Shown piece after piece: positions 1-64,000 of a DNA stretch of 64,000 bases (position 1 is the first letter of the stretch; the number at the start of each line of letters is the position of its first letter). Both the position numbers and the translations under genes were made by a program. The notes beneath the pieces were generated by a model, which was not told where the DNA came from, did not search any database, and saw nothing but the letters and a program-made list of their open reading frames with translations. This DNA comes from Acidobacteriaceae bacterium (GTDB taxonomy: Bacteria > Acidobacteriota > Terriglobia > Terriglobales > Acidobacteriaceae): assembly GCA_003156805.1 (NCBI GenBank), contig PMHV01000007.1, forward strand, positions 155 to 64,154, read 5' to 3'.

Positions 1-101
1 CGCTGCGAGCTTCCGGTGAGACCCTGATCCGGAACGCCGGAGCCGCAGCTATTTCCTACCCCGCATTCTTTGAAACACTGGAAGAGTTGGTGGTGCGTTG
101 A
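1..101 (+). CDS. aroA: C-terminal end of probable EPSP synthase (3-phosphoshikimate 1-carboxyvinyltransferase), partial
   Basis: The window opens inside a gene. The frame starting at base 3 stays open for 32 codons to a TGA at 99-101 and ends with the residues ISYPAFFETLEELVVR. A final segment of the form S-Y/F-P-x-F-F-x-x-L is typical of the C-terminus of EPSP synthases, which join shikimate-3-phosphate and PEP in aromatic amino-acid synthesis. Only about 30 residues are visible, so the call rests on this tail alone; the upstream sequence would settle it. Confidence 0.5.
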   Translation, partial: LRASGETLIRNAGAAAISYPAFFETLEELVVR

Positions 102-369
102 TTCGGTCTTTACTTTACTCTTGGGCACTTTTCTCCCGGCGCGGGCGGCGGTCCGCTTTGTGACGGTACGCCTGAGCAGTGTAGTCTTCTGCATCTGCAA
201 TCGTTACCCCCGGACAATCCTTCGGACCGTACGTTGGGACAATGGCCGCAGGTGACCTACCCCTCGTCTGGCCGCAAGATAAAAATAACCTAATCGCCCG
301 AGGATCGCTGTAAGACTGCCCCGGTTCTTCAAAGCGTGTGCTGCCAACTTTGCAGCTGAGGGGATGACC

Positions 370-765
370 ATGCGTTCCAAGTTGTGTTTTTGTATCGTGC
401 TATTGGCTTCACTGGCAATTGCCAAGGAACCGAAACCTTACCAATCCGGCAAGGTGTTGCAGATGGATTCGGTGAAGTGCGGCGCCGACGAAAAAGACAA
501 TCATAAGAAGACACAGGCACTCCTTTGTCAGGAGTATGTGCTGCAAACCGATCACGTGATCTATCACATCCGCCCGAAAGACGAAAAACATCTGGCGCTG
601 TTGCCGGTAGGCGAGCAGGCGCAGTTCCGCATGGAAAAAGACAAGATGGTGCTGAGGGTGGAAGGTCTCGACAATAAGGATCGCGAATACTTCATAGTCT
701 CGATGATGCCAAGGGGCGATAACATGGCCGATGCGGCTACCCCGCGAATGAACCATCTGCAGTAG
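370..765 (+). CDS. small secreted protein of unknown function
   Basis: A 131-residue protein with a short N-terminal signal peptide (hydrophobic stretch CIVLLASLAIA, cleavage likely after AIA) and a charged, Lys/Asp-rich mature part. It holds two cysteines (in VKCGAD and LLCQEY) that could form a disulfide. Two ATGs lie six bases apart (364 and 370). The GAGGGG ribosome-binding site overlaps the first too closely and sits about six bases before the second, so 370 is preferred. No catalytic motif is visible. Short single-domain secreted proteins of this kind are common in Acidobacteria, but I do not recognise a named family. Confidence 0.7.
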   Translation: MRSKLCFCIVLLASLAIAKEPKPYQSGKVLQMDSVKCGADEKDNHKKTQALLCQEYVLQTDHVIYHIRPKDEKHLALLPVGEQAQFRMEKDKMVLRVEGLDNKDREYFIVSMMPRGDNMADAATPRMNHLQ

Positions 766-1081
766 GCCGATGGCAGAAAACTGGACCGCAGCGCGAGGCC
801 ATGGAGTACAAGTTGTGCCCCAGCGCAGATTTCCGGTTGAACCATGCGTCACCGGCCGGCAATCTCCGTAGGCCCCGAAGCAGGAAATCTTCAGCGATCA
901 TGGTCGATCATGGAAGGCACAACAACCTCGGACCCGCTTTCAGACCTCAGTTCCGCCTGCCGCCACGCCGAACGCGGTTTGTGATAGAGTAATTTTCTCT
1001 CAACGAACGATCGGGCCGAATAGGGCCTAAACGACGCGGTCTCGACACTTCGGACTTGCACTCGAGCAAAAGGAGCCTGCC
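766..1081. other. intergenic, no gene seen
   Basis: A 316-base gap between the small secreted protein and the CBS gene. The only visible element is a short direct repeat GATCATGG near 896-915. The AAGGAG ribosome-binding site of the CBS gene lies at its right end. No clear promoter or hairpin is visible. Confidence 0.5.
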
Positions 1082-1492
1082 ATGCCGACCCTCCGTGATC
1101 TCCTAAAAGACCGCAAGGTTTACTCGATTGACGCTGCACGCACGGTTCTGGAGGCCGCGCGCTTCATGATGGAGCACAATATCGGCGCGTTGCCGGTGCT
1201 GCGCAACGGGGAATTGGCGGGAATGTTTTCCGAACGCGATATCATGAACCGCGTAGTAGCCGTGGGCCGCACTCCGGGCACGACTGTGGTCTCTGAAGTG
1301 ATGACCGCCAACCCGCGGGCCGTGGACCTGGATGAGACCATCGAGGAGTGCCTTTTCATTATGCGCGAGTTTGGCTTCCGCCATTTGCCCATTGTGGAAG
1401 GCAAAGAGTTGCGGGGCCTGGTTTCGTTGCGCGACATCCTGATGCGCCAGGCCAGCGAAACCGAGCGGCAATCGCGGCGCGCGGCGTCGTAA
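1082..1492 (+). CDS. CBS-pair domain protein
   Basis: A 136-residue cytoplasmic protein that is essentially one Bateman module. The first CBS motif covers about residues 8-65 (IGALPVLRNGELAGMFSERD) and the second about 70-125 (FRHLPIVEGKELRGLVSLRD). CBS pairs bind adenosine nucleotides or SAM and usually act as energy or metabolite sensors. A stand-alone pair like this probably regulates a partner in trans, which the context does not reveal. The start has a good AAGGAG site seven bases upstream. The gene converges with the next gene, leaving only nine bases between stop codons. Confidence 0.9.
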   Translation: MPTLRDLLKDRKVYSIDAARTVLEAARFMMEHNIGALPVLRNGELAGMFSERDIMNRVVAVGRTPGTTVVSEVMTANPRAVDLDETIEECLFIMREFGFRHLPIVEGKELRGLVSLRDILMRQASETERQSRRAAS

Positions 1493-1501
1493 GGAGCGAT
1501 C

Positions 1502-2293
1502 TCACTCCCGCTTGCGCAGCAGCAGTTCGCCCTGTTTGGGCGGCAGCTTGAAGGGAAACTCGAAGATTTTTCCTTGCAGCGGCAGGCGCAGCACGAACTC
1601 CTCCTGTCGCTTCCAACCGTTGAGCCACTTGCTGTCGGTATTGAAAAAAACCCAGCCACTCACCTCGGGATTGCCGCGGTCGAGACTGGCGGCGCGCAAA
1701 GCGTTTTTGCTGAGGAATTCTATGAGCTCGCTGACCGATTTTTGATAGTCGCGCAGGCGGGCCTCGCGGGAATCTTTTTCTTCAGGATGCCTGGCAACTT
1801 CGCGCGCGGTTGCGTGGTCGAGGGTATCGGCATCGTTCTGAATCTTTTCGGAATAACCGTCGGGGTCGAGGGCGGGTTGCACCACTTTGAAGTGCTTCAT
1901 GAACTGCAGAGTAATGCCGTTGGGATTGGCATCCAGCGCGCCCGGGCCATTGTAACGAAGAGTGAGCAGCACGCCGAAGATGGGCTCGATGCGATGATGG
2001 ATGATCTGTACCTCGCGCGCGTCGACGGCGAGGACAATGCCTGTGTCGCCGGACCAAAGTCCGTAGCGATACTTGCCATCGTCGCCGCGGGAAAAGGTGC
2101 ATCCGGGAAGATCTTCGCTCCAGCGGACGACGGGCGGCGCGGGTTTATTTTTGCCTGGCGCAGCCCAAACTGGTGCAGGCCAAACTCGCACAACCCAGGC
2201 CGGCACAGTCTGGGGCGACGGCGACGAGCAGAGGGCGCAGGCGCACACCAGAAGTGCGAGAGAGGAACATGCGGAATTCCGAAACCGCCGCAT
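1502..2293 (-). CDS. secreted protein of unknown function
   Basis: A 263-residue protein starting with MRRFRNSACSSLALLVCACALC, a clear signal peptide, then a Pro/Ala-rich linker and a globular part with WSEDLPGCTFSRGDDGKYRYGLW. The reading frame is open much further upstream, but that part lies over the neighbouring gene. The ATG at 2293 sits 14 bases after the stop of the upstream gene on the same strand, and the signal peptide begins there. The C-terminal half is rich in charged and aromatic residues (ELIEFLSKNALRAASLDRGN). No known catalytic motif is seen. It is probably co-transcribed with the upstream secreted protein. Confidence 0.65.
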   Translation of the reverse strand: MRRFRNSACSSLALLVCACALCSSPSPQTVPAWVVRVWPAPVWAAPGKNKPAPPVVRWSEDLPGCTFSRGDDGKYRYGLWSGDTGIVLAVDAREVQIIHHRIEPIFGVLLTLRYNGPGALDANPNGITLQFMKHFKVVQPALDPDGYSEKIQNDADTLDHATAREVARHPEEKDSREARLRDYQKSVSELIEFLSKNALRAASLDRGNPEVSGWVFFNTDSKWLNGWKRQEEFVLRLPLQGKIFEFPFKLPPKQGELLLRKRE

Positions 2294-2307
2294 GAGTTGA
2301 GGACCGG

Positions 2308-3324
2308 TCAGTCGCTCACCGAGAGAGTGATTGTTGTTGCCGCGGTATTGCCGCTGTTGCTCGGCCCCAGACCGCTCTGATCCACCCCGGTGAGCGTAAA
2401 TGTGTAGGTGTTTTTGGGGGTGGTTCCGGAGGTGGTGGTGGTGCTGGTGCCGGTGTAGTTGGGTCTGCCGCAGCCGGGCACCAGCAAAATCGCGCTCGCG
2501 ATGCCCATCAGAAGGAGCCAGCTCAGCAGTCTGCGATGGCAGGGCCGGGCCGAGTGCCATGCAGCCGAGCCCCATGCAGCGGAGCCCAATCCGATCAGCG
2601 CCAGGCCAGGTACAGCCAGAAACAGTGCATAGAAGATGCGCGGCGTCCGCAGGTTTTTCGTGGTGGGCGGAGCCGAGCCCGTTGTGGTGATAGTGAGTGT
2701 AGAGGCGCCCACAGCAGTACCTGAGACGCTCACCGTGGCTGGACTGAATGAACATATAGGAGACGGCACGGCTGCCGGACTTATGCTGCTGCAGATCAAG
2801 GTCACGTTACCCACATAGTTGTTGATGGGACTCAGCGTGATTACAGCGGTAGCACCGCTGCCGGCCGCGACCGTGGCCGGACTGATGGCGGTGGTCACGT
2901 TCAAGGTGTAATCCGGAGTTACCGCCAGTACCGTCAGATTCAGAGTGACGGTGTGCGTATTGACGCCCGATGTGCCGGTTACGGTGACGGTATAGGGCTG
3001 CGGGGCGGCCGAAGATGTCGAAACCGTCAACGTGGGGTTGGCCGGGGCGCTTACCGAGGTGGGCAGGGAGCAGGTGGGGCCGTCCGTTTGCTGCGGTAAA
3101 ACCGAGCAGGAAAGATCAACCGTGGGGCCGCTCACCGCGTTCAGAGGCTGCACGGAAATCGTGGAAAGCGCGGACACTCCAGGATCCACCGATGAGGGCT
3201 GGAGCGGCGTCGCCGAGAGCATGAAATCCGCCTGCCCATGCGCAAGAGATTCGCAGATGGGCAAGAAAAGACAGAGCAGCAACCCGAAGGTGGTGGCACG
3301 CAGAATTCGCTGGGGATTGAACAT
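2308..3324 (-). CDS. secreted Ig-like repeat protein with C-terminal membrane hairpin
   Basis: A 338-residue Ser/Thr/Val-rich protein. A signal peptide (residues 1-32) is followed by two beta-sandwich-like repeats with recurring PYTVTVTGTSG and TLTITTTGSA phrases, typical of bacterial Ig-like folds. A tail then carries a hydrophobic segment (IFYALFLAVPGLALIGLG), a basic stretch, a second hydrophobic segment ending LVPGCG, a Thr-rich linker and a last beta-strand domain. The same tail plan closes the next gene upstream. The likely location is the cell envelope or outside the cell. No enzymatic motif is seen. Confidence 0.7.
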   Translation of the reverse strand: MFNPQRILRATTFGLLLCLFLPICESLAHGQADFMLSATPLQPSSVDPGVSALSTISVQPLNAVSGPTVDLSCSVLPQQTDGPTCSLPTSVSAPANPTLTVSTSSAAPQPYTVTVTGTSGVNTHTVTLNLTVLAVTPDYTLNVTTAISPATVAAGSGATAVITLSPINNYVGNVTLICSSISPAAVPSPICSFSPATVSVSGTAVGASTLTITTTGSAPPTTKNLRTPRIFYALFLAVPGLALIGLGSAAWGSAAWHSARPCHRRLLSWLLLMGIASAILLVPGCGRPNYTGTSTTTTSGTTPKNTYTFTLTGVDQSGLGPSNSGNTAATTITLSVSD

Positions 3325-3664
3325 GAGCTGGTATGGACTAACTTACCTTCGATTCCTCCAACCGCGCAAACGCTGCCTGAACCGCTGAGAAAGATTCCGA
3401 CCGCGGCTTGAGATGGACCTTGAGATGGGCATGGGTTCGCACACAGATTTTATACGACGAACTGTTTATACGGCGAATCGATTCCGGCATTTCAGAGCAG
3501 AATGGCTCACAGAAATCATGATTCCTGCAAATCATGACTCACTAAATCGTGATTCCTACAAATCTTAGACTACGGTTGGCAGTTGCGCCAATGGAGGCAA
3601 GAGTTACGCCAAAAAGACTGCGGCCATCCCAGGATGCGAGGCGGCCGCGATGTTCCATTCCAGC
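3325..3664. other. intergenic region upstream of the Ig-like secreted protein
   Basis: About 340 bases between two minus-strand genes. Apart from the paired repeat at 3513-3564 (listed separately) it shows no gene and no clear terminator. It should hold the promoter of the gene starting at 3324. Confidence 0.5.
3513..3564. repeat. paired 21-base direct repeat, possible operator
   Basis: Two near-identical copies of AAATCRTGATTCCTRCAAAT, at 3513-3533 and 3544-3564, start 31 bases apart, about three helical turns. Each contains AATCATGATT or a one-base variant; the first is a perfect palindrome. The pair lies about 190 bases upstream of the gene starting at 3324. The spacing and symmetry suggest a protein-binding site; its regulator is unknown. 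Confidence 0.35.
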
Positions 3665-6643
3665 TTAGTTGACGGTGAGAGTTACCGGTGGGGCAGAGTG
3701 CGTTGTGGTGTTCGGATCGGAGCCGGTTCCAGTGACGGTGACGGTGTACGGTCCCGCCGGCGTACAGCCGGTGCAGGAGCTTCCCCCCCCACCGCCGCTG
3801 CTGCTACTGCTGCTGCTGCAGGCCGGCAACAAGAACAAGGCAGCCATTACCGCAGTGATGATAAAGAAGCCCAAGAGCCGCTTGCGGCGTGAGCGGGCAG
3901 AACTGAAGCCCATCCCCATCAGCGACATGCCAACGATTGGCAGCCACATCGCATAGAAGATGTTGGAGCGGCGAAACAGCGCGCTGCTTGTGCCGGTGGT
4001 TGTGATGGTCATGGTCGCCATGTTGCTGGCTAGCGTACCAACCGAGCACTGGGGCGCTGGAGTTCCACTGCCGGATACCGAGCACGAGAGAGCTATCGCG
4101 CTGCTATATCCGTTCAGAGGCGTCACCGTGACCGTTGAGCTAGAAGTGCCGCCGGGAGTTACTGAGGCCGGGTTCGGCGCGCTGGCGGAAATGGTGAAAT
4201 CCGGTGCTGTGGCTTGCGTGTAGGCCGCGATAAAAGCTTCGGGGCAGGGAACGGTGGGGACAGTGGTGTCGGTTGAGCTGAAGCAGGTGCCGCCGCCGTA
4301 GGTGGTATCCAGTGCACTCTTGGTCGGGAAAAGCGCGGTCGAGCCGTTTCCCGAGTCCGTGTCGCCGGTCACGTAGATGTTTTCCGTGGAGGCATCCAGA
4401 GCGATGCTGCCGCCGAGTTGATCCTCGTCGCCGCCGCCGCCCAGATAAGTTGAAAACAGCGCTGTATTCTGGGTGGGACTCAGCACGCTGACGAAAGCAT
4501 CGGTGCTTCCGGCAAGAGCTGCCTGAGTGGGGTTCACGGTGGGGAAGTTGGAGGAACTGGTCTGGCCCGTGATGTAGATGTTTGCCGGGCTCGAACTGTC
4601 GAGGGCGATGGCGAGGCCGAGGTCGGTGCCGCTGCCGCCCAGGAATGTGGCGTAGGTTGCGCCGCCCGCTGCGGCGCCGCCCGCCGGGTTCAGTTCAACC
4701 ACAAAGGCGTTCTGCGTACCCGCCAGGGTTTTTTGGTAAGGCGTGCCACTGCCAAGCGGGAAATCGGAGGACTGGGTCAGGCCTGTGATGAACGCATCGC
4801 CGCTGGAATCAGCTGTGATTGCCATGGCGAAGTCGACGTTGTTCCCACCGTAATAAGTCAGATAGGTGTAGTCGGAGAGATTGGCTTTGATAGCGGCTAT
4901 GAAGGCGTCGTCTTTATAAATGTCGCCGACGAGATTGCACTGTCCGTCGGTACCGCACTGGGGCTGTAGCGCGTTTACCACGTGCAGATCAGTGGAGATG
5001 GTCTCGCCGGAAACATAAATGTTGCCGCTGCCATCGAGGGCAACGCCGGTTGCCAAATCGAGACCGCTGCCGCCGATGTAGCTCAACAGATCGTATGCAG
5101 TGCCGCTGGAGTTGAGCTTCACGATGTAACCGTCGCCGGCGCCACTCCCGGATCCCAGATTGATGGCGCCTCCATATGGCAAGGGATTGACGACGCCTGA
5201 TGTGCCCACAACCGGAGATCCAAGGTCGGCGGAGAAAGTCTCTCCGACGACGTAGACGTTATGGCTGCTATCGACTGCGACCGCCAAGCCGGAATCGCTG
5301 GCGCTACCGGCGATGTAGGTGGCCCATCCGCCGGTCAGCGACCCAGCCAAGGTCAGTTTCGCGGCAAAAGCATCATTGTTGCCATCAGCGACTCCGCCTT
5401 CGAAGGTGGTTTGCACAGTTCCGGCCGTAACCGGGAAATCAGGCGACTCGGTGGTGCCGCTAACGTAGATTCCGGTGCTGTCGATCGCGATTCCACCGGG
5501 GAAATCATCGCCGCTTCCGCCGAACTCAGTCGTGAATTGCAGCGCGCCTGCGGGGCTGATTTTGGTTACGAAGACATCGGAGCTGCCGTTGTCTGCGGGT
5601 GTAGCAAATCCGGGGATAGAGACGGAGTCGGTCGCCCCGGCTACGAACTCGTTTCCGCTTCCATCCACCGCGATGCCCAGGCCGTAATCTTCGAAGTCTC
5701 CGCTGGAATGCCCGAAATACGTGGAATAAGTCACAGTCGGATCAATGACGAGCTGACGGCTATGGTCATAAGGGCCAACCGCGAAGGCCACTTCTTTTGC
5801 GTTCTTCAACACGAAACGCGCTTGCACGTTCTGCCGGACGCCATCTTTCTCCTGGAAAGCGACGGGCCTATGCATCTCGACGGGGCCTGCCACCGTGTTC
5901 AGAATAAGGTCGCCGGCGGCATTGGTGGTCATCTTGTCCGCACCCTGGAAGCCAAGCGCGATGGATTTGGTTTCCACACCGGGGCTTACCAGGTAATCGA
6001 ATTCCAAGTGCTGGCCGGCTCCGTGAAAGGCAAGATCGACGCCGGGGTAAAGATTGCGATAGAGGACTTCTCCGAACAAAGGGATGTTGGAGTGCCACTT
6101 CGAGGGATCTCTGCCGATAAAGTAGTTCACTTTGCCTGCCTGCGGACTCTGCGCAACGAACTGTGTTCCCGGCCGCGCCCCCAGCAAATTCATGCGGAGA
6201 ACCGCGACCGAGGCCGCCTTGTTCTCAGACTGCTGGCGCTTGCGCAGCATGCTCATGACCTTGGACGGGCCGAGGCGCTTGTCCATCATCATGCGCCGCA
6301 CGCCGGAGTCTGCGCCGCGAGTGTGCATCGTCAGGATGACCGAGGCCGGCGTCAGATATAGCTTGTAGCCGTTGCCCCGCGCCAAATATTTCACCTCCGG
6401 ATCGCTCTGGCCTTGATTCGGTTCGAAGGCCAGGGGAAGGGCAGCATACGTGGCTCGAACGCGTTGCTGTGCGGCGGGCGAGACGACACCCGCCTGCGAT
6501 GACGCGGCGGCAGGTACGTTGGCCGCCGCGGAACGTACGCTTCCGCGATGCAGGGCCGGCGAAAGCGCAAGCACAGCCAAGGCAATGACGCCGGCAAGGG
6601 CGACCAGGCAAACAGCAGAGACCCCTCTACGGGCAGTGGACAC
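3665..6643 (-). CDS. SBBP-repeat beta-propeller protein with Ig-like tail
   Basis: A 992-residue secreted protein. GTG start with AGGAGG seven bases upstream, then a signal segment (residues 10-30). Residues about 65-300 form the N-terminal domain that usually precedes SBBP repeats (LAFEPNQGQSDPEVKYLARG, later NYFIGRDPSKWHSNIPLFG). Residues about 305-810 hold many SBBP repeats of the type TYFGHSSGDFEDYGLGIAVD and YLTYYGGNNVDFAMAI, which build beta-propellers. An Ig-like domain (SASAPNPASVTPGGTSSSTV) follows, then two membrane segments around a basic loop, an LLPACSSS motif and a Ser/Gly linker with a final beta-strand unit. Probably a surface or exported binding protein; ligand unknown. Confidence 0.85.
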   Translation of the reverse strand: MSTARRGVSAVCLVALAGVIALAVLALSPALHRGSVRSAAANVPAAASSQAGVVSPAAQQRVRATYAALPLAFEPNQGQSDPEVKYLARGNGYKLYLTPASVILTMHTRGADSGVRRMMMDKRLGPSKVMSMLRKRQQSENKAASVAVLRMNLLGARPGTQFVAQSPQAGKVNYFIGRDPSKWHSNIPLFGEVLYRNLYPGVDLAFHGAGQHLEFDYLVSPGVETKSIALGFQGADKMTTNAAGDLILNTVAGPVEMHRPVAFQEKDGVRQNVQARFVLKNAKEVAFAVGPYDHSRQLVIDPTVTYSTYFGHSSGDFEDYGLGIAVDGSGNEFVAGATDSVSIPGFATPADNGSSDVFVTKISPAGALQFTTEFGGSGDDFPGGIAIDSTGIYVSGTTESPDFPVTAGTVQTTFEGGVADGNNDAFAAKLTLAGSLTGGWATYIAGSASDSGLAVAVDSSHNVYVVGETFSADLGSPVVGTSGVVNPLPYGGAINLGSGSGAGDGYIVKLNSSGTAYDLLSYIGGSGLDLATGVALDGSGNIYVSGETISTDLHVVNALQPQCGTDGQCNLVGDIYKDDAFIAAIKANLSDYTYLTYYGGNNVDFAMAITADSSGDAFITGLTQSSDFPLGSGTPYQKTLAGTQNAFVVELNPAGGAAAGGATYATFLGGSGTDLGLAIALDSSSPANIYITGQTSSSNFPTVNPTQAALAGSTDAFVSVLSPTQNTALFSTYLGGGGDEDQLGGSIALDASTENIYVTGDTDSGNGSTALFPTKSALDTTYGGGTCFSSTDTTVPTVPCPEAFIAAYTQATAPDFTISASAPNPASVTPGGTSSSTVTVTPLNGYSSAIALSCSVSGSGTPAPQCSVGTLASNMATMTITTTGTSSALFRRSNIFYAMWLPIVGMSLMGMGFSSARSRRKRLLGFFIITAVMAALFLLPACSSSSSSSGGGGGSSCTGCTPAGPYTVTVTGTGSDPNTTTHSAPPVTLTVN

Positions 6644-7015
6644 GAGATTCCTCCTGTGATGACACCATGAACCCGACTCAGTGAAAAAGCACTCGGCAGC
6701 CGGTAAGATTACTCACATAAGCCGTGCGCAGACTAGCGAGCCGTAAGGTTGCGAATTTAAGCAGCTTACGGGCGAGTATGGCGCGCAAGCCAAAGCTTGT
6801 CAACGCGCCAAGATAGCAATCTGGGTAACCGTCAGCCAAGTTACCAAAGTTCTTAACGCGCCGTTTCGGGGTCTTTCGTTCGGTTTCTCCCGCGGGATTC
6901 CAATCCCGCTGGATGCAAACTACTTGGTCCGAAACTGGAGCGGGATCAAGAGCTTCCCGCCCAGGGACGAGGGAAGCCGCAGAAAACAAAAAAGTGTATC
7001 ACCGCTCGTCTTGCA
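6644..7015. other. intergenic, no gene seen
   Basis: A 372-base stretch between the TPR gene (ends at 7016) and the SBBP gene start. It contains the AGGAGG site of the SBBP gene at its left edge. I find no coding frame, hairpin or repeat I can defend; it presumably carries the SBBP promoter. Confidence 0.45.
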
Positions 7016-8263
7016 TCACTGCTCATCTTGCGTCAATTCGGGCGATGGCACGGTTCCCGTCTCCACTTGCTTCTGCCGTTCCGTCCGGCGTTCGTTGTCG
7101 ATGCGCACCGCTGCTTCAAGTTCCTTCTTACCTTCCTCTTTACGGCCAAGATGAATCAGGATCTGGCCGCGCACATAATGGAGGTCAGTACGCTGCGGAT
7201 CAAGCTGAACGGCCGCGTCAATCGCGCGGAGTGCCTGGGAATATTTCTGTTCCCGTTGATAAGCCTTTGCCAGGCCGAGCCATGAATTCAGCAGGCGCGA
7301 ATTACGGCGCAGGGCCTCGCGATAATTTGTTTCTGCGTGCTCATCCTGCTGCAGCAGTGAGTAAACATCGCCCAGTTCGTCGTAGTTGAGGGCCAGGTCA
7401 GGCTCTACGGCCGCATCCTTCAGGAATTCGTCGCGTGCCTGTTCGTAATCCTGTTTCTTCAAATACGCGAGTCCAAGGTTGAAATGCACAAAGGGTAGCT
7501 TGGGATCCGCCTGTGCCGCCGCCTGGAAATCGTCCAATGCCAGATCGTACTGCTCGAGGTTCAAGTGGGCCTTGCCCATGAAAAGATGAAACTCGGGCGA
7601 GCCCTCGCCAACTCTCACCAGTTGTGTGGTGGCTTTCTCATCCAGTTCCTTTTTCCCGGCGCGGTGGGCCGCGATCGAGAGCACATACAAATAATTCAAC
7701 TGGGTGTTTTCCTGCGTCCAGAGCCGCTCCAGTGTGTTGGCGGCGTCGGCCCAGCGGTCAGCGAAGAAATAGCAGAGGCCCAGCAGATGGCGCGCCTGCA
7801 AGGACTGGGGCTGGTCGCGCACGACCGATTCAAATGGAGGTATTGCTTTGAGATATTCGCTCTGCCGGTAGTAGGCAAGGCCAATATTCAAGCGGATGCC
7901 TGGAACTTGCGGCAGCAGGCGATCAGCCTTGTGCAGCATCTCCAGCGCCTTGGCCCACTGCTTGCGCCGCATGTAGACCACCCCTAGATTCGCATAGGCT
8001 CCGGCCAGTTGAGGATTCACCGCCAGCACCTGGCGGAACGCCCGCTCCGCCGCATCCAGTTGGCCGCGGTTCAGCGCGTCTTGTCCGTGCTGGAAAAGCC
8101 GCGCGGGATCGGTTTCCGCAGCATCGCCGGACGAGGCTGGTGGCGAGGCATTTCGGGTGCTTCCTGCAGCGACAGACGAGGAGGTTTGTGGCGAAATTGC
8201 CGCGCCTGAGCCGGTCAGCAGAGACAACGCCAGAAATCCCGAGATGGTTCTCACGCTTGACAC
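7016..8263 (-). CDS. secreted or periplasmic TPR protein
   Basis: A 415-residue protein with a signal peptide (VRTISGFLALSLLTGSGAA) and about nine tetratricopeptide repeats. Examples are ARLFQHGQDALNRGQLDAAE, AGAYANLGVVYMRRKQWAKA and HFNLGLAYLKKQDYEQARDE. TPRs form superhelical scaffolds for protein-protein contacts. The frame is open to an ATG at 8350, but that would leave only 23 bases to the divergent lacI-type start. The GTG at 8263 places the signal peptide at the N-terminus and leaves about 110 bases for divergent promoters, so it is preferred. The C-terminal 25 residues are charged and probably disordered. Confidence 0.8.
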   Translation of the reverse strand: MSSVRTISGFLALSLLTGSGAAISPQTSSSVAAGSTRNASPPASSGDAAETDPARLFQHGQDALNRGQLDAAERAFRQVLAVNPQLAGAYANLGVVYMRRKQWAKALEMLHKADRLLPQVPGIRLNIGLAYYRQSEYLKAIPPFESVVRDQPQSLQARHLLGLCYFFADRWADAANTLERLWTQENTQLNYLYVLSIAAHRAGKKELDEKATTQLVRVGEGSPEFHLFMGKAHLNLEQYDLALDDFQAAAQADPKLPFVHFNLGLAYLKKQDYEQARDEFLKDAAVEPDLALNYDELGDVYSLLQQDEHAETNYREALRRNSRLLNSWLGLAKAYQREQKYSQALRAIDAAVQLDPQRTDLHYVRGQILIHLGRKEEGKKELEAAVRIDNERRTERQKQVETGTVPSPELTQDEQ

Positions 8264-8373
8264 CCGGTTTACTCTCTGCTGTAGTGTCCGCCAGCCTTGC
8301 TGCGAATTCAAGCGGGCGAGGATTTGTACCGGACTGAACTCCCGTGACACGCTGTTGCAGGGAGACTTTTTCG

Positions 8374-9420
8374 ATGGTCACCATTCGCGACGTAGCCAAG
8401 GAGAGCGGGTTTTCGTCCACGACGGTTTCGATCGTTTTGAACGACGCCCCACTCGCCCGCTACATTCCGCCCGTCACCAAGAAGCGCATCATGCGCGCGG
8501 CGCAAAAGCTCGGCTACCGCCCCAACCAGTTTGCCCGCTCTTTGCGAAGCAAACGCAGCCATACGGTGGGCGTGATGGTCTTCGACATGACCGATCCGTA
8601 TTGCACGCTGGTGCTGCGCGGCATCGAGAATACGCTCTATCAAGCCTCGTATCTGCCCATCCTCACCGACGTGCACAATGAGCGCGTCCGCTTCGAGCGC
8701 TACCTGGAGATGCTGCTTGACCGCCGAATCGAGGGCCTGATCGTCCTCGCCAACTGGCTTTTTCTCGATATCAATCTGCTCGCCGACCTGGAAAAAAGCA
8801 GCATTCCCACCGCGATTATCGGCTGCGAACTCAAGGGCGACTCCATGAGTTCCGTGATTGTGGATAACGAAGTCGGGGGCTATGCGGCGCTCGAGCACTT
8901 GCACTCGCTCGGGCATCGAAAGATTGCATTCATCCGTGGCCCTAAGGGCTTGACGGACAGCTCCCCGCGCTGGCGCGGCGTCCGCAAATGCGCCAAGGCC
9001 AGCCGACTGGAGTTGGACACGTGTTTGATTGTCGATTTGCCCGAGTCGCGCGATCCCATCTCCAGTTTCGAAGCCGGATTTAAGTTGACTGAGGGTTTGA
9101 TCAAACAGAAGCGCCAATTCACCGCCCTGCTGGCTTTCGACGATATGACCGCGTTCGGCGCGATTCGAGCGCTGGCCAAAAGCGGCTTGCGCGTTCCGGA
9201 GCAATGCTCGGTAATCGGATTTGACGATGTTGCTCCCTCTGCTCTCTATACTCCGCCGCTGACTACGGTGCGCCAGCCCATGGAGGCGATGGGCGCGTCC
9301 GCCGTCGGGGTGGTTCTCGACGGCATCAATGCCGTGCTGGAGAAACGGGAAATCGCGGCCAGCCACCGCAGAGTTGCCCCGGAATTGGTGGTCCGGGAAT
9401 CGACCCGCAGCCTGCTCTAG
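8374..9420 (+). CDS. LacI-family transcriptional regulator
   Basis: A 348-residue regulator. The N-terminal helix-turn-helix (MVTIRDVAKESGFSSTTVSI) and hinge helix (RPNQFARSLRSKRSHTVGV) are typical of LacI/GalR proteins. They are followed by a periplasmic-binding-protein-like sensor domain with FDDMTAFGAIRAL and SVIGFDDVAPSALYTPPLTT. The ATG at 8374 fits the family start and has AGGGAG nine bases upstream; an in-frame ATG at 8344 would add ten non-family residues. It sits just upstream of a TonB-dependent receptor whose promoter region carries a LacI-like palindrome, so it probably controls sugar-dependent expression of that receptor. The effector is unknown. Confidence 0.92.
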   Translation: MVTIRDVAKESGFSSTTVSIVLNDAPLARYIPPVTKKRIMRAAQKLGYRPNQFARSLRSKRSHTVGVMVFDMTDPYCTLVLRGIENTLYQASYLPILTDVHNERVRFERYLEMLLDRRIEGLIVLANWLFLDINLLADLEKSSIPTAIIGCELKGDSMSSVIVDNEVGGYAALEHLHSLGHRKIAFIRGPKGLTDSSPRWRGVRKCAKASRLELDTCLIVDLPESRDPISSFEAGFKLTEGLIKQKRQFTALLAFDDMTAFGAIRALAKSGLRVPEQCSVIGFDDVAPSALYTPPLTTVRQPMEAMGASAVGVVLDGINAVLEKREIAASHRRVAPELVVRESTRSLL

Positions 9421-9496
9421 AGCTCGGCTGCGTTTTTTTGGTTGCGAGCCAGCCATTTTTCTGCTTCTGTTTCTTGGCCGCCTCCGCGCTTTTCTC

Positions 9497-9550
9497 TTGA
9501 CAGAGGATATAGCAAAAAAGCACTATTCATACGTTTTAATAACCGGTTTT
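9497..9550 (+). promoter_or_regulatory. candidate promoter and LacI-type operator before the TonB receptor
   Basis: A TTGACA box lies at 9497-9502, with a weak minus-10-like CACTAT at 9521-9526 (18-base spacer). Just downstream, at 9539-9550, is the near-palindrome ATAACCGGTTTT with a central CG, the usual form of LacI/GalR operators. An operator immediately after the minus-10 box fits repression by the adjacent LacI protein. The pairing is inferred from position and symmetry only. Confidence 0.4.
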
Positions 9551-9668
9551 GGCCTCAAGCCAATACTTCGGAATCGCGGGGGAAGCCGGCCAAAATCGTC
9601 TCCGTGCTTGCCGGCAGGCACGGTTCATCGGTGCGCGCGGTGGCCCCGCGCAAAAAGGGAGCCTGATC

Positions 9669-12600
9669 ATGGAATCTCGTCACGTATTGTTGCGGGTCGC
9701 TTTGCTGGTGCTGGTTGGATGCTCGATTGTCCGGGCTCAGGACACGGCCTCGATCACCGGCACGGTGACGGATCCCTCGAGTGCCGCAGTAGCCGGTGCC
9801 CAGGTCGTCCTCACCAACTCCGAGCATGGCATCAAGCGCACGGCGACCTCCAACAGCAGCGGCGATTACTTGTTCGCTTCGCTCCCGATCGGCAGCTACG
9901 ACTTGACGGTTTCCGCGGAAGGATTCAAGAAGTACGAGGCCAAGGGCGTCGTGCTACGGGTTGCGGATAAAGCGCGTGTGAACGTCGCGCTGCAAGTCGG
10001 GACGCTGAGCACTGAGATCGTGGTACAGGGCTCCGAAGTTGCGCAAGTTCAAACGCAGTCTTCGGACCTGGGCAACACCGTCAGCGGCAAAGAAATCAGT
10101 CAGCTTGAACTCAATGGCCGCGACTTCACACAACTCGTTGCCCTTTCGCCGGGAGTAACAGACCAATCCGGCGCAGATGAGGGTGAGCCGGGCGCGTCAA
10201 CCGTGGCCTTCAGCATCAACGGCGGGCGCACCGAATACAACAACTTTGAAATCGATGGCGGCGACGCCCTCGACAACGGCAGCAATAGCACGCTCAACGT
10301 CTACCCCAGCATCGATGCCATCGCCGAGGTGAAAGTGCTCACCTCGAACTTCGGCGCGCAGTACGGCCGCAATGGTTCCGGCACAATCGAAGTCGAGACC
10401 AAGTCCGGCACAAGTTCGTTCCACGGCGATCTTTACGAGTTCTTGCGCAACGACGCTTTTAATGCAACTCCGGAGTTTGAAACTTCGGTTCCGGCGTACA
10501 AGAAGAACGATTTCGGTTTTACCATCGGCGGTCCGGTGTTTATTCCCGGCCACTACAACACCAGCAAGCAGAAGACATTTTTCTTCTGGTCGGAAGAATG
10601 GCGACGCGAACTCACGCCCGCTTCCGGTTTCTTTTCTTCGACGCCGGTACCAACCATGGCGGAGCGCGGCGGAAACTTCAGCGATGTGTGCCCCGCGAGC
10701 GGAACGGCGTTCCAAACCGCCGACTCCACATTCACGTCCGACTCATATAACCCGAATTGCCCCGCAGCCAGTCCTGGCGCTACGGCGTTCGACGCTAATC
10801 TGGGGACAAACATCCAGCTTTACAACACCTACGCGGGCAACCAGGTTCCCATTGCCAACCCGGCAGTGACAAATGCACTAGAGGCGCTAATCCCTGAACC
10901 CAACATTGCGTCGGGGGCGCTTGGCAGCGGTGTTCTCGATACGTGGTTTGCGACCCCCACGTTGCCCACGCACTGGCGGCAGGAGCTGTTCAAGGTCGAT
11001 CACAACATCAACGACAAAGTTCGCGCCAGTTTTCGTTACATCCACGACTCCTGGAATCAGCAGTATCCTGTTCCTCTTTGGACTGGTGGGACGAGTTTCC
11101 CCACTATTCAGACGAATTTCAATAATCCCGGTGTCAGCATGGTGGCGCGCCTCACGGCCAACGTTTCTCCAACCCTGTTGAACGAATTTGTCGCGAGCTA
11201 TACCACCGACCACATCAGCACAAACCTGACTGGCCCGTGGCAGCGGGGCAACGTTCCCGCCACCCTTGGCCTTTACAATAATGGCTACGGGGGCAAAGTT
11301 CCGGGCATTAGCGTTTCTGGCGGAGAGTATGGCGGCGGCTTCGCCGAGGACCCGGGCTATGTTCCGCAGGGACCTCTGAACTCTAACCCCACTGTCACGT
11401 TCCGCGACAATGTCACCAAGATCGTTGGCCCTCACAACATTCAGTTTGGCGTCTACGTGGTGGACGCGCATAAGAATGAAATTCCCCAGCCCGGCAATGG
11501 CGTGAACGGCCTGTTGTCTTTCAGCAACACGAGTCCCGTCTCCAGCAACAACGCATTCGCCGACCTTCTTCTCGGCAACATCGGGGGATTTACCCAGGAG
11601 GGCGCGGCGCTGAAGATGCACGAGGAGTACAAAATCTACGAGACATTCTTTCAGGATGATTGGCACCTCACCAGTCGCCTGACGCTGAACCTCGGTTTGC
11701 GTCTAAGCTTCTTCGGCACCTATCGCGAAGAAAATAACCTGGCATGGAATTTTGATCCGGCCTTTTACGCAGCGGGCGCCAGCAGCGTGGACCCTGTCAC
11801 CGGCCTTGTGATCGGCAACCCCTATAACGGATGGGTAGACTGCGGAGTAACGCCGGGTGTACCCGCGGGTTGCATGACGAACCACTGGTGGAATCCCGCG
11901 CCCCGCCTTGGTTTTGCCTTTGACCCCAAAGGGGACGGGAAATGGGCGGTCCGAGGAGGCTACGGAATTTTCTTCGAACATACCAACGGCAACGAGTCGA
12001 ATACCGAGTCGTTAGAGTACGAGAGCAAGAGCACACCAATCACTAGCATCCCCAATGCCTTGTCAGCGGCCAGCTGCGGCGGAACAACTGGATATGACTG
12101 CCTCAATTCGAGTCTCCTGGGAGTTTCCGGAGCCACCACGACGCCTTTGCAGTTCGTATCGCTTCCTAACAAGGCGGTTTGGCCGTACATGCAACAGTGG
12201 CATTTGGACGTGCAGCACGATATAGGCAAGAACACAATCGCCACAATCTCCTACGTGGGCAGCGCGGGAGTGCATCTCACGCGTTCTTATGAATACAACC
12301 AAATGTTTCCCGTCCCGGCCAGCCAAAATCCCTATGCCCCGGGCCAGGTCATAAGCGCCGCAGACTGCAACAATATAAGCAACGGCGTTGATGCCGTCGA
12401 TGCTTACGGGGTTCCTACGAACGCCGTAACTTCCTACGGAACACCGGTTCCTTACACCGCCGGAGTAAACGGAGGACCCCCGTCGGGGGCGGCTGTTAAT
12501 TTGTTTGTGGCCTGCGGAAATACCTCAAGTCCGTTTCGCCCATACGCTGGCATCGGCAGCATCCAGCGCAAGGATCAAACCGGGTCCTCGGATTACAACG

Positions 12601-13418
12601 CCCTGGAAGCCTCGCTGCGTCATAGCATCGGTGGCTTGGAACTGAACGCAGCCTACACATACAGCCATTCGATTGATGATTCCTCCGATTACAACGACAC
12701 GGGATTTGTAAACTCTTACAACCTCAATGCCTACCGGGCCAGCTCTAACTTTGATCAGCGCCATAACATCACATTGGCCTATGTGTACGATCTTCCGTTC
12801 TTCAAAGGAAAAGGATTAACACACTCGCTCTTAGGCGGCTGGCAGTGGTCGGGCATCACGTTGATTCAGAGCGGTTCGCCGTTCAGCGTGTACAACGAAG
12901 GGGTTACGGCAACTGCCGACAACGCAGGAGTGGGCAACGGGTTCGCTACGGTTGGTTCCTATCCCGATCTCGTTGGCAATCCGAAGGCGGGGGTTTCCAG
13001 TAGTCCATTGGCGGGTCCGCTCCCAGGCTTCGGACCGCTGCTCTATAACCCTGGCGTTTTTGTGCAGCCCACCGGATTGACCTTCGGCGATGCAGGAAGA
13101 AATATCTTGCGCAACCCCTGGCGGACGAACTTCGACATGGCCTTGCTGAAGCACTTCGCCATCACCGAAACCAAGTACTTTGAATTCCGGGCTGAAGCTT
13201 TCAACGTATTCAATCACGTGGAATATAACTGGCTGGGCGGCGATGCGGGCTCTGCTGCGGATAACGGCGGCCGAGGAACGGCCTCCAACGAGATCGCGTG
13301 CTACGGCGGTGCGAACAACTCAGCGGGCGACCCCAGCTGCGCAGGCAATAGCTATTTGCGCTCGGCAGGCACGCACCTTCCGCGCATCATGCAGCTCGCC
13401 CTGAAGTTTATTTTCTAG
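9669..13418 (+). CDS. TonB-dependent receptor (Oar-like) with carboxypeptidase-regulatory domain
   Basis: A 1249-residue outer-membrane receptor. The ATG at 9669 follows GGGAG and starts a signal peptide (MESRHVLLRVALLVLVGCSIVRAQ). Residues about 25-105 form a carboxypeptidase-regulatory-like domain (ASITGTVTDPSSAAVAGAQV). The plug follows (LNGRDFTQLVALSPGVTDQS, GQYGRNGSGTIEVETKSGT), then a long beta-barrel with recurring aromatic strands such as TYSHSIDDSSDYND and the terminal strand RIMQLALKFIF. Such Oar-type receptors are expanded in Acidobacteria and are thought to import oligosaccharides or peptides using TonB energy. The upstream LacI regulator points to a carbohydrate substrate. No SusD-like partner is present. 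Confidence 0.92.
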   Translation: MESRHVLLRVALLVLVGCSIVRAQDTASITGTVTDPSSAAVAGAQVVLTNSEHGIKRTATSNSSGDYLFASLPIGSYDLTVSAEGFKKYEAKGVVLRVADKARVNVALQVGTLSTEIVVQGSEVAQVQTQSSDLGNTVSGKEISQLELNGRDFTQLVALSPGVTDQSGADEGEPGASTVAFSINGGRTEYNNFEIDGGDALDNGSNSTLNVYPSIDAIAEVKVLTSNFGAQYGRNGSGTIEVETKSGTSSFHGDLYEFLRNDAFNATPEFETSVPAYKKNDFGFTIGGPVFIPGHYNTSKQKTFFFWSEEWRRELTPASGFFSSTPVPTMAERGGNFSDVCPASGTAFQTADSTFTSDSYNPNCPAASPGATAFDANLGTNIQLYNTYAGNQVPIANPAVTNALEALIPEPNIASGALGSGVLDTWFATPTLPTHWRQELFKVDHNINDKVRASFRYIHDSWNQQYPVPLWTGGTSFPTIQTNFNNPGVSMVARLTANVSPTLLNEFVASYTTDHISTNLTGPWQRGNVPATLGLYNNGYGGKVPGISVSGGEYGGGFAEDPGYVPQGPLNSNPTVTFRDNVTKIVGPHNIQFGVYVVDAHKNEIPQPGNGVNGLLSFSNTSPVSSNNAFADLLLGNIGGFTQEGAALKMHEEYKIYETFFQDDWHLTSRLTLNLGLRLSFFGTYREENNLAWNFDPAFYAAGASSVDPVTGLVIGNPYNGWVDCGVTPGVPAGCMTNHWWNPAPRLGFAFDPKGDGKWAVRGGYGIFFEHTNGNESNTESLEYESKSTPITSIPNALSAASCGGTTGYDCLNSSLLGVSGATTTPLQFVSLPNKAVWPYMQQWHLDVQHDIGKNTIATISYVGSAGVHLTRSYEYNQMFPVPASQNPYAPGQVISAADCNNISNGVDAVDAYGVPTNAVTSYGTPVPYTAGVNGGPPSGAAVNLFVACGNTSSPFRPYAGIGSIQRKDQTGSSDYNALEASLRHSIGGLELNAAYTYSHSIDDSSDYNDTGFVNSYNLNAYRASSNFDQRHNITLAYVYDLPFFKGKGLTHSLLGGWQWSGITLIQSGSPFSVYNEGVTATADNAGVGNGFATVGSYPDLVGNPKAGVSSSPLAGPLPGFGPLLYNPGVFVQPTGLTFGDAGRNILRNPWRTNFDMALLKHFAITETKYFEFRAEAFNVFNHVEYNWLGGDAGSAADNGGRGTASNEIACYGGANNSAGDPSCAGNSYLRSAGTHLPRIMQLALKFIF

Positions 13419-13479
13419 CGTTCCGCCCCAGGCAATTTGCTACAGAGCTGCGCGCCGCAGCGACGGCCGGAGTCTTTTC

Positions 13480-14673
13480 TTACCCCACCGGCACTTGCTG
13501 TGGTGCAGCCACGGCTGCTAGCGCCAGCGCCAGGTCAGCGATTAAGTCGTCTGCATTCTCGATACCTACCGAGAGGCGGATCATCTGTTCGGTCACTCCC
13601 ATCCTGGCGCGCTCTTCGGCTGAAATCATGGCATGCGAGGTAAGCACGGGGATTGATACAAGCGATTCGACGCCTCCCAGGCTCGGCGCCAGCGTGAACA
13701 GCCGCATAGATTCGCTCACTCGCCGTGCGTCTTCGCCGGTCCCTTCGATCTCGAAACTCACCATGCCGCCACCTCCGCTCATCTGCTCGCGCGCCACGCC
13801 ATACTGCGGATGACTCTTCAGAAACGGATAATGCACCCTCCGCACCTTGGCATGCTCCGACAAAAATTCCGCAACCCGCTGCGCATTCTCATTCTGCCGC
13901 GCCACGCGAACGGCCAGCGTCTTCAGTCCGCGCACCAGCATCCACGAGGCATGGGGATCCATGCAATTGCCAAGCGTTGTCCGGGTTTCCCAGATTCGCT
14001 TCATCAATTCGCGGCGTCCGGCCACCACTCCGCAAATCAGGTCGGAATGCCCGCTGAGGTATTTCGTGCCCGAGTGCATGATGAGGTCAATGCCAAACTC
14101 CGCCGGATGTTGATTGATGGGAGTGCCAAATGTGGCATCCATCATACTGAGCAGCTTGTGCCGTTTGGCCAACGCTGTGACTTTCTTGAAATCGACGACG
14201 CGCAAAGTGGGGTTGGTCGGAGATTCCAAATAGAGGAGCTTGGTATTCGGACGCATCGCTCGCTCGTGCTGCTCATATTCGGTGGTGTCGACGAACGTGG
14301 TCTCAATGCCAAGCTTAGGCAGCCACTGCGAAAGAAATTTGTTGACGCCGCCATAAATGTCGCGCTGCGCGACGATGTGATCGCCGCTTTTGAGCAGCGC
14401 CATGATCGTGGTGGTGACCGCGCCCATGCCCGATGCAAACGTCAGCGCCGCCTCCACACCTTCCAACTCCGCGATCGTTTTCTCGGCAACCGTATTCGTC
14501 GGATTGCCGTAGCGCGTGTAGAAACGGTCGGTATGCGCGGCCCGCAGTTGCTCGTCGTTGTCGGTTACTTCGAACGTGGAAGTCTGATAGATGGGCGTGG
14601 CCAGCGGCCCGTTTTTCTTGTCCATATCCGCTGCACCGTGCACTGCCTTGGTCTCGGGATGTTGCCGTTTCAT
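13480..14673 (-). CDS. trans-sulfuration PLP enzyme (cystathionine gamma-synthase / gamma-lyase family)
   Basis: A 397-residue PLP-dependent enzyme of the Cys/Met metabolism family. Visible signatures are YTRYGNPTN (PLP and subunit contact), SGMGAVTTTIMALLKSGDHI, LESPTNPTLRV, the PLP lysine in HSGTKYLSGHSD (K204) and the C-terminal SLGGVESLVSIP. The cofactor Asp lies in MMDATFGTPI, where most members have DNTF; the Asn-to-Ala change is unusual. The family includes cystathionine gamma-synthase, cystathionine lyases and methionine gamma-lyase. Sequence alone does not fix which reaction this one runs. Divergent from the amidohydrolase-thrC-thrB block, which makes a role in homoserine or methionine metabolism plausible. 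Confidence 0.88.
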   Translation of the reverse strand: MKRQHPETKAVHGAADMDKKNGPLATPIYQTSTFEVTDNDEQLRAAHTDRFYTRYGNPTNTVAEKTIAELEGVEAALTFASGMGAVTTTIMALLKSGDHIVAQRDIYGGVNKFLSQWLPKLGIETTFVDTTEYEQHERAMRPNTKLLYLESPTNPTLRVVDFKKVTALAKRHKLLSMMDATFGTPINQHPAEFGIDLIMHSGTKYLSGHSDLICGVVAGRRELMKRIWETRTTLGNCMDPHASWMLVRGLKTLAVRVARQNENAQRVAEFLSEHAKVRRVHYPFLKSHPQYGVAREQMSGGGGMVSFEIEGTGEDARRVSESMRLFTLAPSLGGVESLVSIPVLTSHAMISAEERARMGVTEQMIRLSVGIENADDLIADLALALAAVAAPQQVPVG

Positions 14674-14767
14674 TGGTCCGCACCTCAGCTACCTTCCAGA
14701 GTACCCGCGCCCGGCGGTTGCGGCAAGGCGGTCCAAACATTCGGCGGGCATTTATAATTTCCTCTTG

Positions 14768-14860
14768 ATGAACCTTGGCCTGAAAGATTGTGTGGCGCTG
14801 GTCGCCGCATCCAGTCAGGGGATCGTGTGGGCGACGGCGAGCCTGTCGCGACCGCGGGGG
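14768..14860 (+). pseudogene. N-terminal remnant of a short-chain dehydrogenase/reductase
   Basis: The frame from the ATG at 14768 reads MNLGLKDCVALVAASSQGI and then loses similarity. This matches the first strand and the nucleotide-binding G-x-x-x-G-x-G start of SDR enzymes, which usually read MxLGLKxxVALVxxSSQGIG. Here the critical Gly-Arg after GI has become Val-Trp, and the following ATASLSRPRGG looks like a degraded ATALALAREGA. A TATAAT box lies at 14752-14757. The remnant is in frame with the amidohydrolase downstream, so a fused product is possible. Confidence 0.5.
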
Positions 14861-14875
14861 GGCAGTGTATCTCCG

Positions 14876-16225
14876 ATGAACCGAACTTCTACCGTTTCGT
14901 ACATGGCGTTGGTCGCAACGCTTTTGCTCAGTTGTGGCGGCCAGTCTGCCGCCCAAGCGCGTCCGTTCCCTGGCCCCGACGTGCAGCAGATATACCAACG
15001 CCTCTTACTCCCGATTGAAAAGATCCCGGCCTTTGATCACCACGCGCACCCGGGTTTCTCCGACGATCCGGATGTCGACGCCATGGCCGCGCCCCCCGAT
15101 GCCAGCGAAGCCTTGCGCACGCGCAGTGACAACCCTGAACTAATTGCCGCAGCCAAGGCTCTGTTCGGCTATCCATATGCCGATCTCTCTCCCGAACACG
15201 CCAGGTGGCTCGTCGCGAAAAAAGCGGAGCTGAAAAAGCAATATCCAGGCACAGCTTATTTCAATTTGATTCTCGACAAGATCAACACCGAGAGTTCCGT
15301 TGCAAACCGTGCCATGATGCCGGACTACCTCGATCCCAGGCGTTTTCCCTGGGTGTTTTTCGCCGACTCTTTTATGTGGCCTTTCAACAACGAGCGGGAG
15401 ACCGCGCGCAATCCCGACGAGGGCGTCTTTATCCCGCTGCAAGAGAAAATGCTGCGCCGCTGGATGCAGCAGGAGAGTGTCGGCCGGCTTCCCGCGAAGT
15501 TCAGCGACTACCTGGAGTTCATAACACGAGTGCTCGCGGACAATCAGAAAAAAGACGGCATCGCCATGAAGTTTGAAGTGGCCTACTTTCGCCCCACAAC
15601 GTTTTCGGATCCAACGCGCGAGCAAGCGGAAGATATTTATCAGCGTTACGCAACAGGTGGCATTCCCACCGAAAAGGAATACCGGAGTTTTCAAGATTAC
15701 GTCTTCCGCTTTCTCGTCAGCGAAGGCGGCCGCTTGAACTTGCCCGTGCACATTCACACCGCGGTCGGCATTGGCGATTATTTCAATCTGTCGCAAAGCA
15801 ACATCATGAATCTGGAGAGCGTGCTGCGCGATCCGCGTTACCGCAGCACCACCTTCGTAATGATCCACGGCGGCTATCCCCTGGAGCGCGAGGCCGTCTG
15901 GCTCGCTGCTATGAAAAATGTCTACCTCGATTCATCATTCGGCGAGCTCGCCCAATATCCTTCAGCCTTCAAGGACACACTCAAAATGTGGCTGGAAACT
16001 TTCCCCGACAAGATCACTTTCGGGACCGACTGTTTCCCGTACAATGACGTTGTGGGCGCGGAAGAGAGCTACTGGCTGGGCGCAGAATCGTCGCGCCTGG
16101 CGCTGGCCGCAGCATTGGCCGAGATGGTCTCCGAGGGGCAGATCAGTGAAGCCCGCGCATTGGAACTGGCTCACGCTTACTTGCACGACAATGCTGTAAA
16201 GCTATACGGAGGCAAGGTACACTGA
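14876..16225 (+). CDS. secreted or lipoprotein amidohydrolase-family protein
   Basis: A 449-residue metal-dependent hydrolase of the amidohydrolase superfamily. The start at 14876 gives a signal sequence ending LLLSCGGQ, which could be a lipobox (LLSC) or a plain signal peptide. Metal-ligand motifs are the N-terminal H-x-H in FDHHAHP, the later PVHIHTAVG and VMIHGGYPLEREA, and the C-terminal Asp in KITFGTDCFPY. These fit the amidohydrolase-2 group of TIM-barrel hydrolases and decarboxylases. The substrate is not predictable. The frame extends upstream through an SDR remnant. It is followed 11 bases later by a cupin gene, probably in the same transcript as thrC and thrB. Confidence 0.85.
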   Translation: MNRTSTVSYMALVATLLLSCGGQSAAQARPFPGPDVQQIYQRLLLPIEKIPAFDHHAHPGFSDDPDVDAMAAPPDASEALRTRSDNPELIAAAKALFGYPYADLSPEHARWLVAKKAELKKQYPGTAYFNLILDKINTESSVANRAMMPDYLDPRRFPWVFFADSFMWPFNNERETARNPDEGVFIPLQEKMLRRWMQQESVGRLPAKFSDYLEFITRVLADNQKKDGIAMKFEVAYFRPTTFSDPTREQAEDIYQRYATGGIPTEKEYRSFQDYVFRFLVSEGGRLNLPVHIHTAVGIGDYFNLSQSNIMNLESVLRDPRYRSTTFVMIHGGYPLEREAVWLAAMKNVYLDSSFGELAQYPSAFKDTLKMWLETFPDKITFGTDCFPYNDVVGAEESYWLGAESSRLALAAALAEMVSEGQISEARALELAHAYLHDNAVKLYGGKVH

Positions 16226-16236
16226 GAGAATTTGTT

Positions 16237-16704
16237 ATGCCGAAAGCAAAACCCAAACCAAAAATATCCGCCCGCGCTAAAACAAAAAATACAGCCGCAC
16301 ACTCCCGCGCCCAGCGAGCAGTCAGCAAGCACGCAGCCGCCAAACTCGAGCTCCAATACGTCCCCTGGCGAGCCATTCCGCTGGAAAATCTCAATCCGTC
16401 CTTGCAGCGGCAGTTCGTCGTCGGCCAGGAAATTATGCTCGCCCGCGTGCTCCTGAAGAAAGGCTGCGTCGTTCCGGAGCACAGCCATCACAACGAACAA
16501 CTCACCTACATCCTGGAGGGGGCACTCAAGTTCTGGATCGACGGCAAAGAAATCGTGGTCAACGCCGGTGAAGTGCTGTGCATTCCCGCGGACATGCCGC
16601 ACAAGGCCGAGGCCGTGGAAGATACCGTCGACCTCGACGTCTTCACTCCGCCCCGCGCCGACTGGATTAACAAAACCGACCAATACCTGCGCGGACGGAG
16701 ATGA
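16237..16704 (+). CDS. cupin-domain protein
   Basis: A 155-residue protein. The first 40 residues are Lys/Arg/Ala-rich and likely disordered. The rest is a single cupin barrel with metal-binding histidines in VPEHSHHNEQLTYILEG, followed by FWIDGKEIVVNAGEVLCIPADMPHKAEA (the second cupin motif, with a proline-histidine turn). Single cupins of this type are often small-molecule binding or isomerase/dioxygenase-like proteins; no reaction can be assigned. It sits between the amidohydrolase (11 bases) and threonine synthase (88 bases) on the same strand. Confidence 0.85.
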   Translation: MPKAKPKPKISARAKTKNTAAHSRAQRAVSKHAAAKLELQYVPWRAIPLENLNPSLQRQFVVGQEIMLARVLLKKGCVVPEHSHHNEQLTYILEGALKFWIDGKEIVVNAGEVLCIPADMPHKAEAVEDTVDLDVFTPPRADWINKTDQYLRGRR

Positions 16705-16792
16705 TCACAAAGTAACCTGCCGGCGTCGTTTGGCGCTGGTGCGGCGATGGGACATTGCTATATTGGAAGGGTCGCCAAAGATTCCAATCTTC

Positions 16793-18184
16793 ATGTCTCA
16801 TCCAACCACTTCTGAGCCGGGCCTGCGGCAATCAACGCATCGCTTCCGCTGCATCGCCTGCGGCGATCTCAGCGACGCCGCCAGTCTGGACTTCCGCTGC
16901 TCGCGATGCGCAGATTTGCTTGAGATTATTTATCCGGCTTGGACTTCTGCTTCGCCTGCCGCTGAAGATCTGAAGTCTTCCTGGCGGCAGCGTCGTCTCT
17001 CGAACTCTGCCATTGACCTCAGCGGCGTCTGGCGCTTCCGCGAACTGTTGCCAGCGCTTCAGAACAGCGACCAAGCCATCACCCTGCGCGAAGGCAATAC
17101 GCCTTTGTACGAATTGCCGCAATGCGCGCGCAGCACAGGCGTTCCGCGGCTCTATGCCAAACATCAGGGAATGAACCCCACCAGTTCGTTCAAAGACACG
17201 GGCATGACGGTGGCCGCGTCCTTTGCGCGCGAGGCCGGATACCGCTGGGTAGCTTGCGCGTCTACCGGCAATACGTCGGCATCTATGGCCGCTTACGCCG
17301 CGCGTGGCGGACTGCGAAGTCTGGTGCTGGTTCCGGAAGGCAAGATCTCCTGGAGCAAACTTTCTCAGGCCCTCGACTACGGCGCCTTGACCTGCCAACT
17401 CCGCACGGATTTCGACGGTTGCCTGCGTCTGCTGCAGCAACTTGTTCTGCGCGCCCCGGTATACCAGTTGAACTCCATCAATCCATTCCGGCTCGAAGGC
17501 CAAAAAACTCTTGCGCTCGAATTGCTGGAGCAACTGGACTGGCAACCTCCCGATCACATCCTCGTGCCCGGGGGAAATCTCGGCAACATTTCGGCGATCG
17601 GCAAGGCTTTGCTGGAGATGCGCGGCCTCGGCTTGATTGCACGCCTGCCGAAGTTGTCGGTGATTCAAGCCGAGGGCGCGAATGCCCTCGTGCGAACCAT
17701 GCGCGAGGCCGGCGGCAAGCGGCTGGTGAGTGTGCAAGCGGAAACTCGCGCCACCGCCATCCGCATCGGCAATCCCGCGTCATGGAAAAAAGCAGTACAC
17801 GTGCTCGAAGCCACCGGCGGCGCGTGCGAACAAGTGAGCGAAATCGAAATCGCGCAGGCGAAAGCGGAAATCGGCGCCGAAGGCATTGGATGCGAGCCCG
17901 CTTCCGCGGTCACACTCGCCGGCCTCAAGAAACTGCTAAAGCAAGGTTTCGTAAAACCGGAGGAGAGCGTCGTGTTGGTCCTGACCGGAAACTTGCTGAA
18001 AGATCCGGACTTCACCATGGAATTTCATCGCGGAGATTTGTTCAGGGGAACCGCGCACGAGAGCGAGAGCGCAGCGCTTAAGCCGCTGCGTCGTCCGCCG
18101 ATGGTCCTCGACGCTACGCTGGAAGCGGTGATCCAGGCTTTGGAACAGGCAGACAAATCCGGCTCCACGCACTCGAATGGCTGA
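16793..18184 (+). CDS. thrC: threonine synthase
   Basis: A 463-residue PLP enzyme converting O-phosphohomoserine to threonine. An N-terminal zinc-ribbon-like motif (C20-x2-C23 and C36-x2-C39) precedes the catalytic domain, as in many bacterial threonine synthases. The PLP lysine is K134 in NPTSSFKDTGM, the phosphate-binding loop is ACASTGNTSASMAAYAARGG, and VPGGNLGNISAIGKAL is also typical. The ATG at 16793 begins just before the ribbon; its ribosome-binding site is weak, so the start is moderately sure. The stop overlaps the homoserine kinase start by eight bases, which supports coupled translation of the last two threonine steps. Confidence 0.93.
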   Translation: MSHPTTSEPGLRQSTHRFRCIACGDLSDAASLDFRCSRCADLLEIIYPAWTSASPAAEDLKSSWRQRRLSNSAIDLSGVWRFRELLPALQNSDQAITLREGNTPLYELPQCARSTGVPRLYAKHQGMNPTSSFKDTGMTVAASFAREAGYRWVACASTGNTSASMAAYAARGGLRSLVLVPEGKISWSKLSQALDYGALTCQLRTDFDGCLRLLQQLVLRAPVYQLNSINPFRLEGQKTLALELLEQLDWQPPDHILVPGGNLGNISAIGKALLEMRGLGLIARLPKLSVIQAEGANALVRTMREAGGKRLVSVQAETRATAIRIGNPASWKKAVHVLEATGGACEQVSEIEIAQAKAEIGAEGIGCEPASAVTLAGLKKLLKQGFVKPEESVVLVLTGNLLKDPDFTMEFHRGDLFRGTAHESESAALKPLRRPPMVLDATLEAVIQALEQADKSGSTHSNG

Positions 18185-19145
18185 GAAAAAGAACTCTCGA
18201 CGAAAGCCGTCTTCGCCTCTGCATCTCGCCCTGCCGGCCACGTCGGCGAATCTCGGTCCCGCCTTCGACGCCGCCGCGCTCGCGCTCGATCTTCACATCA
18301 CCATCAATGCCCGTCCCGACGACCATTTTTCCATCGCCGCCGCCGGTCGCGACCGCGAAATCTGCGAGAAGCTCGACAATCATCTCATCCTGAATACCTA
18401 CCGCGAAGTTCTCGAAGCCCAGGGCAGGGAAGTGCAGCCTTTATTTCTGCGAATCAAGAATGAAATCCCCATCGGCAAAGGCTGTGGCTCATCGGCTGCC
18501 GCCCGGCTCGCTGGCATCGCGTTCGCGGCGCATTACGGCCGTCTGCGCTGGAACGATGCGCAAATCATCGGCGAAGCTTCGCGCCGCGAGCACCATCCCG
18601 ACAACGCTTCGGCCTGCTGGATGGGCGGTCTCACCGTCGCCCGCATGTCGGCAGGCGGTGAAACCCAAACCAACGTCCTAGCAGAAGCCCAAGTCGTCGC
18701 TGTTCGCCCCAAAGGGAAATGGCCGCTGCTCCTCGCAATTCCTGAGCAGCGCCTTTCCACGGAGGAAGCCCGCCGCGTCTTGCCCGCGCAATATTCCCGC
18801 GCCGATGCCGTGGTTAACATCCAGAACTCGATGCTTCTGCTCGCCGCATTCTTTCAGGGACGCCATGACTTGCTATCCGCGGCTCTGGAAGACCGCATCC
18901 ACCAGCCATACCGCACTGTGCTTTGTCCCCTATTGCCCTGCCTGAAAGAATTAACAGGAACCAAAGGTGTTATGGGGGCAGCCCTCAGCGGCGCTGGACC
19001 ATCCGTCCTCATGTTTCTCGATCCGGGAGTCTCCGCCAGGAAGACCCGCGATTCAGTCGCCGCCCACCTCGCCCGGGGTGGGTTTCGCGCTGAATTGCTT
19101 ATAACCTCTATCGCTTCCAGAGGCGCACGGCCCAACCGCAAATAA
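18177..19145 (+). CDS. thrB: homoserine kinase
   Basis: A 322-residue GHMP-family kinase phosphorylating homoserine, the substrate step before threonine synthase. Features are the N-terminal LPATSANLGPAFDAAALAL, the ATP-binding GHMP loop PIGKGCGSSAAARLAG (about residues 98-112), REHHPDNASACWMGGL and the C-terminal GAALSGAGPSVLMFL. The length matches the family. The ATG overlaps the thrC stop by eight bases, so this is a thrC-thrB operon. The first 15 residues are basic and precede the conserved core. Confidence 0.93.
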   Translation: MAEKKNSRRKPSSPLHLALPATSANLGPAFDAAALALDLHITINARPDDHFSIAAAGRDREICEKLDNHLILNTYREVLEAQGREVQPLFLRIKNEIPIGKGCGSSAAARLAGIAFAAHYGRLRWNDAQIIGEASRREHHPDNASACWMGGLTVARMSAGGETQTNVLAEAQVVAVRPKGKWPLLLAIPEQRLSTEEARRVLPAQYSRADAVVNIQNSMLLLAAFFQGRHDLLSAALEDRIHQPYRTVLCPLLPCLKELTGTKGVMGAALSGAGPSVLMFLDPGVSARKTRDSVAAHLARGGFRAELLITSIASRGARPNRK

Positions 19146-19182
19146 TGCTTGAGATACCTGCCCATGTTCGTGATAAAGTGAC

Positions 19183-19243
19183 GGACAAACCAGCATACGG
19201 GGCTATTTTGCAAGCTGCAGATTTCGCGTAGTTTGGTTTGTCC
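19183..19243 (+). promoter_or_regulatory. long-range inverted repeat upstream of a small gene
   Basis: GGACAAACCA at 19183-19192 is perfectly complementary to TGGTTTGTCC at 19234-19243, giving a 10-base-pair stem with a 41-base loop. It lies between thrB and the 63-residue gene starting at 19320. This could be a structured 5' leader or a protein-binding site. No known riboswitch pattern is recognised. Confidence 0.35.
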
Positions 19244-19319
19244 CCAAGCCCAGGACTGGTGGCCAGGCCGGGCGCTTCGGTTGCGGCAGGTTCGGGGAAG
19301 AGCAGGAAGGAAGTTAAAG

Positions 19320-19511
19320 ATGCGCCACCACGTCCAGCCACGTGACAGCGTCCAGCCGCGCAATGAACAGGTGCGGAAGGAAATCCAGGGTTTTCTGCGG
19401 GCCGTCAACTCTTATCCCGACCGTGTTGCCAAAGAGCCCCGCATCAGCTTCCAGCAACACCTGTGCAGCATCTTCTCCCATGCCCCTGCCGACCCGCGCC
19501 GTCGGGATTGA
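19320..19511 (+). CDS. small conserved-looking protein, unknown function
   Basis: A 63-residue protein with a strong ribosome-binding site (AGGAAGGAAG, six bases before the ATG). The core NEQVRKEIQGFLRAVNSYPDRVAKEPR reads like an amphipathic helix followed by a short loop. The context (end of a thrC-thrB run, strong site, charged soluble composition) supports a real gene. I cannot assign a family. It may have its own promoter or leader, given the inverted repeat 77 bases upstream. Confidence 0.55.
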   Translation: MRHHVQPRDSVQPRNEQVRKEIQGFLRAVNSYPDRVAKEPRISFQQHLCSIFSHAPADPRRRD

Positions 19512-19532
19512 CTCGCGCCACCGACTGATCGT

Positions 19533-20099
19533 CTACCGGCTCGCCGGCGGTATGATTCCATTCATGCGCAGATATTCCACCATCTGTCCGTAGTGGTCAA
19601 AGCCATGCGCCGCAACGCTGGTCGCCAGCCCCAACCGCGTGACCGATCCTTCACCGAAGGGGCTTTTGATCGGGTCCACGAGATTCCTTTCGTCAATGGT
19701 CTGCACCGCCGTGTGCACGTACACGAACGAATCCTTCAAGTATTTCAGAATATCGGCCTTCGAGCTGATCGAGGCCGGTCCCGCTTCATCGCCCACGTCC
19801 ACGGGAATCTTTTCCACCAGAATAGCCGCCCCGAAAATGTAGTTCACTGCGGCCACATGTTTGATCTGCTGGGCAAAGGTGCGCACGCCTTTGAATTCGC
19901 CGTTGGCGGGCGCAAATCCGTATTTTTCTTCCGGCATGGCTTCCGCCGCCGGAACAAACTCGTGCTCCAGGTTGCTGACAGTACCTTCCAGCACCTGGGC
20001 GATGGTACGGTGGTCGTTCTTGGCTTTTTTGTCCTGCGCCGCAGAGGCCCCTGCGAGCGCAATCAGGCAAAATACAAGCCATCCAATTCTTTTGCTCAT
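19533..20099 (-). CDS. exported DinB-family protein
   Basis: A 188-residue protein with a signal peptide (MSKRIGWLVFCLIALAGASA) and a four-helix DinB-like domain. The putative metal-binding histidines are in QQIKHVAAVNYIFG and SVAAHGFDHYGQMVEYLR, where H-x3-H followed by GQ is characteristic. DinB-like proteins are metal-binding bundles related to thiol-dependent transferases; exported members are frequent in Acidobacteria and have no known substrate. Its ATG overlaps the stop of the upstream permease gene (ATGA, four bases), so translation of the two is coupled. Confidence 0.88.
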   Translation of the reverse strand: MSKRIGWLVFCLIALAGASAAQDKKAKNDHRTIAQVLEGTVSNLEHEFVPAAEAMPEEKYGFAPANGEFKGVRTFAQQIKHVAAVNYIFGAAILVEKIPVDVGDEAGPASISSKADILKYLKDSFVYVHTAVQTIDERNLVDPIKSPFGEGSVTRLGLATSVAAHGFDHYGQMVEYLRMNGIIPPASR

Positions 20100-21586
20100 G
20101 AGAATTCCCCCTTAAACTTTTGCTCAGCTTGCCGGATCCCAAATGGCCACTCCCGGCGCTTCCAGGCTCGAATCATATAGATCAAGAGCCCACTCAGCAG
20201 AATCACCACCGCGTATCGCACTTCCTTCAAAGCATTCGGCCGCTCGAACAGGATGAAGATGAATCCTGCCATCGCCGCCAGTGCCGGCAAAGGATACAAC
20301 CACATGCGAAACGGCCGTGGCATTTCCGGTCGGCGAATTCTCAGCACGATCAGTCCGACGGCCTGCACCAGAAACTGTATCAGGATGCGAATCACCACGA
20401 GTGCGGCAATCGCGTCTTTCAGTCGCAGAAAGCAAAACGCCGCCGCCACCACTCCCAGCGCCAGCAGCGACACATACGGAAACCGGTACACCGGATGCAC
20501 CCGGGCAAATGCGCGAAAATAATTCCCGTCCTTCGCCGCAGCGTAGGGCACTCGCGAGTACCCCAGCATCAGCGAAAACACCGACGCAAAGGCCGCCAGC
20601 ATCACGAGGGCTGTTACCGCCCGTGCCGCCCACGCTCCGTAGATCCGCTGCATGAACAGGGAAACCACATACAGCCCGCTGCTGTTCTGCCCGCCCTGCG
20701 TCATCTCCCGCCACGGCACCACGGCGAGAATACAAACATTCATCACTATGTATAGACAAGCTACCAAAAGAATAGAAAGCAGCAGTGCACGCGGAATATT
20801 CCGCCCCGGGTCTTTGACTTCATCACCCAGAAAACAGACGTTGTAGTAACCCCAATAATCGTAAGTGGCCACCAGCATCGCCCCACCCAGACCGGTAAAA
20901 AATCCGGACGACAGCGTGAATGCGCCAGGAGGAAAATCGAATGCCCGCGCCGTGTTGAAGTGAGTAAGTCCGGCAAAAACGATCCACCCGATGGTTCCCA
21001 TTACACCAAACCACAGCAGCGCGGAAAGCCTTCCAATCACCGTGATCCGCCGGTAGAGCAGCAGAACAGCAAAGAAGCAGACCGCGACTGCCACCGAGGT
21101 CCCCGGCGTCACCAGCCAGTTCACCTGCAGCGTGCCTGCCCAGGGAATGTGCAAAGCCGTGCTGCGCGCGGCATACACCGTTTCCAGTCCCGGCCAGTAA
21201 TACGCCGCGTAGCCGGCCAGACCGATGCAGCCCGTCGCAATCGAAAGCGGCGCGCTGAACGAAAGCTGCCAGATGAACAGAAACGAGATCAGCTTCCCCC
21301 ACTTCTCCGGACCATAAATCTCGCGCAAATAACGATACGATCCACCTGACCCTGGCATGGCCGCGCCCAACTCCGCCCATACCAGCCCATCGCACACCGC
21401 AAACACCCCGCCCGCCAACCACCCCAACATGGCCTGCGGCCCGCCCATGGTACTCAAGATCAGCGGCATGGTAATGAACGGCCCCACGCCGATCATGTCA
21501 ATCATGTTGATCGCAGTCGCGCTGCCCAGGCCCATCCCGCGGATCAAGCCCGGCGAAGTCGCATCATTCTGCAAAGGTGGCTGCAT
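20096..21586 (-). CDS. APC-family amino-acid/polyamine permease
   Basis: A 496-residue membrane protein with about 12 hydrophobic helices. The start of the fold, GLGSATAINMIDMIGVGPFITMPLI, matches the APC superfamily unwound first helix, and MPGSGGSYRYLREIYGPEKWGKL is the conserved loop after helix 2. It should import amino acids or amines by proton symport; the substrate is not clear. The ATG at 21586 is chosen because earlier in-frame starts lie inside the preceding gene and add a stretch (MRPVVSFQSLLVGRWF) from repeat-like DNA. The ribosome-binding site is poor. The neighbour downstream overlaps by four bases. Confidence 0.87.
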   Translation of the reverse strand: MQPPLQNDATSPGLIRGMGLGSATAINMIDMIGVGPFITMPLILSTMGGPQAMLGWLAGGVFAVCDGLVWAELGAAMPGSGGSYRYLREIYGPEKWGKLISFLFIWQLSFSAPLSIATGCIGLAGYAAYYWPGLETVYAARSTALHIPWAGTLQVNWLVTPGTSVAVAVCFFAVLLLYRRITVIGRLSALLWFGVMGTIGWIVFAGLTHFNTARAFDFPPGAFTLSSGFFTGLGGAMLVATYDYWGYYNVCFLGDEVKDPGRNIPRALLLSILLVACLYIVMNVCILAVVPWREMTQGGQNSSGLYVVSLFMQRIYGAWAARAVTALVMLAAFASVFSLMLGYSRVPYAAAKDGNYFRAFARVHPVYRFPYVSLLALGVVAAAFCFLRLKDAIAALVVIRILIQFLVQAVGLIVLRIRRPEMPRPFRMWLYPLPALAAMAGFIFILFERPNALKEVRYAVVILLSGLLIYMIRAWKRREWPFGIRQAEQKFKGEFS

Positions 21587-21626
21587 TTCGTGGAAGAACC
21601 AACGACCGACGAGCAACGACTGAAAA

Positions 21627-24575
21627 CTAACGACCGGCCTCATGTCCGGCACTCAACAAATTCACATACAGCCGCACCGCGCCCGGCACGCCCGCAGGCA
21701 ATTGCCGGAAAAATGCATATCCCGTGTAGATGTAGGTTCCCTTGCCGTAGCGTGCTTTCAACAGCCCGCCTTTCTGGGTATCTTCACCGGGATCGTGGCA
21801 TGCCAGCAGCGGCTCAAAATGTTCGTCCCATTTGTCCATGAAATACAGTCCGCGCTCTTGCACCCAGCCGTCGAAATCGCGCGCCGTGATCGGGTTCGGA
21901 GAATGAAAGACCTCGTCTCCCGGCGCCAGAATGTCTACCGGAGCATCCTCCACCGAAACTCGCGCGCGGCTCAGCTCCGCAGGATAGGGCGTGAAATGTC
22001 CGCCGTTAAAATCCGCGACCCCGGTGTTATATTGCACCACCAGCGTTCCGCCGGCGGCAACAAAATCAAGCAGCTTCTTGTTGTTGGCGACCACTTCCTT
22101 CTGCGTATCGTAGGCGCGAATGCCGAGTAAGATCGTCCCGAATCGGCCGAGATCTTCGCTAGCCAGTTTTTCAGCAGGAATCAGCGTTATATTCATTCCC
22201 ACTTGTTCGAGCACCGTGGGAATATCGTCGCCCGCGCCCATGATGTATCCGATCTTCAAATTGTGCGGCACCGCGACATCGACAATACTTACTTTTTGCC
22301 GTGCCGGCTGATAATAGTAGAAACTGCCCAAGTCGTCCCGCGTCACCAGCGTGTATCCCTGGTCGTACGTTTTTCCGCCCGCCTCCAGCACTGCGCGAAC
22401 CTCGGCTCGTCCCTCCTGCAGGGTCGCTGGATGAACCGTAAATTCGAAATCCCGCTTTTCTCCGCGCTTATGAAGATCAACCTGAATTTCAGACGGCTCT
22501 GCACTCCACCCGTGCGGCGCATGCAGTCGGAGCGTGGCCTGCGGTGCTCCGGTCAGGTTGCAACTCACGCCCACGCGCACCTTGGTGGCCGCGCCATCCT
22601 TTACTGGGATCACCTGCGTTCCTGGCTCCAAAGCCACGGAAAATGCCGGTGCGAAGGCCAGCGCCCGCTTGGCTGCGATTCCATGTTCATTTACAAACGG
22701 AACCCAAACATTCGCCCTGATGTCTCCGCCGATGTCCGTGTGAGCACTACTCCTGCGGCGTTGGATAAAATCAGGAGAGGGCGAGTGCATTCCCCGGCGC
22801 CCGGCAATCTCATATTCGGCCCGCACCTGTAGCTGCCCCGGAGGAAACGGCAACGTGGCAAATCGTTCATCATCCACAGTGTTGATCGCTTCCGTGTCGG
22901 GATCGTTGCGGTGCCAATAAGGACGCGTGAACCCTGCATCATCGGGAACCTGCGCCAGGAAATTCGCGTAGTAATCTTCTCCAGGGCCAATGATGGTTGT
23001 CTCCGCATGTTCGTGCTTTACCCAGCCCTGGCCCGGATCCAGCCTCGCATTCCGCACCGCAAGCCAAAACTTCGATCCGTTGTGCAGCTTGGCGATAATC
23101 TCAAACTGCTGACCCGGCGAAACCACCGTAAGCGCATCTTTCTCCGCTGGCACCGGCGTTCCCGGACCCTGCGGCGGAGCCACTGTCGCCACCAGCGTTA
23201 CATTCATCGCGTCGCTGAGAGCGGTTTCCGCTTCCTGCCGTTTTTCCTCCAGAACCTGCAATACGTCGTCCACACCCACTCCACGAACATCGCTCTTCTG
23301 CAAGCGGCCGATCACGTCATCGAGTCTCTGCGCCGCGGCAAATAGCGGCTCCGCTGCTTTGCTCGGATTTCCCTCGCTCCGTTCCGTCGCCTGCTTCACT
23401 TCTTCCGTCAATTCTTCAAGCTCTTTCCGCAACCACGGGAGCCTGGTCCCATCCGCGCCCAGGCGCGCCGCTAGTCCCGGGAGCGACGTATCAATCCCAT
23501 CAAAGAAATCCTTCTCGTGTCCATTTGAATCCAGCTTGGGAGGCTCGACTGAATCCACCAACTTGTAAAACGTGAATCGATCTCCAGGTTCCACGCTCCA
23601 GTTCGCTGCGCCCTGCGACAACTGATGCCGCAGTCCCTCCATGGCGAACTGCACATAAGACATGCCCAGATCTTCGCTGTGCTCGCCCACGTTCAACTTC
23701 ACGGTCCAATTTCCGTCTGGACAAGTCGTCGCTCCAAACCCGCACACATTTCCAATATAGAGTTTCTTTGCCTGCCAGGGATCCAGCCCCTGCGCGATCT
23801 GCTCTGGAAAGCGCTTCGTGTCCGCGGCCGCGTGAAACGCCTCCTTGGTTAGAATCGCGGACGCCTGGTGATGCCCATGACCATCTCTTTCCGTCCCCGA
23901 AAATCTGGCCACCAAAACGTCTGGACGAAACCTGCGAATCACCCGCACCATGTCCGCCAGCGCGATATCATGTCCGCCCCACTTTTCAAATGTCTCGTCG
24001 GGGCTCTTCGAAAAACCAAAATCCGCCACGCGTGAAAAGCGATCTTCCACCCCGTAGTGTTGATCCGCCGCCAGCAGTTCCAGGGTACGCAGCACGCCCA
24101 GCACATCCGACAAATTGCTGCCCACTTTGTTCTGTCCGCCCTCGCCTCGATTCAGCGTCATCAGCACCACGCTCGCGCCATGCCCGCGCGACTCAAGCGT
24201 CAACATCCCGCCATCTTCATCATCCGGATGCGCCACCGTTTGCATCAGCTGCGCCGTCGTACTCAAACGCCGCAGCAGTAGCCGCAACCCGTCCTCTCCC
24301 TGATCTTGTGGCAACTCCGGCGGGACGCCTTGATAGAACGGTCGCGACGGATTCCACGGCGACTGCTGAACTTCGTTGCTTGGCGCTGAGGAAGATGAAG
24401 GAGCGGGGCTTTCTCCCGCCTGCTGCGGAGAGCCCATGGTCGGTCCAGAAATCAAGAAAAGGACGACCAGGATTTGGGCAATATGCTGGACGAGCCGCCC
24501 AAGGCGGCTCGTAAAAACGCCGAGTCCGGAATATCTCACGTTACAAGGATGGGGCCTACACCCGCTCCGACGCAA
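21627..24575 (-). CDS. large PIG-L family (LmbE-like) deacetylase
   Basis: A 982-residue exported protein. A membrane or signal segment lies at residues about 29-47 (VQHIAQILVVLFLISGPTM). The PIG-L domain covers about residues 100-360, with zinc motif AHPDDE at 115-120 and the later GTERDGHGHHQAS. The remaining 600 residues hold beta-rich domains and a C-terminal glutamine-amidotransferase-like fold (TILLGIRAYDTQKEVVANNK, VVQYNTGVADFNGG). PIG-L enzymes remove acetyl groups from N-acetylglucosamine-type sugars. Long versions with such C-terminal domains occur in Acidobacteria and Bacteroidetes and probably act on extracellular glycans. The exact start is uncertain. Confidence 0.88.
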   Translation of the reverse strand: MRRSGCRPHPCNVRYSGLGVFTSRLGRLVQHIAQILVVLFLISGPTMGSPQQAGESPAPSSSSAPSNEVQQSPWNPSRPFYQGVPPELPQDQGEDGLRLLLRRLSTTAQLMQTVAHPDDEDGGMLTLESRGHGASVVLMTLNRGEGGQNKVGSNLSDVLGVLRTLELLAADQHYGVEDRFSRVADFGFSKSPDETFEKWGGHDIALADMVRVIRRFRPDVLVARFSGTERDGHGHHQASAILTKEAFHAAADTKRFPEQIAQGLDPWQAKKLYIGNVCGFGATTCPDGNWTVKLNVGEHSEDLGMSYVQFAMEGLRHQLSQGAANWSVEPGDRFTFYKLVDSVEPPKLDSNGHEKDFFDGIDTSLPGLAARLGADGTRLPWLRKELEELTEEVKQATERSEGNPSKAAEPLFAAAQRLDDVIGRLQKSDVRGVGVDDVLQVLEEKRQEAETALSDAMNVTLVATVAPPQGPGTPVPAEKDALTVVSPGQQFEIIAKLHNGSKFWLAVRNARLDPGQGWVKHEHAETTIIGPGEDYYANFLAQVPDDAGFTRPYWHRNDPDTEAINTVDDERFATLPFPPGQLQVRAEYEIAGRRGMHSPSPDFIQRRRSSAHTDIGGDIRANVWVPFVNEHGIAAKRALAFAPAFSVALEPGTQVIPVKDGAATKVRVGVSCNLTGAPQATLRLHAPHGWSAEPSEIQVDLHKRGEKRDFEFTVHPATLQEGRAEVRAVLEAGGKTYDQGYTLVTRDDLGSFYYYQPARQKVSIVDVAVPHNLKIGYIMGAGDDIPTVLEQVGMNITLIPAEKLASEDLGRFGTILLGIRAYDTQKEVVANNKKLLDFVAAGGTLVVQYNTGVADFNGGHFTPYPAELSRARVSVEDAPVDILAPGDEVFHSPNPITARDFDGWVQERGLYFMDKWDEHFEPLLACHDPGEDTQKGGLLKARYGKGTYIYTGYAFFRQLPAGVPGAVRLYVNLLSAGHEAGR

Positions 24576-24663
24576 ATCTTTTCGCTGTCCCTTATTTCCA
24601 GGGAACGGTCGCTGGTAGGAAAACGTAGACTGATAACCTGCAACTGGGAACCGGCGACTGTTC

Positions 24664-27066
24664 TTACTGCCGTCCTTCCTTCAGCGTATTCTGGCAGTTG
24701 CTCCCCGCGGTCAGCACCTCATCAAAGGTCGTTTCCTTGCGCATATCCTTCAACAGCGGGTCAGCCAGCAATGCTGAATAAGCGCAATAGTTCTGCTGCA
24801 CCGCCGCCTTCAGCAACCGCAATGCAGATTCCTTCTGTCCGCAATACGCCATCAGCGCGCCTACGTGATACCACGCCTCGGGATCCGGTTCCACCATTAC
24901 CGACGATTCCGCTTCCCGCACAATCCGGTCCATGTCTGCGGGTCGTTGGGCCTGGGTGCACGCCACCAGCAACTCCCGGTGATAATGCGGAGCCTTGGCC
25001 ACGCTCTTCGCGCTCTCCCGCGCTTCTGCCACGTTTCCCTCGGCCAGGTAAACATAGGGCGTGACCCACGCCGCCCACTCCGAGCCCGCATCGAGATGAA
25101 CGAAATCCATGGCGCGGTCGGTTTTGCCCAGCTCGAGAAACGCCCACGCGCACGAGCGGAAAAGAAAATTGCCCGGATCCAGCGACCGCGCGGTATTGCA
25201 CTCCTGAGTGGCTCGTTCCTGCATGCCGGCATAGCGCAACACATAACTCAGCGCAAAGTGCGCGTCGCCGCTCTGCGGCCGCCGCCGCACCAGGTCCGTC
25301 GCCGCATCGTAGGCCCGGCCCAGTTCGCCGCGCTCCACGCGGTTCACGATCAGATTGCTCGCCGCCGCTACCCGGTTCGGGTCCAGCGATAGCGCTCTCT
25401 CATAGGCCGAATTTGAGCGCTGAAATATTTCTTCGCCGCCGCCGCCGTAAATCGAATCGAAATAATAGCGCTGGCCCAGCGCCTCCCAAGCCGGCGCATA
25501 ACTCGGGTCCACTCCTACCACGTGTTCCAATACCGCGATCGCATCTTTGTTTGGTGCGGAATCATGGGGCAGGGCGAGGCTGTGCAGATACAGGTCATAC
25601 GCCTCCTGACTCTTCGGCCGTGACGCGGTGCTGTAATCCCCACCCGCACCGCCCAGCGCCGGCAACAGACCTTGCTGCACCTGCGTGCTCAATTGCTGCT
25701 GCAAAGAAATCAGATCATTTACTCGCGCCGTGGCGCTCGCCTGCCACAGCAATCGGTCGCTGGCTACGTCAATCGCCTCCAGCGTTACCGTCAACTGATC
25801 GCCCTGCCGCATGAAATGCCCGGTCAGCAATCGGCCTACCCGCAACTGCTGCCCCACTTTGCGATAGTCCAAATCTAGTTCTACATACTTCCGCGTCGCC
25901 GACGAAGGCCGCACCTCCAGCGACCGCGAATACGTCAGCACGCTGGTCAACTCATCGGCCAGCGCAAAGCGCAGATAGTCCACGCTGAAATCGCCGTTCG
26001 TGTTCTGCAGCGGCAGCACAGCGATCGCGTTGCGCTCCTCCGCATTCGCCATGTTCCGATGCTTGATCCAATACATTCCCACCGCCGCCAGCACCGTGAC
26101 CAGCACAGCAACCGTCCCGATCAGCACCCACATCTGCCATCGGTTCTGCGCCCGGGCAAAAGTCTTGGTTGCGATCCGCAGCCTGGCCGTATGCCCGCTG
26201 CTGGGCTTCACGAGCCCCGATTCCGTCTCGCGCCTGAGCTGTTGCAGATCCGCTTTCAATTCGTTGGCGCTTTGGTAGCGCTCTTTGCGGTCCTTTTCCA
26301 GGGCCTTGCCGATAATCGCTTCCAGCTCCACCGGCAACTTCGGATTCAAATCCCGCGGAGGCACCGGCTTTTGGTGCAACACCGCATCCAGCGTTACCAA
26401 CGAGTTGTTTCCCGTGAAAGGCTTCTTTCCAGTCGACATCTCGTACATCACGACCCCGAGCGAAAACAGGTCGGTTCGCGGATCGATCTCGTCGCTGCGC
26501 GCCTGCTCCGGCGACATGTACACCGCAGTTCCCGGAATCACTCCCACCGCGGTCAGCGAGTCCTCCATCGCCCCGGTACCCTCGTCCGCCGCCATATTCA
26601 CCAGCTTGGCCAGCCCAAAATCCAGAACTTTTACTTGTCCCTGGCTGGTCAGAAAAATATTCGCCGGCTTGATGTCTCGATGTACTACGCCCTTGGCATG
26701 CGACGCCGCCAGCGCATCGGCCACCTGAATGCCCGTATCTAGCACTTCATCGGTCTGCATCGCTTCGCCGTGGATATGCTGTTTCAGGCTTTCGCCCTCC
26801 AGCCTCTCCATCACGATGAAGGGATGCCCGTGGTTCTCCTCGATATCATGAATAATGCAGATGTTGGGGTGGTTCAGAAGAGACGCCGCACGCGCTTCGC
26901 GGGTGAAACGCTCCAGCGCCTTGGCATCGCCAATCAGATTCTCAGGAATGAACTTCAGGGCGACGTGACGCCCCAGCTTCAGGTCTTCGGCTTCATACAC
27001 CACACCCATGCCGCCGACGCCAAGCTTCCCCAAAATCCGATAGTGGGATACCGTCTGGCCGATCAT
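24664..27066 (-). CDS. transmembrane Ser/Thr protein kinase with TolB-like and TPR domains
   Basis: An 800-residue PknB-type kinase. The kinase domain runs over about residues 9-280: glycine loop GVGGMG (16-21), catalytic-site lysine K38 (VALKF), HRDIKPAN (129-136, catalytic D131), DFG (149-151) and MSPEQ. A single membrane helix follows at about 312-335 ([21 protein letters not shown]). The outside part has a TolB/adenylyl-cyclase-associated unit ([20 protein letters not shown]) and then TPR repeats. Such proteins are common in Acidobacteria and are thought to sense envelope or protein-interaction signals. All catalytic residues are present. It lies 88 bases upstream of the PIG-L gene on the same strand. 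Confidence 0.93.
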
Positions 27067-27182
27067 GAGCGCTTAAGTCCTCATCGGCGGTAATGGTAGG
27101 CCGTGGATGCCCTCCGGTCAACTAGCTGGAGGCTGCGGGAGCACGGCAGCTGAGGATCTGGATTCCAGACTCGTGGGCCCAC

Positions 27183-28409
27183 CTACGCCACGTACAACCC
27201 TGCCGACGCGCCCACCCACTCCATATTCTTGTTGTGATCCACGCCCATCATTAGCCCGCGCCCCATGCGGATGATGGTCAGCACCGCCGTCAGTTCCTCC
27301 AGCCACACATACATCACCCGCACTTCCGCCTTCGTCCCACCAAACGGAGTCTCGATCACCGGCTCAAAGTGCATCCGTTCCTGCAAAATGTAGTGCGGTC
27401 GCTTTTCCGCCGGAATCGCCGCTATGTCTTCCTTCTTCGGCCCGATCACCACCCCCAATCCGGCGAACGAATACAGCGGCTTCAAGGCGTAGTTCTCGAG
27501 ATCGGCTGGAATCTCATCCAGCCGGTCCAGAAACCATGTCTTCGGCACCGACTCGTGCTTCAGGTAGGGAATCGAAAATTTGCTGATTCGGAAATACCAG
27601 TTCGGGTGCCCCGCCCACTCCACATCCAGATCGTCGCGCCAGTCGAAAGCCAGCTTCACGTCCTTGCGCTGCAACTCATCCACAATCGCCCGGTTATAAA
27701 TCCGCTCGATTCGCACACGCTTTTCCTTGTTTTCATAGTAAAGGCGCCGGCCTTCTTTCTTGATGTCGACAATATCGACCGTCCGCACTCCCAGCATCTT
27801 CTCGGTCATCAGAAAGTCGCAAAGCGTTTTCTGCTCCTGCGGATGAATCTCCATCAGAATCACATTTTCCGGATCATTTTCCGCCACAATCGCCCGCCGC
27901 AAGAGCTCGCGGTAAGAAGTCTCGTCCAGTCCGCTCAGAAAGGATTTCAACTCCTGCCCGCCGGAAGCCGCAGCCGGAAAGTTGAAGCCCGGAGCCAGGA
28001 GTCCGTACACGTCGATGTAGCTTTGCGCCATCGCCACTTGATACGCATAAAGAGAAGGGAAGGCCTGCAACTCCACCAGCTTGGGCCGCAATTCGCCGCT
28101 TGCATCGCGCACCAGCCCGAAGTCCACTTGCACAAACATGGGATGCTCCGGCTCATTCGGGACTCGAAACTCCGCCGGAATCGATTCCTCCGACTTCGCC
28201 CGATACTCCGGATTCCCCACCAACTGCCCGATCAATTCCTTCCCGTCCGCTGCCATCTCATCGAGCAGAGACTTCGGAAAAAAACACGGAGTCTCCGACA
28301 GCCGGAACTGCACGTGCGTCCCAGACGCATCGTCAATCCGCCGCAAGAACGCCTGATATTTTTCGGGAGTAAAACTGGCGTTGAACTGCTTTCTTAGGGA
28401 GGAAATCAT
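27183..28409 (-). CDS. ATP-grasp-like protein of unknown specificity
   Basis: A 408-residue cytoplasmic protein. The C-terminal third reads like an ATP-grasp domain: YALKPLYSFAGLGVVIGP (ATP-binding lysine and glycine loop), PHYILQERMHFEPV and AEVRVMYVWLEELTAV. The N-terminal part carries VQVDFGLVRDASGELRPKLVELQAFPSLYAY, which resembles the arrangement in permuted ATP-grasp or glutathionylspermidine-synthase-like ligases. ATP-grasp enzymes join a carboxylate to an amine through an acyl-phosphate. It follows, past a terminator and on the same strand, an operon with another ATP-grasp and a YbdK-type ligase, so it may act in the same pathway. The specific family is not certain. Confidence 0.6.
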   Translation of the reverse strand: MISSLRKQFNASFTPEKYQAFLRRIDDASGTHVQFRLSETPCFFPKSLLDEMAADGKELIGQLVGNPEYRAKSEESIPAEFRVPNEPEHPMFVQVDFGLVRDASGELRPKLVELQAFPSLYAYQVAMAQSYIDVYGLLAPGFNFPAAASGGQELKSFLSGLDETSYRELLRRAIVAENDPENVILMEIHPQEQKTLCDFLMTEKMLGVRTVDIVDIKKEGRRLYYENKEKRVRIERIYNRAIVDELQRKDVKLAFDWRDDLDVEWAGHPNWYFRISKFSIPYLKHESVPKTWFLDRLDEIPADLENYALKPLYSFAGLGVVIGPKKEDIAAIPAEKRPHYILQERMHFEPVIETPFGGTKAEVRVMYVWLEELTAVLTIIRMGRGLMMGVDHNKNMEWVGASAGLYVA

Positions 28410-28468
28410 ATTGGTGAGTTCCGAATTATCGGCGGATCATTCTAACGTGCAGTCATCCTGAGCGCAGG

Positions 28469-28497
28469 AAAAATGCCCGCGAAGTGGGCGTTTTTTA
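28469..28497 (-). terminator. bidirectional hairpin terminator
   Basis: AAAAATGCCC and GGGCGTTTTT pair around a short loop, giving T-runs on both strands. It lies after the last gene (M29 peptidase) of the minus-strand ligase operon and before the second ATP-grasp gene. It is embedded in a dispersed repeat (TCATCCTGAGCG ... GTCGAAGGATCC). Confidence 0.75.
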
Positions 28498-28571
28498 CGG
28501 AGTCGAAGGATCCCTTGTAACTATCAATTTGCAGCGGCCCGGAAAGGAGTTCTCTATACGAACGGCCGATT

Positions 28572-29654
28572 CTACGCTTCCACCAGAAACTTCCCATCCC
28601 GCATGATCTGCTCGTCGTCTACCCAGATGTTAAACTTCCGCCCGACTACGTCGATATGCGTAGACGAATCCCATTCCGCTCCCGTGTGCGCACCGTACGG
28701 ATTGCCGAACGCAATGTGCACTCCGGGATACTTCTCATCCTGCAGAATCTCCCCAATCACATCCTTCAGATCAATGTTCGTCCCGATGGCGAACTCGCCT
28801 ACGCGATCGCTGTTTTCGTCGGTGTGCGTGTACTTCCAGAAATCGTCTTCCAGTTCCCGATTCTCTGAGTAAGCTTCAGTCAGCCGGTTTTTCTTCATGT
28901 GAATCGTCAACGGCGTCGCTTGCAGGCTGCCAAACTTCGCGCACAAGTAATCGCCCACCACACCGTCAATCACGAAGGTTCCATTCACTTCGCCGGGCGT
29001 AGTGAAAATTTCCCCACCCGGCAGGTTTCCCCACTTCTCAGGAGTGATAATTCCGCTCGTCTTCAGCCACTTGTAATTCGGATTCAAATCCGCGGTCAGG
29101 TCTGTCCCTGCGGCAGTCCTCGCTCGGATCCTGCTCGCCTTGCGGACCATCCCAACAACTTTGGCGCTCAACCGGTCCACTTTCATGAAATCCGCCCGCA
29201 TCCCTTCCAGCATGATCTGCCGGTTGATGTTCACCATGTGCGCGTGGCGAATCCTGCGCCGGTTCACCACATCTGTCATCTGCATGCGGGACCGCAGTTC
29301 GTTTCTCTGCGCCTGCACCGCAAAAATCGAGACCTGTCCGGTCTCCAGGTCTTCCAAAATCTCCCGCGGCAAATCGGTCAGCGGACGCGGCGCCAGATCC
29401 TCCAGCACCCACGCCCGGTACGGTGATCCCAGCATCTCCAGTTCATGCACGATCGCTGCCGCGATCTCCTGGGTCACCTCGTCCGTAATCACGCAGACCT
29501 TCTCTTCTGGCTGCACGCGCAGGCAAACGCTCACTGCATTGCGAGCGCCAGGCGTAAATTCAGGATCGAATAAAATTTCGCTGATTGGGGTGCCCCATGG
29601 TCGCGTCTTATGCGACTGGGTGCGGATTTTGGCTTGCTCGAAAGGATTGGTCAT
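28572..29654 (-). CDS. M29-family (AmpS-like) metallo-aminopeptidase homologue
   Basis: A 360-residue protein of the thermophilic-type aminopeptidase family M29. The C-terminal metal ligands can all be placed: E222 (TPGEVNG), E287 (VGEFAIG), H313 and Y320 (HIAFGNPYG), H333 and D335 (STHIDVV). M29 enzymes are two-metal exopeptidases with broad specificity. Its ATG shares one base with the TAA stop of the YbdK-type ligase (TAATG), so the two are translationally coupled. Placed beside two peptide-bond-forming ligases, it may trim, recycle or hydrolyse their product instead of acting as a general peptidase. Confidence 0.85.
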   Translation of the reverse strand: MTNPFEQAKIRTQSHKTRPWGTPISEILFDPEFTPGARNAVSVCLRVQPEEKVCVITDEVTQEIAAAIVHELEMLGSPYRAWVLEDLAPRPLTDLPREILEDLETGQVSIFAVQAQRNELRSRMQMTDVVNRRRIRHAHMVNINRQIMLEGMRADFMKVDRLSAKVVGMVRKASRIRARTAAGTDLTADLNPNYKWLKTSGIITPEKWGNLPGGEIFTTPGEVNGTFVIDGVVGDYLCAKFGSLQATPLTIHMKKNRLTEAYSENRELEDDFWKYTHTDENSDRVGEFAIGTNIDLKDVIGEILQDEKYPGVHIAFGNPYGAHTGAEWDSSTHIDVVGRKFNIWVDDEQIMRDGKFLVEA

Positions 29655-30796
29655 TACCCTACTTTTCGCACGGATACTGTCTCTTCACCCTCCGCCAGTC
29701 CCGCTTCAGTCTCCTCGATGATGTAATCGACTACTTTTTTCAGATCTCCAGTCTCTTGAAACACTCGCAACTGCCGGTCCGCGCCGCTGCCGCGCTCCAG
29801 CATTTCATAGACGTAGTTCAGTTCCTCCCGCGAATCCAATTCATCCACCACATCGTCGACGAATTCGAGATATTCGCGGATCAGATCCTTCGCCGGTACT
29901 TCTGTCTGTTTGCCGAAATCGATGAGCTTCCCGTTCATCCCGTAGCGCGCGGCTCGCCACTTGTTTTCCATGATCAGCGCTCGCCGGTACAAGCGGAACC
30001 CCTGGTTCGCCGAATGAAGTTTATAAAGCTTGGCCACGGTCGCCTGAATCAGCGCCGCCAGCGCAATCGTCTCATCCGCCCGCATCGGAATGTCGCACAC
30101 CCGGAACTCAATCGTATTAAAGAATGGATGCGGCCGGATATCCCACCAGATCTTTTTCGCATTGTCGATGCAGTTGGTCTTAATCAGCAGCTTGATGAAG
30201 TTCTCGTACTCGCCCCAACTCGGAAAATAATCCGGAATATTCGTCCGCGGAAACTTGTCGAACACCTTGCACCGGTACGACTTCAACCCGGTGTTCATTC
30301 CCAGCCAGAAAGGAGAATTGGTCGAGAGCGCCAGCAGGTGCGGCAGAAAATACCGCGCATGGTTCATCATGTGGATCGCCGTCTCTCGATCCTCGATCCC
30401 AATGTGCACGTGCAATCCAAAAATCAGGTTCGCCCGCGCCACCAGCTGCAAGTCCTCAACAATATTTTTGTAGCGGTCGTCAGGAGAAATCTCCTGCACC
30501 TTCCAATCGGCAAATGGATGCGTCCCCACGGCCGCCAGCCGCAGCCCATTCTCCCGGGCTAGCCGGATCATGTCACGGCGCAGCTCCTTAACCTCTGTCT
30601 TGCAGTCCTTAATGTTGTTACAAACCGAGGTTCCCACCTCAACCACCGACTGGTGCATTTCCGCCTTCACCCGCTCCTGCAGCAACAACTTTCCCTTCTC
30701 CAGGATTTCCGCGTGAATATGCGACCGCAGGTCCCGCGTCTCAGGATCCACTGTCTGATATTCCTCTTCGATCCCGATGGTGAGAGTAGGCTTCAT
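29654..30796 (-). CDS. YbdK/GCS2-type carboxylate-amine ligase
   Basis: A 380-residue ligase of the glutamate-cysteine-ligase type 2 fold. It begins MKPTLTIGIEEEYQTVDPETRD, with the family's metal-binding acidic cluster EEE. It continues with GTSVCNNIKDCKTEV, AVGTHPFADW, FGLHVHIGIEDRETAI and FNTIEFRVCDIPMRADET. The frame is open 42 codons further upstream, but the family start is the ATG at 30796. YbdK-like enzymes form gamma-glutamyl or related amide bonds with ATP; many have only weak glutamate-cysteine ligase activity and unknown true substrates. It sits between an ATP-grasp ligase (131 bases upstream) and the coupled M29 peptidase. Confidence 0.88.
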   Translation of the reverse strand: MKPTLTIGIEEEYQTVDPETRDLRSHIHAEILEKGKLLLQERVKAEMHQSVVEVGTSVCNNIKDCKTEVKELRRDMIRLARENGLRLAAVGTHPFADWKVQEISPDDRYKNIVEDLQLVARANLIFGLHVHIGIEDRETAIHMMNHARYFLPHLLALSTNSPFWLGMNTGLKSYRCKVFDKFPRTNIPDYFPSWGEYENFIKLLIKTNCIDNAKKIWWDIRPHPFFNTIEFRVCDIPMRADETIALAALIQATVAKLYKLHSANQGFRLYRRALIMENKWRAARYGMNGKLIDFGKQTEVPAKDLIREYLEFVDDVVDELDSREELNYVYEMLERGSGADRQLRVFQETGDLKKVVDYIIEETEAGLAEGEETVSVRKVG

Positions 30797-30927
30797 CGTG
30801 TCGTGTCGCGCAGGAAAAATCTGAAGTCCCGTCGCGCTTTTTTGCAACAAGGGCGGCAAAACCAAGCGACAACAGTATAACAACCAATCGGCGATAATCT
30901 GGCAGGAACCGCGCAGGGACAATCGGT

Positions 30928-31938
30928 CTATTTCGCAGCCTTACCCCGCTTCCGCTCCGTCACCCATCCGGGTTCCGGTTTCTTCGCCGGTTTTCCCGCC
31001 GCCGCGCCAGCCAGAAGCCCCGCCCACCTCAATTCTCCCACCTGATGTTCTCCGCTAAGCGCTTTAGTTACAGCCATTTCCGCTACTGCGTTCACAATCC
31101 ACTCGAAGTTTTCCCGCCCCACCGACGTGATCTCCGCATCCGGCGCCGGATTCAGAAAATCGATCGCGTATGGCACTCCACCCTCCACCGCAAACTCCAA
31201 TGTATTCAGGTCATACCCCAAAGCCCGGCACAACAACAGCGCATCTTTCTCGATGCGTTCCTTCAGCGCCGGCGATGACGGCGGCGGATTCCCCTTCACA
31301 TACCGCTCATGATGCGGAGCCTTGGGGTCGTACTTCATGATGTGCACTTTTTCCTGCCCCACCACGTAACAGCGGAAATATTCGTCAAACTCCACCCCAT
31401 GCTGTAGCGTCATGCACAAGTCACCAGTCTGGTTGTAATGGTGGAAGAACTCTTCCGGGGAGTGCACTTTGTATACATGCTTCCATCCGCCGCCGGAGTA
31501 AGGCTTCAGAAAAGCAGGGAAGCCGACGTAATCGAACAGTTCCTGCCAGTTCAACGGAAACATCAAATTCCGCATGGATTGGTCCGTCGTTCCTTCGGGA
31601 TGCTTGTTGTGCGGCAGAATCACCGTCGGCGGAATCGCCACGCCCAGCTTGTGCGCCAGCGCATAGTTGAAGAACTTATCGTCCGCCGTCCACCAGAACG
31701 GATTATTCACCACAATCGTTCCATGCAGCGCCGCGTTCTTCAAGTACGCCCGGTAAAACTGGATGTCCTGCGAGATCCGGTCGATGATGACATCATATTT
31801 CTTGGGTTCATCCATGCGGACTCCGCCCACCATGACAAACTCCGCCGTCACGTCCTCCACTTTCATCGCGTTGATCTTCTCCACCAAAGCCGGCGGAAAC
31901 GTATTCTCCATCCCGAAAATAATCCCAATCTTCTTCAT
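30928..31938 (-). CDS. ATP-grasp carboxylate-amine ligase (RimK-like)
   Basis: A 336-residue ATP-grasp protein. N-terminal domain MKKIGIIFGMENTFPPALVEKI, central domain with PAFLKPYSGGGWKHVYKV (lysine and glycine-rich loop for ATP) and DLCMTLQHGVEFDEYFRCYVV. The C-terminal catalytic part is DLNTLEFAVEGGVPYAIDFLNPAPDAE, where E and D-x-x-N bind Mg-ATP. These residues fit an active ligase forming an amide bond from a carboxylate, ATP and an amine. The C-terminal 25 residues are basic. A strong GGGAGGG site precedes the ATG. It belongs to the run esterase-VOC-ATP-grasp-YbdK-M29. Confidence 0.88.
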   Translation of the reverse strand: MKKIGIIFGMENTFPPALVEKINAMKVEDVTAEFVMVGGVRMDEPKKYDVIIDRISQDIQFYRAYLKNAALHGTIVVNNPFWWTADDKFFNYALAHKLGVAIPPTVILPHNKHPEGTTDQSMRNLMFPLNWQELFDYVGFPAFLKPYSGGGWKHVYKVHSPEEFFHHYNQTGDLCMTLQHGVEFDEYFRCYVVGQEKVHIMKYDPKAPHHERYVKGNPPPSSPALKERIEKDALLLCRALGYDLNTLEFAVEGGVPYAIDFLNPAPDAEITSVGRENFEWIVNAVAEMAVTKALSGEHQVGELRWAGLLAGAAAGKPAKKPEPGWVTERKRGKAAK

Positions 31939-31988
31939 CGCAAGCCCTCCCGGCTGCGCTGCTCCGTCCCACTACTTGTCGTTCCGAA

Positions 31989-32005
31989 CCGGGCTGAAAG
32001 CCCGG
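31989..32005. repeat. palindromic REP-like element
   Basis: CCGGGCT-GAA-AGCCCGG forms a seven-base-pair hairpin between the VOC gene and the ATP-grasp gene. There is no T-run, so it is more likely a repeat or mRNA-processing/stability element than a terminator; it could lower expression of the genes behind it. Confidence 0.5.
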
Positions 32006-32033
32006 AGAGGAACCTGCTTTTCTTTCCGCGTCC

Positions 32034-32471
32034 TCATCTCATCTTGCTCATCTTGAATCTCTTCGCCCCCGCCCAGTACAAACTCACCTCATGCCCATCC
32101 GGATCGTCGAGGTAAGCGTGCTTCCATCCCCAGGGCATCAGCGCGGGCATTTTGGAAAACTTCACTCCGCCCTCTTGCAACCGCTCACAAAACTTCTCCA
32201 GATCTTTAACTTCAAAATAAAGGCGGATCCCATCTCCCTCCGGCATTGTCTTCCCCGGCTCGATCATATGCAACGCCAAGGTGCCGTCGCCGCGGCCGGC
32301 TCGCAGCCGGGCATATACCTTGCGGCTGCCGTAATCCACATCTTCGACTACCTTGAATCCCAGCAGATCGCGATAAAACGTCAGCGCCCGCCCCACATCC
32401 CGCGAATGCACCATCGCATGATTGAAGGTCAATGCAGATCGCGTCAGGATCATTTTCTGAGCTTTCGCCAT
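32034..32471 (-). CDS. VOC-superfamily (glyoxalase/dioxygenase-like) protein
   Basis: A 145-residue protein with the paired beta-alpha-beta units of the vicinal oxygen chelate fold: FNHAMVHSRDVGRALTFYRDLLGFKV, then IRLYFEVKDLEKFCERLQEGG and WGWKHAYLDDPDGHEVSLYW. Metal-ligand positions are the early His, a Glu in YFEV and the late Glu in GHEVSLY, so a metal site is plausible. VOC proteins include glyoxalase I, dioxygenases and thiol transferases. The ATG at 32471 has GGAGGT five bases upstream. It lies between the esterase (40 bases) and the ATP-grasp ligase in one run. Confidence 0.85.
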   Translation of the reverse strand: MAKAQKMILTRSALTFNHAMVHSRDVGRALTFYRDLLGFKVVEDVDYGSRKVYARLRAGRGDGTLALHMIEPGKTMPEGDGIRLYFEVKDLEKFCERLQEGGVKFSKMPALMPWGWKHAYLDDPDGHEVSLYWAGAKRFKMSKMR

Positions 32472-32511
32472 TCCCACCTCCGGCTTGCTGAGAACTGGAC
32501 CGAGAACTGCC

Positions 32512-33222
32512 CTAAAAATACTTCCCAGCCATCCTCAACCACAGCGGCCAGTCATGCTTCGAATTGTCGCCGTAAATATCCAGCCAATTCGGCACCGCCT
32601 TGGCATTCAGCATAGCCGAGAGCTTCACGTTCTGATCCAGACACATATCCCAATCCGCCGTCCCTAGCACAATCTTCATCTGCCGGTAGCGGCTCAGGAA
32701 CCAGTCATCGTTCTGGTTGGGCAGATAATCCGGCGGACAGTTGAAGTAGCAATCGTCGTCGTAATACCCGTCCAGAAACTGATGAATATCGTAAGCCCCG
32801 CTCATGCACACGCAGTGCGTCACCGCATCCGGATGCTTCAGGGCAAAATTCATCGCCTGGTATCCGCCAAAGCTACACCCGGTTACGGCCAGCCGCGGCG
32901 TCTGGTTCTTCCAGCGCACAAACGGCAGGAACTCGTGCAGAATGTATCGTTCATATTGCAAATGCCGCAGCACCCTCACTCTGGGATGCACGCCCTTGTT
33001 GTACCAGCTCTCCAGATCCACGGCATCTGGACAAAAAATCTGCAACTCTCCGCGCTCGATCTCGGGCGCCAGCACGCCGATCATTCCGCGATCCTCATAC
33101 TCGAAAAACTTTCCCATGGAAGTGGGAAACACCAGCAGTGGCGTGCCCGCATGACCAAACACCAGCGCTTCCATGTCGCGGTGCAGTTCTTGACTGTAAC
33201 CCTTGTGATATTCGCGATTCAT
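32512..33222 (-). CDS. alpha/beta-hydrolase esterase (esterase D-like)
   Basis: A 236-residue serine esterase. The nucleophile elbow is GCSFGGYQA (G-x-S-x-G) and the oxyanion region is GTPLLVFPTSMGKFFEYEDRG. The acid is probably in LGTADWDMCLDQN and the His in GDNSKHDWPLWLR. The length and order match the small putative-esterase family (PF00756). The ATG at 33222 begins the family core (MNREYHKGYSQELHRDMEAL); a longer in-frame start adds non-conserved residues. As first gene of the run it could release or activate an ester or thioester intermediate of the ligase pathway. That role is inferred from position. Confidence 0.85.
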   Translation of the reverse strand: MNREYHKGYSQELHRDMEALVFGHAGTPLLVFPTSMGKFFEYEDRGMIGVLAPEIERGELQIFCPDAVDLESWYNKGVHPRVRVLRHLQYERYILHEFLPFVRWKNQTPRLAVTGCSFGGYQAMNFALKHPDAVTHCVCMSGAYDIHQFLDGYYDDDCYFNCPPDYLPNQNDDWFLSRYRQMKIVLGTADWDMCLDQNVKLSAMLNAKAVPNWLDIYGDNSKHDWPLWLRMAGKYF

Positions 33223-33431
33223 CGTGAAGGTAGATACGTCCTTGCAACCCTGCGTCCGTTGAGACCTGGCTGGCAACGTCTCTCTCGCAGCCGAAGTATC
33301 TTACCCGAAGTCAGGCCCGATGGCCTACTGCCGTGATCCTCGTTAGAATGGCTTCGGAAGAGCGTGGGTTCAGCCGTGCCTTATCCCGGCAGGCCAGGAC
33401 GCAAACCACTCCGATGTCTTAGAATAATCTC

Positions 33432-34670
33432 GTGAGCCGAGACTTCGCGACGCGCCTTTCACAGCAGCTTTCGCAATTTGTCCCGCATTCCGCGCCCCTG
33501 GTTCTGCTCGTTCTCACCCTCGCGGCAGCAGTCGCCTTTGCGGCCGTGAGCCACCTCGTTACCCGCTTCAACGCCAACCAGCAGGCGCGCGGTCGCAAAC
33601 TGTACGCCGAAGGCATGGCTGACGCCAACGCTCACCGCTTTGACGACGCCATTGCCGCCTTCCGCGCCGCCCTCACCTGCGATCCCTCTGACTCCCAGTA
33701 TCAACTCAGCCTCGCCCGCGCTCTGCGCGACAGCAACGACCCCCGCCGTCTCGACGAAGCTGAATCCTACCTCGTCGCTCTCTGGCAGCGAACCCCGCAG
33801 GATGCCGCCGTCAATCTCGCCCTGGCCCGCGTCGCCGCCCATCGCGGCGACATCGAAGACGCTACCCGCTACTACCACAACGCCATGTACGGCGTCTGGA
33901 ACTCCGATTCCGACTCCAACCGCCGCCACGTCCGTATCGAACTCATCCAATTTCTCTTGAAGAGAAATGCCTCTGCCCGCGCCGAATCCGAAATCATCGC
34001 ACTCGCCGCGTCCTTGCCTCCCGATCCAGCTCTGCATCTGCAGACTGCCCAACTTTTCGCGCAGGTCCAGGACTACTCCAACGCTTTGTCTCAGTATCAG
34101 GAGGTTCTTCGCCTCGATTCCACCAATCCCGTCGCGTTCGCCGGTGCCGGAGAGTCCGCCTATCGGCTCAGTGACTATAATGCCGCTGAGCGCTATCTTC
34201 GCGATGCCGTCACCGCCAACCCGGAGAATGCCAACTCCCGCCAGCTTCTCGATTCCGTCGGCCTCGTTCTCGACTCGAATCCCTATCGTTCACACATCTC
34301 TGACGCCGAACGCAATCGCCGCATCGTCGCCGCCTTCGCCCAGGCGGGAAACCGCCTCACCGAATGCGCTCAGCAACTCGGCATCGACCTCAATCCTTCC
34401 CGCTCCGGCGGCCAGTCCGGATCCGTCAATCCACCGCTCGATTCTGCCGATTCCTCCGCATCTCCTCTGCTCGCGCTGCAACTCCGCTGGTCGGCCATGA
34501 AGCCAAGTCTCATGCGCCTGCGCACTCCCCGCGAGACCGATCTGCCCGATTCCATCATCGATCTCGTTTTTCAAATCGAGCAGCGCACTGCCAGTTCCTG
34601 CGGTCCGCCTCAGGGCTTCGATCAAGCCTTGCTCCTCATCTCTCAAAGACGCCAGGCCGCCGGCCAGTGA
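33432..34670 (+). CDS. membrane-anchored TPR protein
   Basis: A 412-residue protein from a GTG start. A membrane helix (residues about 22-43, PLVLLVLTLAAAVAFAAVSH) is followed by several TPR repeats, for example GRKLYAEGMADANAHRFDDA, FAQVQDYSNALSQYQEVLRL and GAGESAYRLSDYNAAERYLR. The C-terminal 130 residues are less repetitive and contain Ser/Pro-rich DNA-encoded linkers. TPR scaffolds mediate protein contacts; partners are not evident. The stop is two bases before the ClC gene start, so the two form an operon and the TPR protein might act with the channel. Confidence 0.8.
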   Translation: MSRDFATRLSQQLSQFVPHSAPLVLLVLTLAAAVAFAAVSHLVTRFNANQQARGRKLYAEGMADANAHRFDDAIAAFRAALTCDPSDSQYQLSLARALRDSNDPRRLDEAESYLVALWQRTPQDAAVNLALARVAAHRGDIEDATRYYHNAMYGVWNSDSDSNRRHVRIELIQFLLKRNASARAESEIIALAASLPPDPALHLQTAQLFAQVQDYSNALSQYQEVLRLDSTNPVAFAGAGESAYRLSDYNAAERYLRDAVTANPENANSRQLLDSVGLVLDSNPYRSHISDAERNRRIVAAFAQAGNRLTECAQQLGIDLNPSRSGGQSGSVNPPLDSADSSASPLLALQLRWSAMKPSLMRLRTPRETDLPDSIIDLVFQIEQRTASSCGPPQGFDQALLLISQRRQAAGQ

Positions 34671-34672
34671 CA

Positions 34673-36418
34673 ATGACTGACCCGGTCCCCGTCCCCACCG
34701 CGCCGGCCAGCGTGTTTCTCCGGACGCCGCGTCGCCTCTTCACCAGTCTCGAAGGAGTCTTCCACGAAGAGGTTTTCTTCCTCATCCTTTCCGTCTTCAT
34801 CGGAATCTTCTCCGGACTCGCCGTCGTCTGTTTCCGCCTCGCCATCGACTGGACTCATCTCGCTCTGCTTGGTCCGCTGCCCCATTCCCACAATTGGCGC
34901 ATGTTCGCCGTGCCCTCGCTCGCCGGCCTCGTCGTCGCCGTTCTCGTGATGCGCGTTTTCCCCGGCATTCGCGGCAGCGGTGTCAACCAGACCAAGGCCG
35001 CGCTCTACATCTTCAACGGCTTCATTCCTTTCCGCACTGCCGTCGGCAAATTCATTTGCGCCGCTCTCGCCATCGGCTCCGGTCAATCCCTCGGACCCGA
35101 AGACCCATCGCTGCAAATCGGAGCCAGCATCGCCTCCGCGCTCGGCCGCCAACTGGAAATCTCACGCGAAAAACTCCGCCTCATGGCTCCAGTCGGCGCA
35201 GCCGCGGGCCTCGCCGCTGCCTTCAACGCTCCCATCTCGGCGGTTCTTTTCGTCATCGAAGAAGTAATCGGCCGCTGGAGCGCCGGTATCCTCGGCTCCG
35301 TCGTTCTCTCCGCCGTCTCCAGCGTCGTTATCGTCCGCTGGTTTCTCGGCAGCGAGCCGTTGTTCCGCATCCCCGTCACCACTTTCAAGCGTCCTACCGA
35401 ACTCGTCGCTTATGCCGTTCTCGGCATCGTCGGCGGCCTGGCCTCGGTCGCATTCGCCAAATCCATTGGCTATCTGCGTCCCCGCCTCAAAGCCCTGCCG
35501 CGCTGGACCCAATACTTTCAGCCCGCCCTCGCCGGACTTCTCGTCGGCCTCATCGGCTTCCTCGGCGCGCCCCAAGTCATGGGTGCCGGCTACGATGCCA
35601 TGGACCAGGCCATGCACGGCCAGTTCGGCTGGAAACTGCTCGCTATCCTCGCCCTTCTCAAAATTCTCGCCACCACCCTCTCCTTCGTCAGCGGCACCCC
35701 CGGCGGCATGTTCGCTCCCACCCTGTTCATCGGCGCCATGCTCGGCGGCGCCGTCGGCGACGTCGAGCGCATTTTCTTTCCTCACCTCACCGGATCCACC
35801 GGAACCTACGTTCTCATCGGCATGGGCGTCCTCTTCGCCGGATTTCTTCGTGTTCCCATGACCTCTGTTTTTATGGTGCTCGAAGTCAGCGGCAACTACG
35901 AAATCGTCGTTCCCGTCATCGTCGCCAACACTTTCGCCTATCTCGTCTCCCGCAGCCTGCAAGCCATCCCCATCTTCGATCTGCTCACCCGCCAGGACGG
36001 CCTCATCCTACCCTCCCTTGAAGAAGCCCGCGAAGAAACCATCCTCCGCGTCGAAGACGCCATGCTTGCCGTTCCCAAGACGATCCTCAACGCGCAGGAC
36101 TACGTCGACGCTGCCGCCCGCCGCGTTCAGGATTCACCCGAACCAGCCTTCCTGGTGCGCATGCACCCCAGCGGCTGGAACACCGTCAGCCGCGACCAGC
36201 TCCAGCGTCTTTTCCAGGAAGGCAAAGGCGAGCACACGCTTGTCTCTGTCCTCCCTCCGCAAACTCTGCCCAGCCTCTACCCCGATCTCCCACTCGACGC
36301 CGCCCTCCGCTACGTCAACGATTACCCGCTCGTTCCCGTCGTCAACCGCGCCAACTCGCATCAGCTCGAAGGCGTCATCTCCCGCGACTCCGTCTTCCAG
36401 AAGTACGGCCAGAAATGA
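34673..36418 (+). CDS. ClC-family chloride channel/transporter with C-terminal CBS-like region
   Basis: A 581-residue membrane protein. The ClC selectivity motifs are present: GSGVNQTKAAL (in place of GSGIP), GQSLGPEDPSLQIGA (GxEGP variant), FNAPISAVLFVIEE and TPGGMFAPTLFIGAMLGG (the GGxFxP motif). Residues about 470-581 form a soluble region with RVQDSPEPAFLVR and VSVLPPQTLP, consistent with a CBS pair. The gating glutamate of exchangers (GREGP) appears as G-P-E-D-P here. The start at 34673 lies two bases after the preceding stop. ClC proteins conduct or exchange chloride or fluoride. Confidence 0.9.
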   Translation: MTDPVPVPTAPASVFLRTPRRLFTSLEGVFHEEVFFLILSVFIGIFSGLAVVCFRLAIDWTHLALLGPLPHSHNWRMFAVPSLAGLVVAVLVMRVFPGIRGSGVNQTKAALYIFNGFIPFRTAVGKFICAALAIGSGQSLGPEDPSLQIGASIASALGRQLEISREKLRLMAPVGAAAGLAAAFNAPISAVLFVIEEVIGRWSAGILGSVVLSAVSSVVIVRWFLGSEPLFRIPVTTFKRPTELVAYAVLGIVGGLASVAFAKSIGYLRPRLKALPRWTQYFQPALAGLLVGLIGFLGAPQVMGAGYDAMDQAMHGQFGWKLLAILALLKILATTLSFVSGTPGGMFAPTLFIGAMLGGAVGDVERIFFPHLTGSTGTYVLIGMGVLFAGFLRVPMTSVFMVLEVSGNYEIVVPVIVANTFAYLVSRSLQAIPIFDLLTRQDGLILPSLEEAREETILRVEDAMLAVPKTILNAQDYVDAAARRVQDSPEPAFLVRMHPSGWNTVSRDQLQRLFQEGKGEHTLVSVLPPQTLPSLYPDLPLDAALRYVNDYPLVPVVNRANSHQLEGVISRDSVFQKYGQK

Positions 36419-36486
36419 TCGCGACACCGTACGAAACGTCGGCGCCACCTCGTCGCTGCCGAGCTTCCAAGAGTATTTGTTGCAAG

Positions 36487-36514
36487 AAAAAAGCCCGGAC
36501 GCTAGGTCCGGGCT
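36487..36514 (-). terminator. terminator of the first S53 gene
   Basis: On the minus strand AGCCCGGAC and GTCCGGGCT pair around a short loop and are followed by six T. It is 58 bases beyond the stop of the S53 gene at 36572 and also separates it from the convergent ClC gene. Confidence 0.85.
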
Positions 36515-36571
36515 GATTACCGCCCGACGCCTGTTGCCGAGGCAACGAGCGTCGAAACATAACTACGTTTC

Positions 36572-38584
36572 TTATTCCGTGACGTCGATCATGATTGTTG
36601 TCTTTTCTGTCACGCTTCCGCCCGTGCCGGTTATAGTAATCGTGCTGACCCCGGTCTTGGCGGTCGAAGCCACTTTGATTTGCACCGCAGCCGTCCCCGA
36701 GCCCGGTGCCGGAATCGGATTAGGTTTGAAGGCCACGGTCACGCCGGTTGGCTGGCCCGTAGCGGTTAGGGTTATCGCGGAGTCGAACCCGCCAGAAACG
36801 GCGGTCGTTACCTGCGACTTACCGGTAGCGCCCTGAGCAATCTTAATCTTGCTCGGCGACGCGCTGATTGTGAAGCTCCCTGCCGAAGCTGGGGCAAGTG
36901 CGTTGAGCAGGTTGGCCCCGTTCGGACTGCCCCAGCCGGTCGACAAATCGTAGCCGACAGTTGTCCCGTCGGTGTTACCTCCACTGGTGATGTCGTGGAA
37001 GTCGGTGTCGTAGTTCGGGCCTTCACCAATCGCATAAAGCGCCGGATTGATGAAACCGAGCGTCTTGGTTGCTCCGTTTGAGAGATACTGTTCGTTGGTC
37101 AGAGCCAGGTAGGCGGCCCACATGGGCGCCGCAAAGCTGGTTCCGCCATAAAGGTTGGCGGTGCAAGCCTCCTGGTCGGCGCACACGTAAAAGGTGAAGT
37201 TCGCGTTTGCCGAAACGTCTGGGCCGTTGCGAAAAGTTTGGGAACACTTCGCGCAGCCGGCGGCCGCAGCCGTCTGCCACGATGGAATGGCAAAGTCGTC
37301 GGGCCCAATACCGCCGCCAGTGTCAGACCAACCGGTTTCTGACTTCCAAGGCCCACCCGCGCTGGAGGTGTCTAAGTCCGTTCCGCCGACCGACGTGACA
37401 TACACACTATCCGCCGGCCAAAAAAACCCAGACTTAGTCCACGTCCCGGAGTCGCCGGCCGCTACAAACAAGTTCTGACCCTGCGCTGCGAACTCCTCGA
37501 AGTAGACGTCGTCGGTGCTGGGGTCCGACGGAGTCCACGCCCACGAGCAGCTCAATTGCGCGTTCAGCGGGTTGGCGGTAGCCATGCCATTGAAAATGCC
37601 GGCATCGTCGAGTGTTTGTCCCTTCAAGCCGCCAGTTCCGATCCACATCACCAGGCTGGACATGCCCGGGGCCATGCCCAGCGCCTGAGTCATGTCGATG
37701 GTTTGTTCGGTGTCATCGCAGGTCGGTTCTTTGCAACTCGTGCTCTGGGTGTCGACGGACTTGAGCGTGATGGGTACGTTGTTGGTTTGGCCTGCGTTTT
37801 TATAGTACGTCGTCAGGTCAGCCAGGTCGGTGCCAACGAACTCAAACAAGCCCAGCGATTGGCCGGTGCCGGTAAGAGTCGCTGAGCTGCTCCCATCGAC
37901 GTAGTAGGCTGCGCGCATGTCGCTGCCCAGAAACGATTTGCTGGGACCGGAGCCGGTCGTGGCGTTCGATCCTGCATCTTCCGGAGAAATGGTTCCCAGG
38001 TCACGGCGCGCGTACATCGGTTTCGGAATCGAATAATTGTCCAGCCCCGAGATGTGCCATAGCTGCACACCCAGCGCCGGCGTCGGCTCCCGGTCCGGAG
38101 CGAAGAACGTCCGGCTTTCGGTGGGGTGCTGATAGACCCCCATGGTCACATGCAACGCCTTCTCAATACTCTCAACCGGTCCCGTGACATCCAGGTTCAC
38201 GCGGTTGCGCGAAGTGCCAACCACCGTAAGGCCGTTTGCTTCCGCGAAACGAACCACCGAGTCATAATCCTGCTGGCTGGGGCCAAACCTCTCGGTGAAC
38301 TCTTCCACCGTCAGGAACTGCCGGTAAGATGCGCTGGAAGGATCGTACAGGTCCTTCAAGAAGTTATCTAACTCTGCCTGGTTGCGCAGCGGCAGAGCCA
38401 GGACAATGCGCATCGACTTCGTTGCAGGCAGGCGCCCGACCGATGGTGCCTGCCCGTTGACCACCACGTCACGCACATGATGCGTCAACAACGGTTTGGC
38501 ATCCTGGGCAAAAGCGGCGCCGGCCACGCAGGCCATTACCGCAAGCGCAGCTATAACGCTAAGCACGCTAATTCTTTGCTTCAT
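36572..38584 (-). CDS. S53 (sedolisin-like) secreted peptidase 1 with Ig-like tail
   Basis: A 670-residue secreted peptidase. A signal peptide (residues 1-27, ending AGAAFAQ) is followed by the pro-activation domain (about 35-185, SASYRQFLTVEEFTERFGPS) and the S53 catalytic domain (about 215-565). The catalytic set is present: E293 and D297 in DDTEQTIDMTQ, the oxyanion Asp D378 in VAAGDSG and S483 in GGTSFAAPMW. A calcium-site segment (YDTDFHDITSG, YDLSTGWGSPNG) follows. The last 85 residues are an Ig-like domain. S53 enzymes are acid-active endopeptidases. The ATG at 38584 follows AAGGGAGA by ten bases. First of three tandem paralogues. Confidence 0.93.
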   Translation of the reverse strand: MKQRISVLSVIAALAVMACVAGAAFAQDAKPLLTHHVRDVVVNGQAPSVGRLPATKSMRIVLALPLRNQAELDNFLKDLYDPSSASYRQFLTVEEFTERFGPSQQDYDSVVRFAEANGLTVVGTSRNRVNLDVTGPVESIEKALHVTMGVYQHPTESRTFFAPDREPTPALGVQLWHISGLDNYSIPKPMYARRDLGTISPEDAGSNATTGSGPSKSFLGSDMRAAYYVDGSSSATLTGTGQSLGLFEFVGTDLADLTTYYKNAGQTNNVPITLKSVDTQSTSCKEPTCDDTEQTIDMTQALGMAPGMSSLVMWIGTGGLKGQTLDDAGIFNGMATANPLNAQLSCSWAWTPSDPSTDDVYFEEFAAQGQNLFVAAGDSGTWTKSGFFWPADSVYVTSVGGTDLDTSSAGGPWKSETGWSDTGGGIGPDDFAIPSWQTAAAAGCAKCSQTFRNGPDVSANANFTFYVCADQEACTANLYGGTSFAAPMWAAYLALTNEQYLSNGATKTLGFINPALYAIGEGPNYDTDFHDITSGGNTDGTTVGYDLSTGWGSPNGANLLNALAPASAGSFTISASPSKIKIAQGATGKSQVTTAVSGGFDSAITLTATGQPTGVTVAFKPNPIPAPGSGTAAVQIKVASTAKTGVSTITITGTGGSVTEKTTIMIDVTE

Positions 38585-38698
38585 TTGTAGGCATTCTCCC
38601 TTAAAGTCTGTGATCACTAGGATTTTGATATTGCAGGGGATTGTGAATGAGTCCAGAACGTTCGCACTGGACGCCGGTAAACTTCTAAAGACTGTTCA

Positions 38699-38726
38699 AT
38701 TGTCTCACCTTGCTCTTTATTGTCAA
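38699..38726 (-). promoter_or_regulatory. sigma70-type promoter of S53 gene 1
   Basis: On the minus strand TTGACA (38721-38726) and GACAAT (38699-38704) are separated by 16 bases. The box lies about 115 bases before the ATG. The same two hexamers with the same spacing occur before S53 genes 2 and 3, which is good evidence that this is the functional promoter. Confidence 0.75.
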
Positions 38727-39045
38727 CTGTGAAAATTCTTGCAACCCCGCATCCGGCGCGCCAATTCGAGGAACCCACCTCCCCAAGCTGCAAATCTTTT
38801 CCAACATTGACGACATCCCGTGTCCGGGCCGACCCTCCTGTCCGTGGCCTTTGACTTTGCCTTGATCTCGCGTGCAGCGGGTGCCTCGCCCGCGAACTGA
38901 GCGCAGCGCGGGCGCAGTTGCTTGTGCTTCTGGGATTTTGTCATTCCCGCCAGGTTGCAGCCCCCAGCGCCGGCTCTCCATTGCCGAAATCCGAGCGCAG
39001 CCGACGGGGAAGCCGAGGGAGTCTGCTGTCCTGTGGCGCGAGCAG

Positions 39046-39078
39046 AAAACAGCCCGGGCCGTCACGGCCCGGGCTGTT
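39046..39078 (-). terminator. terminator of the second S53 gene
   Basis: AACAGCCCGGGCC pairs with GGCCCGGGCTGTT around a short loop; on the minus strand it runs into TTTT. It lies 48 bases past the stop of the S53 gene ending at 39126. Confidence 0.8.
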
Positions 39079-39125
39079 CATCAAGTTAGTGCCGAGTCAG
39101 ACGGCACTGGCACATTTCACTGTCA

Positions 39126-41105
39126 CTAGTTCGTAACGTCGATCGTGACTGTAGTCGTTTCTGTCAAACTTCCGCCTGTGCCTGTTACGGTGACTGTGTG
39201 ATCTCCCAGCGGGACGTTCTTGCCCACCGTGACTTGCATGGTCGCGGTCCCTGCACCCGGCGCGGGTATAGAACTGGGCTTGAATTTCACGCTGGTCGGG
39301 CCGGACAAGGCAATGGCCGCGTCGAACCCGCCAGAAATCGTCGTCGTGATCGTGGTGGTGCCAGAACTACCCTGAGCAATAGTAATCGTTGAAGGCGACG
39401 CAGTGATGGTGAAGCTAGGAGGTGTCGCGCTTCCGGCAAGTGCGTTGATCAGGTTGTCCCCGTTCGGACTGCCCCAGCCGGTCGCCAAATCGTATCCGGC
39501 TGTTGCCGGATAGCCATTGCTCCCACTGATGATGTCGTGGAAGTCGGTGTCATAGTTCGGCCCCAAACCAATCGCGTAAAACATCGGATTGACGAAACCG
39601 AGCGTGGTGGTTGCTCCGTTAGAGAGATACTGTTGATTGGCGAGAGCCAGATAACCGGCCCACATGGGTGTCGCAAAGCTGGTCCCGCCATAAAGGTTGG
39701 CGGTGCAAGCCTCTTGATCGGCGCACACGTAAAAGGTGAAATTCGCGTTTGCCGAAACGTCTGGGCCGTTGCGATAGGTTTGGGAACACTTGGAGCAACC
39801 TGCGGCCGTGGTCACCTGCCACGAGGGAATCGCAAACTTGTCCGGCGAAATGCCGCCGCCACCGTCAGACCAAGCCGTCTCTGAACTCCAGGGCCCGCCT
39901 GCTCCGCTGGTCTCCAGGTCCGTTCCGCCGACCGACGTGAGATACACACTATCTGCAGGCCAAACGTCGGAACCCGCGGTCCACTTACCACTGTCACCGG
40001 CCGCCGAAAACAAATTCTGACCCTGCGCCGCGAACTCCTCGAAGTAGGGGTTGTCGGTGCTGGGGTCCGCCGGAGACCAACCCCACGAGCAGCTCAATTG
40101 TGCATTCAACGGGCTGGCCGTAGCCATGGCGTTAAAAATGCCGGCATCGTCGACTGGCTGCCCCGATAAGCCGCCGGTTCCGATGTACATCACCAGGCTG
40201 GCCATGCCGGGGGCCATGCCCAGCGCCTGCGTCATGTCTATGGTCTGTTCCGTGTCATCACACCTCGGATAGACGCAACTCGTACTCTGGGTGTCGACAG
40301 ACTTGAGCGTGATCGGGACAGTATTCGTCTGATGCGCGTTCTTGTAATACGTCGTCAGGTCGGCCAAATCGGTGCCAACGTACTCAAGCAGCCCGACCGA
40401 TTGGCCGCTTCCAGTCAGAGCCGTACCTTCGTAGTATGCCGCCCTCATATCGCTGCCGCAAAAAGATTCTTGCGGGCAGGAGCCGGTAGTGGCGTTGGAT
40501 CTCACACTCTGATTTTTCGCATCTTTACGCACAAGAGCGGGTTTCGGCTTCGAATAGCTGTCCAGCCCTGAGATGTGCCACAGCTGTACTCCCACGTTCG
40601 GCGTGGGCTCACGATCTGGAGCGAAGAAGGTCCGGCTTTCGGTCGGGTGCTGATAGACGCCCATGGTCAGATGAAGGGCTTTCTCAATGCTCGCTACCGG
40701 CCCCGTGACATCCAGGTTCATGCGATTGCGCGAAGTGCCAACCACCGTCAAGCCATTTGCTTCCGCGAAACGAACCACCGAGTCATAATCTTCCTGGCTG
40801 GGGCCAAACCTCTCGGTGAACTCTTCCACCGTGAGGAACTTGCGATAAGACGCGCTATAAGGATCGTAGAGTTCCTTCAGGAAATTATCCAACCCTGCCT
40901 GGTTGCGGTGCGGCAGGACAAGGACAAGACGCATGGACTGCGTTGCGGGGAGGTGCCCGACCAAAGGTGCCTGCCCATTGACCGTCACTTCACGCACATG
41001 ACGCGTCAACAGCGGTTGGGCATCCTGGGCAAAAGCGGCGCCGGCCACGCAGGCCATTACCGCAAGCGCAGCTATAACGCTGAGCGAGCTGAATCTTTCT
41101 TTCAT
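39126..41105 (-). CDS. S53 (sedolisin-like) secreted peptidase 2 with Ig-like tail
   Basis: A 659-residue paralogue of its neighbours with the same order: signal peptide ending AGAAFAQ, pro-domain with SASYRKFLTVEEFTERFGPS, S53 domain and Ig-like tail (STITIAQGSSGTTTITTTIS). The catalytic Glu and Asp are in DDTEQTIDMTQ, the Asp in SAAGDSGKW, and the Ser in GGTSFATPMWAG, so it should be active. Cysteine pairs unique to this group (SCVYPRCDD, GCSKCSQ, YVCADQEACTA) suggest disulfides. It is closer to copy 3 than to copy 1 in the tail, and differs from copy 1 in the SGLDSYSKPKPALVRKDA linker after the pro-domain. Confidence 0.93.
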   Translation of the reverse strand: MKERFSSLSVIAALAVMACVAGAAFAQDAQPLLTRHVREVTVNGQAPLVGHLPATQSMRLVLVLPHRNQAGLDNFLKELYDPYSASYRKFLTVEEFTERFGPSQEDYDSVVRFAEANGLTVVGTSRNRMNLDVTGPVASIEKALHLTMGVYQHPTESRTFFAPDREPTPNVGVQLWHISGLDSYSKPKPALVRKDAKNQSVRSNATTGSCPQESFCGSDMRAAYYEGTALTGSGQSVGLLEYVGTDLADLTTYYKNAHQTNTVPITLKSVDTQSTSCVYPRCDDTEQTIDMTQALGMAPGMASLVMYIGTGGLSGQPVDDAGIFNAMATASPLNAQLSCSWGWSPADPSTDNPYFEEFAAQGQNLFSAAGDSGKWTAGSDVWPADSVYLTSVGGTDLETSGAGGPWSSETAWSDGGGGISPDKFAIPSWQVTTAAGCSKCSQTYRNGPDVSANANFTFYVCADQEACTANLYGGTSFATPMWAGYLALANQQYLSNGATTTLGFVNPMFYAIGLGPNYDTDFHDIISGSNGYPATAGYDLATGWGSPNGDNLINALAGSATPPSFTITASPSTITIAQGSSGTTTITTTISGGFDAAIALSGPTSVKFKPSSIPAPGAGTATMQVTVGKNVPLGDHTVTVTGTGGSLTETTTVTIDVTN

Positions 41106-41217
41106 TTGTATGCATTCTCCTTGGGGTCAGTGATCACTAGGCTCTTGATATTGCAGAGGGTGTTGATGAGTCCAGAACGCTCGCCCTAGACGCTGGGAAA
41201 CTCTTAAAGGCTGTTCG

Positions 41218-41245
41218 ATTGTCTCACCTTGCCATTTATTGTCAA
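41218..41245 (-). promoter_or_regulatory. sigma70-type promoter of S53 gene 2
   Basis: Minus-strand TTGACA (41240-41245) and GACAAT (41218-41223), 16 bases apart, inside a block nearly identical to that before S53 genes 1 and 3. Confidence 0.75.
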
Positions 41246-41551
41246 CTGTGCAAATTCTTGCAACCCCGCATCCGGCGCGCCAATTCGCTCGCCGGATGCC
41301 CCAGGCCGCAAATTCTTTCGAACATTGACGACCCGTGGGGGGCGGACACCCCGTCCGCCGCCTTTGACTTCGCCGTTGATCTCGTGTGGCGCGGGCGCCT
41401 CGTCCGCGAACCGAGCGTAGCGCGGCCGCAGTTTCTCGTGCTCCGGGATTTTGTCATTCCCGCCAGGTTTCAGCCCCAGAGCCCGCCCTGTTTTGCCGAA
41501 ATCCTGGCGCAGCCGAGGGGAGAACAAGTCTGCTGTCTTCCGGCCCGAGCA

Positions 41552-41582
41552 GAAACAGCCCGGACCTTAAAGGTCCGGGCGG
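41552..41582 (-). terminator. terminator of the third S53 gene
   Basis: CAGCCCGGACCT and AGGTCCGGGC pair with a three-base loop; on the minus strand it is followed by TTTC. It lies 50 bases past the stop of the gene ending at 41632. The T-run is shorter than in the other two copies. Confidence 0.7.
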
Positions 41583-41631
41583 TTCAGCAAGTCAGTGCCG
41601 AGTCAGGCAGCACCCAACCGTTTCACTGTCA

Positions 41632-43581
41632 CTAGTTCGTGACGTCGATCGTGACCGTCGTCGTCTGTGTCACGCCTCCGCCCGTGCCCGTGATGGTGAG
41701 CGTGTGATCTCCGAGTGCCACGTTCTTGCCCACCGTGACTTTCACGGTCGAGGTTCCAGAACCCGGCGCCGGAATCGTGCTGGGATTGAACGACACGCTG
41801 GCCGGGCCGGACAAGGCAATCGCCGCGTCGAACCCGCCAGAAATCGTCGTCGTGATCGTCGTGCTGCCGGAACTACCCTGAGCAATGGTAATCGTCGATG
41901 GCGATGCGCTGATGGTGAAGTCAGGATTCGCCGCGGTTCCAGCCAGCGCGTTGACCAGGCCGTCCCCGTTCGGACTGCCCCAACCCGTCGCCAAATCGTA
42001 GCCGACGGTGGCCTGATAGCCGTTGCTGCCACTGACGATGTCGTGGAAAGCGACGTCGTAACCCGAGCCCAATCCAATCGTATAAAGGGCCGGATTGATG
42101 AAGCCCAGCGTGGTGGTTGCTCCGTTCGAGAGATACTGTTGGTTGGTGAGGGCCAGATAGCCAGCCCACATGGGCGCGGCAAAACTGGTTCCGCCATACA
42201 GGTTGGCACTGCAGGCGGTTTGGTCGGCACACACGTAAAAGGTAAAGTTCGCGTTTGCCGAAACGTCCGGGCCGTTGCGTAAGGTTTGCGAACATTTCGC
42301 GCAACCGGCGGCCGTGGTCACCTGCCACGAGGGAATCGGAATCTTGTTCGGCGAAATTCCGCCGCCGCCGTCCGACCATGCGGTTTCTGAACTCCATGGC
42401 CCACCCGCTCCGCTCGTTTCCAGGTCCGTCCCGCCAACCGACGTAAGATACGCGTTATCCGCCGGCCAGATGGATGGTGGCCACTTCCCGTCGTCGCCCG
42501 CCGCGTCAAACAGATTCTGACCCTGCGCCGCGAACTCTATGAAGATCGGGTTCAGTGTCTTGGGGTCTGCCGGGCTCCAGTACCACGAGCAACTCAACTG
42601 CGCGTTCAGCGGACTGGCCGTCGCCATGGCGTTAAAGATTGCGGAATCGGTAGAGCCCACGTACATCACCAGGCTCGACAAGCCCGGGGCCATGCCGATC
42701 GCCTGCGTCATGTCTATGGTCTGTTCCGTGTCATCACAGTCCTGCCTTTCCAGGCAACTCGTGGGGGTTCCGTCGACAGACAACAGAGTGATCGGGACAT
42801 TGTTGGTCTGATGCGCGTTCTTGAAGTACGTGTTCAGGTCGGCCAGATCGGTTCCGGCATACTCCAGCAACCCGAGCGTCTGTCCGGCGCCGGTGAGAGC
42901 CGTTCCACCGTAATATGCCGCCCTCATGTCGCTGCCGCAAAACGAAGCCGAAGGGCAGGAGCCGGTAGTGGCGTTGGAGTGCACATTCGCGCTCGCATCT
43001 TTACGCATAAGGGCGGGTTTCGGAATCGAATAATTATCCAGCCCCGAGATATGCCACAGCTGCACCCCAGCATCGGTCGTAGGCTCCCGGTCCGGAGCGT
43101 AGAAGGTGCGGCCTTCGGTGGGGTGCTGGTAGAGGCCCATGGTCACATGAAAAGCCTTCTCCACGCTCGCCACCGAACCCGTGACATTCATCGCCACGCG
43201 ATTGCGGGACGTTCCCGTCACCGTCAGGCCGTTCGCTTTCGCGAACTTAACCACGGCGTCAAAATCTTCCTGGCGCGGACCATACATTTCCGTGAATTCT
43301 TCCACGGTCAGGAAATGGCGATATACCCCGCTGCTAGGATCGTAGAGTTCCTTGACGAAGCTTTCTAACCCTGCCTGATCGCGCAGGGGCAGCATAATGG
43401 TAAGGCGCATGGACTGCGTCGCGGGCAGGCTCCCGACCGACGGCGCCTGTCCATTGCGCGTCACTTCACGCACATGGCGCGTCAACAGTGGTTGGGCATC
43501 CTGGGCAAAAGCGGCGCCGGCCACGCAGGCCATTGCCACAAGCGCAGCTATAACGCTGAGCACGCTAAATCTTTGTTTCAT
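41632..43581 (-). CDS. S53 (sedolisin-like) secreted peptidase 3 with Ig-like tail
   Basis: A 649-residue third paralogue. Signal peptide (ends AGAAFAQ), pro-domain (GVYRHFLTVEEFTEMYGPRQ), S53 domain and Ig-like tail (DFTISASPSTITIAQGSSGS). Catalytic Glu/Asp in DDTEQTIDMTQAIG, Ser in GGTSFAAPMWAG. The oxyanion segment reads DAAGDDGKW, keeping the Asp but changing the usual following Ser to Asp. The region after the catalytic Glu/Asp is ten residues shorter than in copies 1 and 2 (MYVGSTDSAIFNAM against MYIGTGGLSGQPVDDAGIFN). It is the first gene of the array in the direction of transcription. Confidence 0.93.
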   Translation of the reverse strand: MKQRFSVLSVIAALVAMACVAGAAFAQDAQPLLTRHVREVTRNGQAPSVGSLPATQSMRLTIMLPLRDQAGLESFVKELYDPSSGVYRHFLTVEEFTEMYGPRQEDFDAVVKFAKANGLTVTGTSRNRVAMNVTGSVASVEKAFHVTMGLYQHPTEGRTFYAPDREPTTDAGVQLWHISGLDNYSIPKPALMRKDASANVHSNATTGSCPSASFCGSDMRAAYYGGTALTGAGQTLGLLEYAGTDLADLNTYFKNAHQTNNVPITLLSVDGTPTSCLERQDCDDTEQTIDMTQAIGMAPGLSSLVMYVGSTDSAIFNAMATASPLNAQLSCSWYWSPADPKTLNPIFIEFAAQGQNLFDAAGDDGKWPPSIWPADNAYLTSVGGTDLETSGAGGPWSSETAWSDGGGGISPNKIPIPSWQVTTAAGCAKCSQTLRNGPDVSANANFTFYVCADQTACSANLYGGTSFAAPMWAGYLALTNQQYLSNGATTTLGFINPALYTIGLGSGYDVAFHDIVSGSNGYQATVGYDLATGWGSPNGDGLVNALAGTAANPDFTISASPSTITIAQGSSGSTTITTTISGGFDAAIALSGPASVSFNPSTIPAPGSGTSTVKVTVGKNVALGDHTLTITGTGGGVTQTTTVTIDVTN

Positions 43582-43894
43582 TTGTATGCATTCTCCTTAG
43601 GGTCAAAATCACTGGGTTTCGATATTGCAGGGGGTTGTCGATGAGTCCAGAACACTCGTACTGGACGCTGGGAAACTTTTGCTGGGAAACTTTTAAGGAC
43701 CGCTTAAGACCGTCCGATTGTCTCACCTTGCCATTTATTGTCAACTGTGAAAATTCTGAAACCCCGTGTCCCGCGCCCCAATTCGCCGGGCCACGTCCCC
43801 AAGCCGCAATTTCTTCCAACCTTAGCCACAGCCGTGTGGGGTGGAGACTCCTCTCCGCCCCCTCTGATTTTGCCGTTGATCCCGCGTGGCGTCC
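43582..43894. other. upstream region of S53 gene 3
   Basis: About 310 bases with a block close to those before S53 genes 1 and 2 (promoter at 43717-43744, then the CACAGTTGACA context), followed by a degenerate copy of the GGCGGACA-type palindrome around 43833-43880. No terminator is seen here. Confidence 0.6.
43717..43744 (-). promoter_or_regulatory. sigma70-type promoter of S53 gene 3
   Basis: Minus-strand TTGACA (43739-43744) and GACAAT (43717-43722) with a 16-base spacer. The transcript leader would be about 130 bases long. Confidence 0.75.
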
Positions 43895-43987
43895 CTACCG
43901 CTTGTACCAAAAGAACGCCAGCGCCACCAGCCCCACCGCCACAATCCACAACACAATCTCTTTCGTCCGCTTTTTTTCTTCAGCCAT
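43895..43987 (-). CDS. 30-residue single-helix membrane protein
   Basis: A short frame from the ATG at 43987 to TAG encodes MAEEKKRTKEIVLWIVAVGL, then VALAFFWYKR. It has a charged N-terminus, one hydrophobic helix of about 19 residues and a basic C-terminal end, a textbook small membrane protein. A GGAG motif lies only one base before the ATG, closer than normal, so initiation is uncertain. It is upstream of the S53 array on the same strand. Function unknown. Confidence 0.45.
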   Translation of the reverse strand: MAEEKKRTKEIVLWIVAVGLVALAFFWYKR

Positions 43988-44034
43988 GCTCCGCAGTAAA
44001 TCACACCTGAATAAACTGTCAAGAACAAACGGCA

Positions 44035-44105
44035 AGAGCTAAAGAACAAAGAACAAAGCACAAAGAACTAGAAAGTTAAAGAACCAAAGACCAAATAACA
44101 AATCA
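44035..44105. repeat. A-rich degenerate short tandem repeat
   Basis: Repeated units like AAAGAACAAAG and AAAGACCAAATAACAAAT run for about 70 bases after the stop of the LolA-like gene. No coding potential. Possibly a decayed simple repeat. Confidence 0.5.
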
Positions 44106-44130
44106 CAACCGCCAAATCTGCTTATCCCCC

Positions 44131-44940
44131 CTACGGCTTCGTCCCATCGCCCGCCGTCTTCGTCTCCGCGCTCGCACCCGTCCGTTTGTAATTTGAGTAC
44201 TTGATCACCTCTCGCACCCGGATCGACGCATTCCGAAACTGCAGCGTATCGTCCGACCGCGCATATCCCGCAAACCAGTACCGCCCATCCACCAGTTGCC
44301 GGTAGGTCACAAATGACGGCTGCAAGTCCTGATGTTCTCCCTTCTTCACTCGTATCCGTTGCGGCACCGTTTTTCCGCATACCTTCACGATCTGAAAGTC
44401 CTGGCCGTCCACCCAGATCCGTCCCTGAAAATACCGCTTGTTCTTCTCTTCTTTCTTCGGCTCCACGTGGAACACATACGTGTCCAGCTCGTCCACATGC
44501 TGCTGCCCCGCATAACTAAGGTTGTATTCCGGCAAATCCCCGGTCGTCAGCGTGAACGGCATAAACACCCGGATGTCGTCCATGTCCTCCGCGGTCAACT
44601 GAATCCTCTTCAGCGTCGTTTGCTCGGCAAACGTCACATTTTCCTGCCGCCGTCCTTTCTCGTCATAGGAAATGCTCGCCACCTCGTGGAACTCTCCATC
44701 CACCGCCTTCCCCGCCAGCGTCTGCACCAGCGCATCCTGCGTGAAGGTGTAACCCACGCGCGCCGCCTTCGTCGCCGCCTCTGCCGCGGCAAATTTCTGG
44801 ATCACTTCCGCCACGCTCATCGTCTTCGGCTGCGCAAAATCCAGCAGCCCATTGCCCGCTTCGCAGTCGGTTTGCGCCCGCGCCGCAACCGCCAGAAAAA
44901 TCGCCGCCACTCCCCCCGCCCACAGCATCCGTCCAGCCAT
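44131..44940 (-). CDS. exported LolA-like protein (outer-membrane lipoprotein-sorting fold), unknown function
   Basis: A 269-residue protein. The ATG at 44940 follows GGAG by six bases and begins a signal peptide (MAGRMLWAGGVAAIFLAVAARAQ); the longer open frame upstream crosses a repeat. The mature part alternates strands and ends with RYFQGRIWVDGQDFQIVKVCGK and YRQLVDGRYWFAGYARSDDTLQF. This is the pattern of the LolA/LolB-like or RseB-like beta-sheet fold that binds acyl chains. Such proteins are frequent in Acidobacteria next to unrelated genes. The ligand is unknown and the fold call is from pattern only. Confidence 0.6.
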   Translation of the reverse strand: MAGRMLWAGGVAAIFLAVAARAQTDCEAGNGLLDFAQPKTMSVAEVIQKFAAAEAATKAARVGYTFTQDALVQTLAGKAVDGEFHEVASISYDEKGRRQENVTFAEQTTLKRIQLTAEDMDDIRVFMPFTLTTGDLPEYNLSYAGQQHVDELDTYVFHVEPKKEEKNKRYFQGRIWVDGQDFQIVKVCGKTVPQRIRVKKGEHQDLQPSFVTYRQLVDGRYWFAGYARSDDTLQFRNASIRVREVIKYSNYKRTGASAETKTAGDGTKP

Positions 44941-45502
44941 ATTCCGCTCCAGTGTGGGGCGGACACTTCTGTCCGCCGCCTTTGCCTTTGAATTTGACCG
45001 CGCCGCCTGATCGTGGCCTGGAAGTTCTCCCCGCCGCCCTTGACTTTGACTCCCCGCTTGCGCGGCAATCATACAATTAAAGCGAGAATTGATCTGCACT
45101 CAGCAAGAAGCGGAGCCCACCTTTCAACCAGTCGAAGTGATCCTGTGGGACGGACACTGCTGTCCGTCGCCTTTGCCTCTGTTTCCTTTTGAAGTTAGTG
45201 ATCTCCCTCAAAACCAAAACCCCGCCTCGTCTCTTTTTCCCAATACGGGAACCTCGCCCGCAATTTCCGCCGATTCCCCTTGCCAGTCCAAACCCTCTTG
45301 CCGCTATCATTAAAATGGCGATGGATTCTGCCGGGAAGTAGCCGAGAAGTAAAGGACGCGAAAGCAAAATTAAAATAACGGCGAGTAAGTAACGCGAAGT
45401 AAATAGCTCTCAAGCAATAGCGGTGCAAACAGGCGCAGCCCACAAGCTGCGCCTGTTTCGTGCCCGAAATCCCAGGAGCCTACGCCGCCCCAGGAGTCCA
45501 CG
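44941..45502. other. intergenic, two palindromic repeat copies and a hairpin
   Basis: About 560 bases between divergent genes. It holds two copies of the dispersed repeat with GGCGGACACTTCTGTCCGCC (44958-44977) and GACGGACACTGCTGTCCGTC (45150-45169), each followed by GCCTTTGCCT. An A-rich stretch lies near 45350-45410 and the strong hairpin at 45427-45458. I see no gene. Confidence 0.6.
45427..45458 (+). terminator. 13-base-pair hairpin in the leader of the PD-(D/E)XK gene
   Basis: AAACAGGCGCAGC pairs perfectly with GCTGCGCCTGTTT around a six-base loop, with only three T after the stem. It lies 45 bases before the start codon at 45503. With no complete gene upstream on this strand to terminate, it may be an attenuator, a processing site or a repeat element; the terminator type is a best fit only. 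Confidence 0.4.
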
Positions 45503-46219
45503 ATGTCCCGAAAAAAACGCCGCAACCATTCCCCGAAAAAGTCAGCCAACTCGCAACCGCCCAACCGCCAGCCCTCCGACCAACCCGACAAACAGGCCGC
45601 CAGCCAGCCTTTCGGCCAGCCTTCCAACAACGACCCAACCACCCGCCCACGTCTCCCATTCCGCCAAGCCAATCGTTCAAACACCAAGCGTGTCGGAGAG
45701 CGCTCCGAAGCCGCCTTTCTCGAGCAAGCCTACGACTTCGGATTCGGCGTCGCCCGCCCCTGGGGCGACAGCGAGCGTTACGACTTCATTCTCGACAACG
45801 GCCTGCAACTTCTCCGCGTCCAGGTCAAAGGCACCGACTCGCTCCGCGCCGGCGCCTACGAAACCCGCGCCACCTATACCGTCGGCAAGCGCCGCGCCGT
45901 CTACACCCGCCGCGACATCGACTTCTTCGTCGGCCACGTCATCCCTCTCAACATCTGGTACATCATGCCCGTCGAAGTCTGCACTCCCCAGCCCATGCTC
46001 CGTTTCTATCCCCACCGCCAAGCCAAAAAGATGCGCCTCGAACCCTACCGCGAAGCCTGGCGCCTCCTCGAAGCCCAAGCAGACGCCAACGGCAACATAA
46101 CCCTCCAAGCCGCAGCCGCCTCGTCCGCGAGCCGGGCAAAGCGAGACCCCTGGCAAAAGCCAGTCCCCTGGCCCATCCCCAGACTGGAAATCCTGTTCCC
46201 CCGCAAACCCAAGCGTTAA
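45503..46219 (+). CDS. PD-(D/E)XK endonuclease-like protein
   Basis: A 238-residue protein. The first 60 residues are basic and Pro/Gln/Asn-rich. Residues about 62-170 match the small PD-(D/E)XK endonuclease family PF11645: GERSEAAFLEQAYDFGFGV (active-site Glu around 66-69), RYDFILDNG (D94) and LLRVQVKGT (Q107-V-K109). These give the E...D...QxK metal site also seen in I-Ssp6803I-type homing nucleases. A good AGGAG site precedes the ATG by six bases. No intron, methylase or transposase is adjacent, so its biological role (repair, defence or selfish element relic) is open. Confidence 0.75.
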   Translation: MSRKKRRNHSPKKSANSQPPNRQPSDQPDKQAASQPFGQPSNNDPTTRPRLPFRQANRSNTKRVGERSEAAFLEQAYDFGFGVARPWGDSERYDFILDNGLQLLRVQVKGTDSLRAGAYETRATYTVGKRRAVYTRRDIDFFVGHVIPLNIWYIMPVEVCTPQPMLRFYPHRQAKKMRLEPYREAWRLLEAQADANGNITLQAAAASSASRAKRDPWQKPVPWPIPRLEILFPRKPKR

Positions 46220-46603
46220 GAGAAGAACCATCCCGTTGTCATCCTGAGCGAAGCATGACGCCCACGAAGTGGACGTCATGCGCAGTCGAAAGCCTGCCCT
46301 GAGCTTGCCGAAGGGGATCCCTATCCCCCGCGCACTACCGTCGGCCTCAAAAGCATTTCCCCCACGGATTGCGACGATGTCCGACTTTGGGTGGCGCAGC
46401 GCTTTCAGCGCTGGCGGGACAGATCTAGCCGCATCATCGGGCGACTGGCTCACCTGCGACCCCGATCTCGCCACCCGCCGAAAATATCCCCTCGACCGAG
46501 AGGCCTTCAGGCCCAACGCACGCACGACGATTCACGCGGGAGAGGACAAAATCCGATGTACAATAACCCCCGCTCTTCGAGCGAAAAAAAGAGGTCCTAA
46601 CCA
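46220..46603. other. intergenic with dispersed repeat copies
   Basis: About 380 bases. At 46238-46320 it contains a repeat of the TCATCCTGAGCG ... CAGTCGAA type, interrupted by AGCCTGCCCTGAGCTTGCCG (46291-46310). A TACAAT box (46558-46563) and AGAGGT ribosome-binding site precede the S53 gene at 46604. No gene is seen. Confidence 0.55.
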
Positions 46604-48283
46604 ATGACCCTATCGTCGCGCCACTGTGCCACTCCTGTAGTTGTGTTCGCATGGACGGTCATCCTGACCGCCGGGTCTGTCCCGCTCGCCTTCTCCCAAG
46701 CCAATTCCGGCATGACCGAAGTCAAGAACAACACGCCATATGCTCTTCCGGAATCCTCGCTTGTGGGCCACAGCGATCCCAACGCTGTTCTCGACATCGT
46801 CGTCGGACTGAGATGGCAAAACGAGCAGCAACTCGACGATCAACTTGCCCGCATCCAAGACCCGGATTCGCCTGACTACCATCACTTCCTCACGTCCGAA
46901 GAGTTCGTAAGCCGGTTTGCCCCTGCTCAGGCGGACATCGACGGCGTAACCCGGTACCTTGAGTCCGCAGGACCTGTGGTGATGGAGGCCGCTTCTAACC
47001 GTAAGCTGGTTCACGCCAGAGGAACGGTTTCGCAGATCGAGCAGGCTTTCCAGGTAAGCATCAATGACTATGAGCTAAACGGAGAGCGGCATTTCAGCAA
47101 TGACCGCAACCCAAGCCTTCCCTCCAGTATCGGTGCAGCGGTTGAATCGGTTTTCGGCCTTTCCTCTCTTGACGCGTTCCATCCAAGTTCCCACGCTCGG
47201 CGCGCGGATTCACTCCCCGCCAGCGTGCCCATATACACGCCAGCTCAGCTTGCTACCGCTTACAACTTTCCCAACCTGAACAATGCCTTCCACGGGACCA
47301 CCACCTACGATGGCACCGGAGTCACGATCGCCATCGCCACTGCGTATTCCTACACCGCAAGCGATCTCAGTTATTTCTTGCAGTATTTCGAAATCACTCG
47401 CACTGGAGCCATCACTATAGTCCCGGTAAATGGAGGCAGCACTACGCCAAATTATGAGACGACTCTCGACATCGAGAACGCCTCGGCCGAGGCGACCGGC
47501 GCCAGCATTCTCGTTTACGAAGCTCCGAACAGCAGCTTCGCGAACTTCGAGCTGATGCACAACCAGATAGCGAGCGCCAATCTGGCCCAGGTTCTATCAA
47601 CCAGTTGGGTAGCCTGCGAAGCAAGCGAAGGCAGCAACCTCACCACCGAAAACGCCATCTTTAAGCAGATGTCAGCGGAAGGCATGACAATGTTCGTCGG
47701 GTCCGGAGATAACGGTGCCTATGCCTGTTCCGCCACCAGCAAGACTCTTGCTGTAGATTTCCCCTCAAGCAGTCCTTATTTCACCGCGGTCGGTGGCACC
47801 AATCTCTTCCTGACCACGAATGGGACCTACTCCAGCGAGACCGCCTGGACCAGTTCCGGCGGAGGCATTTCAAGTTCCTTCGCAAAGCCAGCCTGGCAAA
47901 AGGGACCGGGCGTTCCCACCAACAGCAAACGAGATCTTGCCGACGTGTCGTTCGATGCCTCAGCCAATACCGGTATCTACACTTACTATCAGGGCTTCTG
48001 GTACGACGGCTTTGGCACCAGCTACGGTGGGCCCAATTGGGCCGCTCTCTGGGCGCTTGCCATTCAGGCTCGCAGCGGAAAGCGCACTGGAAATGCCGAC
48101 CCCACAATCTATAAGATTGGCGCGAGCGCGGCGAATTACAAGCTGGATTTCTTCGACGTCACCACCGGCAGCAACGGAAACGGCAATGGTCCGGGCTACA
48201 GCGCCAAGAAAGACTGGGATTATCCCACCGGCTGGGGAAGCCCCAATGGGACCAATCTGGTCAATTATGTGAAAGCCAATTGA
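46604..48283 (+). CDS. S53 (sedolisin-like) secreted peptidase 4, diverged
   Basis: A 559-residue secreted peptidase with signal peptide (ends LAFSQA), pro-domain (about 40-195, SPDYHHFLTSEEFVSRFAPA) and S53 domain. The catalytic residues are E285 and D289 (NYETTLDIEN), D369 (GSGDNGAY) and S473 (GTSYGGPNWA), so it should be active. It is only distantly similar to the three tandem copies, has no Ig-like tail and is on the opposite strand. It ends right after the calcium-site segment (YPTGWGSPNGTNLVNYV). An AGAGGT ribosome-binding site precedes the ATG. Confidence 0.92.
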   Translation: MTLSSRHCATPVVVFAWTVILTAGSVPLAFSQANSGMTEVKNNTPYALPESSLVGHSDPNAVLDIVVGLRWQNEQQLDDQLARIQDPDSPDYHHFLTSEEFVSRFAPAQADIDGVTRYLESAGPVVMEAASNRKLVHARGTVSQIEQAFQVSINDYELNGERHFSNDRNPSLPSSIGAAVESVFGLSSLDAFHPSSHARRADSLPASVPIYTPAQLATAYNFPNLNNAFHGTTTYDGTGVTIAIATAYSYTASDLSYFLQYFEITRTGAITIVPVNGGSTTPNYETTLDIENASAEATGASILVYEAPNSSFANFELMHNQIASANLAQVLSTSWVACEASEGSNLTTENAIFKQMSAEGMTMFVGSGDNGAYACSATSKTLAVDFPSSSPYFTAVGGTNLFLTTNGTYSSETAWTSSGGGISSSFAKPAWQKGPGVPTNSKRDLADVSFDASANTGIYTYYQGFWYDGFGTSYGGPNWAALWALAIQARSGKRTGNADPTIYKIGASAANYKLDFFDVTTGSNGNGNGPGYSAKKDWDYPTGWGSPNGTNLVNYVKAN

Positions 48284-48345
48284 TCGGTGTAATTCGGCGG
48301 GTTGACCCACATCACGGGGCAGGCGGTGGCCCACATCTGCCCCAT

Positions 48346-48392
48346 TTCTCGCGTCCTTTGCGAGAAAGCCTGCCCTGAGCGGAGTCGAAGGG
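48346..48392. repeat. dispersed hairpin and AGCCTGCCCTGAGC repeat
   Basis: A short hairpin TTTCTCGCG-TCCTT-TGCGAGAAA is followed by AGCCTGCCCTGAGCGGAGTC. The hairpin recurs at about 49272-49294 and the second part at 46291-46314 and, inverted, at 52311-52337 inside the radical SAM gene. Confidence 0.6.
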
Positions 48393-48419
48393 TGGGAGAG
48401 ACCACCACTACAGCTGCCG

Positions 48420-48636
48420 CTATAAATCCTCCACCCTCAACCCCGTATGCTTCGCAATCCGCGCCAGGATCTTCGGGCCGATTTCAACGCTGTCGTGAAA
48501 CCCGCAGCGCAAGAGCCTCGACGCCGGCCTCAGCTTCGGCCTTGGTCGCCCCGTAGGTCATAACGCCGGGAAGTTCCGCAATCTCGGCGATCCACCGTCC
48601 GTCGTCTTCTCGCTCGAATTCAATCGTAAAGTTCAC
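48420..48636 (-). pseudogene. deletion-fused remnant of a HicBA toxin-antitoxin module
   Basis: From a GTG at 48636 (GGAGG five bases upstream) the frame encodes a HicB-like antitoxin start, VNFTIEFEREDDGRWIAEIA then ELPGVMTYGATKAEA, but stops after 50 residues at 48484. In the next frame the same DNA reads HDSVEIGPKILARIAKHTGL and RVEDL, stopping at 48420. This resembles the C-terminus of a HicA-type toxin. The simplest reading is a deletion joining the first half of hicB to the last quarter of hicA. Neither product can be complete. Confidence 0.6.
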
Positions 48637-48672
48637 GCCGGCCTCCGCAGGTCCAGCTTATTAACACAAAAA

Positions 48673-48971
48673 TTACAGCCGGTCCTTCCAATAACCCGGT
48701 TTCCGCTTGCTGTGCGCAACCGCAACAATAGTCACTAATTCCGGATCGTCAAGGTAAACGACAGAGAGGGAAAGCGCTGCATGACAAACCGGCGCGTTCC
48801 GTGAATGTATTTCGGCCAGCGCTGCGGCGCCTGAGCAATCAGATGGATGCCGCCCGAGACAGCCAAACGAAACTCCGACGATACCAGGGGATTTTGGGTT
48901 CGATACCAACGGGTCGAGCTTCGCAATTCCTCCCTAGCCTCGGGATGGAATTGAAACGACTTACTCCCCAT
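48673..48971 (-). pseudogene. ParE/RelE-type toxin gene broken by a one-base frameshift
   Basis: The first frame, from 48971, gives FHPEAREELRSSTRWYRTQN and continues to RFVMQRFPSL, then runs into a stop. The expected C-terminus, SVVYLDDPELVTIVAVAHSK then RKPGYWKDRL, is intact one frame over. Restoring one base near 48765-48770 would rebuild a normal ParE toxin of about 98 residues. Its start overlaps the end of the antitoxin gene by 11 bases, the usual layout. It is either a true inactivating deletion or a sequencing error. Confidence 0.75.
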
Positions 48972-49212
48972 CCGGGAACTCTTCGGCGAGCTCCCGAAGC
49001 ACCTGCTCGCCGGGAACGGTCTTCACCCGTCCAGAACGAATATCCTCCACCCGGCGCTTGATTTCTTCGTCCCAGGCGGCCTCCACTCCTTCTTCCGCAG
49101 GTTCGTTGTCCAGGGTTTCAACCAAACGATCAATCAGCAGTCCGCGCTCCTGCGTAGAAAGGGCGAGCGCCTTCTCCAGCAACTCCGAAACCTGCGGCGT
49201 CATCCGCGCCAT
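48961..49212 (-). CDS. addiction-module antitoxin (PF09720-like, ParE partner)
   Basis: An 83-residue antitoxin. The helical pattern MTPQVSELLEKALALSTQER followed by LLIDRLVETLD and WDEEIKRRVEDIRSGRVKTVPG matches the unstable addiction-module antitoxins that pair with ParE/RelE toxins. GAGG five bases before the ATG at 49212 supports this start over the GTG at 49218. It is intact, whereas its toxin is frameshifted. It may now serve only as a regulator or an anti-addiction factor against related toxins. Confidence 0.85.
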   Translation of the reverse strand: MARMTPQVSELLEKALALSTQERGLLIDRLVETLDNEPAEEGVEAAWDEEIKRRVEDIRSGRVKTVPGEQVLRELAEEFPDGE

Positions 49213-49318
49213 AACCACCTCGCTATCGAACCCATCTTACACCCGCCTGGCGGGTTGCCCACATCTGGGTGCCCTTCGCGTCCTTCGCGAGAAGTGGGGG
49301 AGCGACCGCCGCACCCAA

Positions 49319-49645
49319 TTACTCCCCCGCCGCCTTCTTCACATCCTCAAACTGATTAATCTCCACAGTCCCCTCGGGAAACCGCGCCGTGATTTTCAGC
49401 TCTCCGCCCATCGCTTTCACAAAACTCTGCAGCGTGCTCACGTACATATCCGCGCGCCGTTCCAGCTTCGACACCGCAGCCTGATTCACCCCTAGAATCT
49501 TTGCCAGATGAAGCTGGGTCATCTCCCGCGCCTCGCGCAGTTCGTCCAAGGGCATCTCCGCGCGATATTTCTCCGCCAGAGCGCGCGACCGTGCCTGCGC
49601 TTCAGGCGACCTCTTTGCACGAAGGACATTAAAATTCTTGGGCAT
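49319..49645 (-). CDS. XRE-family antitoxin (HigA-like)
   Basis: A 108-residue helix-turn-helix protein. The DNA-binding part is LREAREMTQLHLAKILGVNQ, continuing AAVSKLERR, about residues 35-65. A C-terminal strand pair (GGELKITARFPEGTVEINQF) is typical of HigA/MqsA-like antitoxins acting on RelE-type toxins. AGGAGG five bases before the ATG makes the start sure. It is downstream of its toxin (17-base gap), the toxin-first order common for HigBA. It should neutralise the toxin and repress the operon. Confidence 0.88.
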   Translation of the reverse strand: MPKNFNVLRAKRSPEAQARSRALAEKYRAEMPLDELREAREMTQLHLAKILGVNQAAVSKLERRADMYVSTLQSFVKAMGGELKITARFPEGTVEINQFEDVKKAAGE

Positions 49646-49662
49646 CGCACTTCCTCCTAAAA

Positions 49663-50010
49663 TTAGTTCAGATATTTCTTTCCAATCCGCGCCAGGTGCC
49701 GATCGAACAAGTCATCGGCAATCGGAACGAATCTCTCGTACCACTTGGGATCGCCGGTCTTATCCCCGCCAATCAGCAGCAGAGCCGCGCGCCGGGGATC
49801 GAACGCAAACAGAACTCGAAGCTGCCTCGCGCCAACTTTCCCACGCAGTTCTTTCATGTTCGGATGGCGGGAACTTGTAATCACATCAGCGTAAGGGCGA
49901 GCGAGAGTGGGCCCGCGCTCTTGGAGAAGTTCAACCACGGTATCGATCTCGTCCTGCTCCTCTTCCAATAGTTTGTCCCACCAAGCTTCGAACTCGGGGG
50001 TTGTATTCAA
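49663..50010 (-). CDS. RelE/HigB-type toxin (Gp49-like)
   Basis: An mRNA-interferase-type toxin of about 115 residues. The core is NTTPEFEAWWDKLLEEEQDE, then LARPYADVITSSRHPNMKEL, RQLRVLFAFDPRRAALLLIG and the C-terminal GDKTGDPKWYERFVPIADDL, all characteristic of the phage Gp49-like HigB family. The conserved core begins at a TTG (50010); an ATG at 50121 exists but adds 37 residues unlike the family. Catalytic basic residues (Arg in RQLRVLF and Lys in GDKTGDPKWYE) are kept. With the XRE antitoxin it forms the only intact toxin-antitoxin pair of this island. Confidence 0.85.
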   Translation of the reverse strand: MNTTPEFEAWWDKLLEEEQDEIDTVVELLQERGPTLARPYADVITSSRHPNMKELRGKVGARQLRVLFAFDPRRAALLLIGGDKTGDPKWYERFVPIADDLFDRHLARIGKKYLN

Positions 50011-50289
50011 CCGCCCACGGCATGTTTGCAGTATTCCATGAAAGGAATATTGTGTCCAGCAAAAACCGCCCGGTAACGATCCCCCCGGCCCCTTTCCTTT
50101 CAACAACTTAACTCCATACAATCCCCCAAACCACCGCTAAACCCCATTTTTTCCCCGTTCGTTGAGATATGGATGCACCCTTCTCGGGGCGTCTGTAGCA
50201 TAGCTTCAGTCATTAACCCAGGGAAAAGTGTAACAACCAGAAATCAGCAAAGAGGGCTTTATTCCCAGGAAGAACTATTTTCAGAGCGA

Positions 50290-50333
50290 ACAAAGGCTAA
50301 GAGCTAAAAAGCCAGGAGCTAAGAGCTAAAACC
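50290..50333. repeat. short AGCTAA repeats before the radical SAM gene
   Basis: Three units of (A)GCTAAGAGCTAA-type sequence, a degenerate short tandem repeat, occupy the immediate leader of the gene at 50334. A similar set (AGCTTCTAGCTTCTAGCTA) follows the gene at 52579-52611. Confidence 0.5.
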
Positions 50334-52574
50334 ATGCGCAAGCCCATCAAGTACGTAGAAAAAGCAGTTACCGTCGCCGCCAAAGGCGCGTGGGTGGTCT
50401 TCGATCGCCTCAATCAGATCAAGCCCAACCCGTCGCCCGTCCCTAAATGGTCCGACAAACCGCTGCTCAAGTCCTACGAAAAGACCAAGCCGCCGCTCGG
50501 CTGGCCCCGCTCCACCGATTCGCTTTGCCCCAAGTGTGTTCCCGAAATTCGCCAGCAGATTCTCGACGGCCACCTGCCCCACGAAATCCTGCTCAACGAA
50601 AAGATCGGCGAGATCAAAGCCACCATCGTCGAACGCGACGGCAAGATCCTCATGGTCAAGGACTGCCCGAAACACGGCCACTTCGAAGATGTGATGTCGA
50701 TCGACACTCAATTCTCCAAGCATCTCGAAGACGTTTTCCCCGGCCGCGACATCGCCGCGCACAACGACGAGAAGCTGCACAACCACGGCACATCGACCGT
50801 TAAGTACGGACGCGGCTCCGTCCTCACCATCGATCTCACCAACCGCTGCAACATGATGTGCGATCCCTGCTTCATGGACGCCAACCAGGTCGGCTTCGTC
50901 CACGAACTGCAGTGGGAAGAAATCAAGACCATGCTGGACAACGCCATCACCATCAAGCCCCGCCGTCAGATGAGCGTGCAGTTCTCCGGCGGCGAGCCTA
51001 CGTTGTCGCCGTATTTCCTCGATGCCGTGCGCTATGCCCGCAAGGTTGGCTATAACTCCGTGCAGGCCGCCACCAACGGAATCGAATTCGCCAAAAGCTT
51101 TGAGTTTTGCCAGCAGGCCGTCGAAGCCGGAATGCGTTACGCCTACTTGCAATTCGACGGCATCGGCAACGCCGCCAACGCCCACCGCATGGTCGGCAAC
51201 TTGTTCGACGTGAAACTGAAAGCTATCGACAACCTGCATCGCGCCGGAGTCGAAATCGTTCCCGTAGTGACCATTGTCAACGGCATTAACAACGAGCAGG
51301 TCGGACGTATCATCAAGTTCGCGTTAGACAATCCCAGAAAAATCGGATTCCTGAGTTTTCAACCGGTAAGCTTCACCGGCCGCGACGAAGCCGTCACCGA
51401 CGATCGCCGCCAGGCCCAGCGCTACACGCTCTCGCACCTGGCCCACGACGTAAGAACTCAAACCGGCCTGGGCGAACCCAGCCGCGACTGGTTTCCCATT
51501 TCATTCATGTCGACTTTCAGCGATTGGGCCGACCTGATGCACGCCGAAGACAAAAACAACGACTGGGGCCAACTCTCCTGCGGCTGCCACCCTAATTGCG
51601 GGACGGGGATGGCGGTGATGATTGACAAGGAAACTAAGGAAGCGGTTCCGGTGACGGCATTTCTTAAAGGCGATCAGCTGGCTAAGGATATAGCCCGGGT
51701 GAACGATGCGTCGCGCGGGAAATTCCTGACCGTGTTTGGAATGGCGCTGTGCCTGATGAAGAACTACGATCCGTTTCAGGCGCCGAAGCATTTCAAGCTG
51801 ATGGATCTGCTGCGCAAGTTCGACAAGAACTACAACGCCACGGGTCGGAACTACGGCAAAGTGGGTCCGGACCGGACGGTGGAAGACGTGATGAAACGGC
51901 GGCAAGACCGCTGGAACTTCTTGTTCATCGCGGGCATGTGGTTCCAGGATTTGTTTAACTACGACTTCCGGCGGACGGAGCAGTGCATTATTCCCTACGC
52001 GACGCAGGAAGGCGAAATCAGCTTCTGCGCGTACAACACGGGAGTGGGATGGCGCAACATCATCGAAAAGATGCACATGACGGCCACGCTGACCAAGTGG
52101 TACGACGAACATGGACGGCACGAAATTTTTGCCGGCGGCAAGAAAGTGAAAATGGAAGACGAAACGCATTCTCTCTTGCTGCGGGAAAACATCGTGACCA
52201 CTGAGTTGCAGCACGATCTCGACAAGCTGGGCATTGCGAAGAACGCGCGCGAGGAGAAGAAGCGGGCTAGAGATGCAAAGGCGGCGGCAACCCCGGCGTC
52301 GGACCTCGGACCCTTCGACGGGCTCAGGGCAGGCTCTCAGACCTCAGCTCGTGACGTTGGGCAAGAGGCTGCGGTTGTGGCGAGGCATCGTGGGCCACAG
52401 AAGGATGACGAGGCTTACAACGCGCGCATGGCGTCGCTGTACCGCGAAGTGGTGCTGAAGGAGAAGCCGGTGGTGGCGGAGAACGGATTCATTCCGCTGG
52501 GGGCTTTGATCAAGCCGGCCAACGGGGCGCATGCTGCGAAGCCGGCAGTGGCCGAGCCGGTGGCGGGGGATTGA
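50334..52574 (+). CDS. radical SAM enzyme resembling tetraether/membrane-spanning lipid synthases
   Basis: A 746-residue cytoplasmic radical SAM enzyme. The cluster motif is C172-x3-C176-x2-C179 (RCNMMCDPCF), followed by SGGEPTL. A cysteine-rich N-terminal domain (C65-x2-C68 in SLCPKC, C111 in KDCPKHGHF) and further cysteines in SCGCHPNCGTG, EQCI and SFCAYN suggest extra Fe-S or zinc sites. This architecture resembles the archaeal tetraether synthase (Tes, MJ0619-like) and bacterial membrane-spanning lipid synthases. Acidobacteria are known to make iso-diabolic acid and branched tetraethers, so carbon-carbon coupling of acyl chains is plausible. Residues about 640-746 are low-complexity and contain a repeat-derived PFDGLRAGS. 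The function is inferred. Confidence 0.75.
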   Translation: MRKPIKYVEKAVTVAAKGAWVVFDRLNQIKPNPSPVPKWSDKPLLKSYEKTKPPLGWPRSTDSLCPKCVPEIRQQILDGHLPHEILLNEKIGEIKATIVERDGKILMVKDCPKHGHFEDVMSIDTQFSKHLEDVFPGRDIAAHNDEKLHNHGTSTVKYGRGSVLTIDLTNRCNMMCDPCFMDANQVGFVHELQWEEIKTMLDNAITIKPRRQMSVQFSGGEPTLSPYFLDAVRYARKVGYNSVQAATNGIEFAKSFEFCQQAVEAGMRYAYLQFDGIGNAANAHRMVGNLFDVKLKAIDNLHRAGVEIVPVVTIVNGINNEQVGRIIKFALDNPRKIGFLSFQPVSFTGRDEAVTDDRRQAQRYTLSHLAHDVRTQTGLGEPSRDWFPISFMSTFSDWADLMHAEDKNNDWGQLSCGCHPNCGTGMAVMIDKETKEAVPVTAFLKGDQLAKDIARVNDASRGKFLTVFGMALCLMKNYDPFQAPKHFKLMDLLRKFDKNYNATGRNYGKVGPDRTVEDVMKRRQDRWNFLFIAGMWFQDLFNYDFRRTEQCIIPYATQEGEISFCAYNTGVGWRNIIEKMHMTATLTKWYDEHGRHEIFAGGKKVKMEDETHSLLLRENIVTTELQHDLDKLGIAKNAREEKKRARDAKAAATPASDLGPFDGLRAGSQTSARDVGQEAAVVARHRGPQKDDEAYNARMASLYREVVLKEKPVVAENGFIPLGALIKPANGAHAAKPAVAEPVAGD

Positions 52575-52620
52575 AGTTCAGCTTCTAGCTTCTAGCTATT
52601 AGCTTCTAGCTCAAAACAAT

Positions 52621-52649
52621 GGGCCGCCTTCGGGCGGCCCGATTCTTTT
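52621..52649 (+). terminator. terminator of the radical SAM gene
   Basis: GGGCCGCC-TTCG-GGCGGCCC hairpin with a UUCG tetraloop, followed by GATTCTTTT. It lies 47 bases past the stop. Confidence 0.85.
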
Positions 52650-52764
52650 GCTTTCTTTTGGGTATGGCGGAATCGCTCAGAGTTCGCGGCGCGCCTGCGC
52701 CCGCTTGCCCACGAACTGGAGGGTGGATTCGCATGAAGGCGAGGCCTCTTCTGCCTCTTGGTGG

Positions 52765-55700
52765 TTATTCGGGCAGGCCAAGTGGTGGGAGCGAGCGGAC
52801 AATGTTCACGGTTCCGAGGCTGACGGTGATGACTTGGCCGATTAGGCGGAGGATGTATTGGGGGTCGTCTGGGCGGTTGGGGTCGTTAGTGATGCCGCTG
52901 CGCTTGTCGGTTGACACCTGATATTGATCGATGACCCATTCGAGGGCGGAGCGGTTGCCGAGGCGGTAGTCGTAGGTTTCTTTCGGGATGCCGCTCAGGG
53001 TTAGGAATTGGTTGTAGATGAGCGTGGTTTTGTCTTTGCCCAGCTTCATCTTTTTGACGCGGTAGTCTAGTTTTTCTCCTCTCTTTTCTACTTTCGTGAG
53101 CTTGTATTCGGGCTGCTGTTCGTAGTGGACGTGGATTTCGGTTAGGTGCTGGCCAGCCTTTACGAACGCTCGGAAGACTTCGAGGACCGTGGTGGCTCCA
53201 GTTGCCTGCGAGCTTCGCTCTCCGGCAACGGCCTTCGGCAGAGTAGAATTTGTTTCTTTTTTTGCGTTTACCCCGGACTTACGTCCGGGGCTATTATCTG
53301 CCGCCCCTACGGGGCTGGAGTTCTCCGGCTTCGAGGTCTCGTCGCTACCCACAAAGGGGATGCGGGGGAGTTCGCGGCGGAGGTTGGCGGCATAGCGCTC
53401 GCGGTATTCGGGGTGGTGCAAGACGGCGTAGATGTGGTGGAAGATGTCCCACTTGGTGATGGAGGGGTCGTGGTAGTGGGCGCGGAATTGTTCGAGCGCC
53501 CAGTCGGTGATGTTCTCGCGGCGGTGGGTGCCGTCTTCGGCGTAGGTGTAGAAGGGGAAACATTGCGTCTTCTCGAACGCCAGATCGTGAGAGACGATGT
53601 GTTCGCTCGCGAGAACTCCGAACGCTTGCCTGTTGCCTGTGCCGAGTATTGCTACGACGAGATTTTCCCGCTCTGTTGCGGAGTTGGGAAATATCTCCGG
53701 GAAGAGCCCGCGGCGGTGTGTAAGAATCTCGTCGAAGTAGAGATACTGCGCGCAAAAAGGCCTATATAGGGCCCGTCGCACGTTCGCCTCTTTGTAGGTG
53801 GCGCGCTTGTTCGAAAGAAGGCATTCTTTCAGTCTGCTGCTCCATTTGATCTCCCTGTCGTCGTATGTCAGAAAATCATCGACGGGCACTGTCTTCTCTG
53901 AGTTGTTCCATCGGGCTAGTTCCGCGCTTTGGTTGTAAACCCACGCGTCGCGATTGGTCGTTACTCCGAGTGAGTATGTTGAAAAGAGCCCGGTTCCCGG
54001 CTCGCTGCCTTTTCTGACAGCCATAGGGCGAAGCTGCCGGAACTCGGTTGACGGCTGCTGGCCTATCCACCGGTGGGATTCGTCCGGGGCGATCATTCTC
54101 CACGGGACCCCCGAGATGCTGCGCTGTTCCTCGAGTGCTTCGTACCGTTCTTCCTTGCGGAGATATTCTTGCAACGAAAAATACCGGATCTCCTTTTGTG
54201 CGGTCTGCTGACTTCTGATGAGAACGTTAATGCTCACACCGACCTGAATTCCAAAGACGTTGTGGGTTGTACCAGACAATTTCGGATTCTTGCGGACATT
54301 CCCCCCGAGATCGAGAATGTATATTCGCTGAAAGTCCTCTTCTAGGCACTGGCGCATTCCGTCGAACGCTGACTCGTCGACGAAGCTGTCGTTGGTCACA
54401 AAAACGATTAGCCCGTCCCGGCCTATTCTGTCACTTGCCCACCTGATTGCCTTCACGTACACATCGGAGAGCGCTGAGGTGTTGCTCGCCTTCGATGATT
54501 TAGAGTACGTTCGGTTAACCCTTTCATCGACGTGCTTGTACTTTCTCTTCCGGTTGTTATCGTTCTCATTAACCTGCCAGGCGTTGTAAGGAGGATTACC
54601 AATAATGACGAAGATGGGAGACTTCTTCTGTCTAATCACCCGTTCGGCATTCTCGGCGGTCATGAAGCCGAGCGACGCCTGTTCCGCTTCCGCTAACTCA
54701 AACGTATCTACCAGACAAATTCCCGGAAACGATTGATACTCGCCGGTGCGTTCGTAATATTCGTGCTCGATATTCATGCTTGCAATGTAATAGGGCAGGA
54801 GCATGACTTCGTTGCAGTGCAGTTCGTTTTCGTATTTGTATTGCAGGTCGGTGGCTTTGATCTCCTGCATGATGCGGACGATGAAGTTGCCGGTGCCGAC
54901 GAAGGGATCGAGGATGTGGACGCCTTTGTCGCCGAGGGAGCGTCCGAATTCTTTTTGCAGAATCTCTTCGACGCTGCGCACCATGAAGTTGACGATGGGC
55001 TGCGGGGTGTAGACGATGCCGTGGGTGTCGGCTTCTTTCGGCGAATAGCCCTGGAAGAAGCGCTCGTAGACCTTGTTGAGGAAGGCTTGTTTTTCGGAGA
55101 AGCTGGTCGCGTTCTCCGCACTTTGCTCGATGGCTTTGTAGAAGCGGTCGAGGTTGCCGAGGAACTCATCGCGGTTGAAGGCGCGTTTGGTGAGTTCGGT
55201 GATTACCTTCTCGATCTCAGCCGCGACTACGTTGCGACGGGTGAAATCCGGGTTGGCGAATATCTTGCGGAAGATACGCTCGGTGAGCAGATGCTGGACG
55301 AGCATGCGCTCAACCGCTTCCTCGGATAGGTTGGGATTGATGGCCTGGCGGCAGAGGGCGTAGAAGTCTTCAAAGCTGCGGACGAATGCTGGATTTAGGC
55401 GGCGTTCGTCGTCAATGGTCTTCTTGACGGCGGCGGCTAGCTCCGGGATGCGCTCGGAGAAATCGCCGACGGCTTGTTCCCACTTCTGGATGTGAGGGGC
55501 TTTGTAGTCGAAGAACTGGTTGACGATCTGGACCAGGGATTCGGGGCGGGAGATGTCCTCATCGAGGGGGATGCGGGCGCCACCCTGATAGAGGATGGCG
55601 CGCTCAGGGGCTTGAAAGATGATGTTGTCGCGGGGGTAGCCTTTATCGAGCTTGAGTTGGATTTCTTTGGCGAGGTCGTCTTTTTCGTCTTTGGCTTCCC

Positions 55701-55950
55701 AGTAGCCGTGGGGCAGGTGGTAGAGATCGACGAGCGCTCCGTCGACGATTACGGAGGAGCCACGGCGCTCGATGCGGTATTCGGGAACGAGCGTGAGGGG
55801 CGGCTTGGCCTTGCGCCCGGATTTGGCCAGCAGATCCTGAAAGGCGCTGCGGACGGCCATTTCATGGTCGATGTGGAGCTGGCCGAACTGACCTAGGGTC
55901 TCGTAGTAGGCCTTGACGGTGGCGTGCGTTGGCTTGAGGGCGAGAGACAT
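52765..55950 (-). CDS. single-chain restriction endonuclease-methyltransferase (type ISP/IIG-like, no helicase)
   Basis: A 1061-residue protein. An N-terminal nuclease motif of PD-(D/E)XK type (D75 and E85-A-K87 in VDLYHLPHGYWEAKDEKDD) precedes an all-helical coupler (about 180-330). The N6-adenine methyltransferase follows: motif I LDPFVGTGNFIV (347-358) and motif IV NPPY (452-455). The last 450 residues should be the target-recognition and C-terminal helical parts. Type ISP enzymes share nuclease, methylase and target domains but also carry a helicase, which is absent here. It may be a type IIG-like enzyme or a derivative. A REP-like palindrome is inserted in frame near residue 880. Confidence 0.85.
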   Translation of the reverse strand: MSLALKPTHATVKAYYETLGQFGQLHIDHEMAVRSAFQDLLAKSGRKAKPPLTLVPEYRIERRGSSVIVDGALVDLYHLPHGYWEAKDEKDDLAKEIQLKLDKGYPRDNIIFQAPERAILYQGGARIPLDEDISRPESLVQIVNQFFDYKAPHIQKWEQAVGDFSERIPELAAAVKKTIDDERRLNPAFVRSFEDFYALCRQAINPNLSEEAVERMLVQHLLTERIFRKIFANPDFTRRNVVAAEIEKVITELTKRAFNRDEFLGNLDRFYKAIEQSAENATSFSEKQAFLNKVYERFFQGYSPKEADTHGIVYTPQPIVNFMVRSVEEILQKEFGRSLGDKGVHILDPFVGTGNFIVRIMQEIKATDLQYKYENELHCNEVMLLPYYIASMNIEHEYYERTGEYQSFPGICLVDTFELAEAEQASLGFMTAENAERVIRQKKSPIFVIIGNPPYNAWQVNENDNNRKRKYKHVDERVNRTYSKSSKASNTSALSDVYVKAIRWASDRIGRDGLIVFVTNDSFVDESAFDGMRQCLEEDFQRIYILDLGGNVRKNPKLSGTTHNVFGIQVGVSINVLIRSQQTAQKEIRYFSLQEYLRKEERYEALEEQRSISGVPWRMIAPDESHRWIGQQPSTEFRQLRPMAVRKGSEPGTGLFSTYSLGVTTNRDAWVYNQSAELARWNNSEKTVPVDDFLTYDDREIKWSSRLKECLLSNKRATYKEANVRRALYRPFCAQYLYFDEILTHRRGLFPEIFPNSATERENLVVAILGTGNRQAFGVLASEHIVSHDLAFEKTQCFPFYTYAEDGTHRRENITDWALEQFRAHYHDPSITKWDIFHHIYAVLHHPEYRERYAANLRRELPRIPFVGSDETSKPENSSPVGAADNSPGRKSGVNAKKETNSTLPKAVAGERSSQATGATTVLEVFRAFVKAGQHLTEIHVHYEQQPEYKLTKVEKRGEKLDYRVKKMKLGKDKTTLIYNQFLTLSGIPKETYDYRLGNRSALEWVIDQYQVSTDKRSGITNDPNRPDDPQYILRLIGQVITVSLGTVNIVRSLPPLGLPE
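53271..53315. repeat. REP-like double palindrome inside the methylase reading frame
   Basis: CCCCGGACTTACGTCCGGGG (53271-53290) and GCCCCTACGGGGC (53303-53315) are two hairpins separated by TATTATCTG. The unit is translated on the minus strand as part of a low-complexity linker (PVGAADNSPGRKSG), and the reading frame of the methylase stays open across it. Confidence 0.7.
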
Positions 55951-56393
55951 CTATAGCGATTCAGTTTACATCGGGGGTTGGGCGGCGGGGATGGCGGAGG
56001 TGGTGAAGTCCTTAGCTGGAGGCGGCGGTAGAATCCCACCCTTCGCGAGGGCGCGCGAAGGATAGGCCACCCTCGGCGGCGGTGCTGCGGGCCAGGTGCA
56101 TAGGTCCTTCCTCGCGAGTCCTCAGCGAAGCCGAGGACTCGGCTTCGTCAGGATGACGACGGATTGAGGTAACGAAGGAATGCGCGGGGGCGCGCGGCGG
56201 AGTTTGTAGCGCTCGCGGTATTGGGGGCGTTGCCCCGCCTGCTGCGATACCACGAGTTGCGTCCGGGTCTACGTGATGCGCTGTATTGATGGCTTCGCAA
56301 ATTCGCTGCTACGGTGAAAAGACTCCTAGTCTCGCTCCGGTTCGCGTGGTCCGTTTTGCGGTCTGTTGGTCGCGCTTGTGAGGGAGGGCTTTT
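55951..56393. other. intergenic with a methylase fragment and palindromes
   Basis: About 440 bases. It contains palindromic repeats (CTTCGCGAGGGCGCGCGAAG near 56042; CGAAGCCGAG-GA-CTCGGCTTCG near 56134) and, on the minus strand at 56176-56226, a scrap encoding PQYRERYKLRRAPPRIP. That scrap matches EYRERYAANLRRELPRIP of the neighbouring methylase. An AGGGAGG site precedes the OmpA-family gene. Confidence 0.5.
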
Positions 56394-58076
56394 ATGAATA
56401 GTCTTGTGCGGAAGATTTGTGTTGTGCTATTGGCGGGGGCGGTATTGCCGGGAGTGATTCTTGCGCAGAGTAGCGCTGCGCCGCTTTACCCGGATTCCCC
56501 ACATCCGACACCGGCGCCGAATTCGGGGCAGGACTCGGCTCCGCAGGAGATGAATCAGCATACCCAGCAGAACGATTCACTGCCGGTGTTCCGCGTGACT
56601 GTGATCGAGCGTACGACCAAGGCGGTGAATTACCGCAACCGCGGCGGCTCGACGATGGTGGATTTCAAGGGCACGGAACTGATGCCCGAGATCAACGGTC
56701 ACGCCAAAGTAGAAGGCAAGGGCGGACGGCTGGCCATCAACGCGGAGTTCACGCACATGTCGCCGGCGAATCACTTCGGCGGACAATTTCTTACGTATGT
56801 GTTGTGGGCGATTACTCCGGAGGGCCGCCCGGTGAATTTGGGCGAAGTGCTGCCGGGAGACAACGGCAAGGATAAGTTGGACGTGACCACCGACCTGCAG
56901 GCGTTTGGGATGATCGTTACCGCGGAACCTTATTTTTCGGTTACGCACCCGAGCAACAAGGTGGTGGCGGAAAATATGATCCGCCATGAGACAAAAGGAT
57001 TCGAAGAGCCGATCGACGCCAAGTTCGACGTGCTGGAGGGCGCGCAGTACACGATCGACATCCCGGCGGATCAATTGCCCTCGAGCCAGGCGAGCGTGAA
57101 GGTTCCGCTGGATCTGCTGGAAGCGCGGAATGCGGTGGTGATCGCCAAGGCAGCCGGGGCGCAGCAGTACGCGCCGGACAGCCTGACGAAAGCCGAAGAC
57201 ATGCTGCAGCGAGCCGAGGATTACTACCAGCGCAAGCAAGGGCGGACGCCGATTGGAACGGCTGCGCGCGGGGCCACGCAGATGGCGGAAGATGCGCGAG
57301 TGCTGACACTGCGGCGCAAGGAACAGGCGCGGATTGACGCGGAACGGCGCGCGAGCCTGGAAGCGCAGCAAAGAGCGGAGGCGGATGCGGCGGCATCGCA
57401 GGCGCAGGCGGCGCAGGCACAAGCTCAATCGGACGAGGATGCGCGGCGGCGGGCTGACGCGGAAGCGGCGCAGGCCGAGGCGCAGCGGCAGCAGGCAGCG
57501 GCACAGGCGCAGCAGGCTCAGGCTCAGGCGGCAGCCGCGGCGGCGCAACAGGCGGCCAACCTAGCCGATCAGCAGCGGCAGGATGCGGTGCGGCAAAAAG
57601 AGGAGATGCGAGCGCGTCTGTTGGCGCAATTGAATCAGGTGCTGAAGACCCGCGACACGGCGCGCGGACTGATCGTCAGCATGCCCGACGTGCTGTTCGA
57701 TTTCAACAAGTACACGCTGAAGCCAGAGGCACGCGAGCGGTTGGCGAGGATATCGGGGATCGTGCTGGCTTATCCCGATCTCAAGCTGGAAATAGAAGGG
57801 TATACCGATTCTATCGGCAGCGACGAATATAACCAGACGCTCTCGGACAAGCGGGCGGAGGCGGTGCGGGATTATCTGGTGACCTCGGGAGTGTCGATGA
57901 ACAACGTGGCGGCGCGAGGGATGGGTAAGGCCGATCCCGTGGCCGACAACAGCACGGCGGCGGGCCGGCAGTTGAATCGACGTGTGGAGATGATCGTGTC
58001 GGGAGATGTGATCGGGAGTGAATTGGGTCCGGGCGGTGCCGGCAACCAAGGCCAAGCGCCAACGAATCCGCAGTAG
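56394..58076 (+). CDS. OmpA-family outer-membrane/peptidoglycan-binding protein with coiled coil
   Basis: A 560-residue envelope protein. Signal peptide (residues 1-24, ends VILAQ), a beta-rich domain of unknown type (about 60-225), then a Gln/Ala/Glu-rich coiled coil (about 275-415, AEDARVLTLRRKEQARIDAE then long AQAQ runs). The C-terminal OmpA-like domain (about 430-545) reads DVLFDFNKYTLKPEARERLA, EGYTDSIGSDEYN, SDKRAEAVRDYL and RQLNRRVEM, with the Asp and Arg that hold diaminopimelate. It should tether the outer membrane to peptidoglycan. AGGGAGG precedes the ATG by eight bases. Confidence 0.88.
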   Translation: MNSLVRKICVVLLAGAVLPGVILAQSSAAPLYPDSPHPTPAPNSGQDSAPQEMNQHTQQNDSLPVFRVTVIERTTKAVNYRNRGGSTMVDFKGTELMPEINGHAKVEGKGGRLAINAEFTHMSPANHFGGQFLTYVLWAITPEGRPVNLGEVLPGDNGKDKLDVTTDLQAFGMIVTAEPYFSVTHPSNKVVAENMIRHETKGFEEPIDAKFDVLEGAQYTIDIPADQLPSSQASVKVPLDLLEARNAVVIAKAAGAQQYAPDSLTKAEDMLQRAEDYYQRKQGRTPIGTAARGATQMAEDARVLTLRRKEQARIDAERRASLEAQQRAEADAAASQAQAAQAQAQSDEDARRRADAEAAQAEAQRQQAAAQAQQAQAQAAAAAAQQAANLADQQRQDAVRQKEEMRARLLAQLNQVLKTRDTARGLIVSMPDVLFDFNKYTLKPEARERLARISGIVLAYPDLKLEIEGYTDSIGSDEYNQTLSDKRAEAVRDYLVTSGVSMNNVAARGMGKADPVADNSTAAGRQLNRRVEMIVSGDVIGSELGPGGAGNQGQAPTNPQ

Positions 58077-58111
58077 TGCAGCAATTAAGACGGAGAACAA
58101 ATGAGATTAGG

Positions 58112-58147
58112 AAAACCAGGCCGCCTGCAGGCGGCCTGGTTTTGTTT
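58112..58147 (+). terminator. terminator after the OmpA-family gene
   Basis: AAAACCAGGCCGCC-TGCA-GGCGGCCTGGTTTT is a 14-base-pair perfect stem followed by GTTTT; it starts 36 bases beyond the stop codon. Confidence 0.9.
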
Positions 58148-58369
58148 TAACCCGAAATGGGGTTTGGCACCTACTGCAGCAAAGCCCACTTCTTGCAAAG
58201 AACGCGCGAAATTGGGCACTCGGCTTGTGCGCATTGAACCGGAAATGGCCCGGCGAAATTCGAGATTAAGGCGAATAAACCAACCCTGGGGAATGCGGCG
58301 GCAACTAAGCTTCAGAACCAATCATTAAGTGCGGACCGATCCGCACGTCTGAACTGGAGGAACGTTACT

Positions 58370-58582
58370 ATGACAGACGAAAAGCGTCAGGAGCCCGGAC
58401 AAACGGGGCAGACCGGACAGACCGGGCAAACCGGACAGAACCAGCCTGGCGGCCAACACGGCCAGCAGGGCGGGCAGCAAGGCGGGCAATCCGGGCAGCA
58501 ACAGAAGAATCCGGATCCCAACAAGAAGAATCCGCAGCAGGATGAGCAGGAAGAACGGGACAAGCAGCGTCGCGCATCGTAG
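58370..58582 (+). CDS. Gln/Gly-rich disordered small protein
   Basis: A 70-residue hydrophilic protein with runs of GQTGQTGQTGQ and GGQQGGQSGQQ, then a charged KNPDPNKKNPQQDEQEERDK tail. GGAGGAA is correctly placed before the ATG and a terminator follows at 58645, so it is a genuine single-gene unit. No structured domain is expected. Low-complexity Gly/Gln proteins of this size are often stress- or desiccation-related, but nothing here proves that. Confidence 0.65.
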   Translation: MTDEKRQEPGQTGQTGQTGQTGQNQPGGQHGQQGGQQGGQSGQQQKNPDPNKKNPQQDEQEERDKQRRAS

Positions 58583-58995
58583 TTGAGGCGCGAAGCGAGT
58601 CCTACTGGATTATCCCGATTCCTACACGACAATCCTAGTAAGTATCCCGGCCGAGGTTTGGCCGGGATTTTTTTGGGCACACTCTCCTTGGGGAGACCTC
58701 AGGGAGCAGAAATGGCGAGATGGAGCGATATGTGCTTGCCCGCGCGGGCGGAGAGATAGTGGGGAAAAAGAACAGAGGCGCGAGAGGTTGGAAGTCCGAG
58801 CGAAAGCTGAAGGAAATGCGCCATGTAGGAAAAATGACAGACTGATGACAAACCTTTGACAAGCCGCAGAGTGCAGGCTCCTAAGATAGGGACGCTCCGC
58901 AGTGGGATATTCGGTTCGAGCCTGCGCGGACGGCTCCCAGAACCGCCCTTTCATTTCGACTCGACAACGACTACACAACGACAAGGAGAATCTAT
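58583..58995. other. intergenic, no gene seen
   Basis: About 410 bases holding the terminator at 58645-58675 and, at the right end, an AAGGAG site before the gene at 58996. The middle is without clear motifs. Confidence 0.45.
58645..58675 (+). terminator. terminator of the Gln/Gly-rich gene
   Basis: ATCCCGGCC and GGCCGGGAT pair around a seven-base loop and run into seven T. Confidence 0.9.
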
Positions 58996-60030
58996 ATGAG
59001 ACATTTGCTCGACCGCACCCTGGTCCTGACCGCTTTCCTGGCCCTAGTGGCCGGATTTGTTTCCAGCACAGCCGTGGCGCAACAATACGGGGCGCCATTC
59101 TATCAACAAACCTATTTGACTTCCGACCGGGCGGGCAAGGCGACCTATACGGATCCGCTGCTCAAGAATGCGTGGGGACTGGCATACAGCCCGACGGGAC
59201 CGTTCTGGGTGAGCGATGAAGCCAGCGGGTGGTCGACGCTGTACACGGCCACGGGGCAGCCGCAGAGTTTGCAGGTGGTGATTCCTCCGGCTACGGGAAC
59301 GGGAGCGGGTTCGCCGACCGGACTGGTTTACAACGGGTCGCAGGAATTCGCAATCGACAGTTGGGTTTCGGTGTTCTTGTTCGACACGCTGGATGGAACG
59401 ATCAGTGGGTGGTCGTCGTTCAGCCCGACCAAGGCCCTGATAGCGGTGAGCAATCCGGGCGCGTCGTATACCGGACTGGCGATTACGAACTACGCTTCGG
59501 GGAATTTTCTGTTCGCCGCGGACGCGGCAAATAATAAGGTGGATATTTACGACGGCAGCTTCAATCTGGTGAGTTCATTTACCGACCCGGCAGTGCCGGC
59601 GGGCTTTTCGCCGTTCGGAATTCAAGATATTGGGGGGAAGGTTTATGTAGCGTATGCCGCCACCTCGGGTGGCCCGGGAGGCTACATCGATGTTTTCAGC
59701 GAAGCGGGTGTGCTGATCAGGCATTTTACTCACGGGGCGCCGCTGAACCAGCCGTGGGGAATGGCGCTGGCTCCATCGGATTTCGGGGATCTGAGCAATA
59801 CGCTGCTGATCACGAACAACGCGACCCAGGGGAACATCAATGGCTTCGATACGCTCAATGGGACGCTGGTTGGGACGATGTCGAACAAGTCGGGCAAGAT
59901 CTCGATCAACGGAATTTGGGGAATTGAGTTCGGAGGCGGGGCGTCTGCGAATGGGGCAAAGAACCAGTTGTTCTTTACTGCCGGGCCGAACGACGCGGAC
60001 GGAATTTTCGGCGTGATCAACTCCGAGTAA
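58996..60030 (+). CDS. TIGR03118-family secreted beta-propeller-like protein
   Basis: A 344-residue exported protein. Signal peptide (MRHLLDRTLVLTAFLALVAG, ends AVAQ), then NHL/YVTN-like blades: LLKNAWGLAYSPTGPFWVSD, SPTGLVYNGSQEF, FSPFGIQDIGGKVYVAYA, NQPWGMALAPSDFGDLSNTL and NGIWGIEFGGG. This succession is the signature of TIGR03118 proteins, which are widespread in soil bacteria and have no known function. AAGGAG precedes the ATG. The gene is followed by a perfect hairpin at 60061. Confidence 0.88.
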   Translation: MRHLLDRTLVLTAFLALVAGFVSSTAVAQQYGAPFYQQTYLTSDRAGKATYTDPLLKNAWGLAYSPTGPFWVSDEASGWSTLYTATGQPQSLQVVIPPATGTGAGSPTGLVYNGSQEFAIDSWVSVFLFDTLDGTISGWSSFSPTKALIAVSNPGASYTGLAITNYASGNFLFAADAANNKVDIYDGSFNLVSSFTDPAVPAGFSPFGIQDIGGKVYVAYAATSGGPGGYIDVFSEAGVLIRHFTHGAPLNQPWGMALAPSDFGDLSNTLLITNNATQGNINGFDTLNGTLVGTMSNKSGKISINGIWGIEFGGGASANGAKNQLFFTAGPNDADGIFGVINSE

Positions 60031-60060
60031 GGGTTCGGGAAGCGCACAGCGGCGATGAAG

Positions 60061-60089
60061 AAGGGCGCGGGACGAACTCCCGCGCCCTT
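60061..60089 (+). terminator. hairpin after the TIGR03118 gene
   Basis: AAGGGCGCGGGA and TCCCGCGCCCTT form a 12-base-pair stem 31 bases past the stop; only a weak T-run follows. Confidence 0.65.
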
Positions 60090-60180
60090 ACTGTTTCTGG
60101 TGGCTTTGGCGAGGATTCACCAACTGCCTGGATGGTATTGACCGCGGGGTGATAATCGTTCAAACCATAATCGTTCCAAC

Positions 60181-60240
60181 CAGGATTGTTTAAGTCAGGA
60201 TTGTTTAAGTCAGGATTGTTTAGGTCAGGATTGTTCAAAC
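60181..60240. repeat. four tandem 15-base repeats before gluconokinase
   Basis: CAGGATTGTTTAAGT occurs twice exactly, then as CAGGATTGTTTAGGT and CAGGATTGTTCAAAC, ending one base before the gluconokinase ATG. More diverged copies lie just upstream (TAATCGTTCAAACC). Each copy carries an AGGA that could serve as a ribosome-binding core. Confidence 0.8.
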
Positions 60241-60241
60241 C

Positions 60242-60724
60242 ATGATCGTGATTGTGATGGGAGTGACCGGAGCGGGGAAGACGACGGTGGGGCGTCTGCT
60301 GGCGGAGCGGTTGGGGTGGGAGTTTGCGGACGCGGATGACTTTCATCCACCGGCGAATGTGGAGAAGATGGAGAAGGGAATTGCGCTGGGAGATGAAGAT
60401 CGCGAGCCATGGCTGGAGCGGTTGCGGACCAAGATCGAGAGCTGGAATGCGGAAAGGCGCAACGTGGTGCTGGCCTGTTCGGCGTTGAAGCGGAGCTACC
60501 GGAAGATGCTGGATGTAGCGCCGGCGGTGAAGTTTGTGTATTTGCAGGGAAGCAGAGAGTTGATCGCGGAGCGGTTGCGGGCGCGGCATGGGCATTTTGC
60601 CGACGAGAAAATTCTGGCGGGGCAGTTCGCAGACTTGGAAGAGCCAGAAGACGCGGTGGTGGTGGATATTGCCGGGACGCCGGAAGAGGTTGTGGGGGAA
60701 ATTCGGGAGCGGTCGTGGGGATAA
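60242..60724 (+). CDS. gntK: gluconokinase
   Basis: A 160-residue GntK-type kinase that phosphorylates gluconate to 6-phosphogluconate. The P-loop GVTGAGKTTVGRLLAERLG, the substrate loop DADDFHPPANVEKMEKGIAL and the lid part ACSALKRSYRKML are all typical, and the length fits. The ATG follows directly on a 60-base tandem repeat, with no standard ribosome-binding site except the AGGA within the last repeat 11 bases upstream. No gluconate transporter is next to it; the MFS gene 1.4 kb downstream is a different family. Confidence 0.92.
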   Translation: MIVIVMGVTGAGKTTVGRLLAERLGWEFADADDFHPPANVEKMEKGIALGDEDREPWLERLRTKIESWNAERRNVVLACSALKRSYRKMLDVAPAVKFVYLQGSRELIAERLRARHGHFADEKILAGQFADLEEPEDAVVVDIAGTPEEVVGEIRERSWG

Positions 60725-60906
60725 GCTGGTGTCCGACGGCGACTAGATTCGCTCGCCACAGCGGACCTAGAATCGTTCGCCACAGAGACGGGTCACACTG
60801 GGCTGGAATCTTTCGGCTGCTTCGGGGCTGCGATTTGCGGTAGACTCTCTTCTTTCTAAGAGCGGATTCTAAGTCCGAAGCCTGGGTGCGAAGGATGGAG
60901 CTTGCC

Positions 60907-61938
60907 ATGATGCGCTTACACGTTGTCTTTCTTGTCTTGCCGTTGATTCTGGTTTTTTCCGCTGTATTGACATTTTCGGCCGGCCGGCCGCTAGACAACA
61001 CGTCCGGCCGAGCGGTTTTGCTGGTGGCGAACAAGGGAGAGAGCAGCCTTGGGATTATCGAGCCGGAGTTGGGCCGGCAAGTGGCCACGGTGGCGGAGAA
61101 CGGCGTCACGGGACATGAAGTGGTGGCGTCTTCCGACGGGCGAATCGCTTTTGTGCCCATCTACGGCAACTCGGGGGTGGGACTTCCGGGAACTGACGGG
61201 CGGAACATTGTGGTGGTTGACATCGCCGCGCGGAAGGTGATCGGCAACATTGACTTTGGACATGGAGTCCGGCCGCACTGCGCGGTCATTGGGCCAAAGA
61301 ATGGGTTGCTCTACGTCACGACCGAGATTGACAATTCGATCTCTGTGATTGACCCGCACACGCTGAAGATCGTGGCGTCGATTCCGACGAATGAACCTGA
61401 GTCACACATGCTTGCCATCACGCACGACGGACGGCGCGGGTACACCGCGAATGTGGGTTCGGGAACGGTTTCGGTGCTCGACCTGGAGGCGCGAAAGACG
61501 ATCGATGTCATTCCGGTTGCGACGCACATCCAGCGCATTTCGGTTTCGATCGATGACCGTCTGGTTTTCACTTCCGACACGACGAAACCTGAGCTCGCCG
61601 TAATCGATGCGGCTACGAAAAAAGTGAAGACGCGGATCACGTTGCCGGCTCCGGGGTACGGATCTGCTGCTACTCCAGATGGACGCTGGCTGGTGATTGC
61701 GGCGCCTGGCGCGAACCAGGTCGCCGTGATCGACCTGGGCACGATGAAAGTGGCGCATACGATTGATGTGCCGGCCGCACCGCAGGAAATTCTGGTGCGT
61801 CCCGATGGGCTGGTTGCGTACGCGTCGTGCGACGCAAGCCGCAAGGTTGCCGCGATTCGCACCTCAGACTGGAAGGTGGAGAAGTTGATTGATGCGGGGA
61901 AAGGCGTGGACGGGTTGGCGTGGGCGGCTGGGCGGTGA
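60907..61938 (+). CDS. secreted YVTN beta-propeller protein
   Basis: A 343-residue exported protein. The ATG at 60907 follows GGAG by six bases and starts the signal peptide (MMRLHVVFLVLPLILVFSAV). The mature part contains YVTN/lactonase-like blades: GLLYVTTEIDNSISVIDPHT, GRRGYTANVGSGTVSVLDLE and GRWLVIAAPGANQVAVIDLG. These fold as a seven-bladed propeller; relatives include 6-phosphogluconolactonase-like and surface proteins. It lies 180 bases after gluconokinase, so a link to sugar-acid metabolism is possible but unproven. A GTG at 60886 is an alternative start. Confidence 0.88.
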   Translation: MMRLHVVFLVLPLILVFSAVLTFSAGRPLDNTSGRAVLLVANKGESSLGIIEPELGRQVATVAENGVTGHEVVASSDGRIAFVPIYGNSGVGLPGTDGRNIVVVDIAARKVIGNIDFGHGVRPHCAVIGPKNGLLYVTTEIDNSISVIDPHTLKIVASIPTNEPESHMLAITHDGRRGYTANVGSGTVSVLDLEARKTIDVIPVATHIQRISVSIDDRLVFTSDTTKPELAVIDAATKKVKTRITLPAPGYGSAATPDGRWLVIAAPGANQVAVIDLGTMKVAHTIDVPAAPQEILVRPDGLVAYASCDASRKVAAIRTSDWKVEKLIDAGKGVDGLAWAAGR

Positions 61939-62086
61939 GCATCTATATTTGTCCGCCGATTTCAGCGCGTTGCAAAAGACGACCGTGCGCGGTCTTGCTC
62001 TGGTAACCGTAGCGATGCGCGCGAGATCCCTCGTCCCGCTGGTAAAAGCGCGGGGCTTCGGGATGACGCCGATAGGATGACGTTCT

Positions 62087-63388
62087 TTGGCAAAAGCCAG
62101 TGATCCGGGAATTGAAGCCGCCGTTGTTTCCCGCCTGATGTGGCGGCTGATGCCGTTTCTGTTTCTTCTCTATATCGTTGCCTACCTGGACCGCATCAAT
62201 GTGAGTTTTGCCTTTCTCGAGATGCGGGAACAACTTCATCTCAGCGACCGGGCGTATGGGCGGGCAGCGGGAATGTTTTTTGCCGGATACTTTTTCTTTC
62301 AGGTGCCGAGCAATCTGGCGCTGGAACGCGTGGGTGTGCGGCGGTGGATCACCGGCTTGATGGTGGTGTGGGGAGTGGTTTCGTGCGGGATGATTTTTGT
62401 GCGCGGACCGATGAGCTTTTACGCGCTGCGATTTCTGCTGGGCGCAGCGGAGGCTGGGTTTTTTCCCGGGATGATGCTTTATTTGAGGCGGTGGTTTCCG
62501 GCGGGAGCGCGGGCGCGCGCGGTGGCGTGGTTTATGACGGCGAATCCGCTGGCGGGGGTGGTGGGCAGTCCGATTTCAGGAGGGTTGCTGGGGTTGCACG
62601 GCGGAGGGTTGGCGGGATGGCAGTGGCTGTTCGTGATGGAAGGATTGCCGGCAATTGTGCTGGGAGCCTCGGTGTATTGGGTGCTGACGGATAGTCCGAA
62701 GGACGCGAAGTGGTTGACGGAGGATCAGCGTGGCTGGCTGATAGAGAATTTGCAGCGGGAACGACAGGCGAATTCCGGGCTGGAGCGGGACAGTGTGTGG
62801 AAAGTGCTGGCGAGTGGAAGAATATGGTTGCTGTCGCTGCTATTTTTTGGCGTGCCCGCTTGCATGTATGGGGTAACGCTGTGGTTGCCGAGCGTGATCC
62901 GAGGTTTGGCGGGGCTGAGTTATTTTGCGGTTGGGGTGGTGGCGGTGATTCCGTTCCTGGCGACGGCCGTGGCCATGGTGCTGGTGGGAATGCATTCGGA
63001 CCGCTCGGGCGAACGGCGGTGGCACACGGCGTTGCCGGCATTTGCGGGAGCGGCTGGGCTGGCGTTGGCGGCGTATAGCGGGTCGACGGTACCGGTGATT
63101 TTTGGAATGAGCGTGGCCATGATGGGAGCAGAGTCGGTGGTGGGGCCATTCTGGGCGATGGCAACGTCGAAGATGAGTGCGAGCGGAGCGGCGGCGGGGA
63201 TTGCGGCGATCAATTCGATTTCGAACCTGGGAGGGTATTTCGGGCCCTACATTATTGGGTTGGTGCGCTCGGCGAATGGAGGGTTTCGCGGAGGGCTGCT
63301 GGCGATTGGGGCGACGCTGGTGGTGAGTGGGGGGATTGCGGTGGTGGTGGGGCGGGGAACGAACGTGGCGGGCGGGAGTTCGGTCTGA
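62087..63388 (+). CDS. MFS transporter, anion:cation symporter (sugar acid/phthalate) type
   Basis: A 433-residue transporter with 12 hydrophobic helices. LYIVAYLDRINVSFAFLEMR (helix 1), AAGMFFAGYFFFQVPSNLAL and LLGAAEAGFFPGMMLYLRRW match the ACS family that carries glucarate, galactarate, tartrate or phthalate. A TTG start at 62087 is chosen: the only nearby ATG (62076) is out of frame and soon stops, and AGGA lies nine bases before the TTG. With gluconokinase and the YVTN protein upstream it may serve sugar-acid uptake. Confidence 0.9.
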   Translation: MAKASDPGIEAAVVSRLMWRLMPFLFLLYIVAYLDRINVSFAFLEMREQLHLSDRAYGRAAGMFFAGYFFFQVPSNLALERVGVRRWITGLMVVWGVVSCGMIFVRGPMSFYALRFLLGAAEAGFFPGMMLYLRRWFPAGARARAVAWFMTANPLAGVVGSPISGGLLGLHGGGLAGWQWLFVMEGLPAIVLGASVYWVLTDSPKDAKWLTEDQRGWLIENLQRERQANSGLERDSVWKVLASGRIWLLSLLFFGVPACMYGVTLWLPSVIRGLAGLSYFAVGVVAVIPFLATAVAMVLVGMHSDRSGERRWHTALPAFAGAAGLALAAYSGSTVPVIFGMSVAMMGAESVVGPFWAMATSKMSASGAAAGIAAINSISNLGGYFGPYIIGLVRSANGGFRGGLLAIGATLVVSGGIAVVVGRGTNVAGGSSV

Positions 63389-63491
63389 GCGACCGGCAAA
63401 CGGTGCGGTTTCGTGGATTTGCGGGGATTGTTTACAATAGAAGATTCGTCCGCCCGGAGGACGGGAATCTGTCTGCTGGGCGAAGATTAAA

Positions 63492-64000
63492 TTGGAACAG
63501 CCAAACCACAATCCCAGCACGTCCCCCAGCGTGTACTGGCGCGTGGAGGGGAGCCTGCTTGACCTGACCGTGGTCGAGCCGGTGGCGTTTTTTACCTGGA
63601 ACGCGCAGACCTTCGCGGAGCGGTTCCGGCGGCGAGGGCAGATTTTTCTGATGGCGGCGCTGCGGCCGCTGCTGTACTCGACGAACCGCAAGTTCGCGAC
63701 CCGCGCCATGCACACCGTTTTGCGGGGCGTGACTCGCGACCGCCTGGATCTGCTGGGCGAAGAATACTTCCAATACAAACTGAAGCCGCGGTTGAAGACG
63801 CGGGGCGTCGAGAAGGTGCAGGAACTGGTGCGCGCGGGCGCCGACGTGGTGCTGGTGAGTCAGGGTTTGGATCATGTGATGAAGCCGCTGGCGCGGCATT
63901 TGGGGGTGAAGCGGGTGGTAGCGAACCGGTTGGATTTCCGCGACGGAGTGGCCACGGGAAGACTGCTGGACCCGGTGATCCGGCCGCGGGGAGCGTTTGC
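63492..64000 (+). CDS. HAD-superfamily (IB-like) protein lacking the catalytic Asp, partial
   Basis: A frame from a TTG at 63492 runs open to the end of the window (169 codons). The region [40 protein letters not shown] and [20 protein letters not shown] is clearly the HAD-IB core seen in phosphoserine-phosphatase-like enzymes. The first motif reads [12 protein letters not shown] where HAD enzymes have D-x-D-G-T, so the nucleophile Asp is Arg and the second Asp is Glu. It may have lost phosphatase activity. The rest of the protein is outside the window; some relatives fuse to further domains. The TTG start is uncertain. Confidence 0.75.

Follow-up and report, generated by a model that had tools for sequence, protein, structure and literature searches.

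An open reading frame at 50334–52574 on the forward strand of the window, the whole 64,000-nucleotide stretch of Acidobacteriaceae DNA analysed here, runs from ATG to TGA and encodes a Tes-like radical SAM enzyme of 746 amino acids. By analogy with the archaeal enzyme GDGT-MAS, this protein probably couples iso-C15 tails tail-to-tail into membrane-spanning lipids of the iso-diabolic acid type, a reading to which we give a probability of roughly 0.7. The gene and its close relatives, referred to here as clade A, are the best candidate for the iso-diabolic acid synthase of the acidobacteria. For a synthase, GDGT-MAS is the top relative both by sequence and by fold, metal ligands are kept, the distribution agrees as a correlation inside one phylum, true Tes genes lie nearby in some genomes, and the window's genome also encodes a Ger/PlsA-like protein. 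Against it stand a failed cut-off for the Tes family model NF045702, the absence of a metal site, one of four, that the sole solved member has, and the lipids reported for Solibacter usitatus. In the literature searched, no acidobacterial member was found to have been tested biochemically or genetically.

Past temperature and pH are widely reconstructed from the branched GDGTs of soils and sediments. Acidobacteria are the main known producers of these lipids, the coupling enzyme in these bacteria is unproven, and the clade A gene is a candidate for it. In many genomes of lineages with 12–30% iso-diabolic acid it is the only Tes-type gene. Is there an acidobacteria-wide class of tail-to-tail synthases that has given up the auxiliary cluster at the N-terminal side, perhaps because an oxygen-sensitive enzyme family adapted to aerobic life, and is this class the long-sought iso-diabolic acid synthase? 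In that full breadth the proposal is tentative, and we hold it to be possible rather than probable.

Relationship to the Tes family

In Pfam the protein matches Radical_SAM at residues 168–330 (E = 5e-17) and Zn_ribbon_HMPTM, the HMPTM N-terminal zinc ribbon, at residues 58–122 (E = 4e-13). The top NCBIfam model is tetraether lipid synthase Tes, NF045702, which covers residues 61–582 with 314.9 bits (E = 8.5e-94); other radical SAM models have shorter coverage or far lower scores. The curated cut-off of NF045702 is 450 bits, and only proteins above that value are called true or canonical Tes here, so that the query falls short of the name.

Among solved structures the sole strong relative is GDGT-MAS of Methanocaldococcus jannaschii (MJ0619; 7TOL and 7TOM). 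About 490 residues align with 7TOL by phmmer (E = 2.5e-62), and a profile search returned 7TOL/7TOM at 3.9e-68. MoaA chains come next at about 1e-5. GDGT-MAS was also first in Foldseek (E = 4e-20, next best 7e-7; TM 0.56–0.57 by target length) with an AlphaFold model of low mean pLDDT (57.5), built on 53 close sequences and too shallow for judging cluster geometry. The initial annotation had proposed a radical SAM enzyme of the Tes/Mss class and named unrelated radical SAM enzymes as the relatives that would speak against it; the nearest relative is GDGT-MAS, and at the level of the family the proposal holds. Membership of the Tes superfamily is near certain. The narrower placement needs correction, as the protein is very likely a member of a distinct subfamily within the Tes family that lacks the N-terminal [4Fe-4S] cluster (the N cluster), and not Tes proper.

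Motifs often mislead on radical SAM families, and MoaA, NirJ and others do match the core of this protein, which would allow for a radical SAM enzyme with an unrelated role, in cofactor, peptide or hopanoid modification. We consider this very improbable. The MoaA- and NirJ-type matches span the SAM barrel only, at 25–70 bits against 315 bits over the full length for Tes, and Pfam finds no SPASM or cobalamin domain. Nor were precursor peptide or cofactor genes recognised near the gene, either in the window or in related loci.

Metal sites of the clade A enzymes

The metal sites of MJ0619 are a rubredoxin-like iron (C9, C12, C33 and H36), an N-terminal [4Fe-4S] cluster held by C73, C77, C80 and a conserved histidine, the SAM cluster, and a C-terminal [4Fe-4S] cluster (the C cluster) with a labile Met439 (PMC9433317). 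We took the numbering of the 7TOL chain from our alignment, in which C33, H36, C73, C77, C80 and Met439 land as published. The alignment points to C338, C455 and C470 as the cysteine ligands of the C cluster and to H83 as the histidine of the N cluster. It holds 151 proteins, with 105 rows for clade A (at least 61% identity to the query) and 32 for acidobacterial Tes-like proteins.

Every motif named by the initial annotation is present, and the cysteines it singled out fall at ligand positions of the metal sites. CPKC (residues 65–68) and CPKHG (residues 111–115) form the rubredoxin-like site C65-x2-C68 ... C111-x2-H114 (50526–50678), which aligns with C9, C12, C33 and H36 of MJ0619 and is kept in all compared relatives with sequence there. 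The CX3CX2C motif, CNMMCDPC at residues 172–179, is the radical SAM cluster C172-x3-C176-x2-C179 (50847–50870), found by Pfam and by the alignment. This motif, the rubredoxin-like site and the SAM-binding residues Q268, S271 and R275 are retained by all clade A rows with sequence at these positions. SCGCHPNC (residues 415–422) contains C416-x-C418-x3-C422 (51579–51599), of which C422 aligns with C338 as a putative C-cluster ligand; the three cysteines are present in 105/105 clade A rows. C551 in EQCI and C565 in FCAYN (51984–52028) correspond to C455 and C470, also likely ligands of this cluster, and are present in all 103 rows with sequence there. M535 (51936–51938) aligns with Met439, the labile ligand of this cluster in GDGT-MAS (PMC9433317), and is found in 105/105 clade A rows. 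Fold, rubredoxin-like site, SAM cluster, SAM-binding residues and C-cluster positions are thus shared by clade A and archaeal Tes.

The two differ in the N cluster. A comparison with MJ0619 for extra Fe-S cysteines, as suggested earlier, showed that the C-cluster cysteines are present, that the N-cluster ligands are absent, and that C416 and C418 are additional. At 50772–50804, K147, H151, S154 and K157 take the places of C73, C77, C80 and H83. None of the 105 clade A rows has any of these ligands, while all four are found in 32/32 acidobacterial Tes-like rows. Within a conserved LHxHGxS stretch, clade A mostly has K or H at the first of these positions, H at the second, S at the third and K or T at the fourth. 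This loss of metal ligands explains the score below the NF045702 cut-off. The extra cysteines of the CxCx3C motif, C416 and C418 before C422, are invariant in 105/105 clade A rows.

Clade A proteins also have longer termini than archaeal Tes. The clade-specific N-terminal extension (residues 1–64; 50334–50525) has a predicted helix at residues 3–26, with pLDDT of 74–91 by block, followed by the conserved KWSDKPLLKSYEKTKPPLGWPRSTDSL with invariant columns. The median number of residues before the first ligand cysteine is 64 in clade A and 44.5 in acidobacterial Tes; after C565 it is 143 versus 35. The C-terminal extension past the end of MJ0619 (52080–52571) is conserved to about residue 605 and then becomes variable and of low complexity. 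Within this variable tail is a short GC-rich repeat, CTTCGACGGGCTCAGGGCA, at 52313–52331 (+), which reads in frame as PFDGLRAG and has one near-copy at 46295–46313. Its 2 matches in the window, against 0.68 expected, are not significant in the window alone, and no PFDGLRAG-type peptide is present in the tails of the 105 relatives.

In GDGT-MAS a cluster sulphur holds the substrate ahead of C–C bond formation (PMC9433317). As the residues important for this chemistry are kept in clade A, we propose the same mechanism by analogy. Electrons would pass to the SAM cluster (C172/C176/C179), and the resulting 5'-deoxyadenosyl radical would abstract a hydrogen from the terminal carbon of the first chain. 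The carbon radical would then be kept as a C–S bond on the C-terminal [4Fe-4S] cluster (C422/C551/C565, with labile M535) until a second SAM cleavage activated the second chain and the C–C bond was formed. The rubredoxin-like iron would stay on the N-terminal side of the enzyme. The roles of the remaining metallocofactors of GDGT-MAS were stated not to be clear (PMC9433317), and a natural loss of the N cluster bears on this question. If the reaction is the same, then the N-terminal [4Fe-4S] cluster, exposed at the surface in archaeal Tes and gone here, is not essential in the clade A branch. Loss of an exposed cluster would, speculatively, fit the aerobic life of many of these acidobacteria.

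Distribution of clade A and of iso-diabolic acid

The proteins without an N cluster (groups A, A2 and B) fall into a single clade (SH-aLRT support 100%), nested among acidobacterial Tes, in a quick, midpoint-rooted tree with long branches whose deep order is unsure. The stem of this clade is long, at 2.08 changes per site, and a branch with 100% support separates clade A from the other sequences. Canonical acidobacterial Tes, members of the same superfamily, keep the N cluster, are mostly 31–37% identical to the query and fall on separate branches.

The gene is present as one copy in the window's genome and is strongly conserved among relatives. Identity to the query is mostly 85–93% within the genus, 72–75% in Acidobacteriaceae and 61–69% in the majority of the remaining families of the order and class. 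Such a fall with kinship is, on these comparisons, what a core gene with vertical inheritance shows. A match was found in 31/32 good-quality genomes of relatives, a few of these matches being to other groups of the family. In the phylum sample the Tes model matches 175/297 genomes and exceeds the cut-off in 31/297. All 34 genomes sampled from the window's family have a clade A-level match, and three of the 34 (G127, G170 and G311) have a true Tes over the cut-off. Chloracidobacterium validum BV2-C (G146), of another class, carries a clade A gene (L172) with 67% identity and the same ligand pattern, and no Tes-model match in that genome passes 450 bits.

How does this compare with the lipids? 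Iso-diabolic acid makes up 11.8–30.4% in Edaphobacter strains (PMC11354219), has been reported in acidobacterial subdivisions 1, 3, 4 and 6 (PMC13274423), and is among the primary fatty acids of the genus Chloracidobacterium (PMC12816986). Given 34/34 versus 3/34 in the window's family, and the case of C. validum, canonical Tes cannot be what generally makes iso-diabolic acid in these acidobacteria; the clade A enzyme could be. Solibacter usitatus is reported to lack iso-diabolic acid and to make brGDGTs (PMC10087280), and the Solibacter usitatus group carries a clade A-type gene without the N cluster (L097).

The clade A enzyme might instead act on preformed diethers, as a brGDGT (tetraether) synthase like archaeal Tes, following an ester reductase of the Ger/PlsA type. 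The chemistry would be identical to the coupling of ester lipids, Tes and Mss reportedly accept either type of linkage, ester or ether (PMC13274423), and a Solibacter pathway has been proposed (PMC10087280). The window's genome does encode, elsewhere, a Ger/PlsA-like protein with two BcrAD_BadFG domains and DUF2229 (L161:322–3795), a candidate ester-to-ether reductase by its sequence. Such a double activation domain has been described for Ger (PMC13274423). However, Ger and PlsA are inseparable by sequence (PMC13274423), nor can the assignment be separated in this way from related activases. In addition, what is found in subdivision 1 is chiefly hydrolysis-released iso-diabolic acid, and ethers are rare there or absent (PMC13274423, PMC11354219). 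We therefore regard a brGDGT synthase as unlikely, and a synthase of iso-diabolic acid lipids as the preferred reading.

True Tes lies close to the clade A gene in all three family genomes that have it. In G311 the two genes are in tandem on one strand, 246 bp apart (L143:7818–12001), and are a candidate two-gene operon for membrane-spanning lipids. The distance is 3.4 kb in G170 and 5.7 kb in G127; as these two belong to the same genus, the three genomes count as two independent cases. That some genomes hold both genes could also mean that clade A has kept the fold for another tail modification, such as intramolecular chain cross-linking, mid-chain C–C bonding or methyl transfer. The replaced N cluster, the stem of 2.08 changes per site, the two extra invariant cysteines and the long terminal extensions would all be in keeping with such a change. 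Yet the C-cluster and SAM-site residues of GDGT-MAS are retained, and the presence pattern agrees with iso-diabolic acid, which leaves another modification a slim chance beside tail-to-tail coupling.

More divergent proteins also occur in the genus. In three paralogues with 41–43% identity to the query (L146:4715–6547, L147:4837–6684 and L148:3920–5770) the N cluster is missing and C-cluster cysteines are replaced as well, C338 by Q or W and C455 by S, while the SAM motif and the rubredoxin-like site are kept. Judging by these residues, the three proteins probably cannot work through a C–S intermediate as GDGT-MAS does, and must have another function. A complementary loss is seen in L152, L153 and L154 (24–27% identity), where the N cluster is kept and the C-cluster cysteines are absent. 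The sole B12-binding radical SAM protein examined in the window's own genome resembles, to our reading, the hopanoid protein HpnJ, and was not counted as a GrsA-like ring synthase.

A bacterial membrane-spanning lipid synthase, Mss, was reportedly described by Sahonero-Canavesi et al. in 2022. Mss has been demonstrated in other bacteria and has a reported Tes-like architecture (PMC13274423); compared by description only, it is like the clade A enzyme in this architecture and in the proposed product, diabolic or iso-diabolic acid lipids. Zeng et al. (2022) listed 456 bacterial Tes homologues, with Edaphobacter, Koribacter and Solibacter named (PMC8941075), and a Solibacter pathway with Tes homologues has been drawn (PMC10087280). 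The Edaphobacter aggregans homologue of Zeng et al., 32% identical to MA_1486 (PMC8941075), probably belongs to clade A, since all sampled genomes of the window's family have clade A. The find is accordingly less isolated than first thought, as the gene is a core gene of these acidobacteria and already among the known bacterial Tes homologues (PMC8941075). The missing N cluster and its phyletic pattern are not mentioned in the papers searchable here and, as far as we found, are new.

Surroundings of the gene

The gene had been described as standing alone, and it does: the neighbours on both sides are on the opposite strand, and among 80 named related loci any given neighbour is shared by 14 at most. 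A conserved neighbourhood was rejected as a functional clue, with no lipid gene recurring nearby in the 80 loci. Plasmid records yielded only weak relatives (22–29% identity) in haloarchaea, actinobacteria and Persicobacter, and viral contigs none.

Short AGCTA-type repeats on both sides had also been noted. An AGCTAAG-type heptad repeat (50295–50331, +) reaches the start codon, and an AGCTAGA-type repeat follows the stop codon (52580–52611, −). These are real, with 6 matches, a number reached in 0/100 shuffles, but are not specific to the gene. The heptad has 16 matches at about 12 places in this genome (0 for the reversed control); as a dispersed genomic repeat it is uninformative on the Tes-like gene. 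The repeats were likewise rejected as a mobile-element boundary, being dispersed and patchy beside orthologues (12/108 upstream, 17/108 downstream). A terminator-like hairpin at 52620–52641 (+), of 9 pairs with 8 GC, agrees with the terminator first assigned to the gene and possibly serves both sides.

Directly upstream, at 48961–50121 (−), are an addiction-module antitoxin and an HTH antitoxin paired with a Gp49-type toxin. Downstream, at 52765–55950 (−), is a single-chain Type ISP restriction-modification enzyme with coupler, N6 methylase and specificity domains. Further upstream, four sedolisin-like (pro-kumamolisin) proteases are clustered at 36572–48283, three of them consecutive at 36572–43581 and the fourth, which the Pfam check covered, at 46604–48283.
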